From assembly GCF_037023755.1 (NCBI RefSeq), contig NZ_CP146100.1, positions 6,107,501 to 6,171,500 of the forward strand: a stretch of 64,000 nt of DNA, given 5' to 3'. Under the pieces are notes generated by a model that saw only the letters and a program-made list of their open reading frames with translations, was not told the DNA's origin and did not search any database. The translations under genes and the position numbers were made by a program. Origin of the DNA: Saccharopolyspora sp. SCSIO 74807 (GTDB lineage Bacteria > Actinomycetota > Actinomycetes > Mycobacteriales > Pseudonocardiaceae). This document shows, one piece after another, positions 1 through 64,000 of the stretch; positions within the stretch are counted from its first letter, which is position 1; each line of letters opens with the position of its first letter.

Positions 1-1589
1 GATTCGACGGCCGTGGCCGCCAGGTCGCGCTCGCCGTGTTCGGACGCCATCTCGTTGGCACGGGCGAACATTTCGGCGGCCTTGTCGCGCTCACCGCGGT
101 GGCGGAAGGCGAATCCGCGTTGCACCAGCGCGAGTCCGGCCACGAGCCGATTCGCGTCGTGATCCCGGCTTTCCTCGACGGCGACCGCGCAGTCGTTGAC
201 CGCATCCATGTCATCGAGGTGCTTGGCCCGCTCGTGGAACGGCCACACCGCGACCGCCAGCGGGCCCACCCGCTCATCGCCGCCGTCGCGCAACAGTTCG
301 GCCACTGCGCGGATGTTGACGCGTTCCGCCGCCAGCCACGCCTCCGCATCCGGCGTGCTGCCCAACCGAAGGTCCGGCCAAATCCGCTGCAGCCATCCGC
401 GCTCCGGCATGACGGCGTTTCCCGCCGGGATCGCACCGTCCACATAGAACTGGACGAACCGCGAGGAGAACCCCGAATCGGGTTGGTACCGGCGCGCGTG
501 AGCGCGCACCAATCCGTCCACGAAGAACCGATCCGGCGCGCTCTGCTGCACCAGCCTCGCGTCCAACAGCCGGTCCAAACCCTCCCGGACGTCGTCCTCG
601 CCTTCCTCCAGCACCGCAACGAGCGCGGCCACGCTGACGTCACCGGAACCGGGATGGTCGCCGAACGCCGTGTAAAGCCGGCGCGTTCGCTCGTCGAGGC
701 GGTCGGCCGCCGTGTTCAACACCGCGGTCATCGACAGGGACTCGTCGCGGGACAGCACGGTCAATCGACGGTCCTGATCGGACAGTTCTCGCACGAGCCA
801 GTCGATCGGGCGCTCCGGGCGCTGCGCCAGCAGCGCTCCCGCCACGCACAACGCCAGGGTCGATCCCTCGCACCGCTGCACGAGCACGTCGAGCTGCTCG
901 GGTTCCCGTTGCGGCCGCGGATCGTCCTCGTCCAGGATCCGCCGCAGCAGCAGCCGCGCCGACTCCGGGCTCATCGGATCGAGTTCGACGAACGCGGGCT
1001 TCTCCCGCGCGCGCAGCGCCGCCAGCGGGCCTGCCTCGGTGACCAGCACGACCGAGCGCCCCAGTCCCGGCAGCAACCAGCGGACCTGCGCGGCGGTGAC
1101 GGCGTCGTCGACGACGACCGCTACGCGCTTGCCCGTGCTCCAGGACCGGAAGTAGTTCGCGCGGCCCTGCAAGGTCTCCGGGATCTCGGTCACCGCGTAG
1201 CCGACCGCGATGAGGAAATCGCGCAGGCACTCGCTTTCCGAACCGGACTCCCCCGCCGCCCCGGACAACCGCGCGTAGAAATGGCCGTCCGGGAAATCCT
1301 CGTGGTGCTCGCCGGCCCACTGGAACGCGGTCTCGCTCTTGCCGCCACCGGCCGCACCGCGGAGCACGATCAAGCGCGGCGCTTCGCCGCCCGGCTCGCC
1401 GGTGAACCGCGCGGCCTCGGTGATCTCGCGGAGCTGGCGCTCGTTGTTCGTGTAGTTGCGCGTCGGCGGGCGAATCTGCCTGGGCGGATGCGGCGCGGGC
1501 CGCGACGGCAGCGAGAAGTGGATCCCGCCCTCGACGTGCCCGGCCTGCACCACCGCGTCCGCTGAGCCTTCGAAGTCGTTCCGGGTCAC
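1..1589 (-). CDS. STAND/NB-ARC-type NTPase with TPR region (3' end cut by window)
   Basis: The gene reads on the minus strand from a GTG at 1589, preceded by an AGGGGG ribosome site, and stays open to the window edge (about 529 codons seen). About 75 residues in is a P-loop, GAAGGGKSETAF, typical of STAND/AfsR-like NTPases. The part nearest the window start is helical and repeat-like (ALVQRGFAFRHRGERDKAAEMF), as in tetratricopeptide repeats. No DNA-binding or SARP domain is visible before the P-loop. The family usually acts as a signal-transducing ATPase switch controlling secondary metabolism or stress; the specific role here is unknown. The long open frame on the opposite strand is a high-GC shadow. 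Confidence 0.75.
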   Translation of the reverse strand, partial: MTRNDFEGSADAVVQAGHVEGGIHFSLPSRPAPHPPRQIRPPTRNYTNNERQLREITEAARFTGEPGGEAPRLIVLRGAAGGGKSETAFQWAGEHHEDFPDGHFYARLSGAAGESGSESECLRDFLIAVGYAVTEIPETLQGRANYFRSWSTGKRVAVVVDDAVTAAQVRWLLPGLGRSVVLVTEAGPLAALRAREKPAFVELDPMSPESARLLLRRILDEDDPRPQREPEQLDVLVQRCEGSTLALCVAGALLAQRPERPIDWLVRELSDQDRRLTVLSRDESLSMTAVLNTAADRLDERTRRLYTAFGDHPGSGDVSVAALVAVLEEGEDDVREGLDRLLDARLVQQSAPDRFFVDGLVRAHARRYQPDSGFSSRFVQFYVDGAIPAGNAVMPERGWLQRIWPDLRLGSTPDAEAWLAAERVNIRAVAELLRDGGDERVGPLAVAVWPFHERAKHLDDMDAVNDCAVAVEESRDHDANRLVAGLALVQRGFAFRHRGERDKAAEMFARANEMASEHGERDLAATAVE

Positions 1590-1726
1590 CGCCGAGCCCC
1601 CTGCCGTCCGAAGATCGCCGTTACGAAGATCGAAGACATCAGACTAACTCGCCGCGAAGATCACGACCACGAGATCGGCAGAGCCCGCGCGGCGCGCTTC
1701 GCCGGGCCGAGGCGTCACAACCGGCG

Positions 1727-2287
1727 TCAGCCCGCAGCCTCCGGGGACGAGGTGATCCTGCGGAGGGCGTCGCGGGTGAGTCCGCGATCGTAGGCGCGGG
1801 TCCCGAAGGACCGGTGGATCGTGAGCCCTTCGATGAGCGCATCGATCTCCCTGGCGACGTGCGCGCCGAAGTGCCTGCGCAGCGCTTTGTGACTGTGGCT
1901 CATCCAGTCCGCGACCAGATCGCGGTAGGCGGGTTCGCGCGCGGCCAACGCGTAGAGCTCGTGGGTGAGCACCAGGTCGTCACGGGTGGCGAAGACGTCT
2001 TCGTGGATGATGCCGACGACGGCCTCGCGCGCCTCCTCCGGTCCGCGCGCGGCGGTGAGCCGGTCCTCGAACCGGCCGCTGATCGTGGCGCAGAACCGGG
2101 AGAAGGCCGCCCGCAGCAACTCCTCCCGGTCGGCGAAGTGGTAGGTCATCGAACCCAGCGGGACGTCCGCGCGGGCGGCGACCTTGCGGTGCGAGGTGCC
2201 CGCCACGCCGTCCTCGGCGATGGTCGCCAGCGCCGCATCGATGATCCGCGTGCGCCGATCCGGATCGAAGCGCCGGGCTCTGCCCAT
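1727..2287 (-). CDS. TetR-family transcriptional repressor
   Basis: This 186-residue protein has an N-terminal helix-turn-helix of TetR type (IIDAALATIAEDGVAGTSHRKVAARADVPLGSMTYHF in outline, residues ~12-50) and a helical ligand domain behind it. I chose the start at MGRARRFDP because the HTH then begins about 10 residues in; an in-frame start at 2344 would add a non-conserved tail. It is divergent from the MFS gene at 2467 with two GTACG-N2-CGTAC palindromes between them, so autoregulation and control of the transporter are likely. A third matching palindrome precedes the arabinosyltransferase gene. Confidence 0.85.
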   Translation of the reverse strand: MGRARRFDPDRRTRIIDAALATIAEDGVAGTSHRKVAARADVPLGSMTYHFADREELLRAAFSRFCATISGRFEDRLTAARGPEEAREAVVGIIHEDVFATRDDLVLTHELYALAAREPAYRDLVADWMSHSHKALRRHFGAHVAREIDALIEGLTIHRSFGTRAYDRGLTRDALRRITSSPEAAG

Positions 2288-2382
2288 GGGTTCGGTCACC
2301 TCCGTCGCCGATTCGCCGCACACCGTGGCCGAACACGGTCGCACGCGACGCCGCGGACGGGAACATCACCTCGACAGCCTAT

Positions 2383-2420
2383 AGGTACGATCGTACGCAT
2401 CTAGCGTACGGTCGTACACA
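2383..2420. promoter_or_regulatory. Paired operator palindromes in tetR-MFS divergent region
   Basis: Two sites of form GTACG-N2-CGTAC lie at 2385-2396 (perfect 12-bp palindrome GTACGATCGTAC) and 2406-2417 (GTACGGTCGTAC). Their centres are 21 bp apart, two helical turns, which suits cooperative binding of two dimers on one DNA face. Position between divergent tetR and MFS starts makes the TetR protein the likely ligand. Confidence 0.7.
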
Positions 2421-2466
2421 TCGGCCGACCTCGCCAGCGAAATCGCAGTTCTCACGGAACGGAATC

Positions 2467-3678
2467 ATGCCGGACCACTTCGCTCCCGCCGGGCAGCTCG
2501 CCTGCGGCTCGTCCACTGGAGCCCGCCGCCGCGCGTTGCAGGCGGTGTTCTGCTTCGTCGGGATATCGCTGGCGTCCTGGGTCACCCGCACCCCGGCGAT
2601 CCGGGAGTCGTTGCACGCCTCGACCGCGCAAATGGGGCTGGTGCTGTTCGGGCTGTCGGCGGGTTCGATGACCGGCATCCTCTCGGCCGGAGCGCTGGTG
2701 CGGCGGTTCGGCACCAAGGCGGTGATCACCGGTGGCGCCGCGTTGGTCGTCACCGGGCTCGCCGTGCTCGGCGGCAGCACGGCGCTGCAGCTGCCCTCCG
2801 GCGCGTTCGGCGGGCTGCTGCTGTTCGGGCTCGGCATGGGTTCGTTCGAGATCGCCACCAACATCGAGGGCGCCGAGATCGAACGGATCGCCGGCAGACC
2901 GCTGATGCCGCAGCTGCACGGCACTTTCAGCGCCGGAACCGTCGCAGGCTCGGTGCTCGGGCTGGTGTTCACCCGCGCAGGCGTCGATGTGTTGTGGCAC
3001 TTGCTCGCCGCGGCCGTGGTGGGTGCGGGGATCGTGGCCGTCTCCGCCCCGTCGATTCCCGCCGGGTTCGCCGTGTCCCGGCGCCCCATCGAGCACGGGG
3101 GCGGCAGCGCCGTGCGCGACCAGCTCAGGCTGTGGAAGCAGCGCCGCATCGCGCTGCTCGGCTGCGTGGTGCTGGGCATGGCGCTGGCCGAGGGCGCCGC
3201 GAACGACTGGCTTCCGCTGCTGATGGTCGACGCGCACGGTTTCGACCCGGCGGGCGGCTCGCTGCTGTTCGCCGCGTTCGCCGCGGCCATGACCGCCGGG
3301 CGATTCGCGGGCGGGCGGTTGCTGCGCCGGTTCAGCCGTGCCGTGGTCGTGCGCAGCAGCGCGGTGTGCGCCGGGACCGGTCTCGCGGTGGTGATCGGCA
3401 CGCCGTTCCCGTCGCTGGCGGTGGTCGGAGTCGTGTTCTGGGGGCTCGGGACCTCGCTCGGTTTCCCGCTGGCGCTGTCCGCGGCGGGTGACGGCGACGG
3501 GGACACCACGGCCCGGGTCGGCGCGGTGGCCACCGCGGGCTACCTCGCGTTCCTCGTCGGCCCGCCGCTGCTGGGCTTGCTCGGCGACCACTTCGGACTG
3601 CGCTACGCCATGCTCGTCGTACTCGCCCTCATCGGCTGCGCCGCCGCGACCGCCGCGGCCGTGCGCCCCGAACGCTGA
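2467..3678 (+). CDS. MFS transporter (YbjJ-like)
   Basis: A 403-residue, strongly hydrophobic protein with about 12 membrane segments and a basic intracellular loop after the sixth (SRRPIEHGGG...). The loop between segments 2 and 3 carries the MFS motif-A-like GALVRRFGTKAV. Overall it resembles the YbjJ-type, drug-resistance-like MFS branch. Divergent TetR gene and shared operators imply ligand-induced efflux. The substrate cannot be read from the sequence. Confidence 0.8.
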   Translation: MPDHFAPAGQLACGSSTGARRRALQAVFCFVGISLASWVTRTPAIRESLHASTAQMGLVLFGLSAGSMTGILSAGALVRRFGTKAVITGGAALVVTGLAVLGGSTALQLPSGAFGGLLLFGLGMGSFEIATNIEGAEIERIAGRPLMPQLHGTFSAGTVAGSVLGLVFTRAGVDVLWHLLAAAVVGAGIVAVSAPSIPAGFAVSRRPIEHGGGSAVRDQLRLWKQRRIALLGCVVLGMALAEGAANDWLPLLMVDAHGFDPAGGSLLFAAFAAAMTAGRFAGGRLLRRFSRAVVVRSSAVCAGTGLAVVIGTPFPSLAVVGVVFWGLGTSLGFPLALSAAGDGDGDTTARVGAVATAGYLAFLVGPPLLGLLGDHFGLRYAMLVVLALIGCAAATAAAVRPER

Positions 3679-3804
3679 ACACCGCTGGAGGACTGCGGCC
3701 GTGCGGTCGACAATCGCGCGCTCGGCGCAAAACCGGCACGTCGAATCCGGGCGATTCCCGCCGGAACGGATTTCCCGTGACATGCCGCCCGCTACGCACC
3801 GGCA

Positions 3805-3826
3805 GTTGCGTACGACCGTACGCAAC
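3805..3826. promoter_or_regulatory. Third TetR-type operator, upstream of arabinosyltransferase
   Basis: A 22-bp inverted repeat with perfect 10-bp arms, GTTGCGTACG and CGTACGCAAC, around a central AC. The core GTACG-N2-CGTAC matches the two sites at 2385-2417. It lies 63 bp before the arabinosyltransferase gene, suggesting the same TetR regulator also controls that cell-wall gene. Confidence 0.7.
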
Positions 3827-3888
3827 ACGGGTAGGCTCGCGTCCGATCTTCCCGCGGCCTCCGCGGTCCCCGACCCCGAACCCCGGCG

Positions 3889-6800
3889 ATGATGCGATCG
3901 ATGAGCGAACTGTTCCGGAATGCGCGGTCCCTGCGGTGGTTCGCGGTGGCTTGCGGGGTGCTGGGCGCCCTCGCGGCGGTGTTGTTGCCGTTCCTGCCCG
4001 TGCGCTACGAGATCACCACGTTGCAGTGGCCGACCGCGCAGGGCACGCAGGCGGTTTCCGCGCCGCTGTCGGCCTACCAGCCGATCCGGCTGGACCTGGA
4101 CATGCCGTGCTCGACGGCTCAGGGGCTGGACGCGCGCACGCCCGGCCCGGCGGTGCTGCTGAGCACGAACCCGCCCGAAGCCGAGTACGGCACCCTGACC
4201 GGGCTGCGGCTGGAAGTCCAGGACGGGCAGCTGCGCCTGATCTCGCAGGGCAGGCAGCTCGGCACCACCGAGCTGCCCGCGGGCGACTGCGCGATCGGGG
4301 TGCATTCGGACGGGCACTCGACCGACGCCGAGGCCGGAGGTGCGCGGTTCGCCCACGTCGGCGGTGACGCGCGTCCGCAGCTGACCGGCATCTTCTCCGA
4401 TGTGGACGGTCAGCTCGACGACACCGCCGGGATGTCGTTCTCCGCCGAGGTGGACGACCGCTACGACAGCCACCCGACCCCGCTCAAGATCGCGGCGATG
4501 GCGGTCGCGGTGCTCGGGACCGCGGGAGCGGTGTTCGCGCTGCACCGCATCGACGCGCTGGCGGGCCGCAAGCCGGTCCGCCGATCGCGCGGGCGGTGGC
4601 GGCTGACCGGGCGGGACGCCGCGGTGGCGGCTGCGCTGCTGGCGTGGTGGCTCATCGGGGCGATGACCTCCGACGACGGCTACTTCCTCACGATGGCGCG
4701 GGTCCGCGACGAGCTGGGCTACGTCAACGACTTCTACCGCTGGTTCTCCGGGCCGATCGCGCCGATGGGCTGGTTCGTCGAGTTGCAGGCGCGCTGGGTG
4801 GAGATCTCCACCGCCACGCCGTGGATCCGGCTGCCCGCGCTGGGCATGGGACTGCTGAGCTGGGTGCTGATCAGCCGGTTCGTGCTGCCCCGGCTCGGCC
4901 AGCGGGTGCGGCGCAGCCGCGCGGCCGGATGGGCGGCGGCCGCGGTGTTCCTGGCCTGCTGGCTGCCCTACGACAACGGCCTGCGCCCCGAACCGATCGT
5001 GGTGGTGCTCGCGCTGCTGGCGATGTGCACGGTGGAGTACGCGGTGGCGGCCCGGCAGCTCGCTCCCGCGGCGTTCGGGCTGATCATCGCCGCGTTCTCG
5101 GTGGCGGTGAACCCGCACGGGATGGTCGCGGTGCTGCCGTTCCTGGCGGCGGCGAAACCGCTGCTGCTCATGGTGCGAAGCCGCGCGCAGCGGTTCGGCT
5201 GGACACCGGTGCTGGCCCCGATCGCCGCCGCCGGGCTGGTCGTGCTGGTGGCGGCGTTCTCCGACCAGACCTGGCGCACCGTGCTCGACGCGACCCAGGT
5301 TCGTACCGACATCGGCCCGTCGCAGTCCTGGTACGAGGAGCTGGGCCGCTACACGCTGCTGTTCGGCCAATCCCCCGACGGCTCGCTCACCCGCCGGTTC
5401 CCGGTGCTGCTCATGTTGCTGTGCCTGGCGTTCTGCGCGGTCGTGCTGCTGCGGCGCGGCACCATCCGCGGGGCCGCGCTCGGGCCGAGCCGCCGGCTGC
5501 TGACCGTGGCCGGGCTGTACTTCGTGGCGCTGGCGCTGACGCCGACCAAGCACACCCACCACTTCGGGGTCTTCGCCGCGGTCGGGGGCGCGGTCGCGGC
5601 ATTGACCGCGCTGGCCGCCAGCAGCACCGTGCTGCGCTCGCGGCGCAACCGGGCGGTGTTCTTCGCCGGGCTCATGGTGGTGCTCGCGCTGACCTTCACC
5701 GGCACCAACGCCTGGTGGTACGTCTCGGGCTGGGGCGTGCCGTGGTTCGACAAGCCGCCGTCGATCAAGGGCTACGAGCTCAGCACCGGGTTCCTCGTCA
5801 TCGCCGCGATCGCGCTGGTCGTGGCGCTGGTCGAGCACCTGAAGCTGGACGAGCGCAATCCTCCGGTCGCGGTGGAGGAGGACCGCACGCGGGCGCTGCG
5901 GCTGGGCACCGCACCGCTGTCGATCGTGTGCGCGCTGCTGATGCTGGCGGAGCTCGCTTCGCTGGCGAAGGCCATCCCCGAGCGCTGGGACACCTACAAC
6001 CTCGCCAAGGACAACGTGCGGCAGCTGGCCGGGTCCAGCTGCGGGCTCTCGGACTACGTCTACGTCGAGAACGACCCGATCGCCGGGATGCTCGATCCCG
6101 CCGCGCGGCAGCCTGCGACCGCAGCACCGGGCGCACCTCCCGAAGAGGACGAATCGCCCGAGCAGTACCTGCGCGGCACCGAGACCGGGTTCCGCCGCGA
6201 CGGCATTCCGGATACCAAGAACATCGAAACCGGGGAGTCGAACTGGACTCCGCCGCACCGCTTCGGCTCCGACCGGGCGCCGGTGTGGGGCAGCTACGGC
6301 TCCCCCGCCAACACCGGCGAACTGCGCACGCCCTGGTACGAGCTGCCGGACCGCGCGCGCAGCGGGGACGTGCCGGTAGTGGTCAGCTCGGCCGGGACGA
6401 CCTCCGGCCCGAACTCGCTGACCGCCGAGTTCGGCCGGGACACCCCGCAGGGCTTCGAGATCCTCTCCCGCGCGCCGCTCGGCCAGGACGGCGCGAAGCA
6501 CTGGCGCGACCACCGCGTCCCCGCTCCGGAAGGGGCGACGCGGATGCGGATCGTCGGCCAGGACAAGGCGCTCGGCGAGCAGGGCTGGATGGCCTTCAGC
6601 GCACCGCGGGCGCCGCGCCTGACCCGGATGAGCGACGTGGTCGGCAACTCCCCCGCGTACGTGGAGTGGACCGCGGCGATGGTGCACCCCTGCCTGAACG
6701 TCACCGCGAATCACCACGGCATCGCCGAGCTGCCGCGCTACCGCGTCGCGGGCGGCGGGGACGTGCGCGACACCGGGCAGGGCTGGTCGTCACCGGACGC

Positions 6801-7068
6801 GGGCGGGCAGTTCGGCTACCTCAACGTCGCCACGAGCATGGCGGAGCTGCCGACCTACCTGCGCGGGGACCTCGGCAACGACTGGGGCTCGCTCTACGAG
6901 GTGCACCCCTACGAGCCGGACGCGCTGCCCGCCTCCGCCGCCGCCCGCACGCACCAGGAGGACCACTGGGGCTGGTGGACGCCGGGTCCGACGCCGAACC
7001 CGATCACCCTGCCCGGCGACGTCCCGGACTCCAACAACCGGCCGGACCTCCAGCCGGGGCCGCGATGA
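3889..7068 (+). CDS. Arabinosyltransferase, Emb family (cell-wall arabinan synthesis)
   Basis: This 1059-residue protein is the usual length of Emb arabinosyltransferases, GT-C membrane enzymes that transfer arabinofuranose from decaprenyl-phosphoryl-arabinose to arabinogalactan or lipoarabinomannan outside the membrane. One N-terminal membrane segment (~17-37) is followed by a periplasmic domain, then a multi-span core. The Asp-Asp motif expected in the first large extracytoplasmic loop is present in MTSDDGYFLTMARV (D262-D263). The C-terminal soluble part (~690-1059) resembles the carbohydrate-binding domain (WTAAMVHPCLN). ATGs at 3889, 3892 and 3901 compete as start, none with a strong ribosome site. 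It is a single copy here, not an embCAB cluster. Confidence 0.88.
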   Translation: MMRSMSELFRNARSLRWFAVACGVLGALAAVLLPFLPVRYEITTLQWPTAQGTQAVSAPLSAYQPIRLDLDMPCSTAQGLDARTPGPAVLLSTNPPEAEYGTLTGLRLEVQDGQLRLISQGRQLGTTELPAGDCAIGVHSDGHSTDAEAGGARFAHVGGDARPQLTGIFSDVDGQLDDTAGMSFSAEVDDRYDSHPTPLKIAAMAVAVLGTAGAVFALHRIDALAGRKPVRRSRGRWRLTGRDAAVAAALLAWWLIGAMTSDDGYFLTMARVRDELGYVNDFYRWFSGPIAPMGWFVELQARWVEISTATPWIRLPALGMGLLSWVLISRFVLPRLGQRVRRSRAAGWAAAAVFLACWLPYDNGLRPEPIVVVLALLAMCTVEYAVAARQLAPAAFGLIIAAFSVAVNPHGMVAVLPFLAAAKPLLLMVRSRAQRFGWTPVLAPIAAAGLVVLVAAFSDQTWRTVLDATQVRTDIGPSQSWYEELGRYTLLFGQSPDGSLTRRFPVLLMLLCLAFCAVVLLRRGTIRGAALGPSRRLLTVAGLYFVALALTPTKHTHHFGVFAAVGGAVAALTALAASSTVLRSRRNRAVFFAGLMVVLALTFTGTNAWWYVSGWGVPWFDKPPSIKGYELSTGFLVIAAIALVVALVEHLKLDERNPPVAVEEDRTRALRLGTAPLSIVCALLMLAELASLAKAIPERWDTYNLAKDNVRQLAGSSCGLSDYVYVENDPIAGMLDPAARQPATAAPGAPPEEDESPEQYLRGTETGFRRDGIPDTKNIETGESNWTPPHRFGSDRAPVWGSYGSPANTGELRTPWYELPDRARSGDVPVVVSSAGTTSGPNSLTAEFGRDTPQGFEILSRAPLGQDGAKHWRDHRVPAPEGATRMRIVGQDKALGEQGWMAFSAPRAPRLTRMSDVVGNSPAYVEWTAAMVHPCLNVTANHHGIAELPRYRVAGGGDVRDTGQGWSSPDAGGQFGYLNVATSMAELPTYLRGDLGNDWGSLYEVHPYEPDALPASAAARTHQEDHWGWWTPGPTPNPITLPGDVPDSNNRPDLQPGPR

Positions 7069-7203
7069 GCACCGTCCCGGCAGCCTTCGACCGCAGGCTC
7101 GAAACCGCCGCGGCAGCTGGTGATCCCGGATCCGCGCGACCGGGGCATGTGACCGCGGCCGCAGGTGGACGCGCGGGAACCTACGGTTGCGTAACCTGAC
7201 GCC

Positions 7204-7944
7204 GTGGCTGAGATCGTCTATCCACCGGTCGTGCTCGCGGCAAAGACCATGTTCCGCGTCCTGGACAACCGGCTGCGCGTGTCGGGCACCGAACACATCC
7301 CGCGCAGCGGCGGCGCGGTGATCGCCTGCAATCACGTGAGCTACCTGGACTTCATCTTCTGCGGCCTGGGCGCGCAGCCCGCCGAGCGGCTGGTGCGGTT
7401 CATGGCCAAGAAGGAGATCTTCGACAACCGGATCGCCGGGCCGCTCATGCGCGGCATGCACCACATCCCGGTGGACCGGGCCGTGGGCAAGGCTTCGTAC
7501 GACGAGGCGGTCCGGCGGCTGCGCGCGGGCGAGGTCGTCGGGGTGTTCCCGGAAGCGACCATCAGCAGGTCGTTCACCGTCAAACCGATCAAGTCCGGTG
7601 CGGTGCGGATGGCCGCCGACGCGGGGGTGCCGGTCGTGCCGATGTCGCTGTGGGGCACCCACCGGCTGTGGACGAAGGGCCGACCGCGCACGCTCACCAA
7701 GCGGCACGTGCCGATCCACATCCACGCCGGCGAGCCGTTCCGGCCCGGTCCGCAGGACGATCCCGACGCTCTCACGCGGGACCTCCGCGAGCGGATGCAG
7801 ACCATCCTCGACGACCTGCAAGCCGACTACCCCGACCAGCCCACCGGCGAGGACGACCGCTGGTGGCTGCCCACCCACCTCGGCGGCACCGCCCCCACTC
7901 CCGACGAGGCGGCCGCTCTCGACGCGCGGCCCACGGCCAACTGA
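7204..7944 (+). CDS. 1-acylglycerol-3-phosphate acyltransferase family (PlsC-like)
   Basis: A 246-residue acyltransferase with the catalytic HX4D motif in NHVSYLD (residues ~41-47) and the substrate-binding FPEATISRSF (~118). Members acylate lysophosphatidic acid or related lipids at the cytoplasmic membrane face. The GTG start at 7204 has no Shine-Dalgarno sequence; a TAACCT hexamer sits 9 bp upstream, so the mRNA may be leaderless. Its exact acceptor is unknown. Confidence 0.85.
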   Translation: MAEIVYPPVVLAAKTMFRVLDNRLRVSGTEHIPRSGGAVIACNHVSYLDFIFCGLGAQPAERLVRFMAKKEIFDNRIAGPLMRGMHHIPVDRAVGKASYDEAVRRLRAGEVVGVFPEATISRSFTVKPIKSGAVRMAADAGVPVVPMSLWGTHRLWTKGRPRTLTKRHVPIHIHAGEPFRPGPQDDPDALTRDLRERMQTILDDLQADYPDQPTGEDDRWWLPTHLGGTAPTPDEAAALDARPTAN

Positions 7945-7947
7945 GGA

Positions 7948-8749
7948 TCAGGGCGCTTCGGGCGACGGGCGCAGCTCGATGACCTGCTCCGCTGCCTCCT
8001 CGACCCGCTCGCGGCTGTAGAGCAGCGGAAACGCCTCACCTCGGCTCCACGGCGCGAACAGGTCGGTCGTGTGCGGCTCGCCCAGGCGTCCGGACTGGCC
8101 GGGCGCGTTCATCGCCAGCGACGAGTCCCATCGGCCGACGTCGACGACGACGCGGAAAGTCGCCCCGGCGCTCTGCACGAAGTCCGGGCCGTAGGCGGTG
8201 TCGCAGACGGTGTCGCCGCTGCCGCCTCGCGGGGCCGGGCCCGCGGCGAGGAGGTCCTCGGGCACGCCGGTCAGCAACGCGGCCAGCGGATGGCGGGCGC
8301 GGGCGACGTGCAGCCTTCCCCAGCTCCACTTCGCCCGGTCCGGGCCGAGCAGCCCGGCGAGGTCGGCGACCGCGGCGGGCAGGGTCGACGTGACGATCTC
8401 GGCCAGGCGCTTCTCCGGATCCGGGCCGAGGCGGTCACCCGGTGCCTCGAAGAGCTCCAGGTCGACGCGCGCGTCGGCGAGCACGTCCTGGGCAGGCGAG
8501 ACCCGGGTCGCCGCGTCCGCGGCGTCGTCGGCGCCGACGTACGGCCGCAGCGCTCGAGCCAGCAGCGCCGGCCGCAGGTGACGCCGGTACCAGACCTCGA
8601 ACAGCGCGGCCGCCGCCGAGTCGGGTGTCGTAGGTGTCGGTCGCATAGATGTGCGGGACGCCCCAGCGGTCGACCACGATCTCGACCGGACTCTCCAGCC
8701 CGGGCACCGCGAACGCCGTCCGCTCCCGCTCCTGCAGCTGTGCTGCCAT
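7948..8749 (-). pseudogene. Penicillin-amidase family remnant with internal deletion and frameshift
   Basis: The start at 8749 encodes a typical Ntn penicillin-acylase N-terminus (VDRWGVPHIYATDTYD), but after about 45 residues the frame slips near 8630 into a different frame that reads the family's C-terminal part (FEVWYRRHLRPALLARAL ... YGPDFVQSAGATFRVVVDVG ... LYSRERVEEAA) and ends at 7948. The spacer peptide and the autocatalytic Ser of the beta chain are missing. The gene has lost several hundred codons and is not expected to give an active enzyme. Confidence 0.75.
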
Positions 8750-8925
8750 GACATCGCCTCCAGCCTCGTCTCCCGCACCCGCAGTGAAGCAAGGAACGCA
8801 ATGGTCGCGTCGCCGAGAACGAGAACCTGGTATTTAGTCTCTGGTCGAGATCACGGCGAACGCGGCAACCTGGGGCTTGGGCAAATGCAGGGTTTGCCGA
8901 CCGATCGAGAGAACTGGGGCGAATC

Positions 8926-9069
8926 ATGGCCGTCGCGAACCACAGGTGGGACCACCGCTGGCCGCCCCGCCACCGCTACTACTGGGACTGCCACTACGTC
9001 CGCTGGGGCGGCTGGGGCCGGGACCACGGCCGCGGCCGGTGGTTCTGCCACTGGCACCGCCGCTGGTGA
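8926..9069 (+). CDS. 47-residue Trp/His/Arg-rich small protein
   Basis: An ATG at 8926 opens a 47-codon frame with very skewed content: 8 Trp, 7 His, 10 Arg, 3 Tyr and 2 Cys (for example HRWDHRWPPRHRYYWDCHY, ending CHWHRRW). There is only a GGGG stretch 7 bp upstream as ribosome site. It is followed 29 bp later by a strong intrinsic terminator, which argues for a transcription unit. No signal peptide or membrane segment. I do not recognise a family; the aromatic and histidine content suggests nucleic-acid or metal binding, but this is a guess. Confidence 0.5.
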   Translation: MAVANHRWDHRWPPRHRYYWDCHYVRWGGWGRDHGRGRWFCHWHRRW

Positions 9070-9097
9070 CAACGAGCCTGACGACAACTGAATGCGC

Positions 9098-9131
9098 AAA
9101 GTCCCCGGTGCCCAACGCACCGGGGACTTTT
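9098..9131 (+). terminator. Intrinsic terminator after small Trp/His-rich ORF
   Basis: The arms GTCCCCGGTGC (9101-9111) and GCACCGGGGAC (9117-9127) form a perfect 11-bp stem with loop CCAAC; AAA on the 5' side and TTTT on the 3' side extend the structure, so it could work in both directions. Confidence 0.85.
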
Positions 9132-9248
9132 GCCGGTAGTTGCTCAACAAGCACCAGCGAAAAGCATTTCCCTGCTGCAGAGCCGGCACGTGCTGCTGCC
9201 GCACATGTGGCCACGCCGCAAGGCTGTCCCGGTGAACGCCAGCGATCC

Positions 9249-9426
9249 CGAAACTGCGATTGACCGTCAGGATCTCGTCGGACAGCGCAGGCGCGGCGTC
9301 GTCGACGGCGCGGGAGATCACGAGCGCGCCGACCATCTGGCTGAACATGGCGATGGCGCGCTCGCGATCGGTCGTGAGAAGCGCCAGCGCGCAAGCCGTT
9401 CCTGCCGAGGACTGACAGGCCCGCGC
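9249..9426 (-). pseudogene. TetR-family C-terminal fragment
   Basis: A translated stretch on the minus strand (residues like ALALLTTDRERAIAMFSQMV then GALVISRAVDDAAPALSDEI) matches the C-terminal helices of TetR repressors. No N-terminal HTH is attached, and the surrounding frame is not conserved. It is a decayed regulator. Confidence 0.55.
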
Positions 9427-9609
9427 ACGTGCAGTACGCGTCGCGAGCGCACGCCGCATGGCAACTAGAACTCGCGGACTTCGGCAACCCACCACCATTC
9501 ATCGTCTTCATCTTTCCGCTGCTCGCCGAGGTCGAGCACAACTGATTCGTCCTGCCGAGCCGCACCGCAAGACTTTGGCAAGTCGCCGCGAAGTTCGGAC
9601 GACAATGCT

Positions 9610-9820
9610 TGCCGAGCTGCCCGTTGATCGCCGATGTTCCACCGACTCCGCTGCCCTGCAGCAGTTTCCGGGGCGGCTGCGACCGGCTCCGGCGGGCGTG
9701 CAGGTCCGGCCAGGAGCGGGACGGGTTCCGCGCTGCCGCGAAGAAGTCCAGGGAGCGCAGTTGCGAAGTGGGCGGGGCGTCCGTGCCCGCCTCGATCAGC
9801 AAGACCGACCGGGACGCATC
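9610..9820 (-). pseudogene. GMC oxidoreductase N-terminal fragment
   Basis: The minus strand encodes SVLLIEAGTD followed by LLQGSGVGGTSAINGQLG, the second FAD-contact signature of glucose-methanol-choline oxidoreductases. The preceding GxGxxG dinucleotide motif and everything after the signature are missing, so only about 70 codons remain. It lies among other gene fragments in the 7.9-10 kb decay zone. Confidence 0.6.
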
Positions 9821-10011
9821 TAAAGCAGTCCAATCGGGAAAGGTAGGATCTGACGTGGTTCCAGTACGCGCCACGAGACAGGACAGGGGAACCTGTCGCG
9901 CACGGTGAAAAACGGGGTACCGCCGAGCACTAATGGATCGATACGTCCATTCCGGTTATCGCCGCGCAAAATGGCCGTCGCTACGCGGCGCGTGCGTACG
10001 GAAGGAGAGCA

Positions 10012-11292
10012 GTGTCCGCTCACGACCGGGACAGTGGACCTTCGCCGCTGCGCCAGCGAGACTTCCAGCTTCTGTGGCTGGGCAGCACCGTCAACCAGAT
10101 CCTCGCGATGACCAGTCCGGTCGCTTTCCCACTGATCGCGGCCGACCTGCTGGGGGCATCGGTAACGCAGATCGGCCTGATCACCGCACTCAACTACCTC
10201 CCGTGGCTGTTGTGCACCCTGCCGTTCGGGGTCTACATCGGCAGATTGCCCCCTCGTGCGGTGCTGCTGGCCGCCGACATCGGGCGCGCGATGTCGATCA
10301 GCCTGATCCCGATCCTCTACGGGATCGGGATCCTCGCGCTTTGGCACATCTACCTGGTCGTCACAGCTGTCGGCATGTGCACCGTGGCTTACGAGATCGC
10401 GTACCAGACGATTCCGCCGATGCTGTTGCCGCGCAATGAATTGACCAGGGGAAATGCTCGGCTGCAGGCGGGTCGTGCGGTATCGTTCACACTCGGTCCG
10501 GCACTCGGCGGGCTGCTGGTGACACTGCTCGGCGCCCCGCTCACCCCCGTGGCCAACACAGTAGGCTTCTTGATCTCCGGATGCTGCACCGCGGCGCTGC
10601 GCATCCGCGGGAAGGTGTCCTCGGAAAGGCCGACCGGTGGGCTGGTGCGGCAGCTCGCGGACGGCATGCGGTTCGTCATCGCCGAGCCGCTGCTGCGCAC
10701 CAGCACCCTCGCCTCCGCGATCGGCAACTGCTGCTTCGCAGGCTACGAGGCACTCGTGGTCGTCTTCCTCGCCCAGGAGGTGACCCTGCCGCCAAGTCAG
10801 CTGGGTCCGCTGATGGGGGTGGCCGGACTGGGCAGCTTGTTGGGCGCCGCGCTCGCGGGCAGGCTCGCGAAGCGGCTCGGCTCGGCTCGCTCGGTGTGGC
10901 TGCCCGCCCTCGCGGTCGCACCGTTCGGGCTCCTCCTCCCGGCAACCCGGCCCGGCTGGGGGACGTTGCTGTTCGTCGTGGGCACGCTCGTATTCTGCGC
11001 CGGCTTCGCCACGTTCACCGTCGGCCAGGCCACGGTGGTGCAGAGCGCCACTCCCCCAGCGCTGCTGTCCAGAGTGGTCGCCTGCACCCGGTTCGCCACC
11101 CGGAGCATGTTGTTCTGCGGAGGCCTCGTCGGCGGCGCACTCGGTGGCGCGCTCGGTCCCCGCAACGCCTTGGTCGTGATCATGGCCGGGTGGATACTCG
11201 CACCACTGCTCATGGCCTGCTCGCGGGTTCGACGCCTGCGCGACATTCCCGCGCCCGATCCGCAAAAGCACAGCGACCTCCTCTCCCAGTAG
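10012..11292 (+). CDS. MFS transporter (MFS_3 / macrolide-efflux-like)
   Basis: A 426-residue MFS protein beginning at a GTG with a good GGAAGGAG ribosome site. The N-terminal LRQRDFQLLWLGSTVNQ is the signature opening of the transmembrane secretion effector / macrolide-efflux MFS branch, and about 12 hydrophobic segments follow. It stands alone between decayed genes, with no regulator attached. Substrate unknown. Confidence 0.8.
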   Translation: MSAHDRDSGPSPLRQRDFQLLWLGSTVNQILAMTSPVAFPLIAADLLGASVTQIGLITALNYLPWLLCTLPFGVYIGRLPPRAVLLAADIGRAMSISLIPILYGIGILALWHIYLVVTAVGMCTVAYEIAYQTIPPMLLPRNELTRGNARLQAGRAVSFTLGPALGGLLVTLLGAPLTPVANTVGFLISGCCTAALRIRGKVSSERPTGGLVRQLADGMRFVIAEPLLRTSTLASAIGNCCFAGYEALVVVFLAQEVTLPPSQLGPLMGVAGLGSLLGAALAGRLAKRLGSARSVWLPALAVAPFGLLLPATRPGWGTLLFVVGTLVFCAGFATFTVGQATVVQSATPPALLSRVVACTRFATRSMLFCGGLVGGALGGALGPRNALVVIMAGWILAPLLMACSRVRRLRDIPAPDPQKHSDLLSQ

Positions 11293-11373
11293 TCATGAAC
11301 CAGGGCAAAGCCACAGGGTCGCGAAACCGCCACGGGCGCGCCGGGCAAGATCGACCAAACCGGCGTCGGCGCA

Positions 11374-11868
11374 GTGCGAGCGGACGCAGGCGTGGCGTTG
11401 CGGACAGGCGTAGTCCTCCAGCACGAGCTTCGGTTCGAAACCCCAAGAGCCTCGACCATGAACCGGCTCGTCGACGGCGCGCTGGCCCGGAACCTGACTC
11501 CGTTCGTGGAGGTGCGGACCCGCGGGGAGATCGACGCGGTCCGCAACCCGGCGGAGTGCGTGATCGCGGTCAACAACAAGGAGATCAAGGCTCGCGAACG
11601 CGGGTCGCCCGACCTCGGTCGCAGCCTCGCGCTGCTCCCGGACCTGCGCCGTACCGGCACCCCGCTCCCGGTGAGCGCAGGCGGGGTCGACTCCCCCGCC
11701 GACGCCGCCGGACTGCTGGCCCGGGGATACCGGGCACTGCTGGTCGGAACCGCGCTGCTGCGCGCTCCTGCGATCAGCGCATGGGTCGCGGAACTTCGTG
11801 AACGCATGGCTCACCCCGGGCTGCCGACGGCACCGGGAACAACAACGCCGACCTCTACCGGGATCTGA
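11374..11868 (+). pseudogene. Truncated indole-3-glycerol-phosphate synthase (TrpC) C-terminal half
   Basis: Residues from the internal ATG at 11458 onward match the second half of the TrpC barrel: LTPFVEVRTRGEIDAV, then VNNKEIKARERG, PLPVSAGGVDSPADAAGLL and GYRALLVGTALLRA. The family is normally about 260 residues; only about 120 homologous residues remain, and the catalytic lysines of the N-terminal half are absent. The preceding GTG-initiated extension is not TrpC-like. Most likely a remnant. Confidence 0.65.
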
Positions 11869-12081
11869 TCGTTCCGGCGGAAACCGATGGCTCGACACCG
11901 GTTCGCGGCCCTGCTCGAGGAAGCAGGTGTGCACGTGATCGGTGCCCTTGTCCGCGACCGGCAGGAATCGGCCGGTCCGGTCGGACACGGCGCCGGGCGC
12001 GTGCGGGCTGGCCCCGGAGCCACCGAACGCGACGCTGATCAGCGCGGTCACGTAGAACAAGTCGGCCGACGTTGCCCAGGG

Positions 12082-12645
12082 TCATCGACCGTCTTCGGCG
12101 AGGTAGACCTGATCGGCGAAGACGTCGAGCACCGCGGCGCAGCCCTGCAGTGCCTGCTCGGCCGCGGCCCGGCGGTCGGCTCCGAGCGAGTCGCGGAGGC
12201 GGACCTTGTCGAACCAGCCCCGGAGTTTGGCGAGGTCCTCGTCGTTCTCCTCCAGCTCCGCGTAGGTGAACTTCTCCGCGCTGGTCTCCTTGTCGATCTC
12301 GGCCCGGAATCCGCGGCACCGGTCGATGATCTCCTCGTACTCCTCGTCGCGCGCGGCGTTGTAGATCGCGGTGACCTCGGCCGCCCCGGCGAGGACGTCG
12401 CAGCGCATCAGCTGGGCGGTACCGCCCATTTCCCCGATGTCCTTGCGCAAGGACCGCAGCGAGCGTTCGTGGGAGCTCGACTCGGGCAGCACGGCGGCCG
12501 AGTTCTGCAGGTAGACCGCGCCGATGCTCTTCAGCCTCCGCCACACGCTCGCGCGCAACCGGGTCGGTTCGCGCGGGACCCGGTAGACGAGCATCAGCCA
12601 CCCCGGTGCAGCCTGCTCACGATCAGCGGCGTCGGTCACGGCCAC
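12082..12645 (-). CDS. ChrB N-terminal-domain protein
   Basis: A 187-residue protein matching the ChrB N-terminal domain: an opening WLMLVYRVPREPTRLRASVW and RRLKSIGAVYLQNSAAVLP, then EEYEEIIDRCRGF and a helical C-terminus. In other bacteria ChrB senses chromate and regulates the chrA exporter, but no ChrA is visible here. The 213 bases between its stop and the TrpC fragment hold a short unassigned frame (TSADLFYVTALISVAFGGS) that may be a lost partner gene. Confidence 0.7.
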   Translation of the reverse strand: MAVTDAADREQAAPGWLMLVYRVPREPTRLRASVWRRLKSIGAVYLQNSAAVLPESSSHERSLRSLRKDIGEMGGTAQLMRCDVLAGAAEVTAIYNAARDEEYEEIIDRCRGFRAEIDKETSAEKFTYAELEENDEDLAKLRGWFDKVRLRDSLGADRRAAAEQALQGCAAVLDVFADQVYLAEDGR

Positions 12646-13073
12646 CAGCCTGCCATCGCGCGACCGGCCCCGTCATGGATCTCAGGACGGCTCGGCACTC
12701 CCCGCCCCGACTGGGCCTGCAGCGGTCCTCGCGGCCGATGGGAAAACGAAAACGACTCGGCGTTGCCGCCGAAAGCTAACCGCGGTTAGTATTCGAAGCT
12801 GACCGGTGCGGCACCGCCGACGTCCTTCCGGCCATTCTCCCGCACATTCGCGCCGATGCGCGGCAACTCCGCCCGTTCGATGGCATCGTCCGCCGGTCAC
12901 GCTACGAACACCTTTCGTCCGCGGGTCGTTGATGCTCGCGGAACCGCCGGTTCAGACTGTTCGAAGCAATAGGTCAACGGGTGCGGAAAAGTTCCCGAAC
13001 TACGCGTTGAATTCTGCGAATCCCGAAACCACTTCGTTTCCGCGCCCCTGATCTCGAACACCTTGGGAGTCGC
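12646..13073. other. Gap with one perfect palindrome
   Basis: No convincing gene. A perfect 14-bp palindrome, CTAACCGCGGTTAG, at 12776-12789 lies between the divergent ChrB-like gene and the PepSY gene and resembles a repressor operator. The rest shows no feature I can support. Confidence 0.5.
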
Positions 13074-14474
13074 ATGGCAACGTCCACCACCGGCCAGCCA
13101 CCCCCTCCAGAGGAGAAATCGCAGCACACCGGCTCGGTTGATGCCGTGGAACGCACGGGCGCGGCCAAGCCGCGTTCCGGGACGGCGGCACTCGCCCGCC
13201 GGGTGCACTTCTTGGCAGGTCTCGCGGTGGCGCCGTTTCTGGTCATCATGTGCCTCACCGGCCTGGCGAACGCGTTCACCCCGCAAATCGTCAACACCGT
13301 GCACGGGCAGGAATTGTTCGCCGATACCGGAACCGGCTCGCCGCGACCCGCATCGGACCAAGTCGCCGCAGCAGCAGCGGCGCATCCGGAAGGAATCGTG
13401 AAAGCGGTCATCCCGCCTCCTGAGCCGGACCGCACCACCCGCGTCGTCCTGTCGGTGCCCGGCCTACCGGACATCGACGAATTCTCCGAAGAAGACCTAA
13501 CCGTATACGTCAACCCGTACACCGACCACGTCCAAGGTGAACTCACAACGGTCAAAGATCGCCCGCCCGCCCAGGTGTGGTTGCGCAACGCCCACGGCAA
13601 CCTGCACCTCGGCCCACCGGGCAGGCTCTACTCCGAATTCGCGACCAGTTGGGTCCCGCTGATCGTTCTCGGCGGCCTCGTGCTGCGGCTCGGCCGACGA
13701 CGCTCTCGCGGATTGCTGACTTCGTCGCGGCGCTCCACCAGCGAGCACGCGCGACTGCGGGGCTTGCACGGCTGGCTGGGCTTGTGTCTCAGCCTCGGCC
13801 TGTCGGCGCTGGCCGTTACCGGGTTCTCCCAATCCAATTTCGTGGGCGACCGGGTGGACCAGCTGCTCACGACACTCGATTCCGGCGAACCGAGCCTCGA
13901 ATCCGAGAAGGTCGCCGCGCCACCGGGCGCAGCGCGGATCGACATCGACCGCGTGCTGGAAACCGCCGGTGCCGACGGCCTGCGCGGAGAACTGACCATC
14001 ACAGCGCCCTCGGAACCCGGCGAGGTGTTCACCGTCGAGGAGACCGGCGAGGGCTGGCCCGTCCAGAGCGACAGCATCGCGGTACACCCCTACACCGGGC
14101 AGGTCACCGAACGCCTCGCGTTCGACGACTACCCGCTGCTGGCCAAGCTCAACGTCCTCGGCGTTCGGGCGCACGACGGAACGTTGTTCGGCATCCCCAA
14201 CCAGATCGTCGTGTCCCTGGTCGCCCTCGGCACCCTGGTGCTGATCGTCCTGGCCTACCGGATGTGGTGGAGCCGTCGCCCGCGCGGCGCGTCGTGGCCG
14301 CCCGCCCCACCACCGATCTGGCGCGCTCACCCGAAAACTGCGCTGCTGGCACTGGTGACCGCTGCCGCGATCCTCGTCTGGGTGCTGCCCGTCGTCGGCA
14401 CCACCCTGATCGGATTCCTCGTCACCGACATGGTCATCAACGCCGTGAAGCGTCGGCGGCGACCAAGAACCTGA
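13074..14474 (+). CDS. PepSY-associated TM protein (iron-regulated membrane protein, PiuB type)
   Basis: A 466-residue membrane protein with four hydrophobic segments (~48-70, ~197-212, ~238-255, ~372-393, plus a C-terminal pair) and two PepSY-like extracytoplasmic regions (VYVNPYTDHVQGEL and IAVHPYTGQVTERL). The segment LARRVHFLAGLAVAPFLVIM is the family's usual first membrane helix. PepSY_TM proteins are linked to siderophore-iron reduction or uptake; no siderophore genes or iron box were seen here, so the substrate is open. Confidence 0.8.
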   Translation: MATSTTGQPPPPEEKSQHTGSVDAVERTGAAKPRSGTAALARRVHFLAGLAVAPFLVIMCLTGLANAFTPQIVNTVHGQELFADTGTGSPRPASDQVAAAAAAHPEGIVKAVIPPPEPDRTTRVVLSVPGLPDIDEFSEEDLTVYVNPYTDHVQGELTTVKDRPPAQVWLRNAHGNLHLGPPGRLYSEFATSWVPLIVLGGLVLRLGRRRSRGLLTSSRRSTSEHARLRGLHGWLGLCLSLGLSALAVTGFSQSNFVGDRVDQLLTTLDSGEPSLESEKVAAPPGAARIDIDRVLETAGADGLRGELTITAPSEPGEVFTVEETGEGWPVQSDSIAVHPYTGQVTERLAFDDYPLLAKLNVLGVRAHDGTLFGIPNQIVVSLVALGTLVLIVLAYRMWWSRRPRGASWPPAPPPIWRAHPKTALLALVTAAAILVWVLPVVGTTLIGFLVTDMVINAVKRRRRPRT

Positions 14475-14602
14475 AGCGAGCGTTGCACCGCGCGAGCCGA
14501 CACCGCCCAGCACCGACGACCGTTCAGCCGCGTTGGAGCGGCTCGCGGTGCGCCGCAACGCGCCGGAAACCGACTCCGCCGCATCCGCACCGGGAGGCGA
14601 AT

Positions 14603-16114
14603 TTGAGACCCGATGACTCGAAATTCGAGGCCAACGACGCCTTGATCAACGCAGTGCTGACCGATCCCGCGTCTGCCACGGACATCGCATCGCACGCGGC
14701 GCGGCAGGAGGTGGGCCTGGTCGAGGTCCGTGCAGATCTCGCCGGTGACCCCGACCCGGTCCAATTGCGCGAGCGCTTCGGTGCCCGTCTGCTTTACTGC
14801 CTCCGCAGCCCCGGCCGAGGTGGCGGGCTCGACGTCGCGCCGGAGCAACGCCACGCCCGGCTGCTGTCGGCGGCCGAGCATTACGACGTGGTCGACTTGG
14901 AAGCCGAGCACGACCTGGTCCCCGAGCTGCTGGACCGGATTCCGGTGCGACGGCGCCGCATCTCGTGGCATGGAACCGCCGCGGAGCGCGACGTGCTGCA
15001 CGAGCGCTTCGACCGGATGGCGGCCATCGGTGCGGAGCTCTACCTGCTCACGACGTCCGCATCGCAGCCCGAGCAGGCGCTGGTACCGCTGCGGTTCCTC
15101 GCCGACCTCGGCCGTTCGGATGTCACCGCGTTCGCGACCGGAACCGCCGGGTTCTGGAGCCGCCTGCTGGCGCCCTGGCTCGGTGCTCCCGTCGTGTTCG
15201 GCAGGTTGGACGGCGACGACGCCGAAGTCCCCACCGTCGAGCAGCTGGTCGCGGACTACGGTTTTCCCCGGTTGCCCCCGCTGAACACCGTCTGCGGCAT
15301 CGTCGGCCGCTCGGTGCTGGCATCGGTCTCGCCGCGGCTGCACAACGCCGGCTACCGTGCGCTCGGCATCCCCGCGTTGTACTTGCCGTTCCAGGTGGAG
15401 GAATTCGAGCCCTTCTGGGGCGCGGCCGCCGAGTCCGGCCTGAGCGAACTCGGCCTCCCGTTGCGCGGGGCCACCGTCGTGTCACCGCACAAGGAGGCGG
15501 CGCTCGCCACGGCAGGCACCGCCAGTCCGGCGGCGCGCAGTTCGGGTTCGGCGAACTCACTGGTGTTGCACGGGGATTCCTGGCGCGCCGACACGTCCAA
15601 CAACCCCGCGATCAGCCTTGCCCTGACCCGCTTCGACATACCCGTCTCCGGCCGCAAAGCCGCCGTGATCGGTTGCGGCGGCGCCGGACGCGCCGCCGCC
15701 CTCGCCCTCGCCGGCTGCGGCGCGGACACCGTGCTGGTCAACCGCGATCCCCGTCGCGGCCGTGCCGTCGCCGAACTGCTCGGCTTCGAGTTCACGCCCT
15801 TGGACGAGTTCCGCGCGGACGGATATTCGCTTCTCGTGCACGCGACACCGGTGACCGGCCAGGTGCCGTTCCGACCGGCCGAACTGCCCGGCGACGCGGT
15901 CGTCGTGGACATGGTCTACGCCCCGGAGGAGACCGCGGTCAGCGCGGCCGCCCGCGATCGGGGTCTCGCCGTCATCGACGGGTGGGACGTGCTGCTCGCC
16001 GACGCCGGTTGCCAGTTCCACTTCATGACCGGACAGCGAATCCCCACCGAGCAGACCCGCGCGCTGCTGCAAGCGGCGCGGACGGCCCGGCGCGACCGCT
16101 CCCCGAACCGCTGA
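14603..16114 (+). CDS. Fused type I 3-dehydroquinase-like / shikimate dehydrogenase-like protein, atypical active sites
   Basis: Start TTG at 14603, 5 bp after GGGAGG; 503 residues. Residues ~37-222 follow the type I dehydroquinase fold (VEVRADL, YDVVDLEAEHD, ISWHGT with the general-acid/base His123). Residues ~228-495 follow shikimate dehydrogenase (VCGIVGRSVLASVSPRLHNA, VVSPHKE with K297, VIGCGGAGRAAALAL NADP loop). The Schiff-base lysine expected after the second His region is replaced (AELYLLTT, ~144-151), and the catalytic NTD Asp of AroE is replaced by Asn (ADTSNN, ~329-334). Thus it probably does not perform the ordinary shikimate steps. Followed closely by an acyl-CoA dehydrogenase-like gene. 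Confidence 0.75.
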   Translation: MRPDDSKFEANDALINAVLTDPASATDIASHAARQEVGLVEVRADLAGDPDPVQLRERFGARLLYCLRSPGRGGGLDVAPEQRHARLLSAAEHYDVVDLEAEHDLVPELLDRIPVRRRRISWHGTAAERDVLHERFDRMAAIGAELYLLTTSASQPEQALVPLRFLADLGRSDVTAFATGTAGFWSRLLAPWLGAPVVFGRLDGDDAEVPTVEQLVADYGFPRLPPLNTVCGIVGRSVLASVSPRLHNAGYRALGIPALYLPFQVEEFEPFWGAAAESGLSELGLPLRGATVVSPHKEAALATAGTASPAARSSGSANSLVLHGDSWRADTSNNPAISLALTRFDIPVSGRKAAVIGCGGAGRAAALALAGCGADTVLVNRDPRRGRAVAELLGFEFTPLDEFRADGYSLLVHATPVTGQVPFRPAELPGDAVVVDMVYAPEETAVSAAARDRGLAVIDGWDVLLADAGCQFHFMTGQRIPTEQTRALLQAARTARRDRSPNR

Positions 16115-16144
16115 CCAGCCGAACTCCGACAGGAAGGACCACAC

Positions 16145-17365
16145 GTGGACCTCAACGGGACCTTGGAAGCAACGTGGCTGCACGAACTCAGCCCTGGAAG
16201 CCGCGACCTGCTCGGACGTGCGGGCGAAGTCGCCGAGGAGTGCGCCAAGCGTGCCGACGAGCACGACCGGGCGGCGACGTTCCCCGGCCGGGACTTCGAC
16301 GATCTGGCCACCGCCGGCCTGAACGCAGCCACCGTTCCCCGCGAGCACGGTGGACTGGGACTCGGCCCGCTCAACGGTGACACGCTCGCGCTGTGGCTGA
16401 TGACCAAGGAGCTGGCCAGAGCCGACCTCTCCCTCGGCCGATGCTGGGAAGGGCACACCAACGCGCTCGTGCTCATTCACGCGCTGGCCACCGAACAGCA
16501 ACAACAGCGCTGGTTCGACGGAATCGTGCGCCGCGGCGAGAAGTGGGTCGCCTGGAGCGGGGAGCCGCAAGCCCGAAAGCCCGGTGAAAGCACCCGGTTC
16601 GGCACGAGCATCACCACCGTCGAGGACGGATGGGTCCTGGACGGCACCAAGGCGTTCGCGACGAGCGCGACCGGCGCGGACTGGGCCATCCTGCTGGTCA
16701 ACACCGCAGGTCCCGGAGGCGCCCGGCACGCGGACGCGCCGGCCGACGGGCTGCTCCTGCTGGCGTGCGACCTCTCCGACCCCACCGTGACCATCGACGA
16801 CTCGTGGTGGGACCCGATCGGCATGCGTGCCACCGCGAGCCATCTGGTCGAGTTCGACCGGACTTTCCTGCCCGCGCAGAACCTCATCGGTGCGCCGGGC
16901 GCCTATCTGCACCAGGGCTGGCAGAGTGCCTTCACCCCGCACTACGCGGCGAGCTTCCTCGGCGCCGCCGAAGGCGCCTTCGCCTATGCGCGCGAATACC
17001 TCATCCGGCAGGACAAAACCGCCGATCCCTACATTCAACAGCGCGTCGGCTCCATGGCCGTCAACGTCGAAACCGCTCACCTCTGGCTGGCCCACGTCGC
17101 CCGGCTCTGGGACGACGGCCAGCGCACCGGAGCGCAACGCGCAGGCAACCGCGCCCGCCACTTGGTCGAGCACCTCGCGCTGCAGACGGTCGACCACTGC
17201 ATCCGCGCCTGCGGGGCGCGCAGCCTGGTTCGTCCGAGCCCGGTCGAACGGATCCTGCGCGACCTCACCTTCTACGCGCGCCATGACAACGACGATCACG
17301 TCCTCGCCACGATCGGACGAGCGGCGCTCGGGCAGACCCACGATTCCTCGTTCTTCAAACCCTGA
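16145..17365 (+). CDS. Acyl-CoA dehydrogenase-like flavoprotein
   Basis: A 406-residue protein with the acyl-CoA dehydrogenase order: helical N-domain (AATVPREHGGLGLG), middle beta domain with the SGEP / GTKAFATSATGADW FAD region, and a C-terminal helical domain (HYAASFLGAAEGAFAYAREYL). It resembles the DszC/SfnB monooxygenase-like subgroup as much as true dehydrogenases; the catalytic Glu cannot be placed with certainty. It begins 30 bp after the AroDE-like gene with a GGAAGGA ribosome site, so these two and the MFS gene form one probable operon. Confidence 0.75.
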   Translation: MDLNGTLEATWLHELSPGSRDLLGRAGEVAEECAKRADEHDRAATFPGRDFDDLATAGLNAATVPREHGGLGLGPLNGDTLALWLMTKELARADLSLGRCWEGHTNALVLIHALATEQQQQRWFDGIVRRGEKWVAWSGEPQARKPGESTRFGTSITTVEDGWVLDGTKAFATSATGADWAILLVNTAGPGGARHADAPADGLLLLACDLSDPTVTIDDSWWDPIGMRATASHLVEFDRTFLPAQNLIGAPGAYLHQGWQSAFTPHYAASFLGAAEGAFAYAREYLIRQDKTADPYIQQRVGSMAVNVETAHLWLAHVARLWDDGQRTGAQRAGNRARHLVEHLALQTVDHCIRACGARSLVRPSPVERILRDLTFYARHDNDDHVLATIGRAALGQTHDSSFFKP

Positions 17366-17401
17366 TCGCGCCCGTTCGCGCGTACCTGTGCAGGAGCTCT
17401 C

Positions 17402-18805
17402 GTGCCGATCGCCGTCGACCGGTCCAAGTCAGCGGGGAAGGAGGGGGCAGAACCCGGGAAATCCGCCAAGCGCTACCGCAGGCGGGTGATCGCCTCGGCT
17501 TCGGTGGCGTTGGCCATGACCGCGCCGGCGCAGACCGCGGCCATCTCGGTGTTCGTCGACCCGCTGAGCACGTCGCTGCACGTGTCGCGATCGGCGGTGG
17601 CCACGGCCTATTCGCTCGGCTCGCTGGTGGGTGCGCTGCTGATGCCGCTGCTGGGGCGGTTGCTCGACCGCTTCGGGCCACGCCGCGCCATGGCCACCGT
17701 CGGGTTCTGCTTCGGTGCGGTCCTGCTGGCGACCGGTGCGGTGACCGAAGTCGCCGGACTGACCGCGACTTTCGTCGGCATTCGCGTCGGCGGGCAGGCA
17801 GCGCTGAGCCTCGTGGCGACCACCGCGGTGGCCGTCTACGTGCACCAGCACAAGGGCTTCGCGACCGGTGTGGTCTCGGCGGTCGGCAGCTCTGCGATCT
17901 CGCTGGCGCCCCTGGTGCTCGAGCGGCTGATCGGCGAGTTCGGCTGGCGCACCGTGTGGCAACTGGAGGGATGCGCCGTCCTCGCGCTCACCGTGCCCGC
18001 AGCGCTGTTCGTCATGCCAAGGCGCGTGCGCACGGACGACGCGGCCGCGTCGAGCACGGCCCAAGCCGGATCGGCGCACTGCGTCGCCTCCGCTTCGCCC
18101 TCCCGGGAGACCTCCGCCGACCGGACGCTTCGGCAAGCGAGCCGGACCGCGGTGTTCTGGGTCGTCATCGGCGGTTCGGGCGTATGCAGCCTGGTGACCA
18201 CCGCGTTGACCTTCCACCAGGTCTCCTTGCTGGGCGAACGAGGTCTGGGCGGCTCCGAGGCGGCCGCGAACTTCGTTCCGCAGCTGCTCGCGGGACTGCT
18301 GGCGAGCTTCCTGGTCGGCTGGCTGGCCGATCACGTCAACGACCGAGCGCTCGTCATCGCCATCATGGCGGTCCTCGCACTCGCCACGATCGGCGCCGGG
18401 TGGGTCCGTCCGGGTTGGACGGCCGTCGGGTACGGATTGGCGCTCGGCGCCTGCACTGGCGGCGTGCGCACGCTGAAGGCCGTGGTCTTCACCGATCACT
18501 TCGGCCCGGGGCATCTCGGAGCTCTGCGCGGCGCGGTGCATTCGGTCGTCATCGGCGCTTCCGCGCTCGGTCCCCTCGTTCTGGCCCTGGGCAGCGAGTG
18601 GTTCGGCTCCTATCGAGGCGCACTGGCCGTCCTGTGCGCACTGCCCGCACTGGTCGTCGCGGCGGCGTGCGGCGCAAAACCGCCGCGGCGCCCACGGCGA
18701 CATCGTGTGCCGTGGGCGACGTCGCCCGCAGCACAGGTTCGCGGATCAGCGCGTCGCCGCGGGCGGCCGGCTGGATTGCGTTCCGGCGAAACGGAAAACC
18801 CTTGA
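17402..18805 (+). CDS. MFS transporter (oxalate/formate-antiporter or monocarboxylate-like)
   Basis: A 467-residue MFS protein from a GTG after CAGGAGCT. Segment PLLGRLLDRFGPRRAMATVGFC carries the motif A loop, and the opening TAAISVFVDPLSTSLHVSRS with the late TDHFGPGHLGALRGA are typical of the OFA/monocarboxylate branch. As last gene of the AroDE-like / flavoprotein unit it may import or export that pathway's aromatic or carboxylic substrate. Confidence 0.75.
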   Translation: MPIAVDRSKSAGKEGAEPGKSAKRYRRRVIASASVALAMTAPAQTAAISVFVDPLSTSLHVSRSAVATAYSLGSLVGALLMPLLGRLLDRFGPRRAMATVGFCFGAVLLATGAVTEVAGLTATFVGIRVGGQAALSLVATTAVAVYVHQHKGFATGVVSAVGSSAISLAPLVLERLIGEFGWRTVWQLEGCAVLALTVPAALFVMPRRVRTDDAAASSTAQAGSAHCVASASPSRETSADRTLRQASRTAVFWVVIGGSGVCSLVTTALTFHQVSLLGERGLGGSEAAANFVPQLLAGLLASFLVGWLADHVNDRALVIAIMAVLALATIGAGWVRPGWTAVGYGLALGACTGGVRTLKAVVFTDHFGPGHLGALRGAVHSVVIGASALGPLVLALGSEWFGSYRGALAVLCALPALVVAAACGAKPPRRPRRHRVPWATSPAAQVRGSARRRGRPAGLRSGETENP

Positions 18806-18923
18806 TGAAGTCGGTCCGGAAGCCGGCGGCTCAGCAGCACGGCGATGGGGCGCTGCCCAGCTCGCGTTAGCCGCACCCCGCGAAGGCGGCGCGGAAGTCA
18901 CGCGAATTCGTCCGCCCTCGCGG

Positions 18924-19268
18924 TCACGCCAACGTGCCGGAGAACCAGGTCTCGATGTGCACGATGATCTCCCCCGCGATCACCTCCACTTCGTAGGTGC
19001 GCAGCCGTTTCGCCGCGGGGCCGCAGAGCGGGTCACCGGTGCGCACGTCGAACTGCGAGCGGTGCAGCGGGCACTCCACCGACATGCTTTCGAAGCGGCC
19101 CGCGCTGAGCACGGCGAAGGCGTGCGTGCACAGGTCCTCCAAGGCGTACACGGTGCCGTCGACGTTGAAGATCGCGATCGCGGGGAAGGCGATGCGCAGC
19201 TTGCGTGCCGTGCCCGGCGGGAGCTCCTGCAGGCTGCAGGCCCGCACGCGGTGAGTGGTCCATCCCAT
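18924..19268 (-). CDS. Rieske-type ferredoxin
   Basis: A 114-residue protein with the full Rieske [2Fe-2S] ligands: CTH at ~45 and CPLH 17 residues later, in the context EDLCTHAFAVLSAGRF and VECPLHRSQFDVRTGDP. This is the size and layout of the small ferredoxins that feed electrons to non-heme iron oxygenases. No oxygenase subunit lies next to it, so it is an orphan here; it ends just beyond the C1 gene pair and may share their transcript. Confidence 0.85.
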   Translation of the reverse strand: MGWTTHRVRACSLQELPPGTARKLRIAFPAIAIFNVDGTVYALEDLCTHAFAVLSAGRFESMSVECPLHRSQFDVRTGDPLCGPAAKRLRTYEVEVIAGEIIVHIETWFSGTLA

Positions 19269-19314
19269 CGACCACGTCCCTCCCACGGGCGCTCGCGATC
19301 GCGAGCGCGACCGG

Positions 19315-19944
19315 CTAGTACCCCCTGCTGATCCACTCGTCGAGGTGCGGGCGCTCAGCGCCGATGGTCGTGGTGTCCCCGTGACCGGGATACACCACGC
19401 GCGAATCCGGCAGCGTGAACAACCTGTCCCGGATGGACTCGACGATGACACCGAAGTCCGAATAGGACCGGCCGGTCGCGCCCGGGCCGCCGGCGAACAG
19501 CGTGTCGCCGGTGAGCACCGCGTCCAGCTGCGGAACGTCGAAGCACACCGCGCCGGGCGCGTGCCCGGGGGTGTGCAGCACGTGCAGCGCGACTCCGGCG
19601 ACGTGGATCTCCTGGCCGCCGGCCAGGTATCCGTCGGGGTCCCGGCTGCGGTGGATCTGCCGCCACAGCACCAGGTCGTCGGGGTGCAGCAGCAGCGGCG
19701 AGCCGGTGGCGCCGGTCAGCTGCGGAGCCACCCGCACGTGGTCGTCGTGCGCGTGGGTGGCCAGCACGGCCAGCACGCGGCGGTCGCCGATCACCTCGCG
19801 GATCGCGGCGACGTCGTGCGGGGCGTCGACGACGACGCACTCCTCGTCGTCACCGATGACCCAGACGTTGTTGTCCACCTCGAAGGTCTGCCCGTCCAGC
19901 GAGAAGGTGCCGGAGGTGATCGTGTGGTCGACGCGGGCCGCCAT
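19315..19944 (-). CDS. MBL-fold hydrolase, probable S-formylmycothiol hydrolase
   Basis: A 209-residue metallo-beta-lactamase-fold protein with the zinc motif THAHDDH (~63-69), a second His in HTPGHAPG (~124) and the bridging Asp in TGDTLF (~146). Its ATG overlaps the stop of mscR, so the two are translationally coupled. In actinobacteria this MBL protein accompanies mycothiol-dependent formaldehyde dehydrogenase and is the expected hydrolase that releases formate from S-formylmycothiol. That function is inferred from context. Confidence 0.8.
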   Translation of the reverse strand: MAARVDHTITSGTFSLDGQTFEVDNNVWVIGDDEECVVVDAPHDVAAIREVIGDRRVLAVLATHAHDDHVRVAPQLTGATGSPLLLHPDDLVLWRQIHRSRDPDGYLAGGQEIHVAGVALHVLHTPGHAPGAVCFDVPQLDAVLTGDTLFAGGPGATGRSYSDFGVIVESIRDRLFTLPDSRVVYPGHGDTTTIGAERPHLDEWISRGY

Positions 19945-21026
19945 CAGAACACCACCACCGAGCGCAGCACCTCGCCGCGCGCCATCTTCGCGAACGCGTC
20001 CTCGACTTCGCCGAGCGCGATCTCCTCGGTCACGAACTTCTCCAGCGGCAACCTGCCCTGCTGGTACAGGTCGGCGAGCATCGGGAAGTCCCGGCTCGGC
20101 AGGCAGTCGCCGTACCAGGAGGACTTCAGCGCCCCGCCGCGACCGAAGACGTCCAGCAACGGGAGCTTGAGCTCCATGTCCGGTGTGGGAACCCCGACGA
20201 GCACGACGGTCCCGGCGAGGTCGCGGGCGTAGAACGCCTGCTGGTAGGTCTCCGGGCGGCCGACCGCGTCGATGACCACGTCCGCGCCGTTGCCACCGGT
20301 CAGCGACTTGATCTCGGAGACCGTGTCGTCCTCGGCGGCGTTCACGACGTTTGTCGCGCCGAATTCCGCGGCCCACTCGAGCTTCGTCGGATCGGTGTCC
20401 ACGGCGATGATCCGAGCCGCCCCGGCCAGCCGGGCGCCCGCGATCGAGCCGTCCCCGACACCGCCGCAGCCGATCACGGCCACCGAGTCGCCGCGGGAGA
20501 CGCCGCCGGTGTTGACCGCCGCGCCGATTCCGGCCATCACGCCGCAGCCGAGCAGCGAGACCACGGCGGGCCGGGCCGCCGGGTCGACCTTCGTGCACTG
20601 CCCCGCGTGCACCAGCGTGCGCTCGGTGAACGCCCCGATGCCCAGCGCGGGCGAGAGCGGCGTGCCGTCCTCGAGGGTCATGGACTGCTCGGCGTTACCG
20701 GTGTCGAAGCAGTACTGCGGGCGCCCGCGCGCGCAGGCGCGGCACTCGCCGCAGACCGCGCGCCAGTTGAGCACCACGAATTCGCCCTCGGCGACCTCGG
20801 TGACGTCCGGGCCGGTGGCCTCGACGATCCCGGCGGCCTCGTGGCCGAGCAGGAACGGGAAGTCGTCGTTGATCCCGCCCTCGCGGTAGTGCAGATCGGT
20901 GTGGCAGACCCCGCACGCCTGCACCCGGACCAGGACCTCACCCGGCCCTGGCTCGGGCACGTCGATCGGCACCACCTCGACCGGCTTTCCACGACCAGGT
21001 GCCACCACGGCACGCGACTTGATCAT
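19944..21026 (-). CDS. mscR: S-(hydroxymethyl)mycothiol dehydrogenase (formaldehyde oxidation)
   Basis: A 360-residue zinc-dependent medium-chain alcohol dehydrogenase: catalytic-zinc Cys in [16 protein letters not shown], structural-zinc cysteines in [15 protein letters not shown], and NAD loop [12 protein letters not shown]. The pattern is that of the mycothiol-dependent formaldehyde/nitrosothiol dehydrogenase. It oxidises the spontaneous formaldehyde-mycothiol adduct to S-formylmycothiol in the cytoplasm. The start at 21026 has GAAGGGA 8 bp upstream; a longer in-frame start adds an unrelated tail. It is the dissimilatory branch opposite the RuMP cycle in this window. Confidence 0.88.
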
Positions 21027-21522
21027 CCGCAGTCCCTTCGAGAAGAACTCCACCGTCCTGCGCGGCGATCCCCGGCTCTTCGCCGTTGCACGCGCGACCC
21101 TTCCGGCGAAGCCCGCGAAGACCTCGCCCACGGCGCTGAACCGCACTGCGGGAGTTCGGGGGCCGTCCCGCGCCGATGGCCGCGGCGAAATCGACCGCGT
21201 AGCGGACATCGGAAAGCGCTGTCGCGCGCCGCCCGGCCCTGCGTCAGGTCGTCCGCGTCCGCGCGGTCATCCCGGGCCACCTCGTTGCTCACCTCCCGGC
21301 CGACGCCGCGCGCGAATCGTTCCCGCGGCATCGGCCCGCTCGGCCGCCCACGCGCACGGCGGGTCGTTCAACGGGAACGGTCCGGACCGAATTCGCTGCG
21401 CGGTCGGCGCAAATGCGGTGTTTCCGAGGAAAAGCCTGTGCGACGCAAGGAGGTGGGACAACCGATCTCCAACCACCGGAGAGAGATCGTGAACGAACGG
21501 CGGCGGCACCGCGACGAGCGGA
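21027..21522. other. Gap between mscR and upstream regulator
   Basis: About 500 bases with no supported gene. It should hold the mscR promoter. No copy of the fda/hxlA/hxlB promoter block was found here. Confidence 0.4.
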
Positions 21523-22959
21523 TCAGAGGCCGAGCAGCCGCCGGATCTCCGGTGCGTGCCGCCGCGAAACGGGCACCAGCTCGTGCGAGCGGGGCTCGGT
21601 GATCAGCACGAGTTCGCCCTTCACACCGCGCTCCAGCTCGGCGACCCGGCGCAGGTTGGCCACGAAGCGCCGGTGCACCCGCCGGAAGCCGTGCGGGGTC
21701 AGCAGTTCCTCGACGTTGTCCAGGCCGCGAGTGGCCGCCTGGATGCGCCCCCGGTCGGTGCCCAGCCACACGATGTTGCGATCGGCCTCGGCGTAGCGGA
21801 TCTCCGCGGGAGCCAGCAGCACCAGCCGGTCGTTGCGGATGCCGATCACCCGCCGCGGCAGCGAAACAGCCGCCGACTGGGCGGTGTTCTCGTACGGCTC
21901 GCCCTCCTGCATCCCGAACGCGCAGAACATGCCCACCACGTGGTTGGCGTCCACGACGGGGCGCAACGTGACCGGGATCGGATTCTCGCCCGGGCACACC
22001 GACAACCAGGCGTAACCGCTCCACTGCGGCCGCTCCACCGCCCGGCTGGTCGCCCAGCGCACGACCTCGGCGAACTCCGGGATGTCCGGCTGCCAGCGGT
22101 CGGCAGGCTCGACCACGCCGCTGATCACCGGGCTACCGGTGGTCAGCCGCAGCAACGAGGCCGCCGCGTGGTTGGCCGCGACGACGTTGCCGCCGCGATC
22201 GATGGCCATGACCGCGCCGCTGTCCTGCGCGGCCTCGGCGTTGAACTCGGCGAGCACGCTCTTGGACTCGGACAGCGCGCGCCGGTAGATCTCCTGCTCC
22301 ACGCTCGCGGCCGCCTGCGTCAGCCATTCCGGGACGCGCTCGGACATCGGCGCGTTCCACCGGGAGATGTTGATCGCGGCGACCGGCGAGCCGGTGACCA
22401 CGTCGCGAATCGAGATGCCCGCGCAGGCCCACTGGTGGAAGCCCTCGCACCAGTGCTCCGGCCCGGTGACGGTCACCGGCCCCGAGACCTCGAAGGAGGT
22501 GCCCATCCCGTTGGTGCCGGTGCACTGCTCCGACCAGGACGACCAGGGGGCCATGTTGGCCGATTCGGCCCGCTTGCGGGTGCTCGGGTCGCCCCAGGAG
22601 CCCAGGATCCGGCCTGCTCCGTCGGTCACCGCCACGACACCGCCGTCGAACTCGACCTCGCGGCCGGCCAGCGCGCCAAGGCCACCGAGCTTCGCGAAGA
22701 TCACGTCGTTGTCCAGCCGGTGGTCGTTGTAGCCGGGGGCGTCGGGCGCGACGTGCAGCGTGGGGTCGACTTCGTACCGGTCCCGGCAGCGGTACCAGGA
22801 GGCGAGGATCTCCGGGCGCACGCCCTGCTCGACGTCCTCGCCCGTCGCGAAGCTCTCCCACGCCCGCGCGACCCGGCTCGAGGTGGCCACCAGGGAATCG
22901 GCCCCGTTGCTGCCGGAACAGCTCGGAACGATCTCCAGAGGTGGCACTCTCCCGGTCAT
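21523..22959 (-). CDS. GAF-LytTR transcriptional regulator (paralog 1)
   Basis: A 478-residue regulator. Residues ~30-210 form an AcoR/DhaR-like GAF region (SEQCTGTNGMGTSF, EHWCEGFHQWACAGISIRDV). Residues ~240-350 are PAS-like (GAVMAIDRGGNVVAANHAAA). The C-terminal ~100 residues are a LytTR DNA-binding domain (HGFRRVHRRFVANLRRVAELERG, ELVPVSRRHAPEIRRLLGL). It is a cytoplasmic ligand-sensing regulator rather than a two-component receiver. It lies on the same strand just upstream of mscR, so control of formaldehyde oxidation is a natural inference. Confidence 0.85.
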   Translation of the reverse strand: MTGRVPPLEIVPSCSGSNGADSLVATSSRVARAWESFATGEDVEQGVRPEILASWYRCRDRYEVDPTLHVAPDAPGYNDHRLDNDVIFAKLGGLGALAGREVEFDGGVVAVTDGAGRILGSWGDPSTRKRAESANMAPWSSWSEQCTGTNGMGTSFEVSGPVTVTGPEHWCEGFHQWACAGISIRDVVTGSPVAAINISRWNAPMSERVPEWLTQAAASVEQEIYRRALSESKSVLAEFNAEAAQDSGAVMAIDRGGNVVAANHAAASLLRLTTGSPVISGVVEPADRWQPDIPEFAEVVRWATSRAVERPQWSGYAWLSVCPGENPIPVTLRPVVDANHVVGMFCAFGMQEGEPYENTAQSAAVSLPRRVIGIRNDRLVLLAPAEIRYAEADRNIVWLGTDRGRIQAATRGLDNVEELLTPHGFRRVHRRFVANLRRVAELERGVKGELVLITEPRSHELVPVSRRHAPEIRRLLGL

Positions 22960-23682
22960 CGCGACCTCCTCGTCGCTCGAAGGGCGGTACCCGCGCAGAA
23001 TCTATCAGTGATAGCGGTCACAATGTAGCATTCGGAATGCCACTGATTCAAGACATGCGAGCTTTGCGCGACCGATCCATCGCACCGGCCGGAACTCCGG
23101 CGATCTCCTCTTTATCGTTGAAAAAGGCGTGTTCTCGCCCCCGATGCCGGACGACAGGATGCCGTGCGTTTTCCGCCGTGCCAACGGATCGACGACGAAC
23201 GGCGGGCGATCACGGACGAACGGTCGCCGCCGGCTGATGAGCGGTCCGATGCTTCGCCGGCGGTGCCGCGCCCGCAACGACGGGAGTCGCCGCCAAAACC
23301 GCCGGAAATCCCGGGCGCAACCAATTGCCGCCCGGCTCGCCGCGCATTTCAATGGTTTTCCCGCCGAGCCCGGACTCCCGGAACGAACCTGCCGCCCGGA
23401 CGCTTTTACGAGTTTCCGCGCGTGGTGCTCGCCCAACGCGCGCCAGCAGCGGGCGGGCAGTGCGATCGGGGTCGCGTTCGACGCGACCTTCACCGCCGCT
23501 GATGCGCGATCCCGGACCGTTCATCACCGCTCGGCCACCGCTCGTGCGAGGTTCGGGCGCGGTTGTCCCAGCCTGCTGGCACTCGCCTCGCTCGGCGTCT
23601 TAGCTTGCGATCTCGCGGTGGTCATCCTCCGGCGCGGGATCCGGGCCACCGGTCGGCTCGGTGCGACCAAAGGCGGTCTTGT
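22960..23682. promoter_or_regulatory. Divergent promoter region of two GAF-LytTR genes with tetO-like palindrome
   Basis: No gene is supported in these 720 bases. At 23002-23014 there is CTATCAGTGATAG, an inverted repeat with 6-bp arms about a central G, 43 bp from the start of paralog 1. The core equals the classic Tn10-type tet operator core, but no TetR gene adjoins it. Confidence 0.5.
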
Positions 23683-25074
23683 ATGGCGGAAGTGCACCGG
23701 CTCGCACCGATCTCCCGGACTCCGGGGAAGTCGACGGTCTACGGGGCGTGGGAGCGCTTCGTGCGGGGTGCGGACGACGTCCGCGGCGTGCGGCCGGAGG
23801 TGCTCGTCTCCTGGCTCCGCTGCCGGGACCGATACCGGGTCGATCCGAACATCACCGAGGCGCCGGTCGCGGTCGCCGAGGTCGACCACCCGCTCGAGCA
23901 CGACGTGGTCTTCGCCGAACTCGGGTTCCGCGCGGCCACCGTGGCCCACGAAGTGAGCAATGCGGGCGGGGTCGTGACCGTCACCGACGCCACCGGCCGG
24001 ATATTGGCCGAGTGGGGCGATCAGCGCACCCGCGATCGCGCCGCGCAGGCGAACCTCGCGCCGTGGTTCTCCTGGGCGGAGGGTTCCACCGGCACCAATG
24101 GCATGGGCACCGCGCTGGAGTCGCATGCGCCGGTGGTGGTCCGGGGCGCGGAGCACTGGTGCCAGGCCTTCCACGACTGGAACTGCGCGGGCGTGGCCGT
24201 GCGCGACGTGGTGACCAGCGAACCCATCGCCGCGCTCAACATCTCCTGCTGGCGCAACGAACTTCCCGACGCGGCGGGCGCTTGGTTGTCCAACGCCGCC
24301 ACCCGGACCCGGTCCACCCTGCGCAAGCGCGCCCAGGACGGCTGCGCCGAGCTGATCGCCGCTTACAACCATGCGCGTGCCCGGGCGGGTGTGTCGTTGG
24401 CGGCGTTGGACCCGGCCGGGCAGGTGGTGATCGCCGACGATCGCGCGAGCGTCCTGTTAGGCGTGCCGGGTTCGACCCCCGCGACCGACCCGGCCGCGCG
24501 CTGGAACCCCGGATTACCCGAACTGGTCCGGGTCGCCCGCTACGCCGCCGGACAAGCCGCGCACAACCCCGACTGGGTCGGCTCCACCCAGATCTTCACC
24601 CACCTCGCCGACGAACCCACACCGATCAACATCCGGCCCGTCTTCCTCGCCGGACACCTCGTCGGCACCCTCGTCGAACTCGGGGTGTCCGACGCCGAAC
24701 AGCTCCCGCGCGCGGAAGGCGGCGGCAACCAGGGATCACCACCCCGGATCGTGGCGATGCGGGACAGCCGCTTGGTGCTGCTGCGCCACCCGGAGATCTC
24801 CTTCGCCGAATCCGAGGGCAACGACGTGTGGCTGACCACCGACCAAGGCCGACTGCGAGCCGCCTCGGGCAGCTTGGACAAGCTCGAGAGCGAACAGGGC
24901 GGAGCCGGGTTCCTGCGCGTGCACCGCCGCTACGTGGTCAACATCGGCCGCGTCCGCGAGGTCGAACGCCGCTTCAAGGGCGAGATGCTGCTGGTGATGG
25001 ACGACGAGCAGAACACGATGGTGCCGGTATCCCGGCGGAACGCCCCAGCGGTGCGCCGGGAACTGGACCTCTGA
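23683..25074 (+). CDS. GAF-LytTR transcriptional regulator (paralog 2)
   Basis: A 463-residue protein starting MAEVHRLAP, with the same order as paralog 1: GAF region (AEGSTGTNGMGTALE, EHWCQAFHDWNCAGVAVRDV), PAS-like middle (AGVSLAALDPAGQVVIADD), LytTR end (FLRVHRRYVVNIGRVREVER, MVPVSRRNAPAVRRELDL). It is much closer to the regulator upstream of katG than to paralog 1, with long identical DNA stretches and the same CCAAAGGCGGTCT just before the start codon. It contains two TTA leucine codons (24457 and 24514), rare in this GC-rich DNA. Confidence 0.87.
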   Translation: MAEVHRLAPISRTPGKSTVYGAWERFVRGADDVRGVRPEVLVSWLRCRDRYRVDPNITEAPVAVAEVDHPLEHDVVFAELGFRAATVAHEVSNAGGVVTVTDATGRILAEWGDQRTRDRAAQANLAPWFSWAEGSTGTNGMGTALESHAPVVVRGAEHWCQAFHDWNCAGVAVRDVVTSEPIAALNISCWRNELPDAAGAWLSNAATRTRSTLRKRAQDGCAELIAAYNHARARAGVSLAALDPAGQVVIADDRASVLLGVPGSTPATDPAARWNPGLPELVRVARYAAGQAAHNPDWVGSTQIFTHLADEPTPINIRPVFLAGHLVGTLVELGVSDAEQLPRAEGGGNQGSPPRIVAMRDSRLVLLRHPEISFAESEGNDVWLTTDQGRLRAASGSLDKLESEQGGAGFLRVHRRYVVNIGRVREVERRFKGEMLLVMDDEQNTMVPVSRRNAPAVRRELDL

Positions 25075-25187
25075 TCGCAAGCATGAGCTCGCCGACGGGC
25101 TAGCCGCCGGGATCAGCGCGGCGCTCGACCGGGCGCAGCGCAGCGGAAGACGCGCTTCCTGCGCGCCCGTCCGGCAGCGATCGGGGC

Positions 25188-27833
25188 TCAGCGCCGGTGG
25201 CGCAGCTTCGCCAGGTCGATCCACGCCACCGCGAGGATCGGTACCAGCACCGCCGCGAGCCATTGACCGGCGGTCAACGCGGTCAGGTTCAGCGCGTCGC
25301 GCACCGCGGGCACGACCGTGATCAACGCCAGCCACGCGGCGGTGCCCAGCGTCCAGAGCGGCAGGAAGCCGTTGGAGCGCAGCCCCGAGCGCACCAGCGG
25401 GGTCCGCTCCGAGCGCATCACCCAGGCCAGTGCCAGGTAACCGACCATCCAGCCGGTGAACGCGAGCGTCTGCGCGGTGGCGATCGGCGCGCCGCTCCAG
25501 ACCGCCCCGAGGTAGATCGAGATGACGGCGAGGAACAACGTGGCACCGCAGGTGAAGATCGCGGTGATCAGCGGCCGGTCCAGGAACGGGCGCCGGGGGT
25601 CGCGCGGCGCCCGTCGCATGGTGTCGTTCTCGGCGGGTTCGGCGGCGAAGGTGGCGCTGCCCGCGATGTCCATGAACATCTCCAGCACCACGATCTGGAT
25701 CGGGGTGAACGGCACCGGCAGCCCCAGCGCGACGCCGCCGGCCGCGGTGGCGATGAGCCCGACCTTGCAGGCCAGGTAGTAGCGCACGCCCTTGCGCAGG
25801 TTGTCGAACAGCTGCCTGCCCTCGCGCACCGCGCGGGTGGTGGTGGCGAAGTCGTCGTCGGCCAGCACCAGGTCGGCCACCTCGCGGGCGACGTCCGTGC
25901 CGCCGGCGCCCATCGCGATGCCCACGTCGGCCTGGGCGAGGGCCGGTGTGTCGTTGACGCCGTCGCCGGTGACCGCGACGATCTCCCGGCGCGCGTGCAG
26001 CGCGCGCACCAGCCGCAGCTTGTGCTCCGGGATGGTGCGCGCGAACAGCGAGGTCGCCGAGGCCGCCGCGGCGAGCTCGTCGTCATCGAGCTGGTCGATT
26101 CGCGGTCCGGTGAGCAGCGATCCGGTGCCGTCGATCCCGATCTCCGCGGCGATGGCCCGCGCGGTGCCCGGGTGGTCGCCGGTGATCATCACGACCCGGA
26201 TGCCCGCCCGGCGCAGATCGCGCACCGCGTCGGCGACCCCGGGCCGTGCCGGGTCGGTCAGCCCGGCGAACCCGGTCAGCACCAGCCCGGTCTCGGCTTC
26301 GTCGCGGTCGATAGCGCCGCCGGGCACCTCGCGCGTGGCCACCGCGATCACCCGGATCCCCTTCGCGGCCATCCGGTCGACCTGAGCGCGCAGGCGGTTC
26401 CGGTCGTCCTCGGTGAGCGGCTCGGCGCGTCCCGCGACCAGCCGGCTCGAGCACCGGCCGAGCACGGCCTCGGGCGCGCCCTTGGCGATCAGCAGCGGCC
26501 CGTCGTCACAGCGGTGCACCGCGGACATGATCTTCCGTCCGGCGTCGAAGGGGTGCTCGGCCAGCAGCTCGCCGGAGACGCCACCGGGCTGGCCGGGCAG
26601 CAGACCGTACCGGTGGGCGGCTTCCAGCAGCGCGACGTCGGTCGGGTCGCCGAGGACGTGCGCGGTGTCGTCCCGGTGCACCACGGTCGCGTCGGTGCAG
26701 CCCGCGGCGAGCGCGAGCAGCCACCGCTGCGCGTCGTCGGGATCGCCGTCCTCTTCGCCGACCTGACCGTCGACCTCGCCGGTGGCCAGGTGCGCCAGGA
26801 TCATCCGGTTCTCGGTGACGGTGCCGGTCTTGTCGGTGGCTACGACGGTGATGGTGCCGAGGGCTTCGGCCGCCCGCAGTTGCTTGACCACCACGTTGCG
26901 GCGGGACAGCCGGTAGGCGCCCAGCCCGAGCACCATGCTGATGACGATCGGGAGTTCTTCGGGGATGGTGGCGAAGGCGAGGGTGAGACCGGTCAGGATC
27001 ATCTCCCGCCAGGGTTGCCCGCCGAGCAGCCCGACCACCGGCACCAGCACGCTGAACCCCAGAGCCAGCCAGGCCAGCCAGCGGGCCAGCTCGCGCATGG
27101 CCTGCTGCAACGCCGTGCGCGGCGGCTTCGCCTCGATGACCAGCCCGGTGATCCGCCCGAGCTCGGTGTCCATGGCGGTGCTCAGCACGACCGCGCGGGC
27201 GCGACCGGCGACCACGGTCGTCCCAGCGAAGACCAGGTTGGATCGCTGCGCGAGCGGCGCGTCGAAGGCGAGCACCGCACCGGCGTCCTTGTCCGCGGGC
27301 ACCGGCTCCCCGGTGAGCGCGGATTCGTCGACCCGCAGCCCGGCGGATTCGATCAGCCGGGCGTCGGCGGCCAGCCGTTCTCCCGCGCGCAGCACGAGCA
27401 CGTCGCCGGGCACCAGGTCCTCGGTAGGCACGTAGCGGACCGCGCCCTCGCGCAGCGCGGGCGCGGTGGGTGCGGACAGCTTGCTCAGCGATGCGATGGC
27501 GGCCTTGGCCCGGTACTCGGTGAACACCTCCACAAGCACGACCGCGGCGATCACCAGCACGATCGCCGCGGTGTCCGCGGGCTCTCCCCACAGGCCGTAG
27601 AGCACGGCGACCGCGAGCAGCAGCAGGATCATCGGCTCGGTGCTCTCTTCGCGCAGCACCCGCCAGAACGTCACCTGCCGCGGCTTGACCCGCCGGTTCG
27701 GTCCGAAGCGCGCCAGTCTGCTCGCGGCCTCCTGCTCGCCGAGGCCGTTTGCAGGCTCGACCCCGAGCCGTTCGAGGACCTCTTCGGACGTAGCCGCGTG
27801 CCCGTGCTCGACCACGGGTGACGGCGCGCTCAC
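25188..27833 (-). CDS. Cation-transporting P-type ATPase (PacL/Ca2+-like)
   Basis: An ~881-residue P2-type ATPase: N-terminal cation ATPase domain (EEVLERLGVEPANGLGEQEA), actuator TGEPVP, membrane segment 4 with IPEELP, phosphorylation site DKTGTVTEN, hinge TGDGVNDTPALAQADVG and four C-terminal membrane segments. The family moves Ca2+ or similar divalent ions out of the cytoplasm. GTG 27833 puts the first conserved domain about 12 residues in; an in-frame ATG at 27932 is the alternative. Neighbouring C1 genes use Ca2+ or lanthanide cofactors, but a link is speculative. Confidence 0.85.
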   Translation of the reverse strand: MSAPSPVVEHGHAATSEEVLERLGVEPANGLGEQEAASRLARFGPNRRVKPRQVTFWRVLREESTEPMILLLLAVAVLYGLWGEPADTAAIVLVIAAVVLVEVFTEYRAKAAIASLSKLSAPTAPALREGAVRYVPTEDLVPGDVLVLRAGERLAADARLIESAGLRVDESALTGEPVPADKDAGAVLAFDAPLAQRSNLVFAGTTVVAGRARAVVLSTAMDTELGRITGLVIEAKPPRTALQQAMRELARWLAWLALGFSVLVPVVGLLGGQPWREMILTGLTLAFATIPEELPIVISMVLGLGAYRLSRRNVVVKQLRAAEALGTITVVATDKTGTVTENRMILAHLATGEVDGQVGEEDGDPDDAQRWLLALAAGCTDATVVHRDDTAHVLGDPTDVALLEAAHRYGLLPGQPGGVSGELLAEHPFDAGRKIMSAVHRCDDGPLLIAKGAPEAVLGRCSSRLVAGRAEPLTEDDRNRLRAQVDRMAAKGIRVIAVATREVPGGAIDRDEAETGLVLTGFAGLTDPARPGVADAVRDLRRAGIRVVMITGDHPGTARAIAAEIGIDGTGSLLTGPRIDQLDDDELAAAASATSLFARTIPEHKLRLVRALHARREIVAVTGDGVNDTPALAQADVGIAMGAGGTDVAREVADLVLADDDFATTTRAVREGRQLFDNLRKGVRYYLACKVGLIATAAGGVALGLPVPFTPIQIVVLEMFMDIAGSATFAAEPAENDTMRRAPRDPRRPFLDRPLITAIFTCGATLFLAVISIYLGAVWSGAPIATAQTLAFTGWMVGYLALAWVMRSERTPLVRSGLRSNGFLPLWTLGTAAWLALITVVPAVRDALNLTALTAGQWLAAVLVPILAVAWIDLAKLRHRR

Positions 27834-28126
27834 CGGCGCGTTCCGTCCAGCTGGGACATGCGGGAAAGTGTTGCATCGCCGCGCCGCCCGGTCCGCACCG
27901 GACGGATGCGCCTTCTCCGCCGAGCGGCGCACGGCGTCAGCCGGATCTCGGTCGCGGTGGGCGCTCGCACCGGCTCCCCCGGCAACGGCATGGCCATGCG
28001 CTCGCCGACGCGCAGCAGGCTCGCGGTTTCCGCGGCAGGTCGTCGCGATCGTCCTCGACCGGACACCGCGGGGTGCGAGCGCGGCTCAACGCCGCGTCGC
28101 CGGTGCTCGTTCCGCGAGATCTCCAT
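27830..28126 (-). CDS. Possible 98-residue basic protein
   Basis: An ATG at 28126 follows a good GGAGGGCACC ribosome site and opens 98 codons between fda and the ATPase gene, ending at the ATPase start. The product is Arg-rich with no recognisable domain (for example RVGERMAMPLPGEPVRAPTA). Codon bias does not clearly support it. It could be a real small gene or the remains of one. Confidence 0.3.
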   Translation of the reverse strand: MEISRNEHRRRGVEPRSHPAVSGRGRSRRPAAETASLLRVGERMAMPLPGEPVRAPTATEIRLTPCAARRRRRIRPVRTGRRGDATLSRMSQLDGTRR

Positions 28127-28211
28127 GGTGCCCTCCGGGACGCTCGGCCGACCGCGGCACCGACCGCACGGGGCCTCGCCGGTGCGGTCGGTGCTCGTCC
28201 TGCTTCCGCGC

Positions 28212-29189
28212 TCAGCGAGCCGCGGCGTTCGCGACCGCGCGCACCGACAGCGCCCGCTGGGCGGCCTCCCAATTGGCTGGATCGCCGCGCCAGGACTCGA
28301 GCGCGGGGCCGACCAGCGCCCGGCCGAACGAGTAGGTGAGTTCCCAGGGCAACGAGCCGCAGTTCTGCATGGCCCCGAGGTGCCTGGTCGCGGTCTCCGG
28401 GGTCTGCCCGCCGGACAGGAAGGCGATGCCGGGCACCGTCGGAGGCACCGTCTCGCGCAGGGTCTCCACCGTGGTCCGCGCGGCCTCGTCCACGCCGGGC
28501 TGCTCCGGGCAGTCCTTGCCGGCGACCACCATGTTCGGCTTGAGGACCATGCCGTCGAAGTCGACCTGCATGAGGGCGAGCTCGTCGAACAGCGACCGCA
28601 GCACCACCCGGGTCACCTGCTGGCACCGGGCCAGCGAGTGGGAGCCGTCCATCAGCACCTCGGGTTCCACGATCGGCACCAGGCCGCCTTCCTGGCAGAG
28701 CCCCGCGTACCGCGCCAGCGCGTGCACGTTGGCGCGAACCGCGCGTTCCGAAGGGAGGCCGTCCCCGATGTCGAACACCGCGCGCCACTTGGCGAAGGTC
28801 GCCCCGAGGCCCACGTACTCCGCGACCCGTTCGCGCAGCCCGTCGAGTCCTTCGGTGACCTTCTCCCCCGCGGCCCCCGCCAACGGCTTGGCGCCGGTGT
28901 CGACCTTGATGCCCGGGTGGATCCCCATGGCCGTCAGCGCCTCGGGGAAAGTGCGCTCGTCGGACAGCCGCTGGCGCAGCGTGTCGTCGGCGAGGATGAC
29001 CCCGCTGATCGAATCGACCAGATCGGGAGTGGTGACGATCAATTCGCGGTAGACCCGCCGTTTCTCGTCCGCGGCCTCCACCCCGACGCTTTTCAGCCGG
29101 GCGGACATGGTTCCGATGCTCTCGTCGGCGGCGAGCACTCCGCGCCGATTGGAAACCAGGGTGTTCGCTACTTCGGCCAAGCTGGACAT
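28212..29189 (-). CDS. fda: Fructose-bisphosphate aldolase, class I
   Basis: A 325-residue class I aldolase: GVLAADESIGTM near the start, KWRAVFDIGDG, VEPEVLMDGSH, the Schiff-base lysine in VLKPNMV, and the phosphate-binding AFLSGGQTPE. It cleaves fructose 1,6-bisphosphate to triose phosphates in the cytoplasm. With hxlA, hxlB and pfk this completes the cleavage arm of the RuMP cycle. A shared promoter block lies 255 bp upstream at 29444-29472, with a hairpin in the long leader. Confidence 0.92.
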   Translation of the reverse strand: MSSLAEVANTLVSNRRGVLAADESIGTMSARLKSVGVEAADEKRRVYRELIVTTPDLVDSISGVILADDTLRQRLSDERTFPEALTAMGIHPGIKVDTGAKPLAGAAGEKVTEGLDGLRERVAEYVGLGATFAKWRAVFDIGDGLPSERAVRANVHALARYAGLCQEGGLVPIVEPEVLMDGSHSLARCQQVTRVVLRSLFDELALMQVDFDGMVLKPNMVVAGKDCPEQPGVDEAARTTVETLRETVPPTVPGIAFLSGGQTPETATRHLGAMQNCGSLPWELTYSFGRALVGPALESWRGDPANWEAAQRALSVRAVANAAAR

Positions 29190-29400
29190 TTGTCGTTACG
29201 CCTCCTAGCGCGCCGTGTTTCAACCGGCTGACCGGTTCGGAATATCGCACCATAAACGATCGGGCGACGGCCGCCGTTGCCGGTGCCGGGTGCTCCCGGT
29301 CAGGACCGCGAGATTCGGACGGTCGCCCGCAGTCCGGGCGCGGACCGGGCCGGGCGCCGACGGACCCGAGGCGACCGCTTCCCGCCATGCATCCCTTCCT

Positions 29401-29425
29401 CTTCCTGCGGTTTCACCGCAGGAAG
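29401..29425 (-). promoter_or_regulatory. Hairpin in fda 5' leader
   Basis: CTTCCTGCGG (29401-29410) and CCGCAGGAAG (29416-29425) form a perfect 10-bp stem with a 5-base loop, about 20 bases into the predicted fda transcript. Immediately after it on the transcribed strand an AGGAAGGG precedes an ATG (29388) that opens a 30-codon Arg-rich frame. Attenuation or a leader peptide is possible but unproven. Confidence 0.45.
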
Positions 29426-29443
29426 GACGCATACCGAGTAGCC

Positions 29444-29472
29444 AGGCTGCACGGATCTGTACGTCCGGTCAA
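29444..29472 (-). promoter_or_regulatory. C1 promoter block, copy 1 (fda)
   Basis: On the minus strand: TTGACC, a 17-bp spacer containing ACGTACAGATCCGTG, then CAGCCT. The same arrangement occurs before hxlB (42456-42484) and hxlA (43179-43207). Inside the spacer CGTACA and CGTGCA repeat with a 10-bp period, a layout used by LytTR-type binding proteins. Confidence 0.75.
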
Positions 29473-29697
29473 CGCATTCCGCACGAAGCGGTGCTCCGGC
29501 GCCACGAACGGTCCGGAAAACGCGCCAAGTGGATTCGCGGAGCACTCGCGCGAACCCGCAGCGACGTCGTCCCCGGAATTCGCCGACCGACACCTCGGAA
29601 CGGCTCCGGAACCCATTGCACGGCCCCAGCGGTACGGGTATTCTGAATCGGCTCGACCAAAAGTTACCGGCTTTTGAATCCGATCAGGGGTGCATCT

Positions 29698-30291
29698 GTG
29701 TCACCGATGGAGCGCACCGAAACCAAGCGGGAACTCATCATCGAGGAAGCCTCCCGGATGATGTACGAGCGTGGCACCGGAGTGGGGGTGGATACGCTCG
29801 TCAGCGAGATCGGCGTCGCGAAGATGACGCTCTACAAGCACTTCCCGACCAAGACGGACCTCATCGTCGCGTGCTTGGAGCACATGGACGACTGCCACCG
29901 GGCGCGGCTGAGCGGGGACATCGACTGGACCTCGTCGCCCAGGCAGCGACTGCTGTCGGTCTTCGACGCCCTCCGCGTCTGGTTCGCCACGCCGTCGTTC
30001 CGCGGGTGCGCCTTCGTCAACGCGACCGTCGAGCTCGCCGACACCGCTCCGCAGGTGCGCAACGCGGTGCGCGAGCACAAGAACGCGATGCGCGCGTGGG
30101 TGGTCAAACTCGTCGAGGAGTGCGGGCTGCCGGACAAGCAGTTCGTCGCGAGCCAGCTCGCCCAGCTCATGGAGGGGGCGACCACGACGGCACTGCTCGA
30201 GCGGGATCCCGCGGCGGCCGACATCGCGCAGGCCACGGCCCTGCAGGTGCTGGACAAGGCCAAGGAGGCGAAGTCCGCCCGTTCGCTGTGA
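29698..30291 (+). CDS. TetR-family transcriptional regulator
   Basis: A 197-residue TetR protein with HTH TLVSEIGVAKMTLYKHFPTKTDLI (residues ~26-49 in parts) and a TetR C-terminal domain (GCAFVNATVELADTAPQVRNAVREHKNAM). The GTG at 29698 has AGGGG 8 bp upstream; an ATG three codons later is an alternative. It is divergent from fda and convergent with the LytTR gene, so it may control C1 genes, though no obvious palindrome was seen between it and fda. Confidence 0.8.
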   Translation: MSPMERTETKRELIIEEASRMMYERGTGVGVDTLVSEIGVAKMTLYKHFPTKTDLIVACLEHMDDCHRARLSGDIDWTSSPRQRLLSVFDALRVWFATPSFRGCAFVNATVELADTAPQVRNAVREHKNAMRAWVVKLVEECGLPDKQFVASQLAQLMEGATTTALLERDPAAADIAQATALQVLDKAKEAKSARSL

Positions 30292-30313
30292 GAGCATCCC
30301 GACGCACCAGCGT

Positions 30314-30655
30314 TCAGAGCCCCAGCGCTTCGGTGACGAACTTCGCCCGACGACGGGAAACCGGGACGACCCCGCTGTAGTTCTCGACGGTGAGCTCGAG
30401 CTCCCCGCCGTCCTTGCGCTCCACTTCGCGCACCCGGCTGAGGTTCACCAGGTAGCTCCGGTGCACTCGCACGAAGCCGCATTCCGCGTACTTGTCATCG
30501 ATGTTGTCGATCCCGTCGATCGCGCACCGGAAGCGTCCGAGATCGGTCCGGAGCCAGACGGCCCTGCCGATGGCCTCGGCCACGATCACCTCGGCGATGT
30601 CGAACAGGACCTGCCGCTCCCCTTTGATCCCGACAACACGTCGCGTCGACCCCAT
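30314..30655 (-). CDS. Single-domain LytTR DNA-binding protein
   Basis: A 113-residue protein that is almost entirely a LytTR domain (CGFVRVHRSYLVNLSRVREVER, GVVPVSRRRAKFVTEALGL). There is no receiver or GAF domain. A strong GGGAGG site lies 4-5 bases before the ATG at 30655. It lies directly downstream of the PQQ dehydrogenase gene on the same strand and shares the LytTR type found in the three long regulators, so it may compete with or assist them at the same sites. Confidence 0.82.
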   Translation of the reverse strand: MGSTRRVVGIKGERQVLFDIAEVIVAEAIGRAVWLRTDLGRFRCAIDGIDNIDDKYAECGFVRVHRSYLVNLSRVREVERKDGGELELTVENYSGVVPVSRRRAKFVTEALGL

Positions 30656-30880
30656 GGGTCCTCCCATAGCACCGTCTCGGAAGCCGTTTCGCCTCGCCTG
30701 GCTCCGTCCAGGTAGTACTGGTCTGTCCGGCAGCGGCTTTCCCGCGCTGCCCGCCAGGTTCCGGCGGTCGGCCGGTCTCCACCGCGCTGCCGCCTGCTCC
30801 GTCGCCGGCTCCGCCGAGTGCGCGGCCCCGGATTCCGGCGCCGTCCGCGGGCCCGCGAGGTAGGAGTCATGACCAGGACG

Positions 30881-30926
30881 TCCGGGCGGGCGGTGCGGGC
30901 GCCGTACGCCCGCACCCCCGCCCGGA
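30881..30926 (-). terminator. Hairpin downstream of PQQ dehydrogenase gene
   Basis: TCCGGGCGGG ... TGCGGGCG pairs with CGCCCGCA ... CGCCCGGA around loop CCGTA, giving a long GC-rich stem about 60 bases after the dehydrogenase stop. No T-run follows. The remaining bases of the gap up to the LytTR gene show nothing else. Confidence 0.55.
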
Positions 30927-30986
30927 GGTTCCCCTTGCTGCACGTCGCGCCGTCGCCGACGGTCGTGGAGGCCGCTGCTGGGGCGA

Positions 30987-32672
30987 TCAGTCCGGCAGGG
31001 CGAACACGATCAGCGCGCTGCCGTGGCCCGCGCCGAGCATTCCCGGAATGATGCCCTCGAGCCAGCCACCCCAACCGACCGGCACGGCGACGTACTGCTT
31101 GCCGTCGACCATGTAGGTCGTCGCGCTGCCGTGGTGGCCGCTGCCGCACTGGAACTTCCACAGCTCCTCGCCGGTGCGAGCGTCCAACGCGAGGAACTCG
31201 CCCGTCGGGGTGCCCGCGAAGACCAGGTCGCCCGCGGTGGCCAGCACCGAGGCCGCCATCGGGTGGGAGTTGCGCCAACGCCACTGCTCGACGCCGTAGG
31301 AGTCGAAGGCGCTGACCGAACCGGCCATGTTGTCGATGTCCACCTGGACCGCGGCGCCCCAGTAGGGCATGCCTTCCTTGAACTCACGACGGCGGCGGGT
31401 CGCGGTGGCGCCCACGTCGGCGACCGGCACGTAGAACATCTCGGTACGCGGGCTGAACGCGGCGTGCGTCCACTCCTTGGCACCGGCGGGCCCCGGGTAG
31501 AAGTGGACGGGTTCGCCCTCCTTGTCCGGGTACTTCCGCGGGGTCACCTTGCCGTCGCGGGTGATGGTGCCCCAGTCGATCCGGTCGACGTACGGGGTGA
31601 CGTGCTGCAGCTCGCCGTTGGTGCGGTCCAGCACGAAGAAGTAGCCGTTCTTGTCGAAGTGGCCCAGCAGCTTCTTCCCGTCCCGCTCGAACAGGGTCAT
31701 CTCCATGGTGGAGTCGTAGTCCCAGAGGTCGTGCGGGGTGAACTGGTAGTGCCACTTGATCTCGCCGGTGTCGACGTCGACCGCGACGACGCTGTCGCTG
31801 TAGAGGTTGTCGCCCTCGCGGACCGCACCGTCGAAGTCGGGAGCCGGGTTGCCGGTGCCCGCGTAGTACAGGTTGGTCTCCGGGTCGTAGGTACCGGTGA
31901 CCCAGTGGTTCGCACCGCCGCGGGTCCACGCCTCGCCGTCGTCCGGCCAGGTCTCGGAGCCCTTCTCGCCCGGCTTCGGGATGGTGTAGCAGCGCCAGCG
32001 CTGCTGACCGGTCTCCAGGTCCCAGCAGTCGATGTGGCCGCGCACGCCGAACTCGCCGCCCGCGCTACCGGTGATCACCGTGTCCTTGACGACCAGCGGG
32101 GCGAGCGAAGCGCTCTCGCCGGCGCGCACGTCGCCGATCGTCTTCTCCCAGACCTTGTTGCCGTTGGTGGCGTCCAGCGCCAGCAGGTGGGCGTTCGGGG
32201 TCACGAAGTAGACCTTGCCGTTGGCGATCGCGCAGCCGCGGTTGACGTTGCCGCAGCACAGCGACACGTCGAAGGGGACCGCGTGCTTGTAGCGCCAGAG
32301 CTGCTCGCCGGTCTTGGCGTCCAGCGCCCAGAACCAGCCGTCCCAGCCGGTGACGTACATGACGCCGTCCACGACCATCGGGGAGGTCTCGAAGGCGTAG
32401 GTCGACGCACCCGCGATCTGCCCGGAGGTGCCCGCTTGGAAGATCCAGGCCGGACCGATGCGCTTCACGTTCTCGGTGTTGATCTGGTCCAGCAGGCTGT
32501 ACCGCTTGCCGTCGTAATCACCGTAGTAGGTGATCCAGTTGTGCGATTCCGAACGCGCGTTCTTGATGCGCTCGTAATCGATGTTGTCGGTCACCGCGGG
32601 GGCGGTTCCGGAAATGGCGCTCAGCGCCCCGTGGTCGATCGCCTCACCGGCGTCAACGTATTCGACTGTCAT
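30987..32672 (-). CDS. PQQ-dependent alcohol dehydrogenase, methanol/ethanol family, lanthanide-type site
   Basis: A 561-residue eight-bladed propeller quinoprotein: vicinal disulfide Cys139-Cys140 (SLCCGNVNRG), metal ligands near E207 (GGEFG) and N275 (GTGNPAPDF), catalytic D318 in LWDYDSTMEM. Asp320, two residues after the catalytic Asp, is the mark of lanthanide-dependent enzymes (XoxF/ExaF types). Trp repeats such as LDAKTGEQLWRY recur. It probably oxidises methanol or another primary alcohol to aldehyde. No signal peptide is visible although relatives are exported; the ATG at 32672 has AAAGGGA upstream and only 14 bases separate it from the previous gene. Confidence 0.88.
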   Translation of the reverse strand: MTVEYVDAGEAIDHGALSAISGTAPAVTDNIDYERIKNARSESHNWITYYGDYDGKRYSLLDQINTENVKRIGPAWIFQAGTSGQIAGASTYAFETSPMVVDGVMYVTGWDGWFWALDAKTGEQLWRYKHAVPFDVSLCCGNVNRGCAIANGKVYFVTPNAHLLALDATNGNKVWEKTIGDVRAGESASLAPLVVKDTVITGSAGGEFGVRGHIDCWDLETGQQRWRCYTIPKPGEKGSETWPDDGEAWTRGGANHWVTGTYDPETNLYYAGTGNPAPDFDGAVREGDNLYSDSVVAVDVDTGEIKWHYQFTPHDLWDYDSTMEMTLFERDGKKLLGHFDKNGYFFVLDRTNGELQHVTPYVDRIDWGTITRDGKVTPRKYPDKEGEPVHFYPGPAGAKEWTHAAFSPRTEMFYVPVADVGATATRRRREFKEGMPYWGAAVQVDIDNMAGSVSAFDSYGVEQWRWRNSHPMAASVLATAGDLVFAGTPTGEFLALDARTGEELWKFQCGSGHHGSATTYMVDGKQYVAVPVGWGGWLEGIIPGMLGAGHGSALIVFALPD

Positions 32673-32686
32673 GAGTTCGTCCCTTT

Positions 32687-33148
32687 CTACCGGCGCGGCT
32701 GGTCGGGGCGGTCGAGACGGGCTTCCGGCGGCACTTCGCCGAGCACGACGATGGCGGCGGTCAAACCGCGGCCCTCGTCGTTCCCGCCGGGCGAGCTGTA
32801 CCAGTAGTAGCCGGGGCCATCGAGGTTGAGCCTGGCCTTGCCCTTGGAGTGGTTCAGCAGCCAGAGGAACTTCTTGTCACCGTTGCTCGGCAGCAGGCAG
32901 GCGTGCGTGTTCCGGTCGTCGTTGATGACGGTCAGCTCGACGTCACCACCGTGCGGCAGAACCAGGATCGCCGGGTCCCAGGCGATCTGGTCCTCCCGGA
33001 TCCGGACGGTGGCCTCCATCGTGCCGTCCGCGCGCTCGGTGGCCCGCTCGATCCCGCCGGTTCCCAGCACACGACCGATCGCTGCGCTGTTCTGTGCGTC
33101 CAAGCCGAGCTCGTTCAGCAGGTCGTCGCGTTCCTGCGTCGTCGTCAT
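32687..33148 (-). CDS. Cupredoxin-like PQQ-associated protein
   Basis: A 153-residue protein that precedes the PQQ dehydrogenase in one operon. The region ILVLPHGGDVELTVINDDRN, then THACLLPSNGDKKFLW and GPGYYWYSSPGGNDEG, has the beta-sandwich pattern of cupredoxins, but the classic Cys-His-Met copper set is incomplete. It resembles the actinobacterial PQQ-associated family next to such dehydrogenases (MSMEG_3727 type). It may be the electron acceptor or a chaperone. A near-perfect AGGAGGTGA site precedes the ATG; it also lacks a signal peptide. Confidence 0.75.
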   Translation of the reverse strand: MTTTQERDDLLNELGLDAQNSAAIGRVLGTGGIERATERADGTMEATVRIREDQIAWDPAILVLPHGGDVELTVINDDRNTHACLLPSNGDKKFLWLLNHSKGKARLNLDGPGYYWYSSPGGNDEGRGLTAAIVVLGEVPPEARLDRPDQPRR

Positions 33149-33805
33149 TGGACTTCACCTCCTCATTTCGAATCCATGTCCGGACCGCTCATACCCGCCT
33201 GGGGTCGCTCGCAACTGGGTGCGCCTCACGTGCAGGCCCATCGTTCCCCTTTGATCGATGCCTCCGCAGACGATTCCGTTCGACCGGGAAAGGTCCACTC
33301 GGCGTGCGCGCACACCGAATCAACAGCATCTCCCGGGTCGTCGCACAGCACGGGACGAAATCATCGGAAACCGCCGGATGAAGTGCGTGCTGAAATTACG
33401 TTCCCTCCCACCGGGAACACGCGGACGTGCCGAGCGGAGTTCGCGGAGTGGGCTCCGGTACCGAGTTCCGCTCTTTTAACCTGTGGTACTCGACAATTTT
33501 ACGGTGGCGGGCACCACACCGGAAGGGCCGACCGCTGACCCGGTCCACCGCACCGCTCGCACGGAATGAGCTACCGCCCAACCGGGCTCGTGATCCCGGC
33601 TCCCACCGAGTGGACCCGCCTGCCGGGTGCCGCGGCGAGGCCGCCGCCACCGGAATCCCTTGCGCTGCCTGAACGTTCCAGCTGCGACATCGGTGTCAGA
33701 ACCCGGACCGAGCAGGCCGCGGAGGCCCGCGAGCACCGCTGCGGCGCTCCCGGCAGCTGGGCGAAGCGCCGCTTTTCCGGGGCTCCGTTCACCCGGCGTG
33801 CGAAA
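33149..33805. other. Gap upstream of PQQ dehydrogenase operon
   Basis: No gene is supported. It must contain the promoter of the cupredoxin-like/PQQ dehydrogenase operon. I did not find the 28-bp block shared by fda, hxlB and hxlA, so this operon is probably under a different promoter. Confidence 0.4.
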
Positions 33806-33836
33806 GCCCGCGCGGACCGGCGTGGTCCGCGCGGGC
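33806..33836 (-). terminator. katG terminator hairpin
   Basis: GCCCGCGCGGACC and GGTCCGCGCGGGC form a perfect 13-bp stem with a 5-base loop about 50 bases past the katG stop. No clear T-run, as often in actinomycetes. Confidence 0.75.
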
Positions 33837-33886
33837 TCGGTGGGAATCGCCGCGCGTTTCACCGCAGCACGTGCTCGGGCGAATCG

Positions 33887-36115
33887 TCAGGTCAGGTCGA
33901 AGCGGTCGAGGCTCATCACCTTGTGCCACGCGGCCGCGAAGTCCTGCAGGAACTTCTCCTGCTCGGCGGCGTAGACCTCGGCGATCGCGCGCAGTTCGGA
34001 GTGCGAGCCGAAGACCAGGTCCACTCGGCTGGCGGTCCACCGCGGCGCGCCGGTGGACCGATCGCGGCCCTGAAAGGTTCCGGGCAGACCTCGTTTCGGC
34101 ATGTCCGGCACCCATTCGGTGTCCATGTCGAGGAGGTTGGTGAAGAAGTCGTTGGTGAGCAGGCCCGGCCGGTCGGTGAGCACGCCGAGCCGGGAATGCC
34201 GGTGGTTGGTGTCCAGCACGCGCAGCCCGCCGACGAGCGCGGTCATCTCCGGGGCGGAGAGGGTGAGCAGGTTGGCCCGGTCGACGAGCTGGTACTCCTG
34301 CGGGAGCCGATTCGCCTCGCCGTAGTAGTTGCGGAAGCCGTCGGCGCTCGGTTCGAGCGCGGCGAAGGCCGCCGCGTCGGTCCACTCCTGGCCCGCGTCG
34401 GTGCGTCCCGGGGCGAACGGCACCTGGACGTCGTGGCCCGCCAATGCGGCGGCGTCCTCCACCGCGGCACAACCGGCGAGCACGATCAGGTCGGCCAGCG
34501 AGATCTGCTCGTCGTGCTCGGCGTTGAACAGGTCGCGGATCCGCTCGAGGGTGGTCAGCACCTTCGCCAGCACTTCCGGGTCGTTGGCCGCCCAATCCCG
34601 TTGCGGCGCCAACCGGATGCGGGCGCCGTTCGCGCCGCCGCGCTTGTCGCTGTCCCGATAGGTCGATGCCGAGGCCCACGCGACGAACACCAGCTCCCGG
34701 ACCGAAAGGCCCGAGGCCAGCACGCGGTTTTTCAGCTCGGCGAGGCTCTCGGCCGTGACCAGCTGGTGCTCGACGGCGGGGACCGGGTCCTGCCAGAGCA
34801 TCCGCTGCTCGGGAACCAGCGGGCCGAGGTAGCGCTGGATCGGGCCCATGTCGATGTGGGTGAGCTTGAACCATGCGCGCCCGAAGGCGTCCGCGAGCTG
34901 CTCCGGGTGCTCCGCGAAGCGCCGCGCGATGGGCGCGTAGACCGGGTCGTCCTGCAGCGCGAGATCGGTGGTGAGCATAGTCGGGCCGCGGCGGGTGTCC
35001 GGGTCGTGCGGGTCGGGAACGGTGCCCTCGCCCGCGTCGTCCCGGGGAATCCACTGCCACAGCCCGGCGGGGCTGAGCTCCACGTCCCACTTGTACGCGA
35101 ACAGGGTCTCCAGGAACGAGTTGTCCCACCGGGTCGGTGTGGGGGTCCAGATGCCCTCCAAGCCGCTGGAGATCGCGTCCGACCCCTTGCCCGTGCCGTG
35201 GCGGTTGCGCCAGCCCAGGCCCATGTCCTCCAACGGCGCGGCCTCGGGCTCGTCGCCGAGGCTGCTCATGATGTCGGCGGCACCGTGGGTCTTGCCGAAG
35301 GTGTGCCCGCCTGCGATCAGCGCGACGGTCTCCTCGTCGTCCATCCCCATCCGCGCGAACGTGGTGCGGATGTCGCGCGCCGAGGCGACGGGGTCGGGCA
35401 GCGTCGCGGGGCCCTGCGGGTCGACGTAGATCAGGCCCATCTCGTCGGCGGCCAGCGGTTCTTCCAGGTCGCGCACGCCGGTGTGCCGCTCATCGCCCAG
35501 CCAGGTCCGCTCGGGCCCCCAGTAGACGTCGGCGTCGGATTCCCAGGTGTCCCGGCGTCCGCCTGCGAAGCCGAGCGTGCGCAAGCCCATGGTCTCCAGC
35601 GCTCGGTTGCCCGCGAAGACCATCAGGTCCGCCCAGGAGATGCTGCGGCCGTACTTCTGCTTGACCGGCCACAGCAGCCGGCGGGCCTTGTCCAGGTTGC
35701 GGTTGTCCGGCCAGCTGTTGGTCGGGGCGAAGCGCTGCATGCCCGACGAGGCCCCACCGCGTCCGTCGCCGATGCGGTAGGTACCGGCGCAATGCCAAGC
35801 CATCCGCAGCACCAGCGGCCCGTAGTGCCCGAAGTCGGCAGGCCACCATTCCTGCGAGGTCGTCAGCACCTCGTCGATGTCGCGGGCCAGCGCGTCGAGG
35901 TCCAGCTCGGCGAATTCCGCCGCGTAGTCGAAATCCCTTCCCAGTGGATTCCGCGACGGGTGGTGCTTGGCGAGGATTCGGAGGTTGAGGCGGTCCGGCC
36001 ACCAGTCGCAGTTGTCCCCGCCGGCGGCCGGGTGGTTGCGCACGCGCTCGGCGGTCCGGCGAACGCTCTGGTCGTAGTTGCGGCTGATCGCCACGGCATC
36101 GGGATTTTCCGGCAT
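33887..36115 (-). CDS. katG: Catalase-peroxidase
   Basis: A 742-residue KatG of full length. The distal pocket is in [12 protein letters not shown] (Arg, Trp and His), the Tyr and Met of the Met-Tyr-Trp adduct are in [10 protein letters not shown] and [10 protein letters not shown], and the proximal heme His is in [13 protein letters not shown]. The C-terminal duplicated domain is present. It destroys hydrogen peroxide in the cytoplasm. A GAGAGGAG site precedes the ATG, and a GAF-LytTR regulator gene ends only 30 bases upstream on the same strand, so the two are likely co-transcribed. Confidence 0.95.
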
Positions 36116-36145
36116 GGAAGCTCCTCTCAGCGGCGCGTGACGCCC

Positions 36146-37555
36146 TCAGATGCCCAGCGCCCGGCGCACCGCTGGGGCGTTCCGCCGGGAGACCGGCACC
36201 ATCGTCCGCGCCTCGTCGTCCATCACCAGGGCAAGTTCGCCTTTGAAGCCGCGTTCGACCTCGCGGATGCGGCCGATGTTGACCACGTACTGCCGGTGCA
36301 CCCGGAGAGCGGACCCGCCCAGCTCGGTCTCGAGCTTGTCCAGGGCCGGTGAAGCGGCTCGCAGTCGGCCTTGGTCGGTGGTCAGCCACACGTCGTTGCC
36401 CTCGGATTCGGCGAAGGAGATCTCCGGGTGGCGCAGCAGCACCAACCGGCTGTCCCGCATCGCCACGATCCGGTGCCCCTGCGCCTGGTCGGAGGCGGCG
36501 GCGCCGCCTTCCGCCCGCGGGAGCTGCTCGGCGTCGGACACCCCGAGTTCGACGAGGGTGCCGACGAGGTGTCCGGACAGGAACACCGGCCGGATGCTGA
36601 TCGGCGTGGGTTCGTCGGCGAGGTGGGTGAAGATCTGGGTGGAACCGACCCAGTCCCGCGTGTGCGCGGCTTGTTCGGCCGCGTAGCGGGCCACCCGGAC
36701 CAGCTCGGGCAGACCCGGGTTCCAGCGCGCCGCCGGGTCGGTCGCGGGGGTCGAACCCGGCACGCCTAACAGGACGCTCGCGCGATCGTCGGCGATCACC
36801 ACCTGCCCGGCCGGGTCCAACGCCGCCAACGACACACCCGCCCGCGCACGAACGTGGTTGCGCGCGTGGTCGTACGCCGCGATCAGCTCGGCACCGGCGT
36901 CCCGGGCGCGCCGCCGCAGCATGAACTGCGTCCTGCTGGCGGCGTTGCTCAGCCAGGCGCCCACGGACTCCGGAAGCTCGCTGCGCCAGCAGGAGATGTT
37001 CACCGCCGCGACCGGCTCGCTGGTCACCACGTCGCGCACCGCCACGCCCGCGCAGTTCCAGTCGTGGAAGGCCTGGCACCAGTGCTCCGCGCCCCGGACC
37101 ACCACCGGCGCATGCGACTCCAGCGCGGTGCCCATGCCATTGGTACCGGTGGAACCCTCCGCCCAGGAGAACCACGGCGCCAGGTTCGCCTCGGCGGCGT
37201 AGTTGCGGGTGTCCTTGTTGCCCCACTCGGCCAGTACCCGGCCGGTGGCGTCGGTGACGGTCACGACCCCGCCGAGATCGCTCACCTCGTTGACGACCGA
37301 GGCCGCGCGGAACCCGAGCTCGGCGAAGACCACATCGTGCTCGAGCGTGTGGTCCACGTCCGTGATGGCCACCGGAGCTTCGGCCAGATACGGATTGACG
37401 CGGTACTGGTCGCGGCACCGCTGCCAGGACAGCGCCACCTCCGGCCGCACACCGCGGACGTCGTCCGCACCCCGCACGAAGCGCTCCCACGCCCCGTAAA
37501 CCGTCGACTCGCCCCCGCCGCCCGTCTTGGCGCGGAGCCGGTGCACATCTGCCAT
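36146..37555 (-). CDS. GAF-LytTR transcriptional regulator (paralog 3, katG operon)
   Basis: A 469-residue protein starting MADVHRLRAK, with GAF region (AEGSTGTNGMGTALE, EHWCQAFHDWNCAGVAVRDV), PAS-like middle (AGVSLAALDPAGQVVIADD) and LytTR end (ALRVHRQYVVNIGRIREVER). It is the close sister of paralog 2; DNA around 36740-36800 is identical to 24430-24500 over tens of bases, including a TTA codon (36767-36769). It sits 30 bp before katG. A C1 or peroxide-linked signal is likely, but the ligand is not evident. Confidence 0.87.
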   Translation of the reverse strand: MADVHRLRAKTGGGGESTVYGAWERFVRGADDVRGVRPEVALSWQRCRDQYRVNPYLAEAPVAITDVDHTLEHDVVFAELGFRAASVVNEVSDLGGVVTVTDATGRVLAEWGNKDTRNYAAEANLAPWFSWAEGSTGTNGMGTALESHAPVVVRGAEHWCQAFHDWNCAGVAVRDVVTSEPVAAVNISCWRSELPESVGAWLSNAASRTQFMLRRRARDAGAELIAAYDHARNHVRARAGVSLAALDPAGQVVIADDRASVLLGVPGSTPATDPAARWNPGLPELVRVARYAAEQAAHTRDWVGSTQIFTHLADEPTPISIRPVFLSGHLVGTLVELGVSDAEQLPRAEGGAAASDQAQGHRIVAMRDSRLVLLRHPEISFAESEGNDVWLTTDQGRLRAASPALDKLETELGGSALRVHRQYVVNIGRIREVERGFKGELALVMDDEARTMVPVSRRNAPAVRRALGI

Positions 37556-37959
37556 CCGAGACCGCCTTTGGTCCGTCACCGCCCCGGAACGCGCGAGGCC
37601 GGTGCGACCGCACATCACGTCGCGTTCCGAGCCGGTCCGCGTCACTACTCCGATTTCGCACGCCTGTCGGAAACGCCGAGAACTCCGGGACCCGGTCGAT
37701 GCGGCCCGAGTGCTCGCACGACTCATGACCGCGCATCGGGCGATGAACCGGACGCAGCCGTGCGGCTTTTCCCGCGCTCCGGCTTCCCGACGTGGAACGG
37801 AAAATTACGTGGTGGGAGATTCGGCCGACAAGGCGAGCGCGACGACCGCTGACCAACGGCGCACGAGCGGCGGCCTCGCGACAACCAGCGGTGGTCATGC
37901 CCCTCCTTCCCCGCGATCTCCGTCCGGCTCGCCCGCACCGGATCATTCGCCGGAACGGC
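37556..37959. other. Gap between exchanger gene and paralog 3
   Basis: About 400 bases without a supported gene. The segment nearest 37555 shares CCAAAGGCGGTCT with the leader of paralog 2. No terminator with a T-run was seen after the exchanger gene. Confidence 0.4.
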
Positions 37960-39069
37960 CTAGTCGGTGTCGAGTGGAACCCCGCCGAAAGCCGTCAGGC
38001 TGATGACGAAGTAGGCGGCGTAGAGCGCTAGCAGCACCCCTCCGTGCCAGCGGCGCAGCCGCCCGGTGGCCAGGAAGATCGCCGACAGGACCGTCATGCC
38101 GAGCAGGACCGGCAGGTGCCAGGACAGCACGTTCTCGCCGATCGTTATGTCCCCGCCGAGCAGCAGGACGATCCCGAGCTTGCCGGTCAGCGAGAACACG
38201 ACGCTGCCGATGACGTTGGCGACCCCGATCTCCGGCGCGCCCCTGCGGGCGGGCTCCACGGTGAGGAAGACGTCCTCGAGCGACAGCGCCAGCGTCGCGA
38301 TCGTGACGCCGAAGACGGTGCCGTCGATGTCCAAGGTCTCCAGCAGTCCTTCGGTGCCCTGTCCGGCGAGCGCGGCGCCTCCGATCAAGCCGGCCAGCGC
38401 CAGCACCGCGAACAGCAGGCTGATCGGCAGGGACCGCTGCCTCGCTGCCAAGAAGCCCTGGTCGATCCGCAGGTCGCCGGGCAGCTCGAAGCCACCGCCG
38501 CCCGGCTCCGTCGCGGGCGGGCGAGCTGGCGACCGCTCACCGGCCGCGCCGGATTCCGAGGTGGTCGCGACGCTGACCGCACCGGCCTTCTCGACCTGCT
38601 CGTAGAACTCGGCGTTGCGGAACACCGGCCGCCGCGCTGCGTACTCGCGGTAGCCGATCCAGCCCACGAACACCGCGAACAGCACCACCAGCACGACGCC
38701 CATGGACTGCGTCAACGCGCCGGTCGAGGCGAACAGCGACATCGCCGCAGGACCGGCCGCGAACAGCACGAGGTAGTCCTTGGGGACGTCCACCGGGCAC
38801 GGGGCGATGAGCGCCGCCAGTGCGAGCACGATTCCCATGATCGCGATCGTGGTGCCGATGACGGTGCCGAGCGCCGCGTGCTGCAGTTCCTCGACATTGA
38901 GCACGATGCCGTAGGCGAGGTCGTCGAACTCGATCCCGGTGAACAGCACGGCGACCAGGAACAGCGAGACGACCCACCTGCTGGACACGCCGACCAGGTT
39001 GCCGATCAGCTTCTCCGCGCAGTACACGAGCAGCGCGATCCCCAGCGCGAACTCCAGCGCGGCCATCAT
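37960..39069 (-). CDS. Sodium/calcium exchanger family membrane protein (CaCA type)
   Basis: A 369-residue membrane protein in two inverted halves of about five segments each, joined by a cytoplasmic linker (~165-210). The alpha-repeat-like regions are FTGIEFDDLAYGIV/GTVIGTTIAIMG in the first half and ALSLEDVFLTVEP/NVIGSVVFSLTGKLG in the second. This fits the cation/Ca2+ exchanger superfamily. Its ATG overlaps the pfk stop by 4 bases, so it is translationally coupled to a glycolytic gene, an unusual partner. Confidence 0.75.
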   Translation of the reverse strand: MMAALEFALGIALLVYCAEKLIGNLVGVSSRWVVSLFLVAVLFTGIEFDDLAYGIVLNVEELQHAALGTVIGTTIAIMGIVLALAALIAPCPVDVPKDYLVLFAAGPAAMSLFASTGALTQSMGVVLVVLFAVFVGWIGYREYAARRPVFRNAEFYEQVEKAGAVSVATTSESGAAGERSPARPPATEPGGGGFELPGDLRIDQGFLAARQRSLPISLLFAVLALAGLIGGAALAGQGTEGLLETLDIDGTVFGVTIATLALSLEDVFLTVEPARRGAPEIGVANVIGSVVFSLTGKLGIVLLLGGDITIGENVLSWHLPVLLGMTVLSAIFLATGRLRRWHGGVLLALYAAYFVISLTAFGGVPLDTD

Positions 39070-40541
39070 CGGAAGCTCCGCACCGGGCCGGCGCCGGGGA
39101 GTTCGGCATCGCGCGGCTCGCCGGCGCCGCCGTCCCGGTCGCGGGACGACCGGCAGCTGCGCCGGTAGTCCTGCGGGCCCGCCTCCGCGTCCGGACGGCC
39201 GTGCGAGCCGTGCCTCGGAACCAGGTGACCGGTCGCCTCAAGCACCGACATCCACAGATCTCCATCGGGATCGACCTCGTTGCGATGGCTGATGATCAGC
39301 GGCATCGGCACGTGCACGAAGCGGCGCCGCCAGCGCACCACGGCGGTCTCGGTGCGCCCGGCCATGGCCGCGTGCACCGCGGCGTGGGCCAGGCGCAGGC
39401 AGTAGACGCTGTCGTAGGCGTTGGCGGTCACGCTTCGCACGGCGTAGCTCGGGTCGATGTAGCGCACCGTGGGCGACAGGCCCGCCCCGATCAGGTGCGC
39501 CGTGATGGTCTCCCGCAGCAGCGCACCGATGTCGCCCAGCCTGGCGTTGCCGGAGGGATCGGTGGTGTCGGCGAGCAGACCGCGCTCCTGCAGCAGCTCC
39601 TGGCCCGCTCCCTCGGCCACTACGACGACCACGAAGCCCTTCTCGCGCACGTGCCGCTCGACCCGGGCCAACAGGCCGTCCGGCCCTTCGAGCGCGAACG
39701 GCACTTCGGGGATGAGCACGACGTCGGCGGCGTTGCGGGCCAGCGAGGCGTAGCAGGCGATGAAACCGGAATGCCTGCCCATCAGCTTCACGATGCCGAT
39801 GCCGTCGGGACTCGCCGCGGCCTCGATGGCGACCGAGTCGATGAAGTTGGCCGCCTGCGCGAACGCGCTCTGGAAGCCGAAGGACTGGTCGGTGTAGGGC
39901 AGATCGTTGTCGATCGTCTTGGGGACCCCGATGACCGCGATGTCCAGACCGCGCCGGCGGATCGCCGCGGCCAGGTTCGTCGCGGCGCGCATCCCCCCGT
40001 CGCCACCGATGACGAACAGCGCGTCCACCCCGCGCAGGACCAGGCTGTCGACCATTTCCTCGGGCTCCTGCCCGCCGCGCGAGCTGCCCAGGATGGTGCC
40101 GCCGGAGTTGTGTATCTCGCGGACCCGATCCGGTGTCAGCTCCTCGGTGTCGTCGCGGTTCGCGGCCGTCAGCCCGCGGAGCCCGTTGCGGAAGCCGAGG
40201 ATCCGCCGCACGCCGTAGTGCACGGTGAGTTCCTGGACGATGCCCCGGATGACGTCGTTGAGCCCCGGGCACAGCCCGCCGCAGGTCACCACGCCCGCCG
40301 TGACGCGGGAGGAGTCGAAGTAGATCTTCCGGCGGGGTCCGGCCGCCTCGAAGCTCGGCAGCTCCTCCGGCGGGAGGTCGTGCTCGGCGAGCATCGAAAC
40401 GGTGTCCTCGAGCAGCACCCGGTCGCCCTCCGCCACGTAGTGCGGCGAAGTCCGCTTGGCCGCGAGCATTTCGCAGAACGGTGAGTCGTAGCGGCACTCA
40501 CCAAGGTGGCGAACGCGCAGGTTGTCCAAGTGCATTTTCAC
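39066..40541 (-). CDS. pfkA: 6-phosphofructokinase
   Basis: A ~491-residue phosphofructokinase of the long type: GGLCPGLNDVIRG, VIGGDGGMRAA, GVPKTIDNDLPYTD, KLMGRHSGFIA. The Gly after GGD favours ATP, while Lys in PKTIDND is the residue seen in PPi enzymes and in plant-like ATP enzymes, so phosphate donor choice is not settled. It phosphorylates fructose 6-phosphate and drives the RuMP cleavage arm with fda. Start chosen at GTG 40541 (VKMHLDN), 5 bases after GGAG. The C-terminal ~60 residues are low-complexity and Arg-rich. Confidence 0.87.
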   Translation of the reverse strand: MKMHLDNLRVRHLGECRYDSPFCEMLAAKRTSPHYVAEGDRVLLEDTVSMLAEHDLPPEELPSFEAAGPRRKIYFDSSRVTAGVVTCGGLCPGLNDVIRGIVQELTVHYGVRRILGFRNGLRGLTAANRDDTEELTPDRVREIHNSGGTILGSSRGGQEPEEMVDSLVLRGVDALFVIGGDGGMRAATNLAAAIRRRGLDIAVIGVPKTIDNDLPYTDQSFGFQSAFAQAANFIDSVAIEAAASPDGIGIVKLMGRHSGFIACYASLARNAADVVLIPEVPFALEGPDGLLARVERHVREKGFVVVVVAEGAGQELLQERGLLADTTDPSGNARLGDIGALLRETITAHLIGAGLSPTVRYIDPSYAVRSVTANAYDSVYCLRLAHAAVHAAMAGRTETAVVRWRRRFVHVPMPLIISHRNEVDPDGDLWMSVLEATGHLVPRHGSHGRPDAEAGPQDYRRSCRSSRDRDGGAGEPRDAELPGAGPVRSFR

Positions 40542-40610
40542 CGAATCTCCTAACCGACGACGGCCGTACGACGAGGCCGGCAGATCGATCACTGGGGCGG
40601 GCACGTGCCG

Positions 40611-41594
40611 TCAAGACGTCGGCCGGGGCATGGCGCCGAAGGTGGTGTGCACGACGCGGCGCACCTCGCCGCTGGAGATGAGCAGGGAATCCGCGAGCAC
40701 CGTGCCCCCGGATTCCCGTGGCTCGTTCAGCAGCGCTCCTCCGGTTACGCCGGTGGCCGCGAACAGCGCTTCGCCGCCGACGAGCTCGTCGCGGGTGTAG
40801 ATGCGGGCGAGGTCCATGCCCGCCGCGCGGAGGGCATCGGCCTCCGCTTCGCGCTGCGGGGCCAGGCGGCCGAGCATGTCGCCGCCCAGGGCGCGCACCG
40901 CCGCCGCGGTCATCACGCCCTCCGGCGTGCCCCCGACGCCGAGGAGCAGGTCGGCGGAGCCGGACGGGAGCAGCACCTCGAGGCTGCCGCCGACGTCGCC
41001 TTCCGCCGGGGCGTGCACGGCAGCGCCCGCCTCCAGCACCCGCTTGATCAGCTCCTGGTGGCGGGGCTTGTCCATGATGACCACGCGCAGCTCGCCGACG
41101 TGCTTGCCGAGCGCCCCGGCGACCTTGCGCAGGGTGCGCTCCGGGGTGTCGGCGAGATCGACGACGCCGTTGGCCTGCGGCGGCACCACGATCTTGTCCA
41201 TGTAGAAGCCGGGCCCCGGCGAGAACATGGTCCCGGATTCGGCGAACGCGATGGTGGCCATCGAGCCAGGCAGGTTCTTCGCGCAGAACGACGTGCCCTC
41301 GAGCGGGTCCACGGCGATGTCGAAGTCCGGACCCGCACCGCTGCCCACGGTCTCGCCGTTGAACAGCATCGGGGCCTCGTCCTTCTCGCCTTCCCCGATG
41401 ACCACCGCGCCCCGGCCCGGAGCATCGGCCAGCACTTGGCGCATGGCCTCGGTGGCCGCCGCGTCGGCAGCCTTCTTGTCGTTGCGACCGGCCCAGGCGT
41501 GGCTGGCCACCGCCGCGCTGCGGGTGGCGGTCAGGGCCACCGACTCCAGCGTGCTGATGCCGGTGCGCGGTGCGGTCTCGTGCTGGCGCTGCAT
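40611..41594 (-). CDS. glpX: Fructose-1,6-bisphosphatase, class II
   Basis: A 327-residue GlpX: GRNDKKAADAAATEAMR, VIGEGEKDEAPMLFNGE, the metal/substrate site DIAVDPLEGTSF, VGGTPEGVMTAAAVR, TRDELVGGEALFAATGVTGG. It dephosphorylates fructose 1,6-bisphosphate and balances pfk in the regenerative phase. AAGGAG lies 6 bases before the ATG. It lies between hxlB and pfk on the same strand, in one apparent operon. Confidence 0.93.
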   Translation of the reverse strand: MQRQHETAPRTGISTLESVALTATRSAAVASHAWAGRNDKKAADAAATEAMRQVLADAPGRGAVVIGEGEKDEAPMLFNGETVGSGAGPDFDIAVDPLEGTSFCAKNLPGSMATIAFAESGTMFSPGPGFYMDKIVVPPQANGVVDLADTPERTLRKVAGALGKHVGELRVVIMDKPRHQELIKRVLEAGAAVHAPAEGDVGGSLEVLLPSGSADLLLGVGGTPEGVMTAAAVRALGGDMLGRLAPQREAEADALRAAGMDLARIYTRDELVGGEALFAATGVTGGALLNEPRESGGTVLADSLLISSGEVRRVVHTTFGAMPRPTS

Positions 41595-41718
41595 CGCGGA
41601 CTCCTTGCTCGTCGTTGCCTCGGTACGGAGGAGGGACCGGCGAAAACCGGCGCGCCGGGCGATCGGACATCGCCCGCGCGCCACGCGGAGCGAATGCGCT
41701 GCCGGCGGAATCCGCCGG

Positions 41719-42324
41719 TCACTCGAGATTCGCGTGCAGCCGCCACAGCTCGCGGGCCTGGGTGCCGCTGGAGCGCCACAGGGCGTGGAACAGCGCGTCG
41801 GTCAGCAGCAGCACCGACTGCTCGAACAGGCTGCCCGCGTACTGGGCGGAGGTCGTCCCGTCGAAGTCCTTCTTGTCGGCCGCCGGGATGACCAGCGTCT
41901 CGGTCGCGGTCTGGGCCAGCGCCGAGCCGGGATCGGTCGTCAGCGCCACCACGTTCGCGCCCTGCTCGCGCGCGGTCTCGGCCGCCCGCACCACCCGCGC
42001 CGTCGAGCCCGAGCCGGAGGCGGCCACCAGGACGTCACCGGAGCCGATCGCCCGCGCGGTGGTCTCACCCACGACGTGGGTGTCCAGCCCGAGGTGCATG
42101 AAGCGCATCGCGGCCATCTGCAACGCCAGGCCGCTGCGCCCGGTGCCGACGGTGAACACCGCGCGCGCCGTGAGCAGCAGTGCACCGGCACGTGCCCACG
42201 CCGCGGGCTGGACGCCCCTGCGGATCTGGTCCACCTCGGTGCTGATGGCCATGGTCGCGTAATTGAAATGCGGCGGATTCAGCTTTTCGCCGATATTCTC
42301 GTGAGCGGTGTCCGCACCCGTCAT
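41719..42324 (-). CDS. hxlB: 6-phospho-3-hexuloisomerase
   Basis: A ~201-residue SIS-domain isomerase: FTVGTGRSGLALQMAAMRFMHLG, VGETTARAIGSGDVLVAASGSGST. It converts hexulose 6-phosphate to fructose 6-phosphate, the second step of formaldehyde fixation. The ATG at 42324 is preceded by TGGAG at 8 bases. The C1 promoter block lies about 130 bp upstream. It heads the leftward unit hxlB-glpX-pfk-exchanger. Confidence 0.92.
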   Translation of the reverse strand: MTGADTAHENIGEKLNPPHFNYATMAISTEVDQIRRGVQPAAWARAGALLLTARAVFTVGTGRSGLALQMAAMRFMHLGLDTHVVGETTARAIGSGDVLVAASGSGSTARVVRAAETAREQGANVVALTTDPGSALAQTATETLVIPAADKKDFDGTTSAQYAGSLFEQSVLLLTDALFHALWRSSGTQARELWRLHANLE

Positions 42325-42455
42325 TGAGCACACTCCACTGGTCGGTCGGATGTATTCGTCGGTTCAGTGCGCGAGCGCCGAGCAGCGGCGCCGGGCTGCA
42401 CTTTCCTGGACCCCGCCGGGTTCCGGATCGCGACCCGGACGAATCCCGCTACGAG

Positions 42456-42484
42456 AGACTGCACGGATCTGTACGTCTGGTCAA
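42456..42484 (-). promoter_or_regulatory. C1 promoter block, copy 2 (hxlB)
   Basis: On the minus strand TTGACC, 17-bp spacer AGACGTACAGATCCGTG, CAGTCT. The spacer is identical to the copy before hxlA and differs at one base from the copy before fda. It points at hxlB. Confidence 0.8.
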
Positions 42485-42577
42485 CGCGGCCGACACGAAG
42501 AGAAGGCAGACTCGCACGAACGGTTTCGGGGACCGATCAAACGGGAACCGCAGGAATCCCGCGCCCGTTGCGGCGAC

Positions 42578-42609
42578 ACCGCGGGCACCGGGAATCCGGT
42601 GCCCGCGGT
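42578..42609 (-). terminator. Terminator-like hairpin after the second pqqA
   Basis: ACCGCGGGCACCGG and CCGGTGCCCGCGGT form a perfect 14-bp stem with loop GAAT, 39 bases past the stop of the 31-residue pqqA-like gene and before the hxlB promoter. No T-run follows. Confidence 0.65.
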
Positions 42610-42647
42610 CGCCGCGTTACCGCCCGGCCGTCGACCGGCGGGCGGGC

Positions 42648-42743
42648 TCAGTCCTCGGCCTGGGCGACGTACATGGTCACCTCGGCCGCGCACCCGATCT
42701 CGACGAACCGGGGCGTTTCCCACTGCGGGGCAACGGGCTCCAT
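42648..42743 (-). CDS. Second PqqA-like precursor peptide
   Basis: A 31-residue peptide with the PqqA layout: Trp8, Pro11, then the Glu-x3-Tyr crosslink pair E21-VTM-Y25. The Trp-Glu (13) and Pro-Glu (10) distances equal those of the pqqA in the biosynthetic operon. The ribosome site AAAGGAGGTG is a near-perfect anti-16S match at good spacing. It lies alone between hxlB and hxlA, about 6.5 kb from pqqABCDE, with its own terminator. It is probably a substrate for PqqD/PqqE; extra PqqA genes are known to raise PQQ supply in some methylotrophs. Confidence 0.82.
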   Translation of the reverse strand: MEPVAPQWETPRFVEIGCAAEVTMYVAQAED

Positions 42744-43178
42744 GGCTACACCTCCTTTCGGAAGATCTGCGGGCAAGGCCCTGACCAGCCCCAGGGGTTT
42801 CCGGAACGATCGGTGCCCCGGCGGCGATGCGAACCACCGGTACCGAGGCCGAGAGCCGCTGCGCCTCCCGGCGCGATGCCGACCGGCTGTTCCCGAAAAG
42901 AATGGGCCGCTTCGCGAACAGCGGTGACCGCCGGGTCACGCGGCTGGGCGGGGCCGAAATCCCGAACTCGCCGATCGCGTTTCGATCGGGTCGATATTCG
43001 ACTGCTCCACGAGGGCCGGTCCCGCCTTCCGGGAACACCCGGCCGATCAGGAGCGCCAGTCATCGTACGTCGGCGCGCATCCGGATCGCAACACCATTCT
43101 GCGGCGTTCCCCGAAATACCATTTGGAGGTTCGTCCGCGCCGTCCGTGCTGCCGCGGCTGCCATTCGTTCGGCCGCGG
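42744..43178. other. Gap between second pqqA and the hxlA promoter
   Basis: About 435 bases with no supported gene. It must hold the promoter of the pqqA-like gene; I found no full copy of the C1 promoter block facing it, only a short GACGTAC similarity near 43067. Confidence 0.4.
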
Positions 43179-43207
43179 TTGACTAGACGTACAGATCCGT
43201 GCAGTGT
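43179..43207 (+). promoter_or_regulatory. C1 promoter block, copy 3 (hxlA)
   Basis: TTGACT, 17-bp spacer AGACGTACAGATCCGTG, CAGTGT, on the plus strand and pointing at hxlA about 227 bp downstream. The orientation relative to the gene is the same in all three copies. Confidence 0.8.
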
Positions 43208-43433
43208 CACAGGCCGTTGCCCGTTCGCACTCCGACGCGGAATCCGCGGAGAACCGGAACGAGCAGCCGGAAGGATTCGAGGAACGGCGGCACGACGTCG
43301 TGATCCACCCACCATTCTGCCCGGAATCGGGAAAGCCGGATGCGGCGGACCGCATCGCGCGCCGCGTGGTGGATCCCGGCGCAGGACCACCCGCGCCCGA
43401 AACCGCAACGCCACCACTGACGAGGAGAGCACC

Positions 43434-44060
43434 GTGAAGCTGCAGGTAGCACTGGACGTCGCCACCCTCGGCGACGCGCTTTCGCTGGCGCACCAGGCCG
43501 AGGACTACGTCGACGTCCTCGAGCTGGGCACCCCGCTGATCAAGGCCGAAGGCCTGTCCGCGATCACGGCGATCAAGGCCGCGCACCCGAACAAGCTCGT
43601 TTTCGCCGACATGAAGACCGCCGACGCCGGCGAGCTGGAGGCCGACCTCGCGTTCTCCGCGGGCGCGGACCTGGTGACCGTCATGGGCGCGGCCGACGAC
43701 GACACCGTGCGCGGGGCCGTCGCCGCCGGTGAGAAGCACGGCAAGGACGTGGTCGCCGACATGATCACCATCGTTGCGGACCGGGTCGCCCGGATCCGCG
43801 AGGTCTCGAAGCTGGGCGTGTCCTTCGTCGAGATCCACGCGGGTCTCGACGAGCAGGCCAAACCCGGCTACACGATCGAGACGCTGCTCGCGGACGGCCG
43901 CCAGGCCGGCGTCCCGTTCTCGATCGCCGGTGGCGTCACCGCCGAGACCATCGCCGCAGTGCAGGACGCCGGGGCGACCGTCGCGGTGGCCGGCGGTGCG
44001 ATCCGCAGCGCGGCGGACCCGGCCGCAGCCGCCAAGGCCCTCAAGAGCCGGATCCGCTGA
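43434..44060 (+). CDS. hxlA: 3-hexulose-6-phosphate synthase
   Basis: A 208-residue member of the OMP-decarboxylase-like family: LQVALDVATLGDAL, ELGTPLIKAEGL, the catalytic FADMKTADAGELEADLAFSAGAD segment, VEIHAGLDEQ, and the phosphate-binding SIAGGVTAETI/VAGGAI. It condenses formaldehyde with ribulose 5-phosphate, the entry of the RuMP cycle. GTG start with GAGGAG 7 bases upstream. First gene of the rightward unit hxlA-rpe-orf-tkt-rpiB. Confidence 0.94.
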   Translation: MKLQVALDVATLGDALSLAHQAEDYVDVLELGTPLIKAEGLSAITAIKAAHPNKLVFADMKTADAGELEADLAFSAGADLVTVMGAADDDTVRGAVAAGEKHGKDVVADMITIVADRVARIREVSKLGVSFVEIHAGLDEQAKPGYTIETLLADGRQAGVPFSIAGGVTAETIAAVQDAGATVAVAGGAIRSAADPAAAAKALKSRIR

Positions 44061-44080
44061 CCGGACGCAGCAAGTTCGCG

Positions 44081-44143
44081 GGTGGCAGGGGCCGGATCGT
44101 TCTTCGGGGCCCCTGCCACCACATCACCCCTGCCACCACATCA
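44081..44143 (+). terminator. Hairpin and 17-bp tandem repeat between hxlA and rpe
   Basis: GGTGGCAGGGGCC (44081-44093) pairs with GGCCCCTGCCACC (44108-44120), a perfect 13-bp stem. The 3' arm belongs to a tandem repeat CCCCTGCCACCACATCA at 44110-44126 and 44127-44143, so the 5' arm could pair with either copy. It may partly end hxlA transcripts or stabilise their 3' end, giving more hxlA than rpe mRNA. Confidence 0.6.
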
Positions 44144-44280
44144 CCGCTGCCATCGCCGCTCCGGCAGGGACGACCGAAAACCGGTTCGGGCGATCTCCGG
44201 CGACCGGGTGGATTCGCCTCCACCGATCTCCGCGGGACGCGGACACGAGTGGACCGCACAAGTGATCGGAGGATCGCTCG

Positions 44281-45012
44281 ATGGTTGATCAGCCAGGAAC
44301 GACCTCGCGGCATTCCGCGGCGAGGTGGTCGCCGGCCGAACCGGTGATCGTGGGTTCGGTCCTGGGCGCCGACTACGCGCAGCTCGGCGAGGAGGTCGCG
44401 AGCCTCACCAACGCGGGAGTCGGCCGCATCCAGTGGGACGTCATGGACCGGCGCTTCGTGCCCAACATGACGTTCGGGCCGGACGTGGTCGCGGCCTGCC
44501 GGAAGTACAGCGACCTGCCGTTCGAGGCCCACCTCATGGTGCAGGACCCGGACCCGATGCTGGCCGACTTCGTCGCGGCCGGTTGCGAGACCGTCATCGT
44601 GCACGCCGAGACCTGCCCGCACCTGCTGCGGACGCTCGCAGCGATCCGCGAGCTCGGGGCGCAGGCCGGTGTGGCGGTCAACCCGTCCACCCCGCTCGGC
44701 TTCGTCCGCCACGTGCTCGACCACCTCGACGAGATCGTGATCATGACCGTCAACCCGGGCTTCGGCGGGCAGCGCTACATCCCCGCGATGGAGGAGAAGG
44801 TCTCCGAGATGCGGGCGCTGGTGGACGGCTCCGGGCGCGCGGTGCAGATCGAGGTGGACGGCGGGATCTCCACCGCCACCGCCAAGGCGGCCTGGTGCGC
44901 GGGTGCCGAACTCCTCGTCGCGGGCTCCGCCGTCCTCTCCCACCCGGGCGGGAAGCAGAAAGCGGTGGCCGAGTTGCACCGCGCCATGGCGCCGCCACCG
45001 CCCGAACAGTGA
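44281..45012 (+). CDS. rpe: Ribulose-phosphate 3-epimerase
   Basis: A 243-residue epimerase: VGSVLGADYAQLGEEV, WDVMDRRFVPNMTFGPDVV, HLMVQDPDPML, MTVNPGFGGQRYIP, IEVDGGISTATA. It interconverts ribulose and xylulose 5-phosphate to regenerate the formaldehyde acceptor. The family motif HxDVMDG is altered here to QWDVMDRR, so one of the metal-ligand histidines is Gln; the other ligands (Asp in WDVMD, His in HLM, Asp in VDGGI) remain. Activity with three or altered ligands is uncertain. Confidence 0.87.
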   Translation: MVDQPGTTSRHSAARWSPAEPVIVGSVLGADYAQLGEEVASLTNAGVGRIQWDVMDRRFVPNMTFGPDVVAACRKYSDLPFEAHLMVQDPDPMLADFVAAGCETVIVHAETCPHLLRTLAAIRELGAQAGVAVNPSTPLGFVRHVLDHLDEIVIMTVNPGFGGQRYIPAMEEKVSEMRALVDGSGRAVQIEVDGGISTATAKAAWCAGAELLVAGSAVLSHPGGKQKAVAELHRAMAPPPPEQ

Positions 45013-45062
45013 TCACGAGCGGCATCCGCCGAAGGAATTCCGTGCGAGGAAGGGGAAATACC

Positions 45063-45326
45063 GTGGAGCGCAACAAGATGGCACTGCAGCAAGCGCAATC
45101 CTCCTTGCTGCTGGATGCAGCTGCGGTGCTGCGGCGGCGATACGTGCGCGGCGGCCGCGACGACAGCGTGTCCCCCGCAGCGGCGGAAGGGCTGTCCAAC
45201 TTCCTCGAAGGAATCGCCCGCTCCGAGCCCGCGCTGCACCAGGCCGACCTGAACGAGGCGATCGCCCTGGCACACCGCCTGATCGACGACGACCACCCCG
45301 AACACTCGCGGCTGTGGCCCGCCTAG
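45063..45326 (+). CDS. 87-residue protein of unknown function in RuMP operon
   Basis: GTG at 45063 follows GGAAGGGG at about 8 bases and opens an 87-codon frame between rpe and tkt. The product is soluble and helical (SSLLLDAAAVLRRRYVRGG, GLSNFLEGIARSEPALHQADL). I do not recognise a domain. Tight placement inside a pathway operon suggests a small regulator or assembly factor, but no function can be assigned. Confidence 0.65.
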   Translation: MERNKMALQQAQSSLLLDAAAVLRRRYVRGGRDDSVSPAAAEGLSNFLEGIARSEPALHQADLNEAIALAHRLIDDDHPEHSRLWPA

Positions 45327-45401
45327 CGCGCCGCCGCGTCCCACTTCCGCAAGTTCGCACGAAGCACCGCGAGCAACCACGAGCGTCAGGAGTGCGCGTC
45401 C

Positions 45402-47519
45402 ATGACCGCGATCGAAGCCAACCGTCGCGTGCGCGACGACATCACCCGCTTGACGACAGCCGCCGTCCCCGCCGACTGGACCGACCTGGACGTGCGGGCG
45501 ATCGACACCGCCCGCGTGCTGGCCGCCGACGCGGTGCAGCAGTGCGGAAGCGGCCACCCGGGCACCGCGATGAGCCTGGCGCCGACCGCTTACGCGCTGT
45601 TCCAGCACGTCATGCGGCACGACCCGAACGACCCGAGCTGGCTCGGCCGGGACCGGTTCGTGCTCTCGGCGGGCCACTCGAGCCTGACCCTGTACGTGCA
45701 GCTGTTCCTGGCCGGGTACGGCTTGGCGATCGACGACATCAAGGCGCTGCGCACCTGGGGTTCGCGAACCCCAGGGCACCCCGAGTACGGGCACACCAGC
45801 GGCGTCGAGACCACGACCGGCCCGCTGGGCCAGGGCCTGGCCAACGCCGTGGGCATGGCGATGGCCGCCCGCCGCGAGCGGGGCCTGCTGGACCCCGAGG
45901 CCGCCCCCGGCGAAAGCCCGTTCGACCACCAGATCTACGTGATCGCCTCCGACGGCGACATCGAGGAAGGCGTGACCTCCGAGGCCTCCTCGCTCGCCGG
46001 CACCCAGCAGCTCGGCAACCTCACGGTGATCTACGACGCCAACGAGATCTCCATCGAGGACGACACCAAGATCGCCCTGTCCGAGGACACCGCCAAGCGC
46101 TACGAAGCCTACGGCTGGCACGTGATCACCGTCGACGGCGGCGAGCGCATCACCGACCTGCTCGAGGCGCTCCAGACCGCCCGGGCGGAGACCGAACGGC
46201 CGTCGATGATCGTGCTGCGCACCGTCATCGGCTACCCGGCACCGAACAAGATGAACTCCGGCAAGGCGCACGGCGCCGCGCTGGGAACCGAGGAGCTGGC
46301 CGAGGTCAAGAAGCTGCTGGGCTTCGAACCCGAGCGGTCTTTCCAGGTCGACGACGGGGTCCTGGACCACACCCGAGCCGTCGGCGAGCGCGGCCGTGCC
46401 GCCCGCGCGAAGTGGCAGGTCGCCTTCGACGCGTGGGCCGAGGCCAACCCGCGGCGCAAGGCGCTGCTGGACCGGATGCAGGCGCGCGAGCTGCCGCCCG
46501 GATGGGCCGAGGAGCTGCCGAGCTGGGAGCCCGCCGAGAAGGGCGTCGCGACCCGCAAAGCATCGGCCGAGGTCCTGGCGCACCTCGCCGACGTGCTGCC
46601 GGAGTTGTGGGGCGGCTCCGCCGACCTCGCGGAGAGCAACAACACCACGATGAAAGGCGCGGAATCGTTCGGCCCGGAGAGCATCTCCACCGGCACCTGG
46701 AGCGCCAACCCCTACGGCCGGACGCTGCACTTCGGCATCCGCGAGCACGCGATGGGCTCGATCCTCAACGGCATCGCGCTGCACGGCGGCACCCGCCCCT
46801 ACGGCGGCACGTTCCTGATCTTCAGCGACTACATGCGGCCCGCGGTGCGGCTGGCGGCGCTGATGCACCAGCCGGTGATCTACGTCTGGACGCACGACTC
46901 GATCGGCCTCGGCGAGGACGGCCCGACGCACCAGCCGGTCGAGCACCTGTCCAGCCTGCGTGCGATCCCGGGCCTGGCGATCGCGCGGCCTGCCGACGCC
47001 AACGAGACCGCCGCGGCGTGGAAGGCCGCGCTGGAGCGTTCCGACGGCCCGACCGGGCTGGCGCTGACCCGCCAGGGAGTGCCGACCCTCGAGGGCACGG
47101 ACCCGGAAGGGGTGTCCCGCGGCGGCTACGTGCTCGCCGAAGCTTCGTCCGGCGAGCCCGCGGTGGTGCTGATCGCGACCGGGTCGGAGGTGCAGCTGGC
47201 CGTGGCTGCCAAGAAAGTCCTCGAATCCGAGGGCGAGGCGACCCGCGTGGTGTCCATGCCGTGCGTGGAGTGGTTCGACGCGCAGGACGAGTCCTACCGC
47301 CGCGCGGTGCTGCCCCCGGCGGTGCGCGCGCGGGTCGTCGTCGAGGCCGGGATCGCGCAGTGCTGGCACCGCTTCGCCGGTGCGGCGGGAGAGATCGTCT
47401 CGCTGGAGCGCTTCGGCGCCTCGGCCGATCACCAGACGCTGTTCACCGAGTTCGGCTTCACCGCCGAGGCGGTCGCCGAGGCTGCTCGGCGCGCGCTGCG
47501 CACCACTCGGTCGAGCTGA
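45402..47519 (+). CDS. tkt: Transketolase
   Basis: A 705-residue thiamine-diphosphate enzyme: SGHPGTAMSLAPTAY, GHTSGVETTTGPLGQGLANAVGMA, the diphosphate motif SDGDIEEGVTSEASSLAG, FGIREHAMGSILNG with the catalytic Glu, and HDSIGLGEDGPTHQPVEHL. It moves two-carbon units between sugar phosphates to regenerate pentoses in the RuMP cycle. It is the housekeeping length and complete. Confidence 0.95.
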   Translation: MTAIEANRRVRDDITRLTTAAVPADWTDLDVRAIDTARVLAADAVQQCGSGHPGTAMSLAPTAYALFQHVMRHDPNDPSWLGRDRFVLSAGHSSLTLYVQLFLAGYGLAIDDIKALRTWGSRTPGHPEYGHTSGVETTTGPLGQGLANAVGMAMAARRERGLLDPEAAPGESPFDHQIYVIASDGDIEEGVTSEASSLAGTQQLGNLTVIYDANEISIEDDTKIALSEDTAKRYEAYGWHVITVDGGERITDLLEALQTARAETERPSMIVLRTVIGYPAPNKMNSGKAHGAALGTEELAEVKKLLGFEPERSFQVDDGVLDHTRAVGERGRAARAKWQVAFDAWAEANPRRKALLDRMQARELPPGWAEELPSWEPAEKGVATRKASAEVLAHLADVLPELWGGSADLAESNNTTMKGAESFGPESISTGTWSANPYGRTLHFGIREHAMGSILNGIALHGGTRPYGGTFLIFSDYMRPAVRLAALMHQPVIYVWTHDSIGLGEDGPTHQPVEHLSSLRAIPGLAIARPADANETAAAWKAALERSDGPTGLALTRQGVPTLEGTDPEGVSRGGYVLAEASSGEPAVVLIATGSEVQLAVAAKKVLESEGEATRVVSMPCVEWFDAQDESYRRAVLPPAVRARVVVEAGIAQCWHRFAGAAGEIVSLERFGASADHQTLFTEFGFTAEAVAEAARRALRTTRSS

Positions 47520-47580
47520 CGCCCGGGCCCCGCACGAGCGGGGCCACCACAGTCGTCCAACACAGCGGAGGATCGATTCC

Positions 47581-48069
47581 GTGCACGTCTACCTAGGCTC
47601 CGATCACGCCGGGTTCGAACTCAAGAACCACATCGCCGAGCGATTGGCCGCACTCGGCCACGAGGTCACCGACGTCGGACCGACCGCCTTCGACGCCGAG
47701 GACGACTACCCGCCGTTCTGCGTCGAGGCGGCGCGGCGGGTGGTCGCCCACCAGGGCAGCCTCGGCATCGTCATCGGCGGTTCCGGCAACGGCGAGCAGC
47801 TCGCCGCGAACAAGGTTCCCGGGGCCCGGGCCGCGCTGACCTGGAGCGTGCAGATCGCCGAGTTGTCCCGCAAGCACAACGACGCGCTGCTGGCGGGCAT
47901 CGGTGCCCGGATGCACACGGTCGAGGAGGCCGAGCGCATCGTGGACGCGTTCTTGGGCACCGCGTTCGAGGGCGGCCGCCACCGGCGCAGGATCGACCAG
48001 CTGGCGGACTACGAGCGTTCCGGCGAGCCACCTGCGCTGCCGGGCGGCCGACCGGCCCGCGACCACTGA
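47581..48069 (+). CDS. rpiB: Ribose-5-phosphate isomerase B
   Basis: A 162-residue RpiB: VYLGSDHAGFELKNHI at the start, CVEAARRVV, IGGSGNGEQLAANKVPGARAAL, and HNDALLAGIGARMHTVEEAE. It isomerises ribose 5-phosphate and ribulose 5-phosphate, closing the acceptor-regeneration steps. GTG start with GGAGG 6-7 bases upstream. Last gene of the rightward RuMP unit. Confidence 0.93.
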   Translation: MHVYLGSDHAGFELKNHIAERLAALGHEVTDVGPTAFDAEDDYPPFCVEAARRVVAHQGSLGIVIGGSGNGEQLAANKVPGARAALTWSVQIAELSRKHNDALLAGIGARMHTVEEAERIVDAFLGTAFEGGRHRRRIDQLADYERSGEPPALPGGRPARDH

Positions 48070-48162
48070 GGAATCCGCGGCGGAAGTTCGACCGACGCGC
48101 AGGAGCGCGGAGGCGGTGCGAGACCGCCTCCGCGCTTCTCGGGTTTCTCGCGCTTCCCTGGC

Positions 48163-48813
48163 TCAGCCGTTCAGGACCGGACCGCCCAGCGGCAGCCCGC
48201 GCCCGCCGGTCGCCACCGACATCCCGTGGAGGAACAGGTAGCAGCCCAGCGCGGCGAAGGTGAAGACCACGTACCCGCCGACGGCCTGCAATCCCGCGGA
48301 CCCCTGCACCGTCGCGATCAGCACGACGACGAGCGCCGTGGTGATCAGCCCGAACAGCAAGGGATACGCGGCCGGCAGGCGCAGCGACGCCAGCGCCAGG
48401 AGCCCCACCGTGATCGCCCACGAGGTCAAGAACAGCGCCTGGGTGGCGGTCGCGGCTCCAGCTGGGACTCCGAACCATTCGTGGGTCGAGCCGAGCACGA
48501 GAAGGCCGTAGCTCGACCAGAACCCGCTGAAGATGCCGAAAATGGACGCGACCGCGCTCTGGCCGAGCGCGGCCGCCCAAATCGCGGCCACGGTCTGGCC
48601 GATTCCGGTGGCGGCCAGGATGATCGCCACCGGGGCGCCGACCGCCTCGGCGGGCACGAATCCGACGAGGGTCATGCCGAGGGCGATCGAACCGACGATG
48701 AACGTGGGAACGCCGATGAGCGCGGGGTCACCGGACAACGGCCCGGAAACCGGCTCGGATTCCTCGTTCGAGTGGCTGGCTTGCGCTGCCGTGGCAGCTT
48801 CCGATGTGGTCAC
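48163..48813 (-). CDS. satP: Acetate uptake transporter (GPR1/FUN34/YaaH, SatP family)
   Basis: A 216-residue protein with six membrane segments and the family opening GDPALIGVPTFIVGSIALGMTL; FGIFSGFWSSYGLLVLG is typical of the third helix. SatP proteins import acetate or succinate with protons. GTG start after AAGGAG. It is convergent with the RuMP operon; no acetate gene adjoins it. Confidence 0.85.
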   Translation of the reverse strand: MTTSEAATAAQASHSNEESEPVSGPLSGDPALIGVPTFIVGSIALGMTLVGFVPAEAVGAPVAIILAATGIGQTVAAIWAAALGQSAVASIFGIFSGFWSSYGLLVLGSTHEWFGVPAGAATATQALFLTSWAITVGLLALASLRLPAAYPLLFGLITTALVVVLIATVQGSAGLQAVGGYVVFTFAALGCYLFLHGMSVATGGRGLPLGGPVLNG

Positions 48814-49250
48814 AATCCGCTCCTTCGCGGTGTTCGGCGCATGCTTCGCGCCGTCCGGATCGAATCCGGCGCCATGCCGGATTTTCGAGTGGACGACGGT
48901 TTTCCGGGCGGAGTCGCCGGTGCGGATTCCGAAGAGTTCCGAGCGGGCGCGGCACATCGAGAATGCCACTGGCTCGTGCCGAGGACAACGAGTTGCGAAC
49001 GAGTGGAAGCCGATTCCCCACGAAGGGCCGGACCCAGCTGCCGAACGGCTGCACCGGGCACCTTCCCGGTTCTAGCCGCGGTCCGCGACGAAGTCCGGCC
49101 TTTCCAACGAGATGTCCGCGTGTTTCGACGAGACGTCCTCGCGCGCGCCGTGCAGAACCACTTCCGGGAGCTGAAGAATTCGGCCCGGCTTCCGGGGCAG
49201 CGGTTGCACGCCTGAACGCTGCCGGGAAGCGCAGTTCACACCAGCACGCA
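48814..49250. other. Gap between pqqE and satP
   Basis: About 440 bases with no supported gene. It holds the satP promoter and whatever ends the pqq operon; no strong hairpin with T-run was seen. Confidence 0.4.
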
Positions 49251-50324
49251 CTACCTCCGGAAGACCGGTTCCGATGCCGGAGCGTTGCCGTTGGCGCGCT
49301 CCACGGCCTCGGAGATCAGGTGGTGGTCCGGCGAGTGCACGCACACCGGATCGGTGCGCGCGGCGTCCCCGGTGAGCGCGAACGCCTGGCAGCGGCAGCC
49401 CCCGAAGTCGATTTCCTTGCGCGCGCAGCTGCGGCACGGATCGGGCATCCAGTCGGTGCCCCGGAACGCTTGGAACGCGGCCGATTCCGTCCAGATCCAT
49501 TCCAGCGCGGCGGCTCGCACCGAGGGGAATTCGAGGCTGTCGATGTCGGCGGCCACCGGGCACGGATACGCCATCCCGTCCGGGGCGACGGTGAAGCTGG
49601 AATGCGCCCACCCGCCCATGCACGGCTTCGGGTACCGCTCGTAGTAGTCCGGCAGGATCCACAGCAGCTCCATGCGGTCGGCCAGCTCCTCCTTGCGGCG
49701 CCGGTAGACCTGCTCGCCGTTGGTCAGCTGCTCCCGGCTGGGCATCAGCACCTCGCGGTTGCGCAGCCCCCAGCCGTAGTACTGGGTGTTGGCCAGTTCG
49801 AGGCGCTCGGCACCCCATGAGTCGCAGACGTCGATGATCGAATCCAGGCGGTCGAGGTTGAGCCGGTGCAGCACGACGTTCATGTTCAGCGGCAGCCCGC
49901 TGTCGCGGATGATGCCCGCCGCCTCCGCCTTCTTGTCGAACCGCTTGCTGTCCGCGATCAGCGCGGTGGACTCCGGGTTGTCGCCCTGGATGCTCAGTTG
50001 CGCGCTGTCGAGGCCGGCGGCGACCAGGCCCTTCGCCCGGCGCTCGGTGAGCCCGAGTCCGCTGGTGATCAGGTTGGTGTAGAGCTCGCAGCGGTCCGCC
50101 TCGGCGATCAGCTCCTCCAGGTCGTTGCGCAGCAGCGGCTCGCCGCCGGAGAAGTGCACCTGCAGCACGCCGAGCTCGGCGGCTTCCCGGAGCACCCGCA
50201 GCCAGTCCTCGGTGCCCAGTTCTTCCTCGCGCGGCCGCAGCGCCACCGGGTTCGAGCAGTACAGGCAGTGCAGCGGGCACTTGTGGGTAAGCTCGGCCAG
50301 CAAGCCGTAGGGCGCGTCGATCAT
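49251..50324 (-). CDS. pqqE: PqqA peptide cyclase (radical SAM)
   Basis: A 357-residue radical SAM/SPASM enzyme with the cluster motif CPLHCLYC (~15-22), FSGGEPLL, and C-terminal auxiliary cluster cysteines in CRSCARKEIDFGGCRCQ. It forms the first carbon-carbon link between Glu and Tyr of PqqA. Its ATG overlaps pqqD's stop by 4 bases. Confidence 0.95.
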   Translation of the reverse strand: MIDAPYGLLAELTHKCPLHCLYCSNPVALRPREEELGTEDWLRVLREAAELGVLQVHFSGGEPLLRNDLEELIAEADRCELYTNLITSGLGLTERRAKGLVAAGLDSAQLSIQGDNPESTALIADSKRFDKKAEAAGIIRDSGLPLNMNVVLHRLNLDRLDSIIDVCDSWGAERLELANTQYYGWGLRNREVLMPSREQLTNGEQVYRRRKEELADRMELLWILPDYYERYPKPCMGGWAHSSFTVAPDGMAYPCPVAADIDSLEFPSVRAAALEWIWTESAAFQAFRGTDWMPDPCRSCARKEIDFGGCRCQAFALTGDAARTDPVCVHSPDHHLISEAVERANGNAPASEPVFRR

Positions 50325-50584
50325 GTTTTCACCCAGCCCTTTTCGCGCGCTTCGCGCAGGAAGCCCAGCACGTCGTCGGATAGCCCGTCGGTCTCGAAGT
50401 CGGCTTCCAGCTTCGCGGTGATCTCGGCGGCGGTGCGGGTGCCGTCGCACAGCCGCAGGATCGCGGCGCTGGAGGTGTTGAGCTGCACCACCCGCTCGGG
50501 CAGCAGCAGCATGTCCCCGCCGCGGACCTTGTCGAAGCGCAGCCTGGCCTTCGGCACCAGGTGCGGTTTGCCGCCGGGGTCCAT
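50321..50584 (-). CDS. pqqD: PqqA-binding chaperone
   Basis: An 87-residue PqqD (RiPP recognition element): PHLVPKARLRFDKVRGG, LLPERVVQLNTSSAAILRLC, then the helical C-terminus. It presents PqqA to PqqE. It overlaps pqqC upstream and pqqE downstream by a few bases and is not fused to either. Confidence 0.93.
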   Translation of the reverse strand: MDPGGKPHLVPKARLRFDKVRGGDMLLLPERVVQLNTSSAAILRLCDGTRTAAEITAKLEADFETDGLSDDVLGFLREAREKGWVKT

Positions 50585-51279
50585 CACGAGTCCTTGCCGA
50601 ACGTCAGCTGCACCGTGTCCAGCAGTGTCCACAGCACGTCGCACTTGAACTCCAGCGCCTGCACGCACGCCTCCTGCTGCGCGCGCGTGGTCGCGTTGTC
50701 GCGCACCAGTTCCAGCAGATGCGCGATGTCGGCGGGCTGCTGGGTCAACCGGGTGCGGAAGTACTCCAGGCCCGCGGGGGCGATCCACGGGTAGTGCTCG
50801 CGCACGTCGGTGATGCGGCGGCTGAGCAGGTCCGGGGCGAACAGCTCGGTCAGCGCCGAGGCGACCGCCTCCAGCCACGGCCGGTCGCGGCAGAACTCCA
50901 CGTAGGCGTCCACCGCGAAGCGCACCCCGGGCAGCACCGTGCGGGTGTCGTGCAGCTCCTCGCGGGTGAGCCCGACCGCCTCGCCGAGCCGCACCCAGCG
51001 CTCGATGCCGCCCTCGTTGCCCGATGTGCCGTCGTGGTCGGTGATCCGCTTGATCCACCGCCTGCGATGCTGCGAGCCCGGCAGCTTGGTGAGGACGTAG
51101 GCATCCTTGATCGGCAGGTTGAGCTGGTAGTAGAAGCGGTTGCGCACCCAGCCGCGGAACTCCTGCTCGGTCAGGTCGCCGGCGTGCATCCGCTCGTTGA
51201 ACGGGTGCAGGTGGTGGTAGCGCCGCTCGCCGACCTCCCGCAGCTCGTCCTCGAAGTCCGCAGCGGACAACGGCGTCAT
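50584..51279 (-). CDS. pqqC: Pyrroloquinoline-quinone synthase
   Basis: A 231-residue cofactor-free oxidase with YHHLHPFNERMHAGDLT, RNRFYYQLNLPIKDAYVL, HDGTSGNEGGIERW and FFxR-like EYFRTRL. It performs the final ring closure and oxidation to PQQ. ATG overlaps the pqqB stop. Confidence 0.95.
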   Translation of the reverse strand: MTPLSAADFEDELREVGERRYHHLHPFNERMHAGDLTEQEFRGWVRNRFYYQLNLPIKDAYVLTKLPGSQHRRRWIKRITDHDGTSGNEGGIERWVRLGEAVGLTREELHDTRTVLPGVRFAVDAYVEFCRDRPWLEAVASALTELFAPDLLSRRITDVREHYPWIAPAGLEYFRTRLTQQPADIAHLLELVRDNATTRAQQEACVQALEFKCDVLWTLLDTVQLTFGKDS

Positions 51280-52163
51280 AGCTCGACCTCCAAACCGGCG
51301 TGCCCGACCTCGATGCCCTGCCGCTGCAACCTGCGGCGTTGCGCGGATGCCTCGTCGAGGATCGGGTTGGTGTTGTTGACGTGGACGTAGATCTTGCGGC
51401 CGGGCAGCTCGGCGAGCTTCCGCGCGGACCCGTCGGGACCGTCCACCGGCATGTGCCCCATGGACGATCCCGGCTGCCGACCGGTGCCCTGGCGCGACAT
51501 CTCGTCGTCGGTGTGGAAGGTGCCGTCGCAGAACACGCAGTCGGCGTCGGCGACCTGCGCGGCGAATGCGTCGTCCCAGCGGGGCACCGTCGGGGCGTAC
51601 ACCGCCGTGCCGCCGGTCGCGGTGTCCTCCAGCCGGTAGCCCACCTCCCAGTTCGGGCGGTCCGAGGCGCCCACGTAGCGCGGCGGTTTGCCACCGGTGC
51701 GGAACGCGGTGGCGCGCAGGCGCTCGTCCAGCTCGATCGGCTCGCCCGGCTCCACCGGCCGCCAGTCGATCTCGGCGTAATCGCTGAGCAGGTCCCGCAC
51801 CGGGAACCGCGTTTCGAGCGCTCCGAGCACCTCGGGCGTGCCGTGCACGACGAGGTCCGCGCCCTCGCGCAGCACGAGCAGGCCGATGGTGTGGTCGAAC
51901 TCGGCGTCGGTGAGCAGCACCCCGGACACCGGGGTGTCCCGCGGCCCGGGTCCGGGATGCAGGTTGGGGTCGGCGGCGATCTGGTGGTGCACGTCGGGGG
52001 TGGCGTTGAGCAGGAACCATCGCCTCCCCGTGGCGGAGACCGCGAGACCTGCGTGCGTCGTGGCCCGTTCGGGCCGTTCGCGGGCCGCGCGGCAGCCGCC
52101 GCAGGCGCAGTTCCACTGGGGGTAACCGCCGCCTGCGGCGACTCCTAGACAACGCAGCAGCAC
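51276..52163 (-). CDS. pqqB: PqqB, MBL-fold oxygenase of PQQ synthesis
   Basis: A 295-residue protein beginning with GVAAGGGYPQWNCACGGC, the family signature with its cysteines, then LLTDAEFDHTIGLLVLREG and FCDGTFHTDDEM. PqqB hydroxylates the Tyr of the crosslinked Glu-Tyr intermediate. GTG start at 52163, 3 bases after pqqA's stop. Confidence 0.93.
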   Translation of the reverse strand: MLLRCLGVAAGGGYPQWNCACGGCRAARERPERATTHAGLAVSATGRRWFLLNATPDVHHQIAADPNLHPGPGPRDTPVSGVLLTDAEFDHTIGLLVLREGADLVVHGTPEVLGALETRFPVRDLLSDYAEIDWRPVEPGEPIELDERLRATAFRTGGKPPRYVGASDRPNWEVGYRLEDTATGGTAVYAPTVPRWDDAFAAQVADADCVFCDGTFHTDDEMSRQGTGRQPGSSMGHMPVDGPDGSARKLAELPGRKIYVHVNNTNPILDEASAQRRRLQRQGIEVGHAGLEVEL

Positions 52164-52166
52164 GGC

Positions 52167-52241
52167 TCAGCGCCGGTGGAAGTAGCCGGTCGCCTCGGCG
52201 CAGACATCGATCACGGTGTATTCGGGCTTTTCCCAGGTCAT
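52167..52241 (-). CDS. pqqA: PqqA precursor peptide
   Basis: A 24-residue peptide with Trp3, Pro6 and the Glu-x3-Tyr pair E16-ATG-Y20 that becomes PQQ. TAGGAGGA lies 5 bases before the ATG. It leads the pqqABCDE operon. Confidence 0.92.
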   Translation of the reverse strand: MTWEKPEYTVIDVCAEATGYFHRR

Positions 52242-52375
52242 GCCATCCTCCTAGAACAACGGGACGGCTTCGAGCCTCCGCGATCGGTGGTTGCGGTGAC
52301 AACACATCGGCAACCAGCGGAACCCGATCCCCGATCAGAGGTGCATTTGCGGGGACGAGCGGCTGGGCGTGCAGG

Positions 52376-52607
52376 CGCCACACTTCTCGACGGCCCCGAA
52401 CGCCCCACCGCGATCTTCGCTGTCAACGACAACACCGCCATCGGCACCCTCGCCGCCGCGCACCGCCGGGGACTTCGCGTGCCATTCGACCAGATCGCTC
52501 GCGGCGCGCTGGACCTGCTGCTGAGCTCGGACGTCGCCGAACCCCGCACCATCACCACCACACCGGCGCTGATCCCGCGCGCTTCGACCACCGCACCCGC
52601 GGCCTGA
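52376..52607 (+). pseudogene. LacI-family C-terminal remnant
   Basis: The segment RPTAIFAVNDNTAIGTLAAA followed by HRRGLRVP is a clear LacI/periplasmic-binding C-domain motif, and ARGALDLLLSSDVAEPRTI is its usual end. The normally intervening GFDD and LTTV part is missing, and no N-terminal HTH or sugar-binding half precedes it. A decayed repressor with an internal deletion. From 52608 to 52897 no supported gene was found. Confidence 0.6.
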
Positions 52608-52897
52608 CTCGCGGTCACGTGCAATGGCTGCATGCTCGCGCTGCCGAACATGCAGACGAACCATTGCCCAGGCTTTCCCTTCGGTCGCGCCCGGCCCTAC
52701 GACTTCCGCACGCTGGCCGCCAGCCTCATCTGCTGGCGCCGACTTCCCGACCAAATACGTTAGGAGCTCTTGGCCGTCACCGTTCGAGAAGAATGGGAGG
52801 GCGCGCTTAGCTCCGGGGATTCGCGGGTACTGCCAGGCAGCGGGCAGGACGACGACGGTGCCGGCAGGACGCCTGCTCGGCGTTGATGGGGGTTGGG

Positions 52898-53218
52898 ATG
52901 AGCAGTCCACAGCAGCGGACCGGACAGGCAGCGAACACGCGCCGATCCGACCGGTCCGCGGAGCAGCAGGGACATGCTTCCGCGGCGGCCACGACAGCGG
53001 CCGGGAAGAATTCACTCAATGTGGATCTGCCGTGCGTCGGTGCGGTCGAATTGCCGCCACCGAACCAATTGGCGTTCATCGGCGGCTTAGCCGTTCTGAT
53101 CGGAGTCGGACTGATGGAGTGGCCGGTGGGACTCGCGCTGGGTGTGGGCCACGTGCTTGCGACCAGCCACCACAACAAGCTTCTGCAAGACTTCGGCGAT
53201 GCGCTCGAAGAAGCCTGA
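52898..53218 (+). CDS. Small membrane protein linked to P-type ATPase
   Basis: A 106-residue protein with a Pro/Ala-rich N-terminal half and one or two hydrophobic segments (LAFIGGLAVLIGVGLMEWPV, ALGVGHVLATSHH). The pattern EWP-x-GHxLA recurs in small genes beside actinobacterial CtpI-like ATPases. GGGGG lies about 6 bases before the ATG at 52898. It probably serves the ATPase downstream. Confidence 0.6.
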   Translation: MSSPQQRTGQAANTRRSDRSAEQQGHASAAATTAAGKNSLNVDLPCVGAVELPPPNQLAFIGGLAVLIGVGLMEWPVGLALGVGHVLATSHHNKLLQDFGDALEEA

Positions 53219-53315
53219 CCCGTGATCCGCACGGGCACGTCGCCCCGTTGTGCACCGCGGTGGATGTTTTTCGACGTATGCCGGCATTTCATTCCGGCCG
53301 GCCGAAGGAGCAACG

Positions 53316-53411
53316 GTGGACACGTCCGGAACCACGATCAGCGCCGCCGCGGCACTGCGAACGGTGGCAAACGAAGCCAGCGAACGCCATGCAGCCGACC
53401 TGGGTTGGTGA
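53316..53411 (+). CDS. Possible 31-residue peptide in ATPase operon
   Basis: GTG at 53316 follows GAAGGAG at 6 bases; the 31-codon frame (ISAAAALRTVANEASERHAA) ends directly against the GTG of the next gene, a coupling seen in real operons. No homologous family recognised. Confidence 0.4.
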   Translation: MDTSGTTISAAAALRTVANEASERHAADLGW

Positions 53412-53801
53412 GTGAGTCTCGTGCTCGGTCTTGTGCAGGGGTGGTTCGAGCAGGCGACGGCAACGCTGCGCACCGCGGCGGAGGCTAGCCCCACCCGGAC
53501 GAGTTGGTCGCAGGACGGGAGCACCTGCGTCGCATTGCAGGGCATCGCAGATCCGGACAAGGCGGAGCTGGTCGAGCAGGTGGCCGACCGCCTGCGAGCG
53601 TTGGCCGGGGTCCGCTGGGTGGAGGTCAACGCCGCTTTGGGCTGCCTGGTGGTCGGCCACGACGAGGCCGTGATCGAAGCCGCCGAGCTGGTGTCCGAAG
53701 TGGACGACTCGGTGGAACTGGTCGGGTTGACCGGGTATTTCGCCGAAACCAGCGTTGCGCATCCGGCCAGTCCGGGCGAACCTTGGGACACGTGGCAGTG
53801 A
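53412..53801 (+). CDS. Small HMA-like domain protein
   Basis: A 129-residue protein with a beta-alpha-beta-beta-alpha-beta pattern (TCVALQGIADPDKAELVEQV, RWVEVNAALGCLVVGHDE) like the N-terminal domain of mycobacterial CtpI-type ATPases, but without the CxxC metal motif. Its stop overlaps the ATPase start as GTGA, so it behaves like a detached ATPase N-domain. Confidence 0.6.
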   Translation: MSLVLGLVQGWFEQATATLRTAAEASPTRTSWSQDGSTCVALQGIADPDKAELVEQVADRLRALAGVRWVEVNAALGCLVVGHDEAVIEAAELVSEVDDSVELVGLTGYFAETSVAHPASPGEPWDTWQ

Positions 53802-56800
53802 TCGGCGCAAACCTGACGGGTCTGGGCTACGCCGCGGTAGCCCGAGCATTGCCGGTGCCGTCATTGCCCAAGTCCGTGCCCGCACTGCTGAGCACCGCGG
53901 GCGCGACACCGAAGATCTGGGACGTGGTGCAGTCACGGTTGGGTTCGGCGGCCACGGATCTCCTGTTCGGGGTTGGTAGCGCCGTCGCTCACACATTCGC
54001 GCAGGAACCGACGAGTTTGCTCATGGAAGCGGGCCTGCGGCTGTCCGCGCTGCGCGAAACGCAGTCGTCGCAACGGAGTTGGGAACGCTGGCAGGAGGAG
54101 TTCGCTCAGGATCCGCAGCGCTACCGGTGCGCTGCCGAACCGCTGCCACCTCGGCCGGTGGCGCTGCCCGCGGGCCCTGTCGAACGAACCGGCGACGTGT
54201 CGGCCGCGGCCGCACCTGCCGGTTTCGCGAGCGCGTTGGGGTTGAGCGGAAATCTGGCACGGGCAGAAGGCTTCCTGGTGGCCGCGACACCCCGCGCGGC
54301 GGGGATGGGCAGAGAAGCGTTCGCCACCCAGCTCGGCCACGCACTGGCTGAGCGCGACATCTTCGCCCTCGACCCGGGCGCGCTGCGCAGACTCGACCGG
54401 ATCGACACCGTGGTGGTCGACGCCGACGCACTGCTGACCGGTCATCGAATAGTGCACGACGTGATTGCGCTGGACGAGGACTCGGACGCGGTTGAGCTGT
54501 GGCAGCAAGCGAACGAGCTCGTCGTCCGCGGTCGGCGAGAGCTCGCCGAAAACGACGATCAGCGACGGGACTGGACGATCGAAGCGTGGGGCACGCGGTC
54601 CAGGTGGCCGGCCGGTCTGCGTGATCGCTTGAGCGAAGCGGCCGATACCGGCGCGCGGATTTGCATGCTCCGGCGCGGTGCGACGCAGGCCGCGGTGGTC
54701 GTGATCGTCGATGAGCTGGAGCCGCTGGTCGATCAGCTGCTCGCTGCCGCCCGAGCGGCCGGTTCGCTCGTGCTCGCCGGTGGCGGGCGCCGGTTGGGGG
54801 CACGGCTCGGCGTCGAGCAGGTTGTCGCCGGCGGATCGCGGCTGGCGGGGTCGGTGCGCGCGTTGCAGGCCCAAGGCGCCGGCGTGGCCCTCGTTTCGGC
54901 GCGCGGGTACGCGGGCCTGACCGCCGCCGACATCGGGCTCGGGGCAGTCACCCGCGACAAACCGGCGCCATGGGGCGCGCACATCTTCTGCCGCCCCGGC
55001 CTGGGCGGTTGCTGCGTGGTGCTTCGGCTGTTGCACGAGGCGCACCAGGCCAGTCTTCGTTGTTCCAGGATCTCCGCAGGCGCCTCGCTCGCGGGCGGCG
55101 TGCTGGTGATGCTCGGACCGGCCGGAACCAGCCAGCAGCGCGCAGGCATTCCGGTCACGGTTGCTGCTGCCATGGCATTGGGCATGGGCACGCTGTGGGG
55201 TTTTCAGGCCGGGCAGCGCCCGGTTCCACGTGCCGCTTCGCGCACCGCTTGGCACAGCATGTCGCCGGCCCAAGCACTCAAAATGCTCGGAAGTTCAGCA
55301 GCGGGCTTGGGCGCGGACGAGATCTCACGCCGCTTCGAAGACCAGCAGCAGGTCGGTGGCCGACCGGTCGGCCTGCTCGGCGCAACTCTGTCCGAACTGG
55401 ACAGCCCCCTGACTCCGGCACTGGCCGGTGGCGCGGGCATTTCCGCGAGCATCGGAGCCCTCACCGACGCCGCTGTGATCGGGGCGGTGCTGTGCATGAA
55501 CGCGCTGCTCGGCGGCGTGCAACGGGTCCGGGCGGACCGCGCGCTGAGCAGGCTGATGGAATCCAGCGCCGTATCGGTCACCGCGATCCGGGACGGCGGG
55601 CAACAACAGGTCGTCTCGGACGAGCTCGTGGTCGGCGACATCATCGAACTCGTCGCGGGCGACTCGGTACCGGCCGACTGCCGGGTGCTCGAGGCCGATG
55701 GTCTGCAAGTCGACGAATCCAGCCTCACCGGCGAGTCCCAGCTGGTCGACAAGGACGCGCGCGCGACACCCGCGGTCGCGCTGGCCGACCGCACCAGCAT
55801 GATCTACCAGGGCACAGCGGTCGCCGCCGGACGCGCGCTGGGGCTGGTCGTGGCGACCGGGCCGGACACCGAAGCCAAGCGGACGCTCAGCGCCGAGGAT
55901 GCGCAACCGCGTGCGGGAGGCGTGGCGGCGCGGCTGAACTCGCTGGCCAAGAGCACGACGCCGCTGTGCATCGGCGCCGGAGGTTTGTTGCTGGCGGTGG
56001 ATCTGGTGCGCAACCAGCCGGTCGGCACCGCCGTCGGACGCGCGGTCAGCCTCGCCGTCGCAGCCGTGCCGGAGGGCCTCCCCTTCGTGGCCACCATGGC
56101 CGAGCTGGCCGCCGCGCAACGACTGTCGCGCCGAGGCGCGCTCGTGCACGACTCCGCGACCATCGAAGCGCTGGGGCGGGCCCAAGTGCTCTGCTTCGAC
56201 AAGACCGGCACGCTCACCGAGGGACGCATCTCGTTGCGGCGCGTCTCCGACAGCACCAGCAGCGCACCGCTGGACGAACTCGACGACTCGCAGCGGCGCG
56301 TGGTGGGCGCCGCGTTGCGCGCGAGCCCCTCCACGGCCGACGCCGCAGACCTGGCGCACCCCACCGATCAGGCGGTCGTCGAGGGCGCGGAGAAGATCGG
56401 CGTCAAGGCCACCGAAGGACTAGCCGGCTGGCACCGGCGAGAGGAGCTCCCGTTCGAGCCCTCCCGCTCCTACCACGCCGTTCTCGGCAGCGCGGGCAGC
56501 CGCGGACAGTTCGTCACCGTCAAAGGCGCTCCCGAGATCGTCCTCGAGCGATGCACGCACCGGCGCACCGAGGACACCGCGACCGAGCTCGACGAGAACG
56601 ACCGGACCGCGCTCATCGAAGAAATGGACCGCTGGGCGCAACGGGGCTACCGCGTGCTGGCCGTGGCCGAGCGCGCCGCCTCCGACCGCAGCGACCTCGA
56701 CGACGAGCGGATCCGCGGCCTGCAGCTGGTCGGCGTGCTCGCGCTGGCCGACACCGTGCGCCCGACCGCAGCCGCCTCGGTCGCACAACTGCAGCACGCG

Positions 56801-57763
56801 GGAATCCACATCGCCATGGTGACCGGCGACCATCCCAGCACCGCCGATGCCATCGCCGACGAACTGGGCGTGCTCAACGGGAACCGAGTACTGACCGGCC
56901 CCGATCTCGACGAACTCGATGACGAGCAATTGTCCGGGATCGTCCGCAACGTGGCGGCTTTCGCGCGGGTCACGCCCGAGCAGAAAGCCCGGATCGTGCG
57001 CGCCTATCAGGACAACGGTCTGGTCACTGCTGTGACCGGCGACGGCGCCAACGACGCGCCGGCGATCCGGCTGGCCGACATCGGACTCGCGCTCGGCAAG
57101 CACGCCACCCCGGCAGCCCGAGAAGCCGCCGACGTGGTGATCACCGACGACCGCATCGAGACCATCCTCGACGCCGTCGTCGAAGGCCGATCGATGTGGA
57201 TCTCCGTCCGGGACGCACTGGCGATTCTGCTGGGCGGCAACCTGGGCGAGATCGGCTACAGCGTGATCACCGGGTTGATCAGCCCCAGCGGGGGCATCAA
57301 CGCGCGGCAGCTCCTGCTGGTCAACGTGCTCACCGACGTACTCCCCTCGATGGCCATCGCGGTGCGGCCACCACCGGAGATCACGGCCGAAATGCTGCTC
57401 GCCGAAGGACCGGAATCGTCACTGGGTACCGCGTTGACCCACGACATCTACCGGCGCGGGACGATCACCGCGGCCGCGGCGAGCGCGGCATGGTTCGCTG
57501 GCCGCGCGAGCGGCACCGCCCGGCACGCCGCCACAGTCGCGCTGGTGGCACTGATCGGCGCACAGCTCGGCCAAACCTTGGCGCTACGAGGTCGAACCCC
57601 CCTCGTAGCCGCCGCGGCACTCGCGTCCATGGCAGCCTTGGCCCTCGCCGTGCAGACCCCGGGCGTCAGCACCTTCTTCGGTTCCACTCCACTGTGGCCA
57701 CACGGCTGGGCCATCGCGCTAGCGTCCGCCACCGCGGCCACCCTCGCCAGTGTCGTGATTTAG
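53798..57763 (+). CDS. Large P-type ATPase (CtpI/CtpH-like)
   Basis: A ~1321-residue ATPase, longer than PacL types because of a ~500-residue N-terminal region (including RLDRIDTVVVDADALLTGH, a degenerate HAD-like repeat). The core has TGES, PEGLP in membrane segment 4, DKTGTLTEG, KGAPEIVLERC and TGDGANDAPAIRLADIG. This architecture fits mycobacterial CtpI/CtpH-type pumps, whose ion is not settled. It is coupled to the HMA-like gene by a 4-base overlap; an earlier in-frame start exists but overlaps that gene heavily. Confidence 0.82.
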   Translation: MIGANLTGLGYAAVARALPVPSLPKSVPALLSTAGATPKIWDVVQSRLGSAATDLLFGVGSAVAHTFAQEPTSLLMEAGLRLSALRETQSSQRSWERWQEEFAQDPQRYRCAAEPLPPRPVALPAGPVERTGDVSAAAAPAGFASALGLSGNLARAEGFLVAATPRAAGMGREAFATQLGHALAERDIFALDPGALRRLDRIDTVVVDADALLTGHRIVHDVIALDEDSDAVELWQQANELVVRGRRELAENDDQRRDWTIEAWGTRSRWPAGLRDRLSEAADTGARICMLRRGATQAAVVVIVDELEPLVDQLLAAARAAGSLVLAGGGRRLGARLGVEQVVAGGSRLAGSVRALQAQGAGVALVSARGYAGLTAADIGLGAVTRDKPAPWGAHIFCRPGLGGCCVVLRLLHEAHQASLRCSRISAGASLAGGVLVMLGPAGTSQQRAGIPVTVAAAMALGMGTLWGFQAGQRPVPRAASRTAWHSMSPAQALKMLGSSAAGLGADEISRRFEDQQQVGGRPVGLLGATLSELDSPLTPALAGGAGISASIGALTDAAVIGAVLCMNALLGGVQRVRADRALSRLMESSAVSVTAIRDGGQQQVVSDELVVGDIIELVAGDSVPADCRVLEADGLQVDESSLTGESQLVDKDARATPAVALADRTSMIYQGTAVAAGRALGLVVATGPDTEAKRTLSAEDAQPRAGGVAARLNSLAKSTTPLCIGAGGLLLAVDLVRNQPVGTAVGRAVSLAVAAVPEGLPFVATMAELAAAQRLSRRGALVHDSATIEALGRAQVLCFDKTGTLTEGRISLRRVSDSTSSAPLDELDDSQRRVVGAALRASPSTADAADLAHPTDQAVVEGAEKIGVKATEGLAGWHRREELPFEPSRSYHAVLGSAGSRGQFVTVKGAPEIVLERCTHRRTEDTATELDENDRTALIEEMDRWAQRGYRVLAVAERAASDRSDLDDERIRGLQLVGVLALADTVRPTAAASVAQLQHAGIHIAMVTGDHPSTADAIADELGVLNGNRVLTGPDLDELDDEQLSGIVRNVAAFARVTPEQKARIVRAYQDNGLVTAVTGDGANDAPAIRLADIGLALGKHATPAAREAADVVITDDRIETILDAVVEGRSMWISVRDALAILLGGNLGEIGYSVITGLISPSGGINARQLLLVNVLTDVLPSMAIAVRPPPEITAEMLLAEGPESSLGTALTHDIYRRGTITAAAASAAWFAGRASGTARHAATVALVALIGAQLGQTLALRGRTPLVAAAALASMAALALAVQTPGVSTFFGSTPLWPHGWAIALASATAATLASVVI

Positions 57764-57949
57764 CACCGCGCAACGAAGGGGATCGGCGCAGGCTACTGGC
57801 GTCGGCCACGCGATCACCGTGGTTTGACTCATCTGCTTCCCCGGCGCCCTCATCGAGACTTCCTTTTAGCTTCTCGACCAACAACGTGATGTTCAGCCCG
57901 ACAGCCAGCGCACCGACCGCAGCGATCAACACGATCGTCCACATCGGAC

Positions 57950-58370
57950 TCATTTTTCCTCGCATCCCACAGGTGTATTTGAAGTTTTCATGGCGGCTGG
58001 CCGCGCCCGATCTCCGAGGCCGACGACTTGCGGGGCCGCCACTTTGAGCTGCGGTGTGTCAACAAGACCGCCACTGCGCAGCGCTGCCGCACCGATCCGC
58101 ACCAGGTCGTACGTGCCGACCAGGACGCACAACACGACCGGCGACACAGCGACCAGCGCGGATCTTCACTGGTGCTGACCGGATGTCCAGGACCGGTATC
58201 GGCGGAAAGACGAACTGGCCAACAACACTGGCCGCCATCAACAAACCGGTGACCGATCCCCTCCCCCGCGCCACGAACCGCCGGTTCGCCACCGTCGAGG
58301 CGAAGGCCATCGCCATCGATCCGGTGCCGAGCCCCCGGTCACCGTGATGACCCGCCACGCCTGATGCATG
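57950..58370 (-). pseudogene. MFS transporter remnant
   Basis: One frame reads GTGSMAMAFASTVANRRFVARG and SVTGLLMAASVVGQFVFPPI, a typical MFS middle; a shifted frame continues with SPVVLCVLVGTYDLVRIGAA. Start, several helices and frame integrity are lost. A short hydrophobic frame starting at 57953 (WTIVLIAAVGALAVGLNITLL) overlaps its end and may be another scrap. Confidence 0.5.
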
Positions 58371-58519
58371 CGTGGCGTGATCGTCCGGCCTACCGCTTTC
58401 TGCCATGCCTCGACCATGTCGATTCCCGGCAGCACTGCACCAGTGGCTGGACGGACAGCATTCGCAAAGATCGAGCCATTCGCGCCCGCCGACCTCGCAC
58501 CAGTCCCACCGTTTCGTCG

Positions 58520-58705
58520 AGCGTCCACTCCGCGCCCAGGGGTGAGAGGCGGAAGGGCCTTGCCGGCCGACCGGACGGCCCGAATGCCGTCGATGATTTC
58601 CACGAGCAGCCGCGAGCGGTTCTCGAACGATCCGCCGTAGTGGTCGACGCGGTGGTCGGACAGCAAGGTGCGGATCAGGTAGCCGTGCGCTGCCTGCACC
58701 CCAGG
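58520..58705 (-). pseudogene. Old-yellow-enzyme-type oxidoreductase fragment
   Basis: The minus strand reads GVQAAHGYLIRTLLSDHRVD then HYGGSFENRSRLLVEIIDGIRAV, the substrate/FMN motif of NADH:flavin oxidoreductases. Only about 60 codons survive; the rest of the barrel is absent. Confidence 0.6.
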
Positions 58706-58752
58706 CGCGTCGGGCGCCACTTTCCGTTGACTGGGGCATCTGGCTGCGGCTA

Positions 58753-58774
58753 ATGTCATGCTGCCATATGACAT
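58753..58774. promoter_or_regulatory. Inverted repeat ATGTCAT-N8-ATGACAT
   Basis: Perfect 7-bp arms separated by 8 bases, 30 bp before the alpha/beta hydrolase gene and at the edge of the oxidoreductase remnant. Looks like a dimeric repressor site; regulator unknown. Confidence 0.5.
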
Positions 58775-58804
58775 ACCGTATCACAATGCGGCACACGAGA
58801 TCTG

Positions 58805-59605
58805 GTGGTGGCGTTGCACAGGACAACGGCGACGCGTGAGGTCCAGCGTTTGAACGACACGACGATCCGGTACACGATCAGCGGTCCGGCTCACGGGCCG
58901 ACCTTGGTCCTCATCCACGGCTGGGCGTGCAACCGGAACGACTTCGACGCGGTTACCGGCTTCCTTCCGGACGACTACCGCGTCCTCGCGATCGACCTCG
59001 CCGAGCACGGCGAGTCCCGGTCCACGCGAGACACCTGGACGATGGAAGAGTTCGCCCGCGACGTGGCAGCGGTGCTGGAGGCCGAGGCGGTGGACTCCTG
59101 CGCCGTGGTCGGGCATTCCCTCGGCGGAGCGGTCGCCGTCGAACTCGGCCGCCTGCTTCCCGATGTGGTCACGCACGTGGTCGCACTCGACGCCCTGCAC
59201 TACCTCTTTCTGTTCGCGGCGCTGGACGAGCAGCAGGCCGACGCGGTGTTGCACCCGTTCCGCGAAGACTTCGCCACAGCGATGCGGGGCATGGTCGAGG
59301 CGGGTTCACCGGCGGGCACCGATCCGGCCCTGAAGGAGGCGCACTTCGAGAGGATGGTGGCAGTGCGGCAACCCGCAGGCCTGCGATCGTTCGAGGGCCT
59401 GGTGCACTGGAACATGGATGCCGCGCTGCGCGAGGTGAAGCAGCCGATCACGTTGTTCGCGGTGCGCGAGATGGTCGCGCAGGAGGCGATCGACCGCTAC
59501 CGCGATCGCATGCGCATCGTGCTCGTCGACCTGGACAGCCACCATTTTCACGTCGAGTCGCCCGAAGGCGCGGCCGAGCTCCTGGCTGGAGTGGTGGCCG
59601 GATAG
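58805..59605 (+). CDS. Alpha/beta hydrolase
   Basis: A 266-residue hydrolase with oxyanion loop HGWACNRNDF, nucleophile elbow GHSLGGA (Ser ~99) and late DSHHFHVESP supplying the catalytic His. Substrate unknown; convergent with the IclR gene and next to the amidohydrolase cassette, so it may act in the same catabolic route. Confidence 0.82.
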   Translation: MVALHRTTATREVQRLNDTTIRYTISGPAHGPTLVLIHGWACNRNDFDAVTGFLPDDYRVLAIDLAEHGESRSTRDTWTMEEFARDVAAVLEAEAVDSCAVVGHSLGGAVAVELGRLLPDVVTHVVALDALHYLFLFAALDEQQADAVLHPFREDFATAMRGMVEAGSPAGTDPALKEAHFERMVAVRQPAGLRSFEGLVHWNMDAALREVKQPITLFAVREMVAQEAIDRYRDRMRIVLVDLDSHHFHVESPEGAAELLAGVVAG

Positions 59606-59613
59606 AGGCCGCG

Positions 59614-60408
59614 TCAGGCGGACGAGATCAACAGGCTGATCTCGTCCGCTGCGGCCATCACCAGCGGCGCCAAGACCTTCTCCCGTGCGCGGTCGTAGCG
59701 CATCTCCGGCACGGGCAACGTGAGTGCCGCGATGGGCCGCCCGGCCGAGTTCGTGATGGCCGCGCCGATGGAGGCCACGTGCGGGCGGTACCACGACGAC
59801 GATCCGTTGAGCGCATACCCGCGCTTCGCGGTCTCGGCTATCTCTTGCCGGAGTTCGTCGGAAACCGGCACGGGGGCCTGCGCGAACTCCTTGAGCTCGT
59901 GCCGGAGCAGCTCGTCGACCTCGGCCTCCTCGAGGAGCGCCATGATCGCCACGCCACCTGATGTGGCGCGCAGCGGCGCGCGTGCGCCGATCTCGAGGAA
60001 GACACGGACGACCTGCGAGGTGTCTTCCCGCGTGACGATGAGAAGGTCCTCGCCGTCGCGCACGCCGAGGAGAACGGTCTCGTCCGTCTCGGCCGCGAGG
60101 CGTTTGATGACGGGCCCCGCCACCTCGCGGAGGTCCTGTTCCCCGGCGCTGCGCAGGCCGAGGGTCAGCGCCTTCATCGTCACGCCCCACCGCGCGCGCT
60201 CGGGATCCACGACCTTCAGCCAGCCGGCCTGCTGGAGCGTCACCAGGCACCGCTGCACGGAGCTCTTCGGGATCTCCATCACGCGGGACAGTTCCGAGAC
60301 GCCGATCGGTTGCCGCAGGGCGACTTCTTCGAAGACGCGCAGCGTGCTCAGGACGCTGCCCATCGACCGGACGCTGCTGGCCGTTTTGTCCGCTTCCCCT
60401 GTGCGCAT
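59614..60408 (-). CDS. IclR-family transcriptional regulator
   Basis: A 264-residue IclR protein: winged HTH (GVSELSRVMEIPKSSVQRCLVTLQ in outline, ~36-60) and effector domain ending ITNSAGRPIAALTLPVPEMRY. It is divergent from the CapA operon; the perfect repeat TCGCA-C-TGCGA at 60502-60512 between them is a likely operator. IclR regulators often control catabolic operons. Confidence 0.87.
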   Translation of the reverse strand: MRTGEADKTASSVRSMGSVLSTLRVFEEVALRQPIGVSELSRVMEIPKSSVQRCLVTLQQAGWLKVVDPERARWGVTMKALTLGLRSAGEQDLREVAGPVIKRLAAETDETVLLGVRDGEDLLIVTREDTSQVVRVFLEIGARAPLRATSGGVAIMALLEEAEVDELLRHELKEFAQAPVPVSDELRQEIAETAKRGYALNGSSSWYRPHVASIGAAITNSAGRPIAALTLPVPEMRYDRAREKVLAPLVMAAADEISLLISSA

Positions 60409-60501
60409 GAGGGCTCAGCGTACCACTCTGCGCACTGCCATTCCTCATTCCGGCACGCTTTACTCCGTCAACGTTACCGGGCTATCGTGCGGCACGTCGT
60501 A

Positions 60502-60512
60502 TCGCACTGCGA
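60502..60512. promoter_or_regulatory. Probable IclR operator
   Basis: TCGCACTGCGA, an 11-bp inverted repeat, lies 13 bp before the CapA-like start. A related GCACTGC occurs near 60433 closer to iclR, so two sites may serve both promoters. Confidence 0.5.
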
Positions 60513-60524
60513 AACGGATGGTTC

Positions 60525-61670
60525 ATGGACCTCACTGTGGTGGGAGATGTCGTCCTCTCGGCGTGGCCGCGGCGCACAGTCGCGGAACCCGTCGGCCCGG
60601 CCGACTCGGCGTTCGGGCTTCTCCGGGGCGGTGACCTGACGATCGGCAACCTGGAGGTTCCGCTCACCGAGTCCGGTCAGCGCGCCGAGAAACTGGTCAC
60701 GATGCGCGCGCCGACGTCAGGCGCGGCGGAACTCGCGGCGTTCGGCTTCGACATGGTGTCCCTGGCCATGAACCACGCGATGGACTACGGCGCCGAGGGC
60801 ATGCGGGACACGGTGCGGGCGCTGGATGCTGCGGGAGTCCTGCACGCCGGATTCGGCGAATCGCTCTCCGAGGCGACCCGTCCCCGCGTGGTGTCCGTCG
60901 GCGAGAAGACCTTGGCATTCTTCAGCTTCTGCTCCGCGCTCCCGCTGGGCGCCAATGCGACGGCCGACCGGGCCGGTATCGGGGCGATCCGGGTGCGCCA
61001 AAGCTTCGAGTTCGACAGCACCTTCCTGGACGAGACCCCGGGAACGCCGCCCTTCGTGCATTCGAGCGCGCACGAGCCGGACGTGCGAGCGGCAACGGCC
61101 CTGATCGGCGAAGCCAAGCGGCGCAACGACTTCGTCGCGGTGGCGCTGCACTGGGGCGTTCCGTTCTGCTACCTGCCGACCGCGCAGGGGCCGCTGGCGC
61201 AGTATCAGCAGCCGTTGGGGCGGCGCCTGATCGACGCCGGCGCGGACCTCGTCATCGGACACCACCCGCACTGCCTGCACCCGGCAGAGTTCTACGAACG
61301 CGGGCTGATCCTGTACTCCACCGGCAACTTCGTCTTCGACTGGTGCGACGGGTGGAGCCCGGACTCGATGGCCGCGCAGGAAGACGCTCATCCGGCCCCT
61401 CCCTACCAACCGGCCTTGTTGACGGGCCCCTGGTACGAGAGCGCCGTGTTCCGCGTGCAGCTGGGCGGGGCCGACGGGCCCACGCTTCGCCTGGATCCCA
61501 TCGAGCTCGACACGGACAGCCAGCCGATCATGCCGCGGCCCGAGGTGGCGGCCTCGATCCTCGCCCGGTTCGCGGAAGCGTCCAGGGAGCTGGACCCGTC
61601 CATTGTGGTCGACGAGGACGGGCTCGTGCGGCGAACTTCGAAGAACCACAACGTCGTGGAGGAAGCATGA
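60525..61670 (+). CDS. CapA-family metallophosphatase-like protein
   Basis: A 381-residue CapA/PgsA-type protein: GDVVLSAWPRR at the start, GNLEVPLTESG, SLAMNHAMDYG, VALHWGVPFCY, GHHPHCLHPAEFY and YSTGNFVFDW. These Asp/Asn/His positions form the metallophosphoesterase-like site. No signal peptide or membrane anchor is visible, unlike CapA of capsule systems, so it is probably cytoplasmic and catabolic. First gene of a three-gene overlapping operon. Confidence 0.82.
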   Translation: MDLTVVGDVVLSAWPRRTVAEPVGPADSAFGLLRGGDLTIGNLEVPLTESGQRAEKLVTMRAPTSGAAELAAFGFDMVSLAMNHAMDYGAEGMRDTVRALDAAGVLHAGFGESLSEATRPRVVSVGEKTLAFFSFCSALPLGANATADRAGIGAIRVRQSFEFDSTFLDETPGTPPFVHSSAHEPDVRAATALIGEAKRRNDFVAVALHWGVPFCYLPTAQGPLAQYQQPLGRRLIDAGADLVIGHHPHCLHPAEFYERGLILYSTGNFVFDWCDGWSPDSMAAQEDAHPAPPYQPALLTGPWYESAVFRVQLGGADGPTLRLDPIELDTDSQPIMPRPEVAASILARFAEASRELDPSIVVDEDGLVRRTSKNHNVVEEA

Positions 61671-62566
61671 CCGAGCAGCAGCCGTGGCAGTGGGACGAGC
61701 CGACCTGGCGCGGGCACGTCGAGCGTGTGCGCGCCGGGCGTCCGCTGCGACCGCATTCCTGGCCCGGTGGCGCGAAAGTCGCTGTGGCGTTGTCGTTCGA
61801 CTCCGACCACGAAACACCCGCGCTGCGTGACGGCAATGTGCTGCCGGGCACACTGTCCCAGGGCGAGTACGGTGCTCGCGTCGGTGTGCCGCGCATCCTG
61901 ACGCTGCTCGAACGCTTCGAGGCGCGGTCGACGTTCTTCATGCCTGCGGTGTCCGCGCTCCTGCACGACGGCGAAGTGAAGTCCTATGTGGACGCCGGGC
62001 ACGAGGTCGCGCTGCACGGCTGGATCCACGAACGCAACACCCGGCTACCACCCGAGGCCGAACGCGACCTGACGTTCCGGGCCGCGGACACGCTGGAGCG
62101 CCTCGGCGGAACACGCCCGGTCGGCATCCGAACCCCGTCGTGGGATTTCTCCGCCCACTCTCTGCGGATCATCCGCGAGCTGGGCCTGACGTACGACTCG
62201 TCACTGATGGCAGATGACGACTGCTACGAGATCCTCGCCGACGGAGAACCAACCGGCATCGTCGAACTGCCGGTGGAGTGGATCCGCGACGACATGCCGT
62301 ACTTCACGATGGACCGCTTCACCTCGCTACGGCCGTACACGCCGCCGCGGGGCGTGCTGTCGCTCTGGCGCGACGAGTTCGATGCCGCCTACGCCGAGGG
62401 CGGGATCTTCCAGCTCACGATGCACCCCCACTGCATCGGGCACCGCTCCCGCATCGCGATCCTCACCGAACTCCTCGAGCACATCGCCTCGCACGAGGAC
62501 GTCTGGTTCGCCACGCACGCCCAGATCGCCAACCACGTACTCAGCGGAAAGGACCTGTCGCGATGA
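61667..62566 (+). CDS. Polysaccharide deacetylase / PuuE-allantoinase-like protein
   Basis: A 299-residue NodB-like hydrolase: ALSFDSDHETPAL (catalytic Asp pair), STFFMPAVSALLH, HGWIHERN (metal His), GIRTPSWDFS, and LTMHPHCIGH near the end. It is soluble, and the layout matches cytoplasmic PuuE-type amidohydrolases rather than secreted chitin deacetylases. ATG overlaps the CapA-like stop by 4 bases. Confidence 0.82.
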   Translation: MTEQQPWQWDEPTWRGHVERVRAGRPLRPHSWPGGAKVAVALSFDSDHETPALRDGNVLPGTLSQGEYGARVGVPRILTLLERFEARSTFFMPAVSALLHDGEVKSYVDAGHEVALHGWIHERNTRLPPEAERDLTFRAADTLERLGGTRPVGIRTPSWDFSAHSLRIIRELGLTYDSSLMADDDCYEILADGEPTGIVELPVEWIRDDMPYFTMDRFTSLRPYTPPRGVLSLWRDEFDAAYAEGGIFQLTMHPHCIGHRSRIAILTELLEHIASHEDVWFATHAQIANHVLSGKDLSR

Positions 62567-63711
62567 CCGGTACCAACGAACGCATCGAGGGCACGTTCGA
62601 GCAGAACCTGGACTCGGTCCTGGAGCTTTCGCACCGGATCAACGCCAACCCGGAACTCGCCTTCGAAGAGCACGAAACCTCGGCGTCGATCATCGCGGCG
62701 CTCGAAGACGGCGGGCGGTTCACCGTGGAGGAAGGCGTGGCCGACCTGCCGACGGCGTTCGTGGCGTCGGCCGGACACGGTGACCTGGTCTTCGCCCTCT
62801 GCGCGGAAATGGACGCGCTGCCCGGCATCGGCCACGGCTGCGGCCACAACGTCATCGCCGCGTCCGCCGTCGGCGCCGCCCTGGCCTTGGCCCCCTACGC
62901 CGACGAACTCGGGCTGACGGTGCGGGTCGTCGGCACTCCTGCCGAGGAAAAGGGGACCGGCAAGGAGATCATGGTGAACCGCGGCGTCTTCGACGACACC
63001 CACGCGGCCATGATGGTGCACCCGTCGCTCAAGGACGTCGTCACGCCGCAGCTGCGCGCTTCGCGCTCCTGGCAGGTGACGTACACGGGTCGCGGCGGGC
63101 ACGCGTCGCGACCCTGGAACGCGTTGAACGCCGGGGACGCGACGGTCGTCGCCCAGACCGCCATCGGGCTGCTGCGCCAGCAGTTGCGCGATGGCGTCCG
63201 GGTGCACCACGTCGTCAAGGAGGCCGGGGCGGCCGTCAACGTCATCCCCGACCGCGCGGTCACCGACTGCATGATCCGCTGCGACACCATTGCCGAAGTC
63301 GACGAAGTGTGGGAGCGGGTGCGCCGCTGTTTCGACGCCGGCGCCGTCGCCACCGGCACCAGCGTCGAGTACAGCGCATTACCGTCCATCTACCGCGAAT
63401 TCCGGCATGATCCCGACCTGGCGCCGCTGTTCGAGCAGAACGCCAAGGCCATCGGCCGGACCTTCCCCGACTACCCGGACACGATGTTCGGCTCGACCGA
63501 CATGGGCAACGTCTCGCTGCGCATCCCCGCGATCCACCCCATGCTCTCCTTCGATCTCCCGCCCGAAGACGGCAATCACACCGCCGCCTTCGCCATCGCC
63601 GCCGCACGCCCCGAAGGCGACCGGTTCGTGCACGACGCCGGCCTGGCGATGGCTCTCACCATCGCCCATGCCGCCCAAACCGACTCCGTCCGGACGCGGC
63701 TGCTCACCTAG
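62563..63711 (+). CDS. M20-family amidohydrolase
   Basis: A 382-residue M20/AbgB-like metallopeptidase: HRINANPELAFEEHETSA, CAEMDALPGIGHGCGHNVIA (metal site), TPAEEKGTGKEIM, SWQVTYTGRGGHASRPW, STDMGNVSLRIPAIHPM. It should hydrolyse an amide bond of a small molecule. ATG overlaps the previous stop by 4 bases. Confidence 0.88.
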   Translation: MTGTNERIEGTFEQNLDSVLELSHRINANPELAFEEHETSASIIAALEDGGRFTVEEGVADLPTAFVASAGHGDLVFALCAEMDALPGIGHGCGHNVIAASAVGAALALAPYADELGLTVRVVGTPAEEKGTGKEIMVNRGVFDDTHAAMMVHPSLKDVVTPQLRASRSWQVTYTGRGGHASRPWNALNAGDATVVAQTAIGLLRQQLRDGVRVHHVVKEAGAAVNVIPDRAVTDCMIRCDTIAEVDEVWERVRRCFDAGAVATGTSVEYSALPSIYREFRHDPDLAPLFEQNAKAIGRTFPDYPDTMFGSTDMGNVSLRIPAIHPMLSFDLPPEDGNHTAAFAIAAARPEGDRFVHDAGLAMALTIAHAAQTDSVRTRLLT

Positions 63712-63803
63712 TCCCCCAGTGCCTGAGCCACCGCTGAAGCGGGCCCGGCGCGTCGAGCCGGTTCACGCGTCTTGGCTCTCCCGCCTGGCTTCGGCAGCGG
63801 CAG

Positions 63804-64000
63804 TCAGAGCTGGGAGCCGCCGCCGTCCACCGCGAGTTCGGCTCCGGTGGTGTAGGTGGCGTCGAACGCGAGGAACGCGACTGCCTTGGCGACCTCGGTG
63901 GGGGCGCCCATGCGCAGCATGGGGTTGTCCGCAGCCATCTGCGTCTTCGTTTGCTCGGCCGCCTCCAAGGGCAGCGACTTCTCCAGGATCCCGGAGTCGA
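63804..64000 (-). CDS. SDR-family oxidoreductase (5' part outside window)
   Basis: The minus strand from the window edge reads LPLEAAEQTKTQMAADNPML, then RMGAPTEVAKAVAFLAFDA and TTGAELAVDGGGSQL before a TGA at 63804: the C-terminus of a short-chain dehydrogenase/reductase. It is convergent with the M20 gene. Confidence 0.85.
   Translation of the reverse strand, partial: DSGILEKSLPLEAAEQTKTQMAADNPMLRMGAPTEVAKAVAFLAFDATYTTGAELAVDGGGSQL

Follow-up and report, generated by a model that had tools for sequence, protein, structure and literature searches.

The LytTR family of regulators is known mainly from the control of bacteriocin production, competence and virulence. According to the available text of the sources, its targets are repeats about 9 bp long, separated by 12 bp (PMC4064291, PMC6193735), the published 9-12-9 layout lying mostly 10 bp from the -35 box (PMC6193735); the core of the AlgR site of Pseudomonas aeruginosa is CCGTTCGTC (PMC4064291). 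As to RuMP genes, the available text of PMC8879981 names HxlR for Bacillus and no regulator for actinomycetes, while MnoSR of Mycobacterium smegmatis is described as a two-component system of this actinobacterium, said to govern its methylotrophic metabolism (PMC11303327, available text).

The DNA analysed (the window, 64,000 nucleotides of Saccharopolyspora sp. SCSIO 74807) contains 29-bp blocks upstream of fda, hxlB and hxlA. A preliminary description had reported TTGACC or TTGACT, a 17-bp spacer and a CAG box at these three sites; all elements were confirmed, with coordinates and strands as first noted (Table 1). As also stated there, the 17-bp spacer is the same at hxlB and hxlA and differs by one base at fda; 16 bp of it, referred to as the spacer block, are 100% identical in the three promoters. 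The distance from the 29-bp block to the start codon is 254 bp at fda, 122 bp at hxlB and 226 bp at hxlA, close to the leaders of about 130-255 bp originally proposed. Strong stem-loops were found in some single leader RNAs (z of -6.6 against mononucleotide shuffles for fda of the window), with consensus folds weak at fda and hxlB and better at hxlA.

Table 1. Promoter elements and genes discussed in the text, with positions in the window. Assignments of promoter elements are predictions.
Feature	Position	Strand	Remarks
fda, class I fructose-bisphosphate aldolase	28212..29189	-	NF033379
fda -10-like box CAGCCT	29444..29449	-	-10 assignment inferred
fda spacer block GACGTACAGATCCGTG	29450..29465	-	
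fda -35 box TTGACC	29467..29472	-	9 bp beyond last repeat
fda repeats CCACTTGGC / CCGTTCGTG / CGCTTCGTG	29482..29532	-	LytTR-type, 21-bp period
hxlB, 6-phospho-3-hexuloisomerase	41719..42333	-	then glpX, pfk, same strand
hxlB -35 box TTGACC, spacer, -10-like box CAGTCT	42456..42484	-	block 42462-42477
hxlB repeats CCGTTTGAT / CCGTTCGTG / CTCTTCGTG	42494..42544	-	
hxlA repeats CCATTTGGA / CCGTCCGTG / CCATTCGTT	43119..43169	+	
hxlA -35 box TTGACT, spacer, -10-like box CAGTGT	43179..43207	+	block 43186-43201
hxlA, 3-hexulose-6-phosphate synthase	43434..44060	+	then rpe, tkt, rpiB, same strand
Repeats CCGCTCGTC / CCGTTCGTT / CCGGTGGTT	21471..21521	-	TTGTCC after 9 bp; precedes S-(hydroxymethyl)mycothiol dehydrogenase
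LytTR1 promoter repeats CCGCTCATC / CCGTTCGTC / CCGTTCGTC	23194..23244	-	9 bp, TTGGCA 23179-23184, CATCCT 23156-23161
LytTR2 promoter, four repeats	23496..23567	+	9 bp, TGGCAC 23577-23582, TTAGCT 23600-23605; fourth repeat placed by eye
Weak triple CCGCTGACC / CCGCTCGCA / CCGCCCAAC	33532..33582	+	tentative, by eye, low confidence; upstream of PQQ-dehydrogenase operon, opposite orientation
LytTR4 promoter repeats CCGCTGGTT / CCGCTCGTG / GCGGTCGTC	37841..37891	-	9 bp, TTGTCG
YaaH-family gene promoter repeats CCGTTCGGC / CCCTTCGTG / CCACTCGTT	48998..49048	-	9 bp, TTGTCC
LytTR1	21523..22959	-	C-terminal LytTR domain, DhaR-like N-terminal stretch
LytTR2	23683..25074	+	start inferred from alignment
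LytTR3	30314..30943	-	short protein with LytTR domain
LytTR4	36146..37555	-	start inferred; just upstream of katG

The preliminary description had overlooked both the occurrence of the block at orthologous promoters of related genomes and a set of three 9-bp repeats (about CCGYTCGTS), separated by 12-bp gaps, upstream of each RuMP site. The last repeat ends 9 bp before the -35 box, counted to TTGNNN, or 10 bp if the box is set one base upstream, in agreement with the distance of about 10 bp expected for LytTR sites. Repeats, 9-bp distance and -35 box are kept in all 15 aligned RuMP sites, which come from five genomes (three sites of a further genome of the same species, G001, were omitted as near-copies), while linkers drift: mean identity is 77-83% in the repeats, 96% in the block and 42-55% in the linkers. 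Within the window, linkers flanking the repeats share only 31-41% identity among the three RuMP promoters. The 12-bp gaps, within the 11-13 bp range of LytTR sites, were found in these 15 sites and in five other promoters of the window. With RuMP sites masked, near-consensus 9-mers at 21-bp distance form 58 pairs, versus 3.06 expected per distance, although these derive from 12 related clusters and hence are not 58 independent events. The arrays are not universal: a strong box pair is absent at 11 of the 30 hxlA loci returned from 32 genomes, and in three genomes (G046, G146, G139) neither hxlA nor hxlB has a triple that passes the cut; the strong box found close to their hxlA belongs to the pqq operon.

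A search of the entire genome (6.69 Mb) with TTGACYRGACGTACAGATCCGTGCAG gave exactly three matches at up to 3 mismatches, and none with the reversed control; occurrence at random genes had been named beforehand as the outcome speaking against the proposal, and only the fda, hxlB and hxlA sites matched. No match was found in 100 shuffles of the window. In five other genomes the block likewise stands at the promoters of the same three genes, for a total of 18 sites, 15 of which contain the exact 16-mer. The shared RuMP-operon promoter, with conservation reaching past the core elements, is supported as originally claimed. In relatives of the G216 type, repeats and -35/-10 boxes are kept and the exact block is not. 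Block-positive genomes do not form a single clade in the HxlA tree (27 of the 30 loci), and LytTR1 of the block-degenerate group has a longer branch, both being suggestive only. Presence or absence of LytTR1 was rejected as the cause of the block, since this protein is found in block-positive and block-degenerate genomes alike. A fourth site, possibly marking the gene of a dedicated regulator, was looked for and rejected: seven genomes gave 19 further matches at 2-3 mismatches, versus 7 for the reversed control, and none of the 12 inspected has TTGAC at the right distance, most lying inside long open frames.

The repeat layout is also found at three LytTR genes, in the region of the mycothiol-dependent formaldehyde dehydrogenase and at a YaaH-type gene of the window. 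TTG occupies the identical place in four of these five non-RuMP promoters (TTG frequency 0.0067); the LytTR2 promoter has TGGCAC instead, the distance being counted from its fourth repeat. In G283, G274 and G046 the counterpart of the formaldehyde dehydrogenase repeats sits upstream of pqqB. Further LytTR-type promoters in the cluster carry the repeats without the spacer block, which indicates that the two are separable; near-invariance of the block, an element of its own, is confined to the RuMP promoters of some genomes. A genome-wide search for repeats, 9-bp distance and TTG gave 8 matches with 0-2 mismatches, 7 of them in this cluster, and the full layout at up to 3 mismatches gave 10, versus 7 in reversed controls counted as one pool at that threshold. 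As the window boxes had been seen before the pattern was written, this search tests confinement rather than discovery. Box pairs alone were discarded as a predictor, the genome yielding 74 matches at up to 1 mismatch versus 133 for the reversed control.

Four LytTR-domain proteins are encoded in the window. The LytTR2/4 type was present in all 11 box-bearing clusters fetched (the alignment holds 11 of 12 intended rows), and a LytTR1 orthologue in all 14 tested genomes showing boxes; three congeners devoid of hxlA have no LytTR protein with a DhaR-like sensor stretch. Elsewhere in the order, a triple above the cut accompanies only 2 of 11 LytTR4-type loci (11 of the 12 found, the twelfth being the window's own, by a search which detected 17 genomes). 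In LytTR regulatory systems (LRS) the regulator shares an operon with an inhibitory membrane protein. Judged from neighbours only, LytTR4 is followed by katG and LytTR1 by formaldehyde dehydrogenase or pqqB, LytTR2 is convergent with a gene for a P-type ATPase, and LytTR4 is preceded, on its own strand, by a Na/Ca-exchanger gene. The four proteins gave no Pfam match to a receiver domain of the AlgR/AgrA type; two instead show weak GAF similarity, and three show DhaR-like stretches. These are the N-terminal stretches of LytTR1, LytTR2 and LytTR4, which match the DhaR model far below its cut-off; where DhaR-type sensor activators have a sigma-54-type activator, these proteins have a LytTR domain. 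Searching solved structures by profile gave a single chain at E<0.1 (3d6w_A), matching the C-terminal part; the AlphaFold model of LytTR4 (mean pLDDT 40) is too poor for use.

Considering anatomy, conservation, cluster confinement and co-occurrence with LytTR genes, the sites are probably RuMP core promoters, switched on by cluster-encoded LytTR activators, with a second factor acting at the spacer block. They would serve three putative operons, fda, hxlB-glpX-pfk and hxlA-rpe-tkt-rpiB. One or more LytTR proteins, already proposed as regulators in the preliminary description, are the likely activators, given repeats of LytTR layout upstream and LytTR genes in the cluster. Bound to three direct repeats, one per 21 bp or two helical turns, the activator would sit on a single face of the helix; with the last repeat 9 bp from the -35 box, it could assist RNA polymerase where the -35 and -10 boxes are weak. 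Boxes also precede three LytTR genes, a hint of positive feedback, and the DhaR-like stretch suggests a one-component sensor of a C1 signal such as methanol or formaldehyde. The spacer block is best read, from its conservation, as being bound by another trans-acting factor, which might be a repressor that occludes polymerase or an activator that binds the spacer; the RuMP genes would thereby be gated in an additional way not shared by other C1 genes. More tentatively, and with somewhat less than even confidence, the promoters may be of a two-key type: LytTR one-component sensors would run the methanol programme of a group of actinomycetes through three-box arrays and a second candidate factor would read the 16-bp block, gating fixation apart from oxidation of formaldehyde, with the block kept or lost independently of the boxes.

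Other readings concern mainly the block. It was initially attributed to LytTR binding at CGTACA/CGTGCA repeats within the spacer, in keeping with the four LytTR genes and with the reverse-strand spacer CTGTACGTC, which by eye resembles one LytTR box. Those repeats are spaced by 10 bp and not 21, whereas boxes of canonical LytTR length and spacing precede the -35 box; LytTR-type promoters exist without the block, and hxlA of G274 retains its upstream boxes although the spacer portion in question has diverged (GGCGCGCAG). The binding location first suggested is probably wrong, and LytTR binding in the spacer appears very improbable. Hexamers of the TTGAC and CAG types are common in housekeeping promoters, which might suggest chance or a general actinobacterial motif; with three matches in 6.69 Mb, all at RuMP operons, and the same three operons in other genomes, such an origin can practically be dismissed.

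The stretch from -35 to -10 is a common location for an operator dyad, and the spacer contains an imperfect one, ACGTACAGATCCGT; a TetR protein (29674-30291, divergent from fda) adjoins the fda site and has orthologues 89-100% identical in G001, G003 and G073. This TetR was rejected as block reader, G274 and G283 having the block but best TetR matches only 38-40% identical and outside the cluster, and its role as repressor is improbable. Less easily set aside, although still unlikely, is a block devoid of its own reader, being either part of the recognition by polymerase with the main or an alternative sigma factor or the trace of recent copying among the three promoters. CGTGCAG beside the -10 is kept more widely than the remainder of the block, and the fda and hxlB promoters of G283 are nearly identical over about 100 bp; yet the block is missing from other promoters in the cluster whose -35/-10 boxes are similar, and linkers 31-41% identical beside a block 100% identical argue against copying in the window.

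The literature searched contained no previous description of methylotrophy under LytTR control. The conserved promoter of three formaldehyde-fixing operons suggests two-factor control for growth on methanol, and LytTR regulation would then reach into central carbon metabolism. The analysis yields a set of candidate regulators and of defined candidate sites for their binding, with a predicted regulon whose size allows testing in one strain, and supplies the spacer element as bait for its putative reader.

Compared with the systems described in the available text of the sources, HxlR of Bacillus shares the target genes hxlAB and probably a formaldehyde/C1 signal, but is a MarR-family (DUF24) protein (PMC8879981), unlike the LytTR candidates; a Pfam scan of 40 window ORFs gave no HxlR-type match, and hence none beside hxlAB. 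MnoSR, likened by description only, also concerns methylotrophy in an actinobacterium and is a two-component system (PMC11303327). Of the three boxes upstream of LytTR1, two are exact copies of the AlgR core CCGTTCGTC (PMC4064291). The closest likeness of layout is to HdrR/BrsR and other LRS promoters, which have 9-bp direct repeats with 12-bp gaps, about 10 bp to the -35 box and the same layout at regulator genes; the present promoters differ from them in having three or four repeats instead of two, a DhaR-like sensor stretch on the regulator, C1-metabolism targets and an extra invariant spacer block (PMC6193735).

The preliminary description had placed near-invariant promoter blocks before fda, hxlB and hxlA, and their coordinates were borne out on re-reading the sequence. 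The genome-wide motif search it had suggested, performed on the single contig of 6,688,468 bases, found the full 26-bp motif at these three places only, with up to 3 mismatches allowed, and the 16-bp block alone gave three exact matches. Here and below, the -35 and -10 elements and the operons are putative assignments. The window contains hxlA, hxlB, rpe, tkt, rpiB, glpX, pfk, fda, katG, pqqA, pqqB, pqqC and pqqE. It also encodes a PQQ-dependent dehydrogenase of the methanol/ethanol family, whose substrate is presumed from its family, an S-(hydroxymethyl)mycothiol dehydrogenase and four LytTR-domain proteins (with presumptive start codons for LytTR2 and LytTR4). These genes form a methylotrophy cluster, by appearance a pathway that turns methanol into formaldehyde and processes it further.

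Features located in the window and in related genomes
Feature	Position	Strand	Model
pqqA, 31 codons, between hxlB and hxlA	42651-42743	-	TIGR02107
Stem-loop early in fda leader	29380-29443	-	
Stem-loop early in hxlA leader	43208-43290	+	
Leader motif GGAAGGG..GCATGGARGAA (approximate)	29360-29410	-	
Weak triple LytTR-like repeat, reverse orientation, before PQQ-dehydrogenase operon	33532-33582	+	
TetR regulator gene, divergent from fda	29674-30291		
Loci L032-L033, G073:C2	126578-128263, 144103, 146555-147564		
Locus L038, G274:C273	20329-20511		

Upstream of the -35 lie 9-bp direct repeats of LytTR type (boxes). In 15 sites aligned by their -35, three repeats are found at -60, -39 and -18 from TTGAC, with a period of exactly 21 bp, the last one stopping 9 bp short of TTGAC; the letters that never vary are CC..TTG (first repeat), CCG....T (second) and C..TTCGT (third). 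A search matrix built from the second and third repeats finds the same layout before LytTR1, LytTR2, LytTR4, the mycothiol-dependent dehydrogenase and a YaaH-family gene. TTG follows at exactly 9 bp in four of these five non-RuMP promoters, and that of LytTR2 has TGGCAC instead, counting from a fourth repeat that was assigned by eye. With the 15 training regions masked, 9-mers that differ from CCGYTCGT at no more than one position form 58 pairs at 21 bp, against 3.06 expected per distance; the events are not independent, since the clusters are related. The next distances are 42 bp (n=21), corresponding to the outer pair of a triple, 30 bp (n=17) and 38 bp (n=13). One box of the weak triple before the PQQ-dehydrogenase operon is a perfect CCGTTCGTG in G274 and G283.

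Genome-wide, the layout of repeats, 9 bp and TTG gave 10 matches with up to 3 mismatches, against 7 for the reversed control; at 0-2 mismatches, 7 of 8 fall inside the methylotrophy cluster. The two-box pattern is unspecific in the same genome (74 matches, against 133 for the reversed control), so that confinement to the cluster is claimed for the full layout and not for single boxes.

Matches to TTGACNNGACGTACAGATCCGTG with up to 3 mismatches were obtained in 15 of 297 genomes of the family. Six are real (G000, G001, which is the window's species, G003, G073, G274 and G283), and inspection of the sequence revealed no such promoter layout in the remaining nine. Sites precede fda, hxlB and hxlA in all six genomes, those of G274 being all visible only with further mismatches allowed; the exact 16-mer is present at 15 of the 18 sites, two being one base off and one three bases off. 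An exact scan with GACGTACAGATCCGTGCAG of genome_contigs (84,980 species), which may omit records very near the window, returned Saccharopolyspora sp. HNM0986, with three sites, S. elongata 7K502 and one Halorubrum match, by our own estimate about at chance level.

The distance from -35 to block is 1 base longer in G274 and G283, with that from repeats to -35 unchanged, as expected of a sigma-type promoter whose spacer may be 17 or 18 bp long; the upstream part is thus separable from the block. Plain copying among promoters does not account for the block in the window: all three promoters share it at 100% identity, against 31-41% for the linkers next to the repeats. Other LytTR-type promoters lack the block. 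In five further genomes (G216, G094, G196, G067, G232) all ten hxlA and hxlB promoters retain TTGACC and at least the last two boxes, the first repeat being weak in several, and a similar -10 is found at 17 or 18 bp, but the block is present only in traces. By HxlA sequence these five genomes nevertheless lie nearer to the window (82-88% identity) than G274 and G283 do (80%), in agreement with the HxlA tree; the block is thus retained or lost independently of the boxes. Judging from the sequence, it may have a separate reader, a role that the local TetR does not fit.

LytTR1 matches occur in 15 of 20 genomes searched, the one in G151 being partial and without the LytTR part; the other 14 all contain hxlA and boxes somewhere near it. 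Both hxlA and a LytTR1-like protein are missing from the congeners G002, G004 and G005. A strong box pair is present at 19 of 30 hxlA loci and absent from 11, including all five of genus g43. Three g43 genomes were tested for LytTR1: neither G047 nor G079 has a match, and that of G151 is the partial one noted above. No triple was found in 30 kb around the G047 genes. The strong box close to hxlA faces away from this gene in G046, G146 and G139; it precedes pqqB in the first two and the pqq genes in G139, and no triple above the cut is found before hxlA or hxlB in these three genomes. For this reason, boxes at RuMP promoters, seen in the window's species, G003, G073, G283, G274, G216, G094, G196, G067 and G232, are not established for every methylotroph of the family. 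LytTR4-type proteins were detected in 17 genomes, from three families, out of 298 in the order. Of 11 such loci, 10 have katG or a portion of the PQQ dehydrogenase in their flank (L165 has neither), but only 2 carry a triple above the cut.

The fda stem-loop reads TCCTGCGGT-GAA-ACCGCAGGA, the leader having a z of -6.6 relative to mononucleotide shuffles. Relatives have comparable hairpins of the form CTGYGG..GAAA..CCGCAG, but consensus folds are weak for fda and hxlB. The motif found past the hairpin in several leaders, also in G283, G274, G073 and G003, would, from its letters, resemble a ribosome site together with the beginning of a short ORF in the leader. In eight genomes part of the cluster is bracketed by two hxlA copies in inverted orientation that score equally or almost so, about 20-23 kb (G046, G049, G081, G146) or 6-8 kb (G139, G154, G211, G251) apart, as if kept alike by gene conversion. 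Signs of rearrangement are seen at L032-L033, where a LytTR N-terminal stretch runs into the C-terminal part of PQQ dehydrogenase and the LytTR4 promoter is duplicated with part of a Na/Ca exchanger gene. At L038, the full-length PQQ dehydrogenase gene (82% identity to the protein of the window) stands next to a 61-codon fragment of the C-terminus with 93% identity, possibly a hint of cluster transfer.

The N-terminal parts of LytTR1, LytTR2 and LytTR4 match the DhaR model weakly (E about 1e-10 to 3e-9, far below the cut-off), from which these proteins are taken as putative one-component sensors. LytTR promoters as such are of a known kind. In the titles and abstract beginnings of the largely open-access literature searched, LytTR control of methylotrophy is apparently undescribed; this proposed control is new within the scope of the searches, as are the array of three boxes and the additional spacer element. 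According to published work, the binding sites of LytTR regulators are imperfect direct repeats spaced by about 12 bp (PMC4064291), and the 9-bp repeats of LytTR regulatory systems are mostly located 10 bp upstream of the -35 (PMC6193735). Moving the box frame upstream by one base turns the second repeat into ACCGTTCGT at most fda and hxlB sites and leaves 10 bp after the last box, the frame of the published ACC-type boxes; in addition, the AlgR core CCGTTCGTC (PMC4064291) is present twice before LytTR1. Given the published repeat layout, the shared frame and the AlgR core, the RuMP operons are best interpreted as predicted targets of activation by LytTR proteins.
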